A stretch of DNA of 30,901 nucleotides from a virus, in IMG/VR virus record IMGVR_UViG_3300009159_000213, positions 1 to 30,901 of that record, one strand, 5' to 3'. The notes under the pieces are model-generated. The model ran no database searches. It was not told the origin of the DNA and worked only from the letters and a program-made list of their open reading frames with translations. Below, in pieces: positions 1 to 30,901 of this stretch. Position 1 is the first letter of the stretch, and the number at the start of each line of letters is the position of its first letter. Both the position numbers and the translations under genes were made by a program.

Positions 1-840
1 AATTGGTTAAACACTTGGACAGTGTCTACCAGATACAAATTGGGAGATGTGGTTCGTTATGGTGGACAATTGTATGTTTGTAATTTAGGTCACACATCCA
101 ATAGTTCTGCAACCACATTAGGTGGTGGATTGGAAGCAGATCAAGGCAAGTGGGATTACTTACACAAAGGTGTTGAATACAAAACTGATTGGGCAGTATC
201 CACAAGATACAAAATAAATGATGTTGTGAAATCAGGTGGCAGTCTTTGGATCTGTACCACATTTCACGTTTCCACAACCACATTGGCAGCAGATGAAGCC
301 AATTGGGCAATATTCATTCCAGGTTTAGAATTTGAAGACAGTTGGAGTTCAGTTACCAATTATAATGTGGGAGATTTTGTAACTTATGGAGGTTACAGTT
401 ATGTGGCTTCTACCAACAACACCAATAAAAATCCTTTCACATATTCAGGAGTTGATTGGCAATTATTCATCACAGGATTCAATCTAAGAGGAGACTACAA
501 CGGAGCCACTGCTTACAAAACAGGAGATGTGGTGCGTTTGGGTGGATTTACTTATATTGCAGTGGCAGATACCACAGGCAACAGACCACCTAATTTAACT
601 TATTGGAACAAATTAAATGAAGGCATCTATTGGAAAGGTGCTTGGACCAATGCCACTTATTACGACAAAGGTGATGTGGTACGAGGTATTATCAATACCA
701 CTGACAGTTATATTTGTATTCAACAACACACTTCAAATAATACAGGACCAACTGAGATTAATAAACCAGATGCTGCACCAGGACCTTATGTAAATCCAGG
801 ACCATACTGGCAATTGTTATCAGGCGGAGCAGAAAACAAT
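1..840 (+). repeat. Five tandem carbohydrate-binding-like protein repeats
   Basis: Five imperfect repeats of about 50 residues follow the pattern W-x4-6-Y-x2-GD-V/F-V-x2-G-G-x2-Y-x-C/A ... W. Examples are YKLGDVVRYGG, YKINDVVKSGG, YNVGDFVTYGG, YKTGDVVRLGG and YYDKGDVVRG. The spacing and the W/Y/GDVV core resemble the chitin-binding type 3 (CBM5/12) fold. That is a resemblance by eye only. The first repeat is cut by the window edge, so the full number is unknown. Confidence 0.7.
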
Positions 841-3800
841 GCACTGACCACTCAGGGAGATTTATTAATATACGGTCCATCAGGTCCAGTGAGATTACCT
901 ATCGGTGATCCAGGTCAAGTGTTGGCAGTGAACACAGCAGGCACATTACCAGAATGGAAATACTTTGGTAAAATAGACAACATTTGGTATGTGTCCACTT
1001 CAGGAGTTGATGAACCTGCACCAGGTTATGGACAAACATTAGACAAACCTTGGAGATCTGTGAGATATGCCAATCAACAAGTGGAAAGAGGAGCGTTATA
1101 TCCCAATGCTAGAAATTTATTATTGAGAAACAAAGCATTCATTCAAAGAGAAATTGTGGCTTGGTTGAATGCGACCTACACAGTCACTTGCACCAATACC
1201 ACAACTGGCACTGATTTGATCACCTGCAGCAGCAACACTGTTTTGAGATCAGGCATGGCTGTGAGATTCACTGGCACCACATTTGGCAATATCAACACGG
1301 GACAAACTTATTATGTATTAGCCGCAGGATTAACTGCAACAAAATTCAAAGTGAGCACATCAGTGGGCGGCACAGCAGTGCCTTTAAACACAGCTTCAGG
1401 CACAATGACTGTGGCGTTGTATTACAATACCACTTCAACTCAAAGAGATATGGGTCAAGTGACTGATGCTATATTATGGGATTTAGGTCATGGCGGCAAT
1501 GAAAGAACAAGATTAGCAGCATTGGAATATTTGACTTCTTCTTCACCAGTGTTGGGTGGTGGTGCTGGAGTATCTGTTGAATCTGTGGCAGCATTGAACA
1601 GATCATTGGTGATTATAGACTCTGTGATATCCAACGATGTAGGATACACTCCATCTCAAGGAGTTGTACTTCAAGTGGTTGATGCCACTGTATTGGAAGA
1701 ATCCACAGCACAAACACAGATTGAAAATTTAATGCAAATCGTTACAGATGCTATCACAGCAGGAGTGGACGATGATGTGCCATCAGAAATCATTGCCAGC
1801 AATACTGTTCTGGTAAAAACTGGTATGTATGAAGAAGTATTACCTATTAGAGTAAGAAAAAATACAGCCATAGTGGGAGATGAATTAAGATCAACCAATA
1901 TCAGACCAGCTGGCATCACCACTCCAGCCGGAACCACAGGCTATTGTTTAACAGGATTACAAAGAATGTACAACATCATTGATGATATTGTATTAAACAC
2001 CACAGTGACTCCCACACCTGGTGGAGGAGTGCTCACAGTGAGTGGTTATGGATTAACTGCTTTGACAGGTGGAGTATTCACAGGATCGTATACTAATATA
2101 TCAATTACAGGTGGAGCAGGATCGTCAGCCACATTTAACGTGATTGTGGATGCATCAAACTTTATCACTTCAGTACTGGTGAATACCACAGGTTCAGGAT
2201 ATGTGGTAGGCAACACATTAACTTTCCCAGGTAATTCTTTTGGAGCAGGCAGCTCTGCTAAAACATTCACTGTTGCCAGTGTATCTGCAGGCAACACACA
2301 AAGTCAAAACCAAGCAGGACCAGCAGGTTCAGCACCAGCAGCTTCAGCTGCAGCTTCTATTGCCACAGACATTTACAGTTACATCAATTACAGAATTAAT
2401 GCTGCAGGCAGTTTGCCAGCCACATCAGGCAGCAACACACCAGAGACTGCCATAGGTTACACAGATGCTGTGTTGAGAATCAATGCCAATATTGAATTTA
2501 TTGTGGCAGAAGTGGTGGCTTGGATACAAAAAACATGGCCAAATTACAATTTTACCACTGCATTGCAAGATCATTGTAAATCAGACAATAGAGAATTATT
2601 GCAAGGCATAATGGAAGATTTAATATACACTGGCAATTATAAATCATTGATTGCTGCTGAATGCTATGTGAATTCAGTGCTGGGTTCTGAAACGCAAAAC
2701 ATGTTCTTATTGAGAAATGCCACTGGTTTAAGAAATTGTACTTTACAAGGATTGTCTGGAACACTGGGTGCTCTTAATGCTTATGGCACACGCAGACCAT
2801 CAGCAGGTGCTTATGCTTCATTGGATCCAGGTTGGGGACCAACCCACGAAGAAGTTTGGATTTCTTCTAGATCACCTTATGTACAGAACGTGAGTACATT
2901 TGGTAATGGATGTATAGGATTAAAAGTGGATGGAAATTTACACAATGGTGGAAATGATTCCATCGTGGCCAACGATTTCACACATCTTATATCTGACGGT
3001 ATTGGAGCATGGGTGACTAATTTGGGCAGAGCTGAGTTGGTTTCTATATTCAGTTACTACTGTCACATTGGATATTTGGCTGAAAATGGAGGAAAAATTC
3101 GTGCTACCAATGGTAACAACTCATATGGATTGTATGGTTCAGTGTCAGAAGGTATGGACGTTACAGAAACTCCAATCACTGCCACAGTGGACAATCAAAG
3201 CACAGATGCCACAGTGGCCAATGTGTTCACTGATGGAAGCAGAATATTAGCATTAGAATACAGCAATGCAGGTGTAAATTATTCCAACGCAACCATTGAC
3301 ATCATTGGTGATGGATTTGGTGACATATTAACTCCAGTTTATAAAAACGGAGCATTGGAAGAAGTTAGATTATTAGAAACAGTGACATCCCCAGAAAGCA
3401 ACTTTGGTGGAGATGGCTATGTTCAATCAAGCAACGTGGCACAGAGTGGTACTCCTACTCAAATAACAATTTCCAACACAGACAGCAACAACAGTGCTGC
3501 TTTGATAGGAATGGCTGTTTATGTCACTGAAGGATTGGGTGCAGGTCAATACGGTTACATTGTGAGTTTCAATGCAGGTAGTAAATTAGCCAAAGTAGCC
3601 AAAGATTCATTCGACACATTAACAGTGACAGCTGCCACAGCTGCCACAGATTTATTCACAGTGGCCAGCACCAAAACATTGTATGTGAATCAACCCATCA
3701 TGTTCAGTGGCACAGCAGTGGGTGGTGTGAACGTTTCGGCCACCAACGTGACCATATATTACATAAAAACTATTCCTAATTCAACACAATTTACTATTTC

Positions 3801-6345
3801 CACTGCACAAGGTGGAGCAACATTTGATGTGGCCAGCAATGACACAGGCAGCATGACATTGCATGCAGCAGGTTGGGATCATTTGACTCCAAGAGTATGC
3901 ACTGTCACAGAAGCATCAGATCTTATCACCACTGACAACACATCAGGATTAGCAGCCAACATGGCTGTTATATTCACAGGCACCACATTTGGTGGCATTC
4001 AAAACAACACTGTTTATTATGTGATTTCTTCAGGATTTACCACTACAAAATTTAAAGTGAGTGCAAGTTTATCAGGACCAGCCGTGGATCTTTCTGCTGC
4101 CACAGGATCAATGACCGTAGTTCCTTGCGAATCGGTGTTGGATGGTACCACAAAATATTCCGTAGAACCAAGATTAATCATGTCGGCTCCCAGCACAAGA
4201 ACAGCAACAGCAGTTTCTTTTGCTCCTGCAACATCAGCCACTTATACCAAAGCATTATCCAGCTCAAGAACAGACTTTTTGATCACTACATCTTCTTATG
4301 ATGCATTTTCTCCAGCATTATCTGTGGGAGATGGAGTATATGTAAACACTGTGAACACATTAAGTTCTGTGGCAGTGACAGGAGCTGCTGGACAATTTTC
4401 ATGCACCAGCACATTATTGTATAAGGGAATGTCTGTGACTGCATCAGGCACTTTGGCCAACACAAACACATTAACTGGTGTATCTATCACAGGCACAGCA
4501 GGACAATTTTCATGCTCAGCTGCATCATTCACATTGGCAGTAGGACAATATATAACATTGAGCGGCACAGCACCAGCTGGAGGAGCTCAAGGCAGTATCA
4601 CTGGATATACCAATCCCACCACTTACAAAATCAGTGCTACTAACGGATCAACCACATTCACATTGCAAACAGTGGCCAACGCACCGATTGTGACCGCTGT
4701 AGGAACACCTACCACATTGACTTACAATGTGAGCTCTATTGCAGCTTACACTAGTCCGACCACTTATTATATCATTGCCACCAACGGCAGCACTACATTT
4801 ACACTATCAACTTCTGCAGGTGGTTCAGCTGTTGTGACTGCTGCAGGAACACCCACAGGTTTAACTTTTGTTGTGGACAGTTTCATTAATCAAGACACTA
4901 AAATTTCTTCAATCACTAGAAATTATATCACATTATCTACCATTTCTTACACAAGAATTATATTGAGTGCCGGTCCAGATCTTGATTCAACAGCAGCAGT
5001 GGTTAATGGTGACAACAATATCACAGTGACCTTTGCAGGTGTTCGAGCTAGAACTAGAGCAGTAGTAACAACTAATAAAATTTCTTCCGTTAGAATATTA
5101 GAACCAGGATCAAGTTATTCAAGTGTGCCTACCATGACCATAGTAGATCCTAGCAACTCTGTGGACGCACCATATGAAACTTTCATTGGCAATGGGGTGT
5201 TGGGTCAACCCACATGGACCAACAGAGGATCATCATATGTGACTGCTAGTTGTTTGATCACTGAAGATGGTTCACAAAAAACTGTGAGCGGAGTTACCAA
5301 AGCATCACCTGCAGTGGTTACCACAACCTCAGCACATGGTTATGCTGATGCGACCAAAGTGACATTCACAGGTCTGGCTGGCATGAACGAATTGAACACT
5401 GGTATTTGGTACTATACCAAATCCACAGGAGCCAACACATTTGAATTATATGTGAATGCAGCATTGACCACTCCACTGGACACTACAAATTTCCAAACAT
5501 TCAATCTTGGAGGCACTCCAAGAGTCACATCATTTGGTGGATACCGAGACAGCAAACAAAATGGAAAATTCATCAAAGTGGAAGGATTATCAGAAATTCC
5601 ACAGGCAGGAGCCAATGTACAATTCAGTCACTTGCCAACCACTTATTACAAACTGGTAAGTGTGCAATCACTATTGGGCACTCAATATCCTTACTCAGCA
5701 TTGTTGCAATTGAGTCCAGAAGTGAGTGTGAGCGATGCTGCAGCACATGGCACAGCAGTCACAATTAAAATAAGATATTCACAAGTGCGTTTAACAGGTC
5801 ACGACTTCTTGGACATTGGAACTGGTGGAAAAGCCACAACCAACTATCCTGGATTGCCTAGTCAAGAACCAGATTCAGACAATGAAACTGTGGAGAGTGG
5901 TGGTGGACGTGTGTTCTTTACCAGCACAGATCAAGACGGTAACTTCCGAGTGGGAGATTTATTCTCAGTAGAACAGGCCACTGGTATAGCCACTTTGAAC
6001 GCAGATGCATTTAATATTTCGGGACTACAAGAACTTCAGTTGGGGGATTTAACATTGGGAGGCACCAGTGCTTCTATCAATGAGTTTTCCACAGATGGAA
6101 CCATGTCGGCCAATAGCGATAGTATTGTACCGACACAGAGAGCAATCAGAACTTACATCGCCAGCCAAATTGGCGGTGGTGCAAGCTCATTAAACGTTAA
6201 CTTGCTTACTGCTGGATTGATTCAAATATCTGGAAATACTATCACAACAACAACTGGAGTAGGAATAACTATAAGTGCCGTGGTGAACTTTACTGGTGGA
6301 ATCAGTGGAGCTCCTGTGGCAATGAGTTACTTTGTACAAAGTTAA
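1..6345 (+). CDS. Giant tail-fibre/virion protein, 5'-truncated
   Basis: The frame is open to the left edge, and its first residues (NWLNTW) fit the W-x-x-S-x-x-Y repeat that follows, so the GTG at 22 is probably internal and the gene begins outside the window. Domains in order: five carbohydrate-binding-like repeats (nt 1-840); a GDLLIYG...W linker typical of phage fibres (about 856-960); an alpha-helical NKAFIQREIVAWL/RDMG...GGN segment (about 1125-1530); and a right-handed beta-helix region (about 1800-3150) with the SRSPYVQNV, NDFTHLISDGIGAW and NGNNSYGLYG motifs that are strongly conserved in marine T4-like fibres. Beta-rich Ser/Thr/Gly repeats follow (3600-5050). The C-terminus carries VPTQRAIRTYI, a fibre motif. 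The role is host recognition or peripheral baseplate structure. It shares modules with the 2334-aa protein at 15690. The fibre assignment is firm; the exact position in the virion is not. Confidence 0.85.
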   Translation, partial: NWLNTWTVSTRYKLGDVVRYGGQLYVCNLGHTSNSSATTLGGGLEADQGKWDYLHKGVEYKTDWAVSTRYKINDVVKSGGSLWICTTFHVSTTTLAADEANWAIFIPGLEFEDSWSSVTNYNVGDFVTYGGYSYVASTNNTNKNPFTYSGVDWQLFITGFNLRGDYNGATAYKTGDVVRLGGFTYIAVADTTGNRPPNLTYWNKLNEGIYWKGAWTNATYYDKGDVVRGIINTTDSYICIQQHTSNNTGPTEINKPDAAPGPYVNPGPYWQLLSGGAENNALTTQGDLLIYGPSGPVRLPIGDPGQVLAVNTAGTLPEWKYFGKIDNIWYVSTSGVDEPAPGYGQTLDKPWRSVRYANQQVERGALYPNARNLLLRNKAFIQREIVAWLNATYTVTCTNTTTGTDLITCSSNTVLRSGMAVRFTGTTFGNINTGQTYYVLAAGLTATKFKVSTSVGGTAVPLNTASGTMTVALYYNTTSTQRDMGQVTDAILWDLGHGGNERTRLAALEYLTSSSPVLGGGAGVSVESVAALNRSLVIIDSVISNDVGYTPSQGVVLQVVDATVLEESTAQTQIENLMQIVTDAITAGVDDDVPSEIIASNTVLVKTGMYEEVLPIRVRKNTAIVGDELRSTNIRPAGITTPAGTTGYCLTGLQRMYNIIDDIVLNTTVTPTPGGGVLTVSGYGLTALTGGVFTGSYTNISITGGAGSSATFNVIVDASNFITSVLVNTTGSGYVVGNTLTFPGNSFGAGSSAKTFTVASVSAGNTQSQNQAGPAGSAPAASAAASIATDIYSYINYRINAAGSLPATSGSNTPETAIGYTDAVLRINANIEFIVAEVVAWIQKTWPNYNFTTALQDHCKSDNRELLQGIMEDLIYTGNYKSLIAAECYVNSVLGSETQNMFLLRNATGLRNCTLQGLSGTLGALNAYGTRRPSAGAYASLDPGWGPTHEEVWISSRSPYVQNVSTFGNGCIGLKVDGNLHNGGNDSIVANDFTHLISDGIGAWVTNLGRAELVSIFSYYCHIGYLAENGGKIRATNGNNSYGLYGSVSEGMDVTETPITATVDNQSTDATVANVFTDGSRILALEYSNAGVNYSNATIDIIGDGFGDILTPVYKNGALEEVRLLETVTSPESNFGGDGYVQSSNVAQSGTPTQITISNTDSNNSAALIGMAVYVTEGLGAGQYGYIVSFNAGSKLAKVAKDSFDTLTVTAATAATDLFTVASTKTLYVNQPIMFSGTAVGGVNVSATNVTIYYIKTIPNSTQFTISTAQGGATFDVASNDTGSMTLHAAGWDHLTPRVCTVTEASDLITTDNTSGLAANMAVIFTGTTFGGIQNNTVYYVISSGFTTTKFKVSASLSGPAVDLSAATGSMTVVPCESVLDGTTKYSVEPRLIMSAPSTRTATAVSFAPATSATYTKALSSSRTDFLITTSSYDAFSPALSVGDGVYVNTVNTLSSVAVTGAAGQFSCTSTLLYKGMSVTASGTLANTNTLTGVSITGTAGQFSCSAASFTLAVGQYITLSGTAPAGGAQGSITGYTNPTTYKISATNGSTTFTLQTVANAPIVTAVGTPTTLTYNVSSIAAYTSPTTYYIIATNGSTTFTLSTSAGGSAVVTAAGTPTGLTFVVDSFINQDTKISSITRNYITLSTISYTRIILSAGPDLDSTAAVVNGDNNITVTFAGVRARTRAVVTTNKISSVRILEPGSSYSSVPTMTIVDPSNSVDAPYETFIGNGVLGQPTWTNRGSSYVTASCLITEDGSQKTVSGVTKASPAVVTTTSAHGYADATKVTFTGLAGMNELNTGIWYYTKSTGANTFELYVNAALTTPLDTTNFQTFNLGGTPRVTSFGGYRDSKQNGKFIKVEGLSEIPQAGANVQFSHLPTTYYKLVSVQSLLGTQYPYSALLQLSPEVSVSDAAAHGTAVTIKIRYSQVRLTGHDFLDIGTGGKATTNYPGLPSQEPDSDNETVESGGGRVFFTSTDQDGNFRVGDLFSVEQATGIATLNADAFNISGLQELQLGDLTLGGTSASINEFSTDGTMSANSDSIVPTQRAIRTYIASQIGGGASSLNVNLLTAGLIQISGNTITTTTGVGITISAVVNFTGGISGAPVAMSYFVQS

Positions 6346-6361
6346 AAAAGGAGAATAAAAT

Positions 6362-6682
6362 ATGGCAACAGGAAGATTAGGAACCGTTACTTTAGCAACA
6401 GGTACTAATGCTACTGTCTACACATGTCCCGCTGACACTTTTTCAGTGGTATCTGTGAATTTCTGCAATAGAAGCAATCAAGCACAAGCGTTTAGATTGG
6501 CTATAGCAGATGCCGCTACACCAACCACTTCAGAATACGTTGAATACGATGCTGAAGTACTTGCCAAAGGAGTTTTGGAAAGAACTGGATTGGTACTAGC
6601 AGCAGGACAGAAGATAGTAGCTTATGCTTCAGCAGCAGGAGCTAGTGTGGTTGTTTATGGTATTGAAACATCAACACTGTAA
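6362..6682 (+). CDS. Small virion/fibre-associated protein, 106 aa
   Basis: A 106-residue protein, rich in Ala, Thr and Val, with no signal peptide or membrane segment. It begins MATGRLGTVTL and has an alternating hydrophobic pattern suggesting a beta-sandwich; the segment FRLAIADAATPTTSEYVEYD is typical of small proteins found beside marine T4-like fibre genes. A strong Shine-Dalgarno (AAGGAG, 6348-6353) sits 8 bases before the ATG, and the gap to the giant fibre gene is 16 bases, so the two are almost certainly co-transcribed. I infer a structural or fibre-tip role from position; no catalytic motif is visible. Confidence 0.7.
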   Translation: MATGRLGTVTLATGTNATVYTCPADTFSVVSVNFCNRSNQAQAFRLAIADAATPTTSEYVEYDAEVLAKGVLERTGLVLAAGQKIVAYASAAGASVVVYGIETSTL

Positions 6683-6697
6683 ACAATTGGGTATTAG

Positions 6698-6721
6698 CAT
6701 AAATAGTAGTAAATAAAAGGA
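6698..6721 (+). promoter_or_regulatory. Late-promoter-like CATAAATA plus RBS
   Basis: CATAAATA at 6698-6705 matches the T4 late promoter TATAAATA at 7 of 8 positions. A second partial copy, GTAAATA, follows at 6709-6715, and an AAAGGA ribosome site at 6716-6721 precedes the ATG at 6729. TATTAGCA directly precedes the first element (6692-6699), the same octamer that follows the TAAATA elements near 14604 and 15044. Confidence 0.5.
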
Positions 6722-6728
6722 TAAACAA

Positions 6729-7061
6729 ATGGGACGATATATATCAACAACTGGTACAGCCGGTGTAACGACTAGATCAGTATCAACAACCTACAGTGCC
6801 TTGGTCAATGACAGAATATTGGCTACCAGTGCTTCAGGTGCATTTACCATTACATTACCCACAGTCGCAAGTTTATTTGATAACGACACAATTCAAATTA
6901 TTGACGTGGGAAATGTTGCCAGCACAAATAACATCACAGTGCAAAATAATGGTGCAAAAATAAATGGAGTGCTTGATACTTTGGTAATTGACTTGAACGG
7001 ATCGATTACTACTCTAATTTATACTGGTGCAACTTATGGTTGGATCGTTGGTTCTGTATAA
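6729..7061 (+). CDS. Small fibre-domain protein, 110 aa
   Basis: A 110-residue free-standing copy of a domain often seen at the C-terminus of phage fibres. Visible landmarks are NDRILATSASGAFTITLP (residues about 27-44), the DTIQIIDVG strand, NNITVQNNGAKINGV, and a terminal LIYTGATYGWIVG. The pattern predicts a compact beta-structured trimerising or receptor-contact domain. The start is supported by AAAGGA at 6716-6721 and by a late-promoter-like element just upstream. It lies between fibre genes and is presumably expressed with them late in infection. The domain type is recognised from its motifs; the precise virion location is inferred. Confidence 0.75.
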   Translation: MGRYISTTGTAGVTTRSVSTTYSALVNDRILATSASGAFTITLPTVASLFDNDTIQIIDVGNVASTNNITVQNNGAKINGVLDTLVIDLNGSITTLIYTGATYGWIVGSV

Positions 7062-7107
7062 TTTTTATTATACGCAGTCAACAACATAAAACGGAAAGTA
7101 AACAGGT

Positions 7108-8082
7108 ATGCCGACAAATTTAAGAAACTTATTAGCATCCAAACAGGATTCCTTTGCGGCTTCACCTGAAGAAAATATCGAATCAGGTAGAATTTGGTTG
7201 TATTATCCTGGAGCAGGTTATGATAAATTTCCAGGAGGATTTTGTTTCAAACCTTGCGTGGCTGGAACTGCCACTGTGGAAGTTTGGGGTGCAGGCGGAT
7301 CTGGTGCTCAAATGTGTTGTTGCGGATACGGACTGCCAGGTAATCCTGGAGCTTATTCCAAAAGAAAAATTATATTAACTGCCTGCGGATATCTCACAGG
7401 TAACACAGGATATTCTTGCGGTGGTGCTGATGCTTTGTGTGACAGAGGTTGTGGCGAATCCAGTGGTATCACATGGTATGAACAAGGAACCACATGTTGT
7501 GGTTGTATTTGTGCTCAAGGTGGCAAAGGCGGAATCAGCTATTGTTCCACAGGCACATCAGGATATTGTTGTTTTGCAGGAAACGGATTTTGTGCTACCA
7601 AAACGAACAACGACAACTGCGGAATTATTTGTAACTACTGTCCAGGCATGTGGCAAGCCACTGCATACGGTGGATCAACCAATTGTCCAGGAGGATTCAG
7701 TAGAGTGAGTTTCTTTGGCTGTCAATTGTGTCCTTGCTACACCACTCAACACGTGAGAGGCCCTTCAGGTCAGATCAGTCAACAAGGAGTGGAAGTTTCA
7801 TTTGTAGGTATAGACGGATCAGGAGCATCCAACTGGTCGGGTCAAGGACGTCATGAAATGTTGGCAGCATTGTCAGCAACTACAAGATGGCCACAGATGG
7901 GTCACATGTTCTCCACTTGTTGGGGATTTTCAGGTGGTTGCGGATGTTATCAAAACGATGGATGTAAACATTATTATCCAGCAGGATGGCCAGGTTTGGC
8001 TCCTTATCCTTGCCCAGGAGTTAGAGACCATGCCAGCAGAGGTGGACATGGAGCAGTTAGAATTAAATTTGTGAGATCATAA
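7108..8082 (+). CDS. Cysteine-rich glycine-rich virion protein, paralogue 1
   Basis: 324 residues with 29 cysteines by hand count (about 9%), extreme for a phage protein. The N-terminus (LLASKQDSF, then NIESGRIW) is shared with the next two genes. The core VEVWGAGGSGAQMCCCG...GNPGAYSKR and the terminal RGGHGAVRIKF match the scaffold of glycine-rich phage fibre domains (GAGGGG ... GGyak ... GGxGxVrI), with Cys inserted at many positions: MCCC, CCGCIC, YCC, CGIICNYC, GCGCY, YPCPGVRDH. There is no signal peptide or membrane segment. The likely role is an exposed adhesin or tip protein stabilised by disulfides or bound metal. The glycine-rich scaffold is my reading of the sequence; the Cys function is inference. 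Confidence 0.7.
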   Translation: MPTNLRNLLASKQDSFAASPEENIESGRIWLYYPGAGYDKFPGGFCFKPCVAGTATVEVWGAGGSGAQMCCCGYGLPGNPGAYSKRKIILTACGYLTGNTGYSCGGADALCDRGCGESSGITWYEQGTTCCGCICAQGGKGGISYCSTGTSGYCCFAGNGFCATKTNNDNCGIICNYCPGMWQATAYGGSTNCPGGFSRVSFFGCQLCPCYTTQHVRGPSGQISQQGVEVSFVGIDGSGASNWSGQGRHEMLAALSATTRWPQMGHMFSTCWGFSGGCGCYQNDGCKHYYPAGWPGLAPYPCPGVRDHASRGGHGAVRIKFVRS

Positions 8083-8084
8083 TT

Positions 8085-9119
8085 ATGCCAGTTAGTTTAA
8101 CCACATTATTAAAAACCAAACAAGATTTCTTAGTATCAGGAATAGAAACCAATTTGGAAAAAGGTAGAATTTGGACCTATACTCCGGGTTCTGGAAGCGT
8201 AGGACATAATTTTCAATGTCACGTGTGCTGGATAGCACCGGGCACAGGCACAGCTCAGATTGAAATTTGGGGTGCAGGTGGATCTGGAGCAAAAATGTGT
8301 TGCTGCGGATTTGGAACACCAGGTAATCCAGGTTCTTATGTGAGCAAAACCATTGCTGTTACCTCAGGTTGTATTGTGTGTGGTGTGGTGGGATTGTCTT
8401 GTGGTAACTCAGACGATATATGTTTCAGAGGCAGATCAGACCCCACTCTAGTATGTTGGTTTGGAAGCAGCACCAATGGATGTATGTGTGCAGAAGGTGG
8501 CGTGGGCGGAATGAGTTTCTGTTCTAGCACTCCTTCCATGTACTGCTGTTTCACTGCCAACTGTTTCTGTACCACAAAGACAGGCAATGAAAACTGCGGA
8601 ACTATTTGTAATTTCAGAGGTTGTTCATGTGCTACTTGGAGCTGTTATGAAGCAGTGGGATTTGCTGGAATCGGCACAGTACCTGCGGCAGACAGCACTT
8701 GTGTTTGCAAAATCAATGGCGGTATCAGCTGTGTGTTGGCTCACGGATGTTATCCTATGTGTCATTGTGCTTACATCTATGTGTTGAGAACACCTCCAAA
8801 ATTCTTTGCAGATTGTGGAGCTTACATTTATTATACCACTGACAACGATAACGGAGTTTACAACTGGTCAGGTGCTACCATGGCCGGATATATTCATACA
8901 TTGGGACTAGCAGGTAAAAATGCTGCTCATGGTATGCACTATTCAGCTTGTTGGACTGGAAATAGATATTGCGGATGTTACAACATGAACGGTTGTATAC
9001 CATTTGCTCCTCCAGGTTTTCCAGGAACACCTCCACATCCATGTCCAGATGTGAGAGATCACGCATATCGTGGCGGACACGGACTGATTAGGATTAAATA
9101 CACAGGAACAGGAATATAA
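8085..9119 (+). CDS. Cysteine-rich glycine-rich virion protein, paralogue 2
   Basis: 344 residues with 34 cysteines by hand count (about 10%), the longest and most Cys-rich of the trio. The start lies 2 bases after the previous stop, so translation is probably coupled. It keeps IEIWGAGGSGAKMCCCG, GNPGSYVSKTI, CMCAEGG, YCCFTANCFC, NCGTICNF, CGCYNMNGC and CPDVRDHAYRGGHGLIRIKY. Compared with its neighbours it carries an extra Cys-rich stretch around residues 195-245 (CVCK, CYPMCHC) and a more variable segment around 235-275, where a receptor-contact loop could lie. I infer a tail-fibre or adhesin role like that of its paralogues. Confidence 0.7.
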   Translation: MPVSLTTLLKTKQDFLVSGIETNLEKGRIWTYTPGSGSVGHNFQCHVCWIAPGTGTAQIEIWGAGGSGAKMCCCGFGTPGNPGSYVSKTIAVTSGCIVCGVVGLSCGNSDDICFRGRSDPTLVCWFGSSTNGCMCAEGGVGGMSFCSSTPSMYCCFTANCFCTTKTGNENCGTICNFRGCSCATWSCYEAVGFAGIGTVPAADSTCVCKINGGISCVLAHGCYPMCHCAYIYVLRTPPKFFADCGAYIYYTTDNDNGVYNWSGATMAGYIHTLGLAGKNAAHGMHYSACWTGNRYCGCYNMNGCIPFAPPGFPGTPPHPCPDVRDHAYRGGHGLIRIKYTGTGI

Positions 9120-9122
9120 ATT

Positions 9123-10100
9123 ATGGCAGGATTAAAAAGTATATTATCAAGTAGATCTCCGTTGGACCCTACAGAAACTAACATTGAGCAAGGTGTTATT
9201 TTTGCTTTCAGTCCAGGAACTTTTTATACTCAATTTTGTAATTTTTTCTGCTGGAAACCACCAGCCACTGGCACAGCCCAAGTAGAAATTTGGGGATCTG
9301 GAGGTCCAGGAGCTCGTATGTGTTGTTGTGGTGGAGGATTACCAGGCAACTCAGGTGGATATTCTAAAAGAACTATCTCAGTGACTACCACTCAGTTTGT
9401 GTGTGGTTCTGTGGGATTCCCTCCTTATTCTCACTCTTTATGTTTTTCAGGCTGCGGTGACCCCACAGGAGTATGTTGGACCAGTACAACTACAAACGGT
9501 TGTATGTGTGCTCGAGGTGGTAGAGGCGGCACAGCTTTTTGTTCCTCAGGCACATCACTGTGGTGTTGTTTTACTGCTGGCGGATTTTGCGGTTGCGGTC
9601 CAGCTTCAGTTTGGGGAGGTGGAGACAACTGCGGTATAATTTGTAACCATTGTAGCGGTGGTTGGGAAGCATTGGCCTACGGTGGTGATGTGAACTGTTG
9701 TGGAACCATTGGATGTGCTTCATTCTTTGGATGTTATCCAAATTGTAATTGTAACTTTATTCATCATGCTGCTATTCCTCCAGGAATGTATGCTGTGGAA
9801 GGTGCCACAGTTTCATACAGACCAGACACAGATGCAATACCATCCAGTCAGTGGTCAGGAAACCAATTAACTCAATATCTTTCTGCTCTGGGCTCATTGA
9901 GCAAAGGTGCACAAAGAGGAGTTCCTCAAACATCTTGTTGGAGATCAGATGCATCTTGTGGATGTTATGAAATGCAAGGATGTTCACCATTCTTGCCAAT
10001 TGGAGCAGGTGGATTACCTCCATTACCATGTGGAGATGTGAGAGACCACGGTATTAGAGGTGGATGGGGAGGAGTACGAATCAAATTTATAGCCAGTTAA
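9123..10100 (+). CDS. Cysteine-rich glycine-rich virion protein, paralogue 3
   Basis: 325 residues with 30 cysteines by hand count (about 9%). The gap from paralogue 2 is 3 bases, with an ACAGGA ribosome site inside the preceding gene. The conserved landmarks are VEIWGSGGPGARMCCCG, GNSGGYSKRTI, CMCARGGRGG, WCCFTAGGFCGCG, NCGIICNHC, CGCYEMQGC and CGDVRDHGIRGGWGGVRIKF. The N-terminus (ILSSRSPLDPTETNIEQG) is the most diverged of the three. Conservation is concentrated in the Gly/Cys core and the C-terminal VRDH...RIK signature, and the middle third is variable, as expected for adhesins that diversify after duplication. Confidence 0.7.
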   Translation: MAGLKSILSSRSPLDPTETNIEQGVIFAFSPGTFYTQFCNFFCWKPPATGTAQVEIWGSGGPGARMCCCGGGLPGNSGGYSKRTISVTTTQFVCGSVGFPPYSHSLCFSGCGDPTGVCWTSTTTNGCMCARGGRGGTAFCSSGTSLWCCFTAGGFCGCGPASVWGGGDNCGIICNHCSGGWEALAYGGDVNCCGTIGCASFFGCYPNCNCNFIHHAAIPPGMYAVEGATVSYRPDTDAIPSSQWSGNQLTQYLSALGSLSKGAQRGVPQTSCWRSDASCGCYEMQGCSPFLPIGAGGLPPLPCGDVRDHGIRGGWGGVRIKFIAS

Positions 10101-10138
10101 CATTTTTTTATGTTAAATAAGCTAAATAAGAATAAGGA
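10097..10138 (+). promoter_or_regulatory. AT-rich dyad and doubled TAAATAAG leader
   Basis: The gap after the Cys-rich genes holds a 7-bp inverted repeat (TTAACAT / ATGTTAA, 10097-10116) around six Ts, then TAAATAAG twice (10114-10121 and 10123-10130), and an AAGGA ribosome site (10134-10138). The doubled TAAATA core resembles weak T4-type late promoters. The dyad is too AT-rich and lacks a trailing U-tract, so I do not call it a terminator. Confidence 0.4.
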
Positions 10139-10144
10139 AACATT

Positions 10145-10801
10145 ATGATAACTAAAAATTTTAATATACCTCTAAACGACGAACCATACAAAGATACCAA
10201 AACTTTGAACAAAGTTTGGCCAGCCACTTATAATGGTCCTAGATACATTAAAGTTCAAATAGATTCAACCACCCATTTTGTAGATCGTTATGTATACATG
10301 ACAGATAAGTCGGAAGAAATGAATTCATTTGACAATTATCCCAAAGAGCCAGGAAAATATTGGCAAACAATTGATGCCACAATAAATCCATTTGAAGCTG
10401 CGTATGTTACGGGACTGTATGACACAGGTGTGACAGACAACTATCAAACTGAGTTGGGTACTTTGGACGACAATGGCGACCCAGAAACTTATGAGTTTGG
10501 TTATGATGACCAATCAGGCATGATAGCACAAACCTACTATTCACATGAATTAAAATTTCAAAACGGTGCATGGGTAATGCCAAGATTTAGAGTGCATGCT
10601 CTATCAAGACAACAATTCTTAGACAGTTTGCAAACTCAAATTCAAGGAATTGAAAAAGGATTAGCCGAAAATACTGAATTAACAGAGGAACAAAAAACAA
10701 AGTTATTAGAATACAAAACTTGGTTAGAAAATGTACCTACCAAATATGCTGCAGTGGATCACTGGAAAATCCCATTCAAACATCAGGTACCAATTTACTA
10801 A
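10145..10801 (+). CDS. Unknown protein, candidate fibre-assembly chaperone
   Basis: 218 residues, hydrophilic and rich in Tyr and Asp, with no membrane segment. The N-terminal two thirds is beta-rich and not recognised (WPATYNGPRYIKVQ, GKYWQTIDATINPFEA). The C-terminal third is helical and charged: QQFLDSLQTQIQGIEKGL, then LTEEQKTKLLEYKTWLENV and WKIPFKHQVP. An ending of helix, Y-x-x-W-L, then W-x-x-P resembles the end of phage tail-fibre assembly proteins, and the position right after the adhesin-like genes fits such a role. The resemblance is weak and a structural function is equally possible. The start is set by AAGGA 6 bases upstream. Confidence 0.5.
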   Translation: MITKNFNIPLNDEPYKDTKTLNKVWPATYNGPRYIKVQIDSTTHFVDRYVYMTDKSEEMNSFDNYPKEPGKYWQTIDATINPFEAAYVTGLYDTGVTDNYQTELGTLDDNGDPETYEFGYDDQSGMIAQTYYSHELKFQNGAWVMPRFRVHALSRQQFLDSLQTQIQGIEKGLAENTELTEEQKTKLLEYKTWLENVPTKYAAVDHWKIPFKHQVPIY

Positions 10802-10840
10802 TCATTCAAAAATTAATCAACTCAATACACCCCATAGATA

Positions 10841-10873
10841 TATAATACTGTGTGACCAACACACACAGTATTA
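10841..10873 (+). promoter_or_regulatory. Perfect 12-bp inverted repeat overlapping a TATAAT
   Basis: TAATACTGTGTG (10843-10854) and its exact reverse complement CACACAGTATTA (10862-10873) flank a 7-base loop, ending 2 bases before the ATG at 10876. A perfect TATAAT lies at 10841-10846 and overlaps the left arm; no -35 hexamer is evident. No Shine-Dalgarno is visible because the dyad occupies that place. It could be a repressor operator or an RNA stem that controls translation. There is no U-tract, so it is not a classical terminator. Confidence 0.6.
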
Positions 10874-10875
10874 CT

Positions 10876-11820
10876 ATGACAAGATCTAAAGCATTTTTTT
10901 TAAACGGAGGTATTGGCAGAATAATCTGTGCTATTCCAGCATTGGAAAAGTACGCTGCTGAATCTGGTGACAAAGATTTTATAGTGGTAATTGAAGGTGT
11001 TTCAGACATATTCAAAGGACATCCTATACTGGATGCTAAAACTTATGAAATGTTTCATAAAAATCTTTTTCAAACTAAAATAGCTGAACGAGAAGTAATT
11101 AGTTTAGAACCATACAGAGTTTGGGAATATTTCAATCAAAAATGTAATCTTTCTCAAGCATTTGATATATTAATCAATGACAAAGGCATAAGAGATTTGC
11201 CTGCTCCTACATTTGTATTATCCAAAGAAGAATTAATTATGGGTAAAAAAGTTGTTACTGATATCAAAGATAAAATTAAAAAAGATAAAACAATTATTTT
11301 TCAACCTTTTGGCAGGGGTATTGAACATTTAGATAAAAGTTTTGTGGATAAAACTGGAAGAAGTCTTGAATTTAAAAATATTAAAAGTTTAATTAAAAGA
11401 CTTCAAGCAGAAAATTTTGCTGTGATATTGATGTCAGAATTTGGAATAGATTTGAAAGATCAAAACTATTCGGATGAAGTGGCCATGTTAGAAAATGTGA
11501 GTTTGAGACAATGGGCAGCTATTATTAAAAATGCTGATCATTTCTTAGGTTGTGACAGTGTGGGACAACATCTGGCCTATGCTGTGGGAACACCCAGCAC
11601 AGTGGTATTAGGACCAACATATTCAATCAATACTTCTTATCCCAATTGTGAGTTTTTTAATATATTAGACATGGGCGAACTTGATAGAGAATATGACCCT
11701 ATAAGAATTACCATGGATGAAAGAATCAGCAGAAAAAACGAATTATTAATGAGTATGAATGATGAAATAGAAGAATTTACTATAGGAACAATACTAGGAA
11801 AGAATAAAAATGAAAAATAA
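10876..11820 (+). CDS. GT9-family (heptosyltransferase-like) protein A
   Basis: 314 residues from the ATG at 10876. An in-frame GTG at 10852 exists, but it lies inside the inverted repeat, and alignment with the paralogue at 13623 favours the ATG. The N-terminal motif FFLNGGIGRIICAIPALEKYA and the C-terminal FLGCDSVGQHLAYAVGTPSTVVLGPT match the two signature regions of GT9 ADP-heptose transferases (GD-hxxxPAL, and DSxxxHLAxAxGTPxxxLxGPT). The GD aspartate is replaced by Arg (GIGR), so catalysis may differ. The role would be transfer of a sugar from a nucleotide donor, possibly ADP-heptose from HldE/HldD. It overlaps the carbamoyltransferase by 11 bases. Family confidence is good; the donor and acceptor are inferred. 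Confidence 0.75.
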   Translation: MTRSKAFFLNGGIGRIICAIPALEKYAAESGDKDFIVVIEGVSDIFKGHPILDAKTYEMFHKNLFQTKIAEREVISLEPYRVWEYFNQKCNLSQAFDILINDKGIRDLPAPTFVLSKEELIMGKKVVTDIKDKIKKDKTIIFQPFGRGIEHLDKSFVDKTGRSLEFKNIKSLIKRLQAENFAVILMSEFGIDLKDQNYSDEVAMLENVSLRQWAAIIKNADHFLGCDSVGQHLAYAVGTPSTVVLGPTYSINTSYPNCEFFNILDMGELDREYDPIRITMDERISRKNELLMSMNDEIEEFTIGTILGKNKNEK

Positions 11821-13618
11821 ACCCACAGGATACATAGCAGCTATTGCTAGAGGACACAATTCAGGAGTTTGTCTATTGAAAGATGGACAAGTAGTTTTTT
11901 CTATTGAAGAAGAAAGATTAAGTAGATCCAAATACGATGGTGGCCCTTATGCCAGCATGATTGAAATACTCAAATACACAGATAAGATAGATTACTTGAT
12001 TGTAGCACACACTCAAAAACTCAAAGACACTGCAGGCAGAGTGGACTTTTCAGGAGATGATGTTTATACTGGGTTGGCTCGTAAATTGGGATTGATTGAC
12101 AGAACAGCTGATGTTATGAATCACCCTCAAGTGATTGATTTAAGTCATGTCCATCATAAACTTCATGCTGCTTGTGCTTTTTATAGATCAGGTTGGAATG
12201 ATGCAGTGGCTGTGATTGTGGATGGAGCAGGAACATTTATTCCTATTAGCAATAGTATTCAAGGACAAACCACAGTTTGGGAAGTAGAATCAATAGTAAA
12301 TTGCAACTATCCTTCGAATTTTCACACACTATACAAACACTATGGAAATAAAGATCCTATGGTAGGAGCTATCTTTGATAATTTTGCTTCAGACATCACA
12401 GACGAGGCGGGCAAAACACATCAAGCCGTATTCTCTGACAGAGCTGGTATTGTAAAAGTTTATGAAGCCGTGACACAGTATTGTGGATTTATGCCCATTG
12501 AAGCCGGCAAAACCATGGGATTATTTCCTTATGGAAAACCCAATGATAAAATTCCAAAATTATTTGAAGACAATTCTAAATTGCCATTGTCCAATAGAAA
12601 TTTAATTGTGCCTACATATCCCAATGCTGGTTATGTGAATTTACAGATATTTGATTATCTTTGTGACAATATAGACACAATTTATGATGATGTCACAATT
12701 TTACAAAATAGAAGAGACATGGCGTATGCTTGTCAAATGGAAACTCAAGAGCAAGTTTTAAAATTAATTCGTAAAGCAGTGGCCATGAGCAATAATAAAA
12801 AAGTAGTGTTGTCTGGAGGATATGGATTAAATTGTGTGGCCAATTATTATTATTTAGAACATTTAAGAAAAGAAGGTATTGAATTTTATGTGGAACCAAT
12901 ATCTAATGATGCTGGCACAGCAATGGGAGCAGCATTGATGTTTTATCATCAAATATCTGCTGACAAAACTCCCAAAGTTCATGATACATTATACTTGGGT
13001 CCTAAGAGAGAATACACCTTATCTGACCTTGAAGTAAGAATCAAAGACAATAATAAAATCATAATATCAGATGCTACACATAAAGATGTTGTTAAATTAA
13101 TGAGATCAAAAAACATAGTGGCCATGTTCCAAGGCAGATCAGAGAACGGTCCTAGAGCATTGGGTAATAGATCCATATTGTTTGATCCAACATTCAAAGA
13201 CGGAAAAGATTTTGTTAACACAGTTAAAAATAGAGAATATTTTAGACCATTTGCTGGAACCATACTGCAAGATGATGTGCATGAATGGTTTGATCTGCGT
13301 GGCATGAATGATTCTCCATTCATGATGTATGCTGTGAATTGTCAACCAGGAGTGGCAGAAAAAATTCCTTCAATTATTCATGTGGATGGCACTTGTCGTA
13401 TACAAACAGTTACTGAAGAACAAAATAAACATTATTACGATCTGATAAAAACATTCAAAGACGAAACAGGTATACCTATATTGTTTAACACTTCGTTTAA
13501 TTTGGGTGGAGAACCTTTGGTAGAAACTTTAGATGATGCAGTTAGAACCCTGGAAAATTCTAAAATAGAATATCTTTATTTGCCAGAATTTAAAAAATTA
13601 TTATACATACCTAATTAA
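11810..13618 (+). CDS. NodU/CmcH-type O-carbamoyltransferase
   Basis: 602 residues, the usual length for the family. The N-terminal ASKHA-like domain begins GYIAAIARGHNSGVCLLKDG, contains IEEERLSRSKYDGG (32-45), a metal-type HHKLH (115-119) and VDGAG (137-141). The C-terminal domain has NGPRALGNRSIL (446-457), FRPFAGTI and FNTSFNLGGEPLV (559-571). Family members transfer carbamoyl from carbamoyl phosphate, through carbamoyl-adenylate, to a hydroxyl on a sugar or antibiotic; phage members acting on 5-hydroxymethylcytosine in DNA are also known. The SD TAGGAAAG (11795-11802) lies inside the upstream gene. Placement between two GT9-like genes favours a sugar acceptor. The family is certain; the substrate is not. 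Confidence 0.92.
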   Translation: MKNKPTGYIAAIARGHNSGVCLLKDGQVVFSIEEERLSRSKYDGGPYASMIEILKYTDKIDYLIVAHTQKLKDTAGRVDFSGDDVYTGLARKLGLIDRTADVMNHPQVIDLSHVHHKLHAACAFYRSGWNDAVAVIVDGAGTFIPISNSIQGQTTVWEVESIVNCNYPSNFHTLYKHYGNKDPMVGAIFDNFASDITDEAGKTHQAVFSDRAGIVKVYEAVTQYCGFMPIEAGKTMGLFPYGKPNDKIPKLFEDNSKLPLSNRNLIVPTYPNAGYVNLQIFDYLCDNIDTIYDDVTILQNRRDMAYACQMETQEQVLKLIRKAVAMSNNKKVVLSGGYGLNCVANYYYLEHLRKEGIEFYVEPISNDAGTAMGAALMFYHQISADKTPKVHDTLYLGPKREYTLSDLEVRIKDNNKIIISDATHKDVVKLMRSKNIVAMFQGRSENGPRALGNRSILFDPTFKDGKDFVNTVKNREYFRPFAGTILQDDVHEWFDLRGMNDSPFMMYAVNCQPGVAEKIPSIIHVDGTCRIQTVTEEQNKHYYDLIKTFKDETGIPILFNTSFNLGGEPLVETLDDAVRTLENSKIEYLYLPEFKKLLYIPN

Positions 13619-13622
13619 TCAT

Positions 13623-14573
13623 ATGAATTCAGCATTTTTTATCAACGGTGGAGCAGGTAGAACAATATGTTCTATACCAGCACTGGAAAATTACGCCAAA
13701 GAAAATCCCAAAGATGATTTTATTATAGTGTGTGAAGGCGGTACAGATTTTTACAAAGGACATCCTATATTGCATAATAAAGCATATGATGTGTGGCACA
13801 AAAATATATTCAATGATTATTTAAAAGATAGAAAATTATATTCTCCAGAACCATATAGAGTTTGGGAATACTACAATCAAAAATGCAGTATCAGTCAAGC
13901 ATACGACATAGCAATTAATAAAAAAGGTGTGAGGGAATTACAAAGACCTAAAATATATCTATCCAAAGAAGAATTGATATTTGCTAGACAAATGATTAGT
14001 GAGGTTAAAGAAAAAACTAAAAAAGAAAAAATTGTAGTGATTCAACCTTTTGGAAGAATTATGTCTAAAAAAGAAGAGGATTTTAATGACATCAGTGGTA
14101 GAAGTATTGAGATAGAAAATTTAAAACATATCATAAGACAACTGGGCAAACAGTATGGCATAATATTAATGAGCGAATTTCCTTTGGATTTTGCCAAAGA
14201 TGGAATTAATTATCCCATAGCTATACCACAAAATGTACACATTAGAATTTGGTCTGCTGTGATCAAAATGGCTGATCATTTCTTAGGTTGTGACAGTGTG
14301 GGTCAACACATAGCTTATGCTTTTGAAAAAACTGCCACGGTATTAACAGGAGCAACGTTTCCAATAAATGTTTCATATCCAAATGAGCCCAAATTTGATG
14401 TGATTGATTTGGGCAAAGAACGTAGAGTTTACAGTGCCATAAGAATCACCATGGATGAATATGCTGATCGCACCAATGAAGGCATAATGGAGATGGATTC
14501 TGAAATAGAAAATAAAGTTGTACAATCTGTAAACAGTTTGCTCAAACACGGTTATAAAAAAAATAAAAAATAA
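13623..14573 (+). CDS. GT9-family (heptosyltransferase-like) protein B
   Basis: 316 residues, paralogous to the protein at 10876 along its whole length: FFINGGAGRTICSIPALENYA at the start, EPYRVWEYYNQKC in the middle, FLGCDSVGQHIAYAF near residue 222 and IRITMDE near the end. It also has Arg instead of Asp in the GD position. The stretch coding for the DSVGQH motif is identical over 32 bases with paralogue A (14271-14302 and 11533-11564), which suggests strong constraint or gene conversion. The gap from the carbamoyltransferase is 4 bases and no Shine-Dalgarno is visible, so translational coupling is likely. A second sugar-transfer step or a second acceptor is possible. Confidence 0.75.
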   Translation: MNSAFFINGGAGRTICSIPALENYAKENPKDDFIIVCEGGTDFYKGHPILHNKAYDVWHKNIFNDYLKDRKLYSPEPYRVWEYYNQKCSISQAYDIAINKKGVRELQRPKIYLSKEELIFARQMISEVKEKTKKEKIVVIQPFGRIMSKKEEDFNDISGRSIEIENLKHIIRQLGKQYGIILMSEFPLDFAKDGINYPIAIPQNVHIRIWSAVIKMADHFLGCDSVGQHIAYAFEKTATVLTGATFPINVSYPNEPKFDVIDLGKERRVYSAIRITMDEYADRTNEGIMEMDSEIENKVVQSVNSLLKHGYKKNKK

Positions 14574-14601
14574 TATCCCTTCAAAACGACCTTAAAGAAT
14601 A

Positions 14602-14615
14602 GGTAAATATTAGCA
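14602..14615 (+). promoter_or_regulatory. Late-promoter-like GGTAAATATTAGCA
   Basis: GGTAAATA (14602-14609) matches TATAAATA at 6 of 8 positions and continues as TAAATATTAGCA (14604-14615), identical over 12 bases to the element upstream of the gene at 15069. Here the element runs into the ATG at 14615, so a transcript from it would be leaderless or the element may act on something else. Confidence 0.4.
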
Positions 14616-15019
14616 TGTTCAATGTGAATAATTTATTCGGCAAAGGTTTAAAAAACACTCTATTATTAAAAAATGGGTTGAACTTTTCTATCAATGGTCC
14701 ATTCACTGTGGTTAGAACAGACACTGTATTGGACCGATGGGATTTGACCAGTATTTCTGGTGCTGAATACACTTTATTAGTGGACTTTGACAACAACAAT
14801 CGAGAGATGATTAGATGTTTGCTTGTGGGCAATCCTTCCAATGCCACTGTTACAGTGTATGGTAGATCCACTGTGGGTGACCCTTTAATAAACCTAAGTG
14901 CTACTGTGAGTGAATCTTATGTGAAATTGATTGTTAATCCCACCCAGAATGCCTATTCTGGAGCCAAAGTTATATTTCAAGCCACGTATTTTGAAACACA
15001 GAATCCTTTACAAAAATAG
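14615..15019 (+). CDS. Small structural protein, 134 aa
   Basis: 134 residues, beta-rich, beginning MFNVNNLFGKGLKNTLLL and ending YFETQNPLQK. The centre (SGAEYTLLVDFDNNNREMIRCLLVGN, with the patches ATVTVYGR and VKLIVNPTQ) looks like a compact beta-sandwich. There is no catalytic motif, signal peptide or membrane segment. It sits between the sugar-modification cassette and the second fibre block, with late-promoter-like elements on both sides, so I infer a minor virion component. Small proteins of this kind accompany fibre genes in marine T4-like phages, but I cannot name the family. Confidence 0.6.
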   Translation: MFNVNNLFGKGLKNTLLLKNGLNFSINGPFTVVRTDTVLDRWDLTSISGAEYTLLVDFDNNNREMIRCLLVGNPSNATVTVYGRSTVGDPLINLSATVSESYVKLIVNPTQNAYSGAKVIFQATYFETQNPLQK

Positions 15020-15041
15020 CAAATTAAATTGTCCACAAACT

Positions 15042-15064
15042 GATAAATATTAGCAAATCGGAGA
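15042..15064 (+). promoter_or_regulatory. Late-promoter-like GATAAATA with RBS
   Basis: GATAAATA (15042-15049) matches the T4 late consensus TATAAATA at 7 of 8 positions. It is followed by TTAGCA and by a CGGAGA ribosome site (15059-15064) 4 bases before the ATG at 15069. This is the best-formed late promoter in the window because it leaves a short leader with a ribosome site. Confidence 0.6.
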
Positions 15065-15068
15065 TAGA

Positions 15069-15686
15069 ATGGCTATAAATTACAATCCTTTTGAGTCGCA
15101 ATCAGGCTTTATAAGCCCAGGATTTGTTGTGGATGAATTGGGTAATATTGTTACCAATGGTATCACAACCACCGGTACAGGAACTGCAACATTCACTTCT
15201 ATCATAAATTTAGGAAATTTTATTTCCAATGGATTAAATGCTGACATACAATTAAATCCTACGGGAATTGGTTCTGTTTCAATATCTCCCGCCGTTGTTA
15301 CGGGTTCTATCAGCAACATGAATATTACTGCTGTAAATTTTACAGCCACAACCACTGTAAATTTAAACAGTTCAGGCAATGTAAACATCAGTCCCACAGG
15401 ATCATTGACTATTAATCCATCCAATATTGGTTCCATAAACAATGTGAACATAGGTTTTTCAAATCCTGGCACAGCAAATTTTTCTAATCTAACTGCTGAT
15501 GACGTGAACGTTGACACAGGATCAATAGATTTATTAAATAACACTGAACTGGGAACTGTTGTGCCTCGCAACGCTGGATTTTTAACTGCCACAGCAGAAA
15601 ATAATCCTACAGAAGAAAATCATTTAACAAGAAAGAAATACGTAGATACAAAAGTAACAGCTTTAGCAATAGCATTGGGTGCATAA
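15069..15686 (+). CDS. Fibre-like virion protein, 205 aa
   Basis: 205 residues made of short beta-strand repeats rich in Asn, Thr, Ile and Gly (FVVDELGNIVTNGI, NPTGIGSVSISPAV, SSGNVNISPTGSLTINPS), the pattern of phage fibre shafts. The C-terminus NHLTRKKYVDTKVTALA is the conserved helix found in many fibre proteins. It starts after a good late-promoter-like element and ribosome site, and its stop is 3 bases before the giant gene at 15690. The likely role is a short fibre or an adaptor for the following giant protein. The fibre character is clear; the partner is inferred. Confidence 0.75.
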   Translation: MAINYNPFESQSGFISPGFVVDELGNIVTNGITTTGTGTATFTSIINLGNFISNGLNADIQLNPTGIGSVSISPAVVTGSISNMNITAVNFTATTTVNLNSSGNVNISPTGSLTINPSNIGSINNVNIGFSNPGTANFSNLTADDVNVDTGSIDLLNNTELGTVVPRNAGFLTATAENNPTEENHLTRKKYVDTKVTALAIALGA

Positions 15687-15689
15687 CAT

Positions 15690-18600
15690 ATGGCAAAAAA
15701 ACAGATAAAAGATTTTAAATTTGTACCAGGAGCAATACCTCCTGCCTATAATGCATATCCCAACACTGTGAATTTAATCACTGCCAACAAGGATTATATC
15801 ATTGCTGAAGTGATGGAATATTTGCAAGTTGCTTCAGGCACTCCCAGTTCACCTCCCGCAGCATATCCTAATACCATTGCTCTTTTGACCAACAATAAAA
15901 ATTTTATCAAAGAAGAAGCCACTGCTTGGATTGCTAATCAGGTAGCAAGTAACACAGCACCTTTTGTGGGATATATCTACGATGCAACCAAATGTAAAAG
16001 AGATATAGGATATTTGGTTGATGCTTGGTTGATTGATTTGGCTGGTGGTGGTAATGCTGAAACTATTAGAATTGGAAGACAATATTGGTTGAACGGTGAT
16101 CCTCAATTATTAAATCCCACTCAAGAAGCAGCAGTTTATTCATTCATAAAAAATTTAGCTACTAATTATATTTTTACAAAAACTGTTTGGACCACTTTAC
16201 AATCACCTGTGGTTGCCACTCAAAATACTTCAGGCACTGCTGCTGAAGCAGGTGGAATCACAAGATTTCAAACTTTAATTGACATTGTTGTTTATTTGAT
16301 CACTGATGGATTGTCTGGATTGACCAGCATTGTTTCCAATTATAATTCTTTGTATGTGGGTTACACTTATGATGAAACAAAATGTTCTAGAGACACTGAA
16401 TACGTGATTGATAGTTACATTTATGATTTGACTTACGGTGGAAATTCATCCACTTATTACACAGCATCTAGATATCAAATATTAGGAGTTATTCAAGTAA
16501 ACAATTATCAAGTAGAAGTTCAAACTCAAACATTTGTTAGAGATCTTATCACAAATTATATCTTATTAAACAAATATCATGCCAATTATCAATTAGCAGA
16601 AGAACAAGTCACAACCAATAACAACGGTGAAGCTGCTGGTGTTACACGAGTGACCACATTGGCCAATATTGTTATTGATACCATTGACGATGGACTGAGT
16701 GCATTGCCTACTGCAGTGGTTCCAAATTCACAAAATGGTGGATTAATGCCTAATGCTATTTCATTATTAGAATCCAACAAAAGATTTATTCAAGAAGAAG
16801 CTATTGCATATATTCAATACAATGTGGACAACGATATCAGTCCCTACGTTTATTACACATACAATTCAGAAAAATGCAAACGTGATGTGAGTTACATATT
16901 GGAAGGTTACATCACTGATTTAAAACATGGCGGTAATAGACAAACAGTTTTTAATGCCAGCAAATATTGGGAAAATGGAGTGCCTCAAGTGGATGGCAGT
17001 CGTGATCCTGAAATATATGCTCATACTTTTATAAGAGATTTGATTGACAATTACATTTGGAGCAACGCTTCTTTTTCTCCTTATCAAACAGCAATCAGTC
17101 AAGTGATTGACAACAATATCACTGTAGAAACTTTTGCTCCTACCAGATTAAAAGAACTCAGCAACACTATATTGGATGTGATTGAAAGTGGAGTAACATA
17201 TTTGCCAGCAGTGTTATCCAACAGAGGATATGTCAAAATACCAGGATTTTATAAATTAAAAGATTTCTTGTTAATAACCAACACATCTAGAAATCAAATC
17301 ATGTACAGTTTTGCTGATCCGGCTTCAGCAGCTGAAGTCACATATTCTGAAAATTATGACAGTGATTTTCCAGGAGCATTGTACGGCACGGATAAAATTA
17401 CCACCATAACATTTGATGTGGACACCAGTAACATGATGGTTACTGACAACATTCAAATATTTGTAGAAAAAGCAGAACAAACGGTGAGATTAAATCCTAT
17501 AGCCACAGATGCTATGGAAAGAATGAAAGTGGGTATACCACAATCCATGTTGGATGCTGACTTTGAATATGGATTGCAACCTACCAAATGGCAAGCATTA
17601 TCATTGATGAGAAACTATCCATCATTGTATGAAATACCAGGATCAGATATTGCTGTGACCAACGTCACAACAGATGCATCAACTGCTACAGGTGGAGTTG
17701 GATCCAGTTTAATCACAGTGACCACACTGTCTTCACATGGTCTTTCTGTGGGATCACCATTCACTATCAAAGCATTGGCTAACTCTATTTCAGGATTTGG
17801 TCGTGCTGAAGGAAGTTTTTTAATTAGTGAAGTTTCTGATACAAATTCATTTAAATTTTATGCAAAATCTAAAGTGGGTACCTCCAATGGACAAGTGTTG
17901 GCTTCCACATATACTCAATTAAGAAGAGCTGGATATTACACCGGTGCTGGAGTGGGATCTGCTACTTTTTCAGTTTACTCAGCAGGATCCACAGGCACAA
18001 TGACCACCAGTCTTATCACAGCATCTGGAAATGATTTCATTGGATTCACCGGTACACCTGCTCCCATAGGTGCTCCTTTAACAGGATCAGGCATAGTGTC
18101 TGGAACTCAAGTCACAGCAGTGACAGGTCCGGGTGGCACAGCAGCAAGTACCACATTGACCACATTGGCCAATATTGGTGATGCAACGCTGGTTGTAGAT
18201 ACAACTACTGATATCAGTCCTGGGTTAATATTTGATCGAGGAGATGGTGTAGGTGTATTGATCACTGATGTCACAGGTAACACCGTGAGTTTGAGTGGAG
18301 CATTAACATCAGCCATCATAGGATCATCTGCCACATACACAGGTTTAACACAAGCTGCCACATCAGGCTCAGGATCTGGTGCAGTGTTCACTGTGTCCAG
18401 AAGTGGTGGAATTTACAGTGTTTCGTCAACCAATCCAGGCACAGGATACACAGCTAGTGACACTGTCACAATCGTTGGCGCTAATTTGGAAGGAACTACT
18501 CCCGCTAATAATGCCACCATCACTGTGGTTTCAGCTGATCCTAAAAATCTTGTGAGCTCATTGAATAATTCATCTTTGGTGGGAGGCACAGGGTACAGTG

Positions 18601-21600
18601 ATGCTTCAGGTGTAGCTACCACTGCATCAGCTTCGGGCACAGGACTTACAGTAAATATTGTCACAGATGGTTTGGGAGTGATCACTTCCGTGACTCCATT
18701 GGCTCCTGGTCAAACCTATTCTGTGGGTGAAACTATCACCATCACTGGTGGTGGTGGCAATGCTACTATTCAAGTGTCTTCACTTACTCCAGGAGGTCAA
18801 ATCACCAGCGTGTCCGTTGCAGGCACAGTGGTAACTCCTCCAAGCAAAAATTTCATCAGTGCTATCACAATCAACACTCCGACCAGTGCTCAAATTGCCA
18901 GTGCCAGCAGCATAACATATTCTGCTATTGCTACCATTCAAGTAACTTTTGCTTCCAATCACGGATTTGTTCCAGGGGACAGTATCACAGTATCTATCAG
19001 CAGCTCAGGAACCAATGCTCAATTGGCATCTGGAGCATATTATGTGGAACAAACTCCAACTCCAACCACAATTAGATACACAGCCAGAGCAGCAGGTTCT
19101 ATAGTAAACACATTGACTGGAGTGGTTTATGCCAGACCAGACAGTTATTTTGTACACAGACCATTCGATGGTGGAGTACAATTAGGCACAGGTGGACCAG
19201 CACACGGTTCCACAGCAATACGTATGAGTAAAAAATACATACGTTATCAATCAGGTAAAGGTGTAATGTACAATACAGGAGCTCTATTTGCTCCCAGTTA
19301 TGATTTACGCAGTTTAACTGCTGCAGCAACCTCAGTGGGTTCAGTGGTAACTGTGGTCACTGATGACACTGATCACGGATGTCAGGTAGGTGCTCAGGTG
19401 GCTATTTCCGGAGTTAGCACTTCAGGATTCAATGGAGTGTACACAGTTTCAGACATTGTGGATGAAAGAACATTTAGATTTTTAGCAAATAAAGTTTTAG
19501 GAGCAACTTCGGCTGTATTAAGCAGTCAGTGTCAAATGTCTGTGAAAAACTGGCATGGAGCCACAGTCAGAGCTGGTATATTTGATGATCAGAACGGTAT
19601 GTTCTGGCAGTATGATGGAATTAGAATGGCTGTGGGAAGAAGATCCAGCACATTCCAAATTACTGGAACTGTTAATATTGCTGCCAACAATAATTTGGTC
19701 ACTGGTACCAACACAAGATTCACTCAACAATTAGCAGCTGGTGATAGAATTGTTATCAAAGGAATGAGTCACGTGGTCACTGTGATCAGTAGTGACACTT
19801 CTCTGACTGTGGCTCCAGATTTTAGAGGCGTGGCAGATGTTGCCAATGTTAAAGTTTGTAAAACTGTTGATATATTGGTGCCTCAAGAAGCATGGAATCA
19901 AGATCAATTGAATGGTTCTGGACCATCAGGATACAACATCGATGTGACCAAAATGCAAATGATAGGAATTCAACACACATGGTATGGTGCAGGATTTATT
20001 GATTTTATGCTGAGAGGATCTGAAGGTAATTACACATTTGCTCATAGATTCCGTAATTCCAACGTTAACTCTGAAGCATACATGCGTACAGGTAACCAAC
20101 CAGTGCGTTATGAAGTTATCAACGAAGGTACACCAACTCGATTGTCTGCTGCTATTAATTCTTCAGTTACTATTATACCTTTGGATTCCACTTATTGGTT
20201 TCCTGATGCAGGTACTGTGATCATTGACAATGAATTGATTAGATACACTGGAAGAACCAACACATCACTAACAGGATGTACCAGAGCAGCCACTTTAAGT
20301 CAATTTGTGGCAGGATCTCAAAGAACATTCACTGGTGGATCTGCCACTTCACATTTGGTTAGAGCTGGAGTGATATTAGTCAGCAACACTGTGACTCCAA
20401 TCATCAGTCACTGGGGATCAGCATTTATGATTGATGGTCAATTTGACAGTGATCGTGGTTATATCTTCAACTATGCTGCCACAGCATTGTCAGTAACATT
20501 GGAGAAAAAAACAGCATTCTTAATACGTTTGGCTCCTTCGGTTTCCAATGCCACTGTGGGAGATTTGGGAGAAAGAGAATTACTAAACAGAGCTCAATTA
20601 TTATTGGGATCAATATCAGTGACATCAGACACTCCAGGAGTAGATCCATTCCAAGGCAACGCATGGACTTCGGGTGGAACTGCCACTTCAGGATTGTATT
20701 ATTCTTATGTTTTTAACACAGTTAAAAACTGGTATTTGGCAGGTGGATCTGGCACATTCAGCAGCACAGCACCCACATTCACCACAGGTGTAGGAGCCAG
20801 TGGAACATATGGTGTTACTTTAACCTATGCAGGTTCAACTCCAACAGCAGGTGCTATCGTTATAGAAGGAGTTTTAAATGCTTCAAATTATCCTACTGAT
20901 CCTACGTTGATCACTTGGAACGGATTGAGTTCACAAGCATCAGGAGGACAACCAAGTTTTGCTCAAATTGCTTCGGGGGGTTCAGTGACGTGGGGAGGAA
21001 GTAACTATACCACAACAGCCACAGTGCAAGGACAATTTACTAACACATTAACAGCAAAATCATTTGCTGCCAGCACAACCAGTTTAACTGCCACATCATT
21101 CAGTGCTGTGACTCAAACAGCATCAGCAGCTTCTTTTGCTACAACCACATCAACCACATACAATTCAGCATTGTCCAATACTAGAACAGATTTTTTAATT
21201 ACCACTGCTGCTTATGATGCTTTGACCACTCCATTGGCAGCGGGAGATACCATATCAGCCACCACATACATCACAAGTGGTCAAACTATTTCTTCTGTGA
21301 CTAGAAATTTTATCACATTGGCTGGAACACCTTACACAAGAATTGTTATGAGTGCTGTTGCCAACGCTCTTTCACCAGCAGCCGCTACCAACAATGGAGC
21401 CAACATCACTGTGACATTTACCAGCTCTATGGCAGCAAGATACAACACAGCAATCAGTGCTGCTAGATCAGATTTCTTATTTCCTCAAACACAATATTCC
21501 ACAGCAATATTAAGTAATGATTTATTGTCTGCTGTAACTTTTATTACTGGTGGACAAACTGTTTCTTCTATATCTCCTAGTTACACCACTATTGCAGGAA

Positions 21601-22694
21601 CTGTGTATGCTAGAATAGTGATGAGTACTAATGGCACAGCTACCAGTGTGGCAGGAACAGGAAATAATGTTACAGTGACCAGAACCAGTGCTGCCACAGC
21701 CACATACGGTTCAGCATTGAATACTACTCGATCAGATTTTTTAATCACAGATTCTTCTTACACAGGCACAGGTATTGCTGTGGGAGATATTTTAAGCATA
21801 GGAAACTCAAGCACTTTTACATTAAGCAATGTGACCACAACAGGCACCGGTGGTCAATTTGCTTGTGATTCAACCACATTATTTGTGAATATGACTGTGA
21901 GAATCACTGGCACCATTGGTGGCAGTGGTAGTATATCAGGATATTCCACAGGCAATCTGTATTACATTGTGACCACTAATGGTTCAACTACATTTACACT
22001 ATCAGCCACTCTTGGTGGAGGGGGTATAACAACCACAGCAGGAACACCAACTGGATTGACTTACACCGTGAACAGTTTCATCAGTGGAGCTCAAACCATA
22101 ACAACCATAACAACAGGTTACATTACTATTAACTCAGTGTCACACACACGTATTGTGATGAGTGCTCCGGCCAATCTAACATCTGTGAGTGGTGCCAGTC
22201 AAGATATTACTGTTACTGTGACAGCCACAGGATCGGCAGCCACTTATACCACCACCAGTTATCTATTCTTTACATCTACCAGTTGGTTGTCTTCAGGAGC
22301 CACAGTGGGAACCAGAGTGGCCAGTTCTTACACAGGATTTCCAGCAGGTACTTCGGTAAACGCTGTGACCACAAGAATATTTGGAGGTACCACAGTATAC
22401 AGAGTTTCATTTACTCAATCAAGTACGACCACAATTGCAGCAAGTGCAACTCCCATTTTCCAATTTGGAGCTCTTTATGCATTGCCAGGAGAGACAGTAT
22501 TTTCATTTGTGTCAAACCCAGGCAGCACAGACACATTATCATTGGTTGAATTAAAAGAATTAACTGCAACCACTATTGGTGGCCGAGGAGCATTTCCAAA
22601 TGGTCCTGACGTGTTGGCCATTAACGTTTACAAAGTATCAGGTACAACTGCCACTGCCAACATTATTTTGCGTTGGGGTGAAGCTCAAGCGTAA
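15690..22694 (+). CDS. Giant virion/tail-fibre protein, 2334 aa
   Basis: 2334 residues, cytosolic-type start and no signal peptide. Residues 1-520 hold several copies of a helical repeat (NKxFIxEEAxAxI ... Y-x-C-x-RD-x-x-Y-x-x-D/E-x-x-x-x-DL-x-x-GGN). Residues about 600-650 carry the conserved marine-phage stretch MKVGIPQSMLDADFEYGLQP and QALSLMRNYPSLYEIPGSD. Residues 1290-1550 carry FDDQNGMFWQYDGIRMAVGR, IGIQHTWYGAGFIDFMLRG and RTGNQPVRYEV, also typical of large T4-like marine virion proteins. The C-terminal third is Ser/Thr/Gly/Ala-rich beta repeats (residues 1824-2180). The role is a large peripheral baseplate or fibre protein. Its stop abuts, without any gap, the stop of the convergent cupin gene. 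Confidence 0.85.
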   Translation: MAKKQIKDFKFVPGAIPPAYNAYPNTVNLITANKDYIIAEVMEYLQVASGTPSSPPAAYPNTIALLTNNKNFIKEEATAWIANQVASNTAPFVGYIYDATKCKRDIGYLVDAWLIDLAGGGNAETIRIGRQYWLNGDPQLLNPTQEAAVYSFIKNLATNYIFTKTVWTTLQSPVVATQNTSGTAAEAGGITRFQTLIDIVVYLITDGLSGLTSIVSNYNSLYVGYTYDETKCSRDTEYVIDSYIYDLTYGGNSSTYYTASRYQILGVIQVNNYQVEVQTQTFVRDLITNYILLNKYHANYQLAEEQVTTNNNGEAAGVTRVTTLANIVIDTIDDGLSALPTAVVPNSQNGGLMPNAISLLESNKRFIQEEAIAYIQYNVDNDISPYVYYTYNSEKCKRDVSYILEGYITDLKHGGNRQTVFNASKYWENGVPQVDGSRDPEIYAHTFIRDLIDNYIWSNASFSPYQTAISQVIDNNITVETFAPTRLKELSNTILDVIESGVTYLPAVLSNRGYVKIPGFYKLKDFLLITNTSRNQIMYSFADPASAAEVTYSENYDSDFPGALYGTDKITTITFDVDTSNMMVTDNIQIFVEKAEQTVRLNPIATDAMERMKVGIPQSMLDADFEYGLQPTKWQALSLMRNYPSLYEIPGSDIAVTNVTTDASTATGGVGSSLITVTTLSSHGLSVGSPFTIKALANSISGFGRAEGSFLISEVSDTNSFKFYAKSKVGTSNGQVLASTYTQLRRAGYYTGAGVGSATFSVYSAGSTGTMTTSLITASGNDFIGFTGTPAPIGAPLTGSGIVSGTQVTAVTGPGGTAASTTLTTLANIGDATLVVDTTTDISPGLIFDRGDGVGVLITDVTGNTVSLSGALTSAIIGSSATYTGLTQAATSGSGSGAVFTVSRSGGIYSVSSTNPGTGYTASDTVTIVGANLEGTTPANNATITVVSADPKNLVSSLNNSSLVGGTGYSDASGVATTASASGTGLTVNIVTDGLGVITSVTPLAPGQTYSVGETITITGGGGNATIQVSSLTPGGQITSVSVAGTVVTPPSKNFISAITINTPTSAQIASASSITYSAIATIQVTFASNHGFVPGDSITVSISSSGTNAQLASGAYYVEQTPTPTTIRYTARAAGSIVNTLTGVVYARPDSYFVHRPFDGGVQLGTGGPAHGSTAIRMSKKYIRYQSGKGVMYNTGALFAPSYDLRSLTAAATSVGSVVTVVTDDTDHGCQVGAQVAISGVSTSGFNGVYTVSDIVDERTFRFLANKVLGATSAVLSSQCQMSVKNWHGATVRAGIFDDQNGMFWQYDGIRMAVGRRSSTFQITGTVNIAANNNLVTGTNTRFTQQLAAGDRIVIKGMSHVVTVISSDTSLTVAPDFRGVADVANVKVCKTVDILVPQEAWNQDQLNGSGPSGYNIDVTKMQMIGIQHTWYGAGFIDFMLRGSEGNYTFAHRFRNSNVNSEAYMRTGNQPVRYEVINEGTPTRLSAAINSSVTIIPLDSTYWFPDAGTVIIDNELIRYTGRTNTSLTGCTRAATLSQFVAGSQRTFTGGSATSHLVRAGVILVSNTVTPIISHWGSAFMIDGQFDSDRGYIFNYAATALSVTLEKKTAFLIRLAPSVSNATVGDLGERELLNRAQLLLGSISVTSDTPGVDPFQGNAWTSGGTATSGLYYSYVFNTVKNWYLAGGSGTFSSTAPTFTTGVGASGTYGVTLTYAGSTPTAGAIVIEGVLNASNYPTDPTLITWNGLSSQASGGQPSFAQIASGGSVTWGGSNYTTTATVQGQFTNTLTAKSFAASTTSLTATSFSAVTQTASAASFATTTSTTYNSALSNTRTDFLITTAAYDALTTPLAAGDTISATTYITSGQTISSVTRNFITLAGTPYTRIVMSAVANALSPAAATNNGANITVTFTSSMAARYNTAISAARSDFLFPQTQYSTAILSNDLLSAVTFITGGQTVSSISPSYTTIAGTVYARIVMSTNGTATSVAGTGNNVTVTRTSAATATYGSALNTTRSDFLITDSSYTGTGIAVGDILSIGNSSTFTLSNVTTTGTGGQFACDSTTLFVNMTVRITGTIGGSGSISGYSTGNLYYIVTTNGSTTFTLSATLGGGGITTTAGTPTGLTYTVNSFISGAQTITTITTGYITINSVSHTRIVMSAPANLTSVSGASQDITVTVTATGSAATYTTTSYLFFTSTSWLSSGATVGTRVASSYTGFPAGTSVNAVTTRIFGGTTVYRVSFTQSSTTTIAASATPIFQFGALYALPGETVFSFVSNPGSTDTLSLVELKELTATTIGGRGAFPNGPDVLAINVYKVSGTTATANIILRWGEAQA
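21159..22240 (+). repeat. Tandem beta-repeat modules in the giant fibre C-terminus
   Basis: Three clear repeats begin at YNSALSNTRTDFLI (21159), YNTAISAARSDFLF (21441) and YGSALNTTRSDFLI (21705), spaced about 94 and 88 residues apart. Each ends in a (Y/H)-T/A-R-I-V-M-S strand. The third has an inserted GQFxCxxxxLFVNM...NGSTTFTLS module. A related copy lies in the first giant gene (YTKALSSSRTDFLI at 4243, through about 5045), with the same inserted module. Confidence 0.8.
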
Positions 22695-23093
22695 TTATTT
22701 TTCAATATTATTGGCGACTATTTCTTTGGATTGACTGTCACCTCTGATAATTCTATAATTATCGTTGGGGTCATCAGCAGTGCTCACTTCAGTCACGCTG
22801 CCAAAATCACTCAAACATTCCAGTTGATGTGGCATTAACGGACTGTTTCTCCAAGTGTCTCCTGGTTTTAATTCTTTTTCTAATAACGTGGCATTTTGTG
22901 TGTCTATCCAACGCAATTTAAAATTGCCTTCATTCACAAACCAGCTCTCATCTTTATTCTTATGAAAGTGCATGCTAAACTTGGCATTTTTGCGTGTGAA
23001 ACACATTATTTTGCCACAATATTGTTCATTGCTGGCCCAAATAATTTCGTAACCCCAACCTTTATCTACTTTGCCTTCTTTATTGATTATCAT
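22695..23093 (-). CDS. Cupin-fold protein, sugar-isomerase-like
   Basis: 132 residues, a single RmlC-like cupin. The first motif is HFHKNKDES (H42, H44, E49), and H89 in PHQL is the fourth expected metal ligand. The opening KGWGYEIIWASNEQYCGKIM resembles small phage and bacterial cupins related to type II mannose-6-phosphate isomerase. Last gene of the minus-strand string, it overlaps the 2OG oxygenase gene by 4 bases (ATGA). Possible roles are isomerising or binding a sugar phosphate, or sensing; its company with HldE/HldD makes a sugar substrate attractive. The fold and metal site are supported by the sequence; the substrate is unknown. Confidence 0.8.
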   Translation of the reverse strand: MIINKEGKVDKGWGYEIIWASNEQYCGKIMCFTRKNAKFSMHFHKNKDESWFVNEGNFKLRWIDTQNATLLEKELKPGDTWRNSPLMPHQLECLSDFGSVTEVSTADDPNDNYRIIRGDSQSKEIVANNIEK

Positions 23094-23728
23094 TTTATCT
23101 CCAATTGTACGACATTATCATAGCCATATACTCCATAAGCAAAAAAATTAAATGCCACAGAATATCTCACTTGATCGCTGTTATTAATCTCTACTGAATG
23201 TTCCAAATTGGATGGAAACATCACCATACTGTGTTGAGTAGGATCCACAGGCCATCCATTACCAGTGATAGGATTGGGAGAAGTGATAGTAATATCCAAT
23301 GTTTCAGAAAACACATTATCAAAATGTTTTCTTTTATGAAATATTATTCTGCCAGAATTTGCTGTGGATTGTAGGTACAATACTCCACTTAATAAACTAT
23401 TGCTGTGCGAGTGCATCCAACAATCTTTGCCCGGATCCTGTCTTGAAACCCAACTGTTGGTCATTCTAAAATCTAATTTTTTTGATACTCCCAAACAATT
23501 GTGCAAAAATGCATGCACTTGTTCTGTGATTTCTTTTTTTAATGGAGCACAAATAGGATTGTCTAAAATATTTAAATTACGATTGGTAGATGTACTCATA
23601 GGTCTTACAATAACATCTTCATGATTGATTAAAAAATCTTTTATTTCTGTAGTGACTTGTTTCATGGCAATTTTACCCACAGGTACAGCAAACAAAGGCA
23701 GTAATTCTAATTCACCCAATTTAAACAT
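23090..23728 (-). CDS. 2OG-Fe(II) oxygenase, phage TIGR02466-like
   Basis: 212 residues. The characteristic core is HSHSNSLLSGVLYLQ (H106, H108), followed by SGRIIFH, then MVMFPSNLEHSVEINNSDQVRYSVAFNFF, with H177 as the distal Fe ligand and R188 for 2-oxoglutarate (the split patches are FPSNLEHSVE and QVRYSVAFNF). This is the small 2OG-Fe(II) oxygenase type common in marine T4-like phages. It would hydroxylate an unidentified protein, sugar or nucleic acid substrate. The gap to the upstream SGNH gene is 45 bases and holds a weak CTTAAATA element on the minus strand (23736-23743). The family call is good; the substrate is not known even for close relatives. Confidence 0.85.
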   Translation of the reverse strand: MFKLGELELLPLFAVPVGKIAMKQVTTEIKDFLINHEDVIVRPMSTSTNRNLNILDNPICAPLKKEITEQVHAFLHNCLGVSKKLDFRMTNSWVSRQDPGKDCWMHSHSNSLLSGVLYLQSTANSGRIIFHKRKHFDNVFSETLDITITSPNPITGNGWPVDPTQHSMVMFPSNLEHSVEINNSDQVRYSVAFNFFAYGVYGYDNVVQLEIK

Positions 23729-23773
23729 AATATTTTATTTAAGTTATTCAGTTTTGATACACAGCAACATTGA

Positions 23774-24565
23774 TTATAAACTGTTTCCATTGTGTTGATC
23801 TTCCAGCCAATTTAAGTGTTTGAATCGATCCATATTGGTCAAATCCAATGATTTGATTTGTTCTGATCTAATGGTGTTTATAAATTGGTTATCCAATGTT
23901 ATTTTTAATTTTGGTACCACATATTTTTCCAACCATTTTAAATATATTTGAGAAGTAGGATGAAGATCTCTCACTTGTTCTTTTACATAATTTTTAAATG
24001 TTTTACTATAGGTTAAAAACATGGAGTCTATTCCTGTGTATCCTAATGTGTCAACAAACCGTTGAATAGGATCAATCCAAACATCTTCATCAAACAATTT
24101 CTTATAAAAATTTAATTCTGGATACTGTTTGATATCTTTTGTAAGATCAGTAGAACTGGTCATAAACCAAACACATGATTGATTTTTTAATAAATTAATA
24201 CCTAAATTTATAAAATTCATTGTGTGCATGATATAACTGAATTCATCCCAATATTTTAATATAAAACTATTGGGGACATCTTTTTCGTGAATTAAAACAT
24301 TACCACCAGCACGCCAACCTTGAAATTCTTTTTTATTATGAATATCGTGTCTATGAAAATCTGTCCATTGCACAATCACTGTGTCATCTTTGGTCAGTTT
24401 ATTTTTTAATAAGCATTCAGACAATCTTTCTACTATGCCTCTATTGCCTATACCGCGCACAGACCAATTTTCATAATGATCATAAGTAGTACCCAACATG
24501 TCAGCCCAAGTGGGCCAATAATAATTGGTATAACTACAACCAAATGTAAACAATCTTTTAGTCAT
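23774..24565 (-). CDS. SGNH/GDSL-like hydrolase
   Basis: 263 residues. The N-terminal strand ends in FGCSYT, with S11 at the nucleophile position of GDS(L) block I. GIGNRGI (38-44) fits block II, and DLHPTSQIYLKWL (D200, H202) is the block V Asp-x-His. The block III Gly/Asn pattern is replaced by QWTDFHRHD, which is usual in the phage branch. No signal peptide is visible, so action is inside the infected cell. Family members add or remove acyl groups, often on glycans. It overlaps hldD by 8 bases, tying it to sugar chemistry. An acyl-ester activity on the phage-directed sugar is inference. Confidence 0.75.
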   Translation of the reverse strand: MTKRLFTFGCSYTNYYWPTWADMLGTTYDHYENWSVRGIGNRGIVERLSECLLKNKLTKDDTVIVQWTDFHRHDIHNKKEFQGWRAGGNVLIHEKDVPNSFILKYWDEFSYIMHTMNFINLGINLLKNQSCVWFMTSSTDLTKDIKQYPELNFYKKLFDEDVWIDPIQRFVDTLGYTGIDSMFLTYSKTFKNYVKEQVRDLHPTSQIYLKWLEKYVVPKLKITLDNQFINTIRSEQIKSLDLTNMDRFKHLNWLEDQHNGNSL

Positions 24566-25382
24566 TTAAATCAAGATATTCTTTTATAGTTTTAAATTTT
24601 ATATTCACATGAGACTCTAATAAATCTATGTCAGCACAAGTGTAACTTTGATATTGTGCTTTCAATTGATCAGGCATGGGTATTAATTCTATACGAGCAT
24701 TATATTTTTTAGCAATCATTTCTGCCACAGCAGCAAAACTCACAGGTATTCCTGTGCCTACATTAAAAATACCACTCACATCTTTGTTTAGCATTTGTTC
24801 ATGTACGTCACAAACATCATCCACGCACACAAAATCTCTCTGATAATTTTCACTTTTTTCAAAAATTTTAATTACTCCTGTTTGTTGAGCTTGTTGAATA
24901 AATTTTGAAACTGGTGATGCTTGGTTTCCTTTGTGATCTTCATATGCTCCATACACATTAAAATATCTAAATCCTTGTATTAATATGTTATATTCATTGT
25001 AAGGAACAGATTTGATCATTCTATCGAATAAAAATTTACTCCAAGCATAAGCACTTTGAGGAGACATGGCAGCACTTTCTTTAAAATTTTTAGTTTGTCC
25101 ATACACGCTGGCTGAACTGGCATATTGAAAATTAACTCCAGACATATCACACAACTGAAATAGTCTATAACTAAATTCAAAATTTTGAATCATTATTTTT
25201 TCCACATCTGTTTCGGTGGTGCTGCTGATAGCACCCAAATGTATCACTTGATCATATTTGGCTGGATCTGGAAACACATTGGGAATATAATCATATCCTT
25301 CCACTGTGTGTCCTTTATGCACCAAATATTTAAATAGATTTTGACCTATAAATCCTTTGTGTCCTGTGATTAATATTCTCAT
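24558..25382 (-). CDS. hldD: ADP-L-glycero-D-manno-heptose 6-epimerase
   Basis: 274 residues, an extended short-chain dehydrogenase. The NAD(P) motif is TGHKGFIG (6-13), the catalytic YxxxK is Y112-K116 in YAWSKFLFD, and GFRYFNVYG (137-145) with HKG (150-152), RDFVCVDDV (182-190) and GIFNVGTG (204-211) follow the HldD pattern closely, including PDQLKAQYQSYTCADI at the end. It epimerises ADP-D,D-heptose to ADP-L,D-heptose. At 274 residues it is shorter than bacterial HldD (about 310), mainly from a compact region before residue 60. It overlaps hldE by 4 bases (ATGA). The close resemblance to HldD rather than to generic epimerases makes this one of the firmest enzyme calls. Confidence 0.9.
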   Translation of the reverse strand: MRILITGHKGFIGQNLFKYLVHKGHTVEGYDYIPNVFPDPAKYDQVIHLGAISSTTETDVEKIMIQNFEFSYRLFQLCDMSGVNFQYASSASVYGQTKNFKESAAMSPQSAYAWSKFLFDRMIKSVPYNEYNILIQGFRYFNVYGAYEDHKGNQASPVSKFIQQAQQTGVIKIFEKSENYQRDFVCVDDVCDVHEQMLNKDVSGIFNVGTGIPVSFAAVAEMIAKKYNARIELIPMPDQLKAQYQSYTCADIDLLESHVNIKFKTIKEYLDLND

Positions 25383-26629
25383 GATTGCAATCTATCTATA
25401 ATTTTTGTGGTGGAAAATCCTTCCACTGTGGGAAATATAATCACTTGTGCCAATTCATTGCCCACTGTGGTGGCCACTGTGTAATCCCCACCTTTAACAA
25501 TGATGTCTGGTTTAATTTCTTCTATGATTCTTTGTGGAGTATCTTCAGCAAATATTACCACTTCGTCCACCCAAGGCAACATTTCCAATTGACGTTTTCT
25601 TATGGCATAATCATTTACTGGTCTGCCCTCACCTTTTAATCTATGCACACTGGTATCATCATTTATACCCACTATTAATTTTTTACCTTGATTTCTAGCA
25701 AACTTTAACAATTCCAAATGTCCTGTGTGCAGTATATCAAACACTCCATTGGTCCATACTACTCCTTTGTTTAAATCTTCTTTGGTGACAGGCACAACAC
25801 CAAATTTTTCCACATTTCTTGCCGCAGCATAACAAGCCAATTCACAAGCACGTGGCACCGTCATGCCTCGCTTGATACCATATGCTATCACGGCCAACAC
25901 AGTGTCTCCTGCTCCTGTGACATCTGCCACTTCTCTCACAGGTTCTTTCACATGTGAGTATGATCCTTCTTTGGAAACAATATGAATACCTTTGGCTCCA
26001 TCAGTGATCACCAGCCATGACCAACGGTGTGTTTGAGCAAATTTTGCAGCTGAATCTACATCAAACGCACCATTCCAAGACTCATATTCTTTCATATTGG
26101 GTTTTACTAAAAATGCTCCATCATAATAGTCAGCACTTTGTTTAGGATCTACTAGTACCCACTGAGTTTTTTCTAAAATACTTTTTACTGTGTGTGATTT
26201 AATAACTCCTTTGGCATAATCACTGATTAATACCATGCTTTTTTCTGTGAGAGAAAGTAACAGTTGAGATAAACAACTGTCTTTGGTATATTGTTTTTCT
26301 CTATCCCAACGCAGTATGTGCTGACCCCTTTGTTCAACTAATCTTATTTTTGTAGTGGTAATAGGAGCATCTTCTGCTATGGATAGAAACACATTGCTGT
26401 TTTTTAATAAATTAACCAACCCGTATCCATCTGTATCTTTGCCCACTGCTCCATACAATTGCACATCATTGTAAATGGCAGCCACATTCACTGCTAAATT
26501 AGCAGCACCACCTGGAGAAACTTTTTGATTTTGTTCTAATAAAATAGGAATAGGTGCTTCAGGTGACATGCGATCAGCAGTGCCTACGATCCAACGATCC
26601 AGCATTATATCGCCGATTATTTTGATCAT
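25379..26629 (-). CDS. hldE: Bifunctional heptose-7-P kinase / heptose-1-P adenylyltransferase
   Basis: 416 residues with both domains. The PfkB-type kinase domain (1-285) has SPGGAANLAVNVA (38-50), VLVDPK (158-163), KPNMKE (176-181) and the DVTGAGD catalytic motif (236-242). The nucleotidyltransferase domain (290-416) has TNGVFDILHTGH (293-304, HxGH motif), RLKGEGRP (330-337), KGGDY (379-383) and GFSTTKII (404-411). It phosphorylates D-glycero-D-manno-heptose 7-phosphate at C1 and then adenylates it to ADP-heptose. Bacterial HldE is about 477 residues, so this copy has a trimmed linker but all main motifs. It forms TAATG with the Nudix stop and overlaps hldD. GmhA and GmhB are absent from the window. 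Confidence 0.93.
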   Translation of the reverse strand: MIKIIGDIMLDRWIVGTADRMSPEAPIPILLEQNQKVSPGGAANLAVNVAAIYNDVQLYGAVGKDTDGYGLVNLLKNSNVFLSIAEDAPITTTKIRLVEQRGQHILRWDREKQYTKDSCLSQLLLSLTEKSMVLISDYAKGVIKSHTVKSILEKTQWVLVDPKQSADYYDGAFLVKPNMKEYESWNGAFDVDSAAKFAQTHRWSWLVITDGAKGIHIVSKEGSYSHVKEPVREVADVTGAGDTVLAVIAYGIKRGMTVPRACELACYAAARNVEKFGVVPVTKEDLNKGVVWTNGVFDILHTGHLELLKFARNQGKKLIVGINDDTSVHRLKGEGRPVNDYAIRKRQLEMLPWVDEVVIFAEDTPQRIIEEIKPDIIVKGGDYTVATTVGNELAQVIIFPTVEGFSTTKIIDRLQS

Positions 26630-27063
26630 TATAGAAATTTTAACATCTTGAAAACTGTTTCCAGTTTCATTTGATTAGTTTTGTTTTGAAGTGTGTTTCT
26701 TAATCCTTGATGCAAAGGCTTTGGCCATTTTCCAAACACTACCCAAGCATATCCATCGTGCTCTTCATTTAATTTAGGAATGAACTCATTTTTTACCACA
26801 CACAGATATGTATGATATAAAAAATTTTCATCATTACTCACAAAAGTTTCTAATGGTATGGTTTTAATAATATTTACAGAACCAATTTCTTCACTGATTT
26901 CTCTTTTTAAAGATTCCCACGGTGTTTCTTCATCAGTGTTTTTACCACCTACTAATCCCCACACATTAGATTGTTTACTTTGAGTTCTGTGTAAGAACAA
27001 AAATCTTTGGGTATCCAAATTATAGAACAAGGCTCCGCAGCCAATGATTTTCTTATTGGTCAT
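26629..27063 (-). CDS. Nudix hydrolase
   Basis: 144 residues. A complete Nudix box runs from G40 to G61: G-x5-E46-x7-R54-E55-x2-E58-E59-x-G61. The N-terminus IIGCGALFYNLDTQRFLFLHR is the first beta-strand pair typical of the fold. Nudix enzymes hydrolyse nucleotide-diphosphate-linked compounds with Mg2+. The stop shares one base with the hldE start, so the two are translationally coupled. A role in nucleotide-sugar turnover, such as ADP-heptose or ADP-ribose, is suggested by that coupling but not shown. General nucleotide cleaning is an alternative. Confidence 0.9.
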   Translation of the reverse strand: MTNKKIIGCGALFYNLDTQRFLFLHRTQSKQSNVWGLVGGKNTDEETPWESLKREISEEIGSVNIIKTIPLETFVSNDENFLYHTYLCVVKNEFIPKLNEEHDGYAWVVFGKWPKPLHQGLRNTLQNKTNQMKLETVFKMLKFL

Positions 27064-27076
27064 ACAAATAATTATG

Positions 27077-27559
27077 CTATAGACTTAGGTTCCAGGTTCC
27101 TTTGCGATATTCGCCTTCAAAGCTCAATAACCATGCTGCGCCGTCCCATTTGTATTGAACACCTGTGTTAAGATTGGTAGTATAAGTTAATTCAATTGCA
27201 GAATCTTCAGTGTTAGAATTGGCACTAGCATCAAATATTATATTCCAACGTGATCCATCCCATTCAATAATATCGTTGGCTCCTGCCACAAGATCAGAAG
27301 TGTCTATGTTTTTCCAAGCATCGGCTCCATCAGTATTGGATATAGATCCAATGTCATTCAATAATAATAATCTTACTCCTGAATTTTTTATGCTGGTAGG
27401 ATTGTATGTGGTTGGATCTACGATATAGTCCACTGTGCCTCTGTTGGTTACTCCATTGATCAGCGTGTTGGTTGGGATGGTATCTATATCCCAAATAATA
27501 ATTAATTGATTTTCATTCAAGCTGTTCAAAGCAATGGTTCCTGATATAGTGCTATCCAT
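27077..27559 (-). CDS. Virion-associated protein downstream of gp15, start uncertain
   Basis: 160 residues from the ATG at 27559. It is beta-rich; the C-terminal half has DAWKNIDTSDLVAGANDIIE, TTNLNTGVQYKWDGAAW and SFEGEYRKGTWNLSL, motifs that recur in conserved virion-associated proteins of marine T4-like phages. Sense codons continue upstream, in the same frame as gp15, to the gp15 stop, and the ribosome site before 27559 is poor. The ATG at 27608, which overlaps the gp15 stop as ATGA, opens only 8 codons in another frame. Removing one base from the three-base homopolymer at 27601-27603 would join it in frame (MNYQAGISRILLERSDMDS). The gene may be intact but start-frameshifted, or the assembly may be off by one base. 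Function unknown. Confidence 0.65.
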   Translation of the reverse strand: MDSTISGTIALNSLNENQLIIIWDIDTIPTNTLINGVTNRGTVDYIVDPTTYNPTSIKNSGVRLLLLNDIGSISNTDGADAWKNIDTSDLVAGANDIIEWDGSRWNIIFDASANSNTEDSAIELTYTTNLNTGVQYKWDGAAWLLSFEGEYRKGTWNLSL

Positions 27560-27608
27560 ATCAGAACGTTCTAAAAGTATTCTACTGATACCTGCTTGAT
27601 AAATTCAT
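27560..27608 (-). other. Apparent 1-base frameshift at the start of the gp15-adjacent gene
   Basis: On the minus strand the sequence begins ATGAATTTATC, with TGA being the gp15 stop. Read from this ATG it gives MNLSSRYQ then a stop. With one T fewer it reads MNYQAGISRILLERSDM and joins the 160-residue frame. The 4-base ATGA overlap is the usual junction style in this gene string. Confidence 0.6.
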
Positions 27609-28540
27609 GGATATGCATCTAATACTTTTCTCCAATTGGTTGTTCCTACTACGCCTTTGTCGATAATTTGTGCAACATTTCCTAACACAATAATATCCCA
27701 ATCACTGATTGTGGTTCCAATCACTGAATCAGCATCAGTTCTTACCACTTTGCTGGTATTTACACTGCCATCAGCAGTGGTATTGATATCTGCTCTGGCA
27801 GTATCAGTGGGTTCGTCTGAATATGCTTTCATCTCAGGCATGCTCATTCCTAAATCAATATTGCCTGTTTTTTCATTAAAAATACTTGTGATAATTTTTG
27901 TAATTACTCCTAATTTTTTTACTTTGGTTGGAGCACTAATAAAAATTGGAGTGGTAAATTGTAATGTGGCAATATCTATTTCACTTTCAGTTCCTGTAGG
28001 AATACCTCTCGAACTAAATGTTATTCCATTAAGATCCAACACAGTTAAACTGGTCCAATCTATATAATTGTCAGTGGTTTGAAGTTCAAGACTGGGATTA
28101 AACAACATTAATATTTGTTCTAATATTTGTAATTTTTGATCTGTATTTGTAGACCAGATGTCCACACTAACTCCCAAAGTATAAGGAGTAGGCATTAATC
28201 TTTCCACAGTGTAGTTGGCTCCTTGAACATTTAGATATTCTTCATTATTCTCATCAAATGCTCTTTCTCTCACATGAATTTTACTCACAAATGTAGCATC
28301 AGCTGTGCGACTTCTGTCCATTTCCAAAGAAGTTATGTACACAGCCATGCGTGGAGCACTGGGTATTTTATTTTCACTGTTGTCTCTAATAATATGGGCC
28401 ACTTGTCTGGTTAGATCTCCATACATTACTGGTATGGTTTTTAATTCACCTTTGCCATCTTTGTAGGCAAAGTTACTCATCAATCTCACAATTTGAGTGA
28501 TGTATCTACGTATTTGTCCGTCGTAAAAAAATTGACTCAT
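27605..28540 (-). CDS. 15: T4 gp15-like tail sheath terminator protein
   Basis: 311 residues. The N-terminus FFYDGQIRRYITQIVRLMSN matches the gp15 start (FxY-x-x-RRY-x-x-x-x-x-x-x-SN). IPVMYGD (37-43), PSAPRMAVYI, KIHVRER and the LEQILMLFNPSLELQ region (gp15: VEQILPYFQPH) follow in the same order as in T4. gp15 caps the tail tube and sheath and connects the tail to the neck. T4 gp15 is about 272 residues; the extra length is an acidic Thr/Asp-rich C-terminal stretch (about 245-311). The gene starts 2 bases after the gp14-like stop. Confidence 0.88.
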   Translation of the reverse strand: MSQFFYDGQIRRYITQIVRLMSNFAYKDGKGELKTIPVMYGDLTRQVAHIIRDNSENKIPSAPRMAVYITSLEMDRSRTADATFVSKIHVRERAFDENNEEYLNVQGANYTVERLMPTPYTLGVSVDIWSTNTDQKLQILEQILMLFNPSLELQTTDNYIDWTSLTVLDLNGITFSSRGIPTGTESEIDIATLQFTTPIFISAPTKVKKLGVITKIITSIFNEKTGNIDLGMSMPEMKAYSDEPTDTARADINTTADGSVNTSKVVRTDADSVIGTTISDWDIIVLGNVAQIIDKGVVGTTNWRKVLDAYP

Positions 28541-28542
28541 GA

Positions 28543-29700
28543 TTAATTGTCCGCTTTAGGTTTAAGTGCTTGTGATAAACTCTGTCTTTGTTCAATGGTT
28601 TGTCCAGCCACTGTGGTAGTGTTTGTGTTGTTTACAAATCCCATTTTTTGTGTATTTCTAGTATTAGAGTTGTTCAAAGTCATACGCACAGCGTCTTCCA
28701 TTTTAACCCAACGTGTGCCATCATATCTAAACAATCTATTGGGTAAAAAATCTGTTCTTAAAAAATAATCACCTTTGGCAGCACCTAAAGGAAATCCTAT
28801 TCCGTGACCAAACACTTCGCCATTGGGAGCAAAACCATCACCTAATAGATACCCATCATAACCATTTCTATCTGGTGTCTGATTGATTCTATCTGCCATT
28901 TCATTAGCAGTGCTGGCATCCAATGTGTTAATATCTGTGGTAACTAATTCGGGTTTACCTTTATCGTCCACTTGTAATGTGTACAAATGTTTGGTGTTAT
29001 AACCACTCTTACCTGTGTCTGCTTCTGCTTGTGCTATCACAGCATTGTTGATTTGCATCTCTTTTTCATAAATGCTTAATACGTCTCTAAGAGTATTTTC
29101 ACTGCCTTCTTCAGCAGGTAAATCTAATATTTCTTTGAATTCTTGACTGTCTACTATTTGTTTAAGTTTTAATCTATATAAATGAGGATACCAAGTGGGT
29201 GAAAAACCTTCTGCTGCTCTGTTTATATCTTGTATCACATAAAATCTTTTCAATGCTACTTTGTAATCATTCAGTGCGAATTGATCTTTTAAATGAGGCA
29301 ATTCTATCACATCTCCAGCCATCAATTTTCTACCAATGGTTTTAACCGAAGCATTGATATGAACTGTTAAAAATATTGTGTCATTTTGTAAAAATAATCC
29401 AAATTGACTCATGTCAAAGTCAATGTCATTCACATTGTAAATCCCTCTGATTTGATAAATGTTGGGATCGTATTTTCTATCTCTATTTTCTAAAAATAAC
29501 AGGTCTTGAATATTAGTTTCTTTCACAGCATCATATCTAGGCTGAGTGGCTGTGGCATTTTCTTCATCGGGATTTACAGGTCCAAGGTATTTGTGTACAA
29601 AAACATCGGTGCCTCCCACCGTGAACATTTCTGCTATATTACGGTCTAAAAATGTATAATCATCACCTTTTTCGGGCTTATATAAACTGAGTCTGGGCAT
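28543..29700 (-). CDS. T4 gp14-like neck protein
   Basis: 385 residues, longer than T4 gp14 (256). Residues about 30-170 carry the gp14-like core: GTDVFVHKYLGP, LENRDRKYDPNIYQIRG, FGLFLQNDTIFLTVHIN, GDVIELPHLKDQFALND and the RFYVIQDI/YRLKLKQI strands, analogous to the gp14 succession GLQxxDxxxLxI ... GDLIYFP ... FEIxxVE. The C-terminal 200 residues are an extension with a coiled-coil-like stretch (IYEKEMQINNAVIAQAEAD) and a possible carbohydrate- or virion-contact segment (YFLRTDFLPNRLFRYDG). It would lie in the neck, between the gp13 partner and the tail cap. It could be a separate gp14-related virion protein rather than gp14 itself. A late-promoter-like AATAAATA lies immediately upstream. 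Confidence 0.65.
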   Translation of the reverse strand: MPRLSLYKPEKGDDYTFLDRNIAEMFTVGGTDVFVHKYLGPVNPDEENATATQPRYDAVKETNIQDLLFLENRDRKYDPNIYQIRGIYNVNDIDFDMSQFGLFLQNDTIFLTVHINASVKTIGRKLMAGDVIELPHLKDQFALNDYKVALKRFYVIQDINRAAEGFSPTWYPHLYRLKLKQIVDSQEFKEILDLPAEEGSENTLRDVLSIYEKEMQINNAVIAQAEADTGKSGYNTKHLYTLQVDDKGKPELVTTDINTLDASTANEMADRINQTPDRNGYDGYLLGDGFAPNGEVFGHGIGFPLGAAKGDYFLRTDFLPNRLFRYDGTRWVKMEDAVRMTLNNSNTRNTQKMGFVNNTNTTTVAGQTIEQRQSLSQALKPKADN

Positions 29701-29705
29701 GCGTA

Positions 29706-29713
29706 TATTTATT
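29706..29713 (-). promoter_or_regulatory. Late-promoter-like AATAAATA for the minus-strand string
   Basis: AATAAATA on the minus strand matches TATAAATA at 7 of 8 positions. With T4 geometry transcription would start at or near the A of the gp14-like ATG at 29700, giving a leaderless message. It is the only good late element seen ahead of the nine minus-strand genes. Confidence 0.5.
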
Positions 29714-29728
29714 CATGCTGTGTCTAGT

Positions 29729-29748
29729 GCTAAATATGTTATAGGAAC
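29729..29748 (+). promoter_or_regulatory. Late-promoter-like GCTAAATA plus RBS for gp13
   Basis: GCTAAATA (29729-29736) shares the TAAATA core, 6 of 8 with the T4 late consensus. TAGGAA (29743-29748) is a fair ribosome site 6 bases before the ATG at 29755. With the minus-strand element at 29706-29713 it forms a compact divergent late promoter pair in a 54-base gap. Confidence 0.45.
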
Positions 29749-29754
29749 CCTTTA

Positions 29755-30513
29755 ATGAGCGAATTACAAACACAAAAACAAGAGATATTTGACTTCGTAA
29801 AAACCATGCTGGGCGGTGGTATGGTAGAGGTTGAATTAGACCCTGCACACTATGAAGTGGCGTTAAGTCGTGCTTTGGGTAGATATCGTCAAAGATCAGA
29901 TAATTCAGTGGAAGAAAGTTACTTGTTTTTGCCTATTATTCCAGATGAAAACAGTTACACATTGCCCAATGAAGTCATTGAAGTGCGTCAAATTTTTAGA
30001 AGATCTGTTGGATCTCGAAGCGGTGGTGGAGATGGCGGCACAGTGTTTGAACCTTTCAATCTAGCTTACACCAACACTTATCTTTTGGCAAGTTCTAACA
30101 TGGGCGGGTTGGCCACTTATGATATGTTTGCTCAATATCAGGAAATGGTGGGTAGAATGTTTGGTGCTTTTATAGAATTCAAATGGAATCCTGTGACTAA
30201 AGTTTTAACATTATTACAAAGACCCAGATCAAATGAAACATTGATGTTGTTTGCTTACAATTATAGACCTGACAGTCAATTATTTTTAGATTACAAATCC
30301 AAAGAATGGATCAAAAGTTGGACATTGGCACAATGCAAATACATGCTGGGTGAAGCCAGATCTAAATTCAACACTGTGGCAGGACCACAAGGTGGAACCA
30401 CACTGAATGGTGACACATTAAAAGCCGAAGCACAAGCAGAAATGGACAAATTAGACCAAGAATTGGCAACACAGATTGCTGGTGGCAAAGGTTACAGTTT
30501 CACAATCGGTTAA
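29755..30513 (+). CDS. 13: T4 gp13-like neck protein
   Basis: 252 residues. Signature stretches of marine T4-like gp13 are all present: VKTMLGGGMVEVELDPAHYE (15-34), RYRQRSDNSVEESY, EVIEVRQIFRRSVGS, NTYLLASSNMGGLATYD, YQEMVGRMFGAFIEFKWNP, and LGEARSKFNTVAGPQGGTTL with LNGDTLKAEAQAEMDKL at the C-terminus. gp13 forms the neck ring with gp14, joining the head portal to the tail. In T4 genes 13, 14 and 15 run in one direction; here gp13 is on the plus strand and its partners are on the minus strand. The start is supported by TAGGAA. Confidence 0.9.
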   Translation: MSELQTQKQEIFDFVKTMLGGGMVEVELDPAHYEVALSRALGRYRQRSDNSVEESYLFLPIIPDENSYTLPNEVIEVRQIFRRSVGSRSGGGDGGTVFEPFNLAYTNTYLLASSNMGGLATYDMFAQYQEMVGRMFGAFIEFKWNPVTKVLTLLQRPRSNETLMLFAYNYRPDSQLFLDYKSKEWIKSWTLAQCKYMLGEARSKFNTVAGPQGGTTLNGDTLKAEAQAEMDKLDQELATQIAGGKGYSFTIG

Positions 30514-30520
30514 TATTTCA

Positions 30521-30559
30521 TTGACATTGGCATAAACTTAAAGTACAATAGTGCTTTAA
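30521..30559 (+). promoter_or_regulatory. Sigma70-type promoter with dyad, ahead of dNMP kinase
   Basis: TTGACA (30521-30526), a 17-base spacer and TACAAT (30544-30549) form a near-perfect host sigma70 promoter. The expected start is about 30556-30558, giving a leader of only a few bases before the ATG at 30561. A 9-base dyad, TTAAAGTAC / GTGCTTTAA with one mismatch (30538-30559), spans the -10. This suits early expression by host polymerase and possible repression later. Confidence 0.7.
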
Positions 30560-30560
30560 T

Positions 30561-30901
30561 ATGATTATCGGAATTTGCGGATTAATAGGCAGTGGAAAAG
30601 ATACCATTGCTGATTGCTTGGTTGAACAACACAATTTTCAAAAAATATCTTTTGCTGACAAACTCAAAGATGCTGTGGCTCAAATGTTCGATTGGGATAG
30701 ACAATTGCTGGATGGTAAAACAGATGAAAGCAGAGCTTGGAGAGAACAGCCCGATGCTTATTGGAGCAAAGAAGTGGGCAGCACAGTAACTCCCAGATTA
30801 GCTCTACAAAAGTTTGGCACAGAATGCATGCGTAATGGATTTTATGATGGCATATGGGTCAGTTTGACCAAGAAAAAAATTATAGAAAATCCTCAGATCA
30901 A
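30561..30901 (+). CDS. 1: Deoxynucleoside monophosphate kinase (T4 gp1-like), 3'-truncated
   Basis: 113 complete codons are visible and the frame runs off the right edge, so the C-terminus is missing. The P-loop is GLIGSGKDT (residues 7-15), followed by the gp1-type lid and base-binding region: FADKLKDAVA, a Trp-rich REQPDAYWSKEVG stretch, TPRLALQKFGTECMRNGF and IWVSL. The comparable T4 gp1 regions are GVKRSGKDT and RRLMQALGTDLI. The enzyme phosphorylates dNMPs for phage DNA synthesis. It has its own sigma70-like promoter and no Shine-Dalgarno, unlike the late genes beside it. It marks the boundary from the structural to the nucleotide-metabolism region. Confidence 0.88.
   Translation, partial: MIIGICGLIGSGKDTIADCLVEQHNFQKISFADKLKDAVAQMFDWDRQLLDGKTDESRAWREQPDAYWSKEVGSTVTPRLALQKFGTECMRNGFYDGIWVSLTKKKIIENPQI

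Follow-up and report, generated by a model that had tools for sequence, protein, structure and literature searches.

Three tandem cysteine-rich paralogues in an aquatic phage: probable tail-fibre tip adhesins of a widespread family

Phage structural proteins are normally poor in cysteine. In the window analysed here (the whole 30,901-base stretch of an IMG/VR virus record), three tandem open reading frames with only a few bases between them encode proteins that contain 9.0, 9.9 and 9.2% of this residue (A, B and C, respectively), whereas the other proteins of the window hold 66 cysteines in 9123 residues (0.72%). In each of the three, the excess over chance is greater than 20 orders of magnitude (binomial). 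The locus raises the question of what these proteins are and what their cysteines do. The lengths, cysteine counts and coordinates reported for them in an earlier note are all exact, and the motifs that it listed (MCCCG, C(M/I)CAxGG, CGxICN, CGCY and C(P/G)(D/G)VRDH...RIK) are present in all three proteins, whose pairwise identity is about 41–46% (up to 46% for A and C):

7108..8082 (+): paralogue A, 324 aa, 29 cysteines, putative cysteine-rich, glycine-rich fibre-tip adhesin (phrog_4205, E 2.8e-6)
8085..9119 (+): paralogue B, 344 aa, 34 cysteines (phrog_4205, E 3.7e-6)
9123..10100 (+): paralogue C, 325 aa, 30 cysteines, the copy that was modelled

The phrog_4205 profile is matched by A, B and C (E 4e-7 to 4e-6) and by all 19 members of set A2, which is made up of cultured-type relatives and the window. 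Altogether, 579 open reading frames in 197 loci match the family profiles, all of them with 7.6–12.2% cysteine, in a set whose scan seeds were peptides from cysteine-rich proteins and in which cysteine-poor members of the family may be under-sampled. The IMG/VR scan gave 66 loci from C and about 125 further loci from B and the cultured relatives. In the phage collection, tblastn of A and C produced no match at E 1e-5, and B, used with a looser limit, led to cyanophage relatives. In fact, the cassette has been found in the cultured cyanophages P-SSM2, P-SSM5, S-CAM1, S-CAM3, S-SSM7/S-SSM6a and Sf-FS3, where all the proteins are annotated as hypothetical. The cyanophage proteins of phrog_4205 and phrog_35878 (PSSM2_304 and _306 of P-SSM2, and those of S-CAM1, S-CAM3 and S-SSM7) belong to the same family, with the same synteny, 24–36 cysteines and two to three tandem copies; they differ in having about 25% identity across lineages and lineage-specific copies. 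In one group, paralogue B carries an insertion and reaches 408–416 aa with 40–42 cysteines (L045:3761-4996 and relatives). Bacterial and archaeal genomes gave a single match, on a contig of 15 kb from a Euryarchaeota MAG (L201, PAOW01000006.1) that is probably a mis-binned phage contig. With regard to the host, psbA is present in S-SSM7, S-CAM1 and P-SSM2, and neither psbA/psbD nor hli was matched in seven window-type contigs of 96–364 kb, possibly incomplete (L034, L045, L035, L012, L026, L048 and L194); the clade of the window may infect a non-photosynthetic host rather than cyanobacteria.

The trio is embedded in a tail-fibre region, whose other genes are the following:

1..6345 (+): long tail fibre gene, at least 2114 aa, running off the window (phrog_9851 tail fiber protein, E 1.7e-156; in 70 of 72 loci)
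6362..6682 (+): conserved small fibre-region protein, 106 aa (phrog_11338 tail fiber protein, E 2.7e-10; 68 of 72 loci)
6729..7061 (+): conserved small fibre-region protein, 110 aa, directly 5' of the trio, resembling C-terminal parts of tail-fibre PHROGs (68 of 72 loci)
10145..10801 (+): tail-fibre assembly chaperone, 218 aa, without cysteine, homologues of which adjoin the trio in all lineages

The conserved order is long fibre, 106-aa protein, 110-aa protein, A, B, C, 218-aa protein, GT9-like protein and NolO-like carbamoyltransferase, and in nearly every locus the trio comes right after the long fibre gene and the two small fibre proteins. The long fibre probably carries the tip. At its in-window start (1-105), it matches a CBM_5_12 carbohydrate-binding module (E 1.6e-16). 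The chaperone family comprises 210 homologous open reading frames in these loci; many members match PHROG tail-fibre-assembly families, and Pfam Phage_tail_APC is matched by 22 of 76 relatives (best 9.6e-12). A fold search with the chaperone model (pLDDT 96) gave no clear whole-chain match, the C-terminal helices alone resembling small Tfa-sized proteins (Z about 6.5). Some loci contain two chaperone genes in tandem (the L013–L033 group; for example, 6015-6668 and 6720-7382 of L017). Together, the genes of the long fibre, the two small proteins, the adhesins and the chaperone form a complete tail-fibre-tip cassette.

Directly 3' of this cassette, a NolO-like carbamoyltransferase gene lies between those of two GT9 heptosyltransferase-like paralogues (10852-11820, 11810-13618 and 13623-14573), and an HldE-like kinase/adenylyltransferase (25379-26629), an epimerase and a cupin are also encoded in the window. 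This looks like an LPS-type sugar modification cluster conserved by the tip genes; sugar genes are close to the cassette in the cultured phages too. The cupin (22695-23093, minus strand) is called a 'cysteine dioxygenase' in relatives (phrog_7851), and an action on the cysteines of the tip was considered and rejected on the grounds of its Pfam matches (generic Cupin_2 and a weak D-lyxose isomerase) and its location inside the sugar cluster; it is probably a sugar cupin. Finally, homologues of a tail sheath stabiliser, a virion structural protein and a head-tail adaptor at 27605-30513 show that the gene content of the window is T4-like.

The AF2 model of C, obtained from 81 sequences (pLDDT 80, pTM 0.81), displays a short N-terminal helix, a beta domain formed from both chain ends and a long distal part. 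Its best match among solved structures is the fibre protein gp24 of cyanophage Pam3 (Z 16.2, rmsd 3.0, 191 residues aligned), followed by the Bxb1 tail tip (Z 12.0) and the TNF-like plus glycine-rich domain of ALK/LTK (Z 8–10), with unrelated rows at or below 4.5; the BFVD matches include S-CAM3 and P-SSM2 homologues and Syn9 gp38. The Gly_rich_2 family (PF21722) is matched by 8 of the 19 members of A2 (best 4e-10), and the trio itself gives no match at E values of up to 1; the three proteins are related to this family without being filed as members. No match was found in a sequence search of solved structures with both family profiles. The glycine-rich fibre-domain scaffold proposed in the earlier note is borne out by the Pam3 gp24 fold match and by the Gly_rich_2 matches in relatives. 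The trimeric fibre Pam3 gp24 consists of a helix, a TNF-like domain and a distal tip, rich in glycine and presumed to bind the receptor, and it is folded by the chaperone gp25 (PMC9608196). Both hallmarks of tips of this kind, the TNF-like plus glycine-rich fold (as predicted) and an adjoining dedicated fibre chaperone gene, are found in the trio (compare PDB 7YPX and 7YFW). The Pam3 tip, however, has 39% glycine and is the product of one gene, in a paper that does not mention cysteine, whereas the trio has 9–10% cysteine and 15–18% glycine, is spread over three genes and has an N-terminal helix that is much shorter. From the fold match to gp24 and the adjoining fibre chaperone gene, we infer that A, B and C are receptor-binding adhesins placed at the fibre tips of the virion.

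The explanation that we favour, and consider reasonably probable as a whole, is that A, B and C are tip adhesins of the long fibre. Each would combine a TNF-like beta domain with a short docking helix at the N-terminus and a glycine-rich lattice at the distal end, and the product of the adjacent chaperone gene would help them to fold. In this family, cysteine would have taken the place of some of the polyglycine lattice, and the scaffold cysteines would most likely form a dense disulfide network, within chains and perhaps between them, once the virion meets oxygen-rich water. Such a network would stiffen a tip that otherwise depends on backbone hydrogen bonds between glycine-rich strands. The three proteins would together constitute one mixed tip (1:1:1), and not three redundant adhesins.

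The suggestion of a mixed tip comes from the strict retention of three different copies. All 100 unique loci whose flanks leave room for further copies have exactly three in tandem, and these loci represent three deep lineages (window type, 55/55; S-CAM type, 17/17; S-SSM7 type, 28/28). Two copies have been found in both P-SSM2-type loci (n = 2) and in contig L040, the latter in spite of having the 110-aa gene 5' of the copies as well as the chaperone gene 3' of them. A maximum-likelihood tree built from 57 representative loci groups the three copies by major lineage and not with their positional counterparts elsewhere (support 99–100 for the S-CAM, S-SSM7 and P-SSM2 groups), and further turnover is seen within lineages (A with C in the L034 type, A with B in the L045 type, B with C in L176), reflecting either repeated triplication or copies converting one another. 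The number three being kept while the identities of the copies turn over is the main hint that three different subunits may be needed together. Alternatively, A, B and C might be three separate homotrimeric adhesins with different receptors, that is, a host-range set; this is a serious contender, to which we give somewhat less than an even chance. Pam3 gp24, the closest solved relative, is itself a homotrimer (PMC9608196), several adhesins are common in phages, the paralogues are more than 50% different and have variable stretches, and the two-copy types exist. On the other hand, host-range sets should vary in number, which is at odds with the constant three across deep lineages despite the turnover within them, and one chaperone gene serves all the copies in most loci. 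Co-change of cysteines between chains was also examined; a single pair proved significant, formed by one and the same column of A and C, and concerted evolution explains it better.

Other glycine-rich tips give a measure of how unusual the composition is. The gp38 adhesins of T2 type (S16 and PP01, with a polyglycine-II sandwich), compared here through the literature, share with the trio a glycine-rich tip, a short N-terminal attachment, a conserved lattice and variable loops, but they have a beta-helix instead of the TNF-like domain and one gene per fibre. More closely placed are gp36, gp38 and gp39 of Synechococcus phage Syn9, a member of the same virus family; they are glycine-rich tips encoded at the equivalent place, 3' of the long fibre gene. 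They differ in composition, with 22–35% glycine and 0.8–2.5% cysteine (gp36, 35 and 2.5%; gp38, 22 and 0.8%) against 14–18% glycine and 8–12% cysteine in the trio family. In a profile comparison, the segment W-x-x-P-x-G-V...WGAGG aligns the family with Syn9 gp38 (weakly with A1, E 1e-5 with A2), and CCC stands in one where glycine stands in the other. At the level of sequence, this alignment and the Syn9 compositions support the idea that cysteine took over part of the polyglycine lattice in the trio family. Syn9 gp39 (L202:16150-17328) consists of two near-copies of a glycine-rich module and an out-of-character joining stretch, as if by duplication with a frameshift.

The cysteines are part of the tip scaffold rather than of the variable stretches that contact the receptor, as indicated by their conservation by position and by their alignment across lineages. 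In C, residues 1–24 and the last strand (317–325) contain none, residues 25–61 contain two, and the remaining 28 occur from residue 62 on, almost entirely in the distal part of the model. When its positions are ranked by conservation, 23 of its 30 cysteines belong to the best-conserved third and one to the most variable third. Within the clade of the window, mean conservation is 86% for cysteine and 69% for glycine, and 21 of the 30 cysteines are conserved at 90% or more. Between deep lineages (about 25% identity), 46–59% of cysteines align with cysteine, against a background of 10–11%, and 13 cysteine columns are common to three or more deep lineages. The invariant C272, C279 and C281 are located in a low-confidence part of the model of C.

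As to the state of these cysteines, the evidence leans to disulfides rather than metal. Disulfides are the likeliest outcome because the cysteines are dense, conserved and scaffold-bound, the surrounding water is oxygenated, adjacent strands in a glycine-rich lattice are about 5 Å apart (PMC9608196), and there is a precedent in Agrobacterium phage Milano, in which a modest cysteine enrichment gives rise to an extensive disulfide network in the virion (PMC10811340). Cysteine-enriched virion proteins (putative ones in the trio) are common to both systems, and the bonds of the trio are predicted; in Milano, however, cysteine amounts to 1.4% overall and 2.1% in structural proteins and is spread over sheath and baseplate (PMC10811340), whereas in the trio it reaches 9–12% and is confined to the tip proteins. 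On the tree, cysteines in the variable columns were hardly ever gained or lost in pairs (after correction, a single pair in a single clade, the invariant cysteines being outside the test), and odd cysteine totals are nearly as frequent as even ones, whether counted by protein or by trio. These two observations argue against a strict one-to-one disulfide code, although a dense lattice with alternative partners need not follow such a code. A sulfhydryl oxidase of the Evr1/Alr type was not matched in the phage genomes, in a search whose control was equally without a match anywhere.

A second possibility is that the cysteines of the mature tip remain reduced, where they would either pack the glycine lattice as small side chains or supply thiols for reaction with the host surface. 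This we regard as unlikely. Assembly takes place in a reducing cytoplasm, single cysteines are lost without a partner, and, in the comparison with Syn9, the cysteines stand where canonical tips have glycine or other small residues. Nevertheless, mostly-cysteine columns often accept a charged or bulky residue (R, Y, D, T) in place of cysteine, so that smallness and burial alone do not describe these positions, and free thiols at 9–12% would be hard to keep in oxygenated water. Less probable still is that the tip binds metal, its cysteine clusters holding Fe, Zn or Cu in a structural role or in imitation of an iron source (the Ferrojan Horse). The cysteine density and the frequency of CC and CxC, 1.5 times expectation, also fit metallothionein-like sites, unpaired gain and loss and random parity would be natural in flexible metal clusters, and iron in the tail has been put forward for marine phages (PMC11705849). 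Against it, CxxC, the commonest cysteine metal motif, occurs at 0.92 of expectation (metallothionein-like binding being still compatible with this), histidines are few (about 7 per chain), and exposed thiol sites would oxidise in oxygenated water. The HxH iron-binding fibres of the Ferrojan Horse (T4 gp37 and R22Y) resemble the trio in that a marine phage tail tip is proposed to interact with host uptake systems, but none of the three proteins contains the HxH motif, which only 133 of 408 family members have; the iron at the tip suggested in the earlier note has thus found no positive support. Finally, a codon or compositional artefact is ruled out, since cysteine is the best-kept residue type in the clade of the window and both TGT and TGC are used in all 22 strongly conserved cysteine columns.

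The trio represents a cysteine-rich variant of a known fibre-tip type, a variant that is real, widespread and apparently undescribed; full-text literature searches on cysteine-rich cyanophage or phage tail proteins, of partial coverage, yielded no description of the family, and virion proteomics covering its proteins did not turn up either. The approximately 2% of cysteine in the structural proteins of Milano was already notable, and here a putative receptor-binding tip has 9–12%, kept across hundreds of contigs from aquatic phages, with three copies in nearly every case. The cultured P-SSM2, S-CAM1 and S-SSM7 carry the trio family, which makes the disulfide, metal and 1:1:1 questions testable now. 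A more ambitious reading, offered here as a tentative conjecture, is that a heterotrimeric tip of three cysteine-rich adhesins, in which a disulfide lattice replaces polyglycine, is widespread in aquatic T4-like phages and possibly needs reduction or thiol exchange at the host surface. If the favoured explanation is true, these phages would have a new way of stabilising a glycine-rich adhesin in water, and their fibre tip may be one of mixed subunits.
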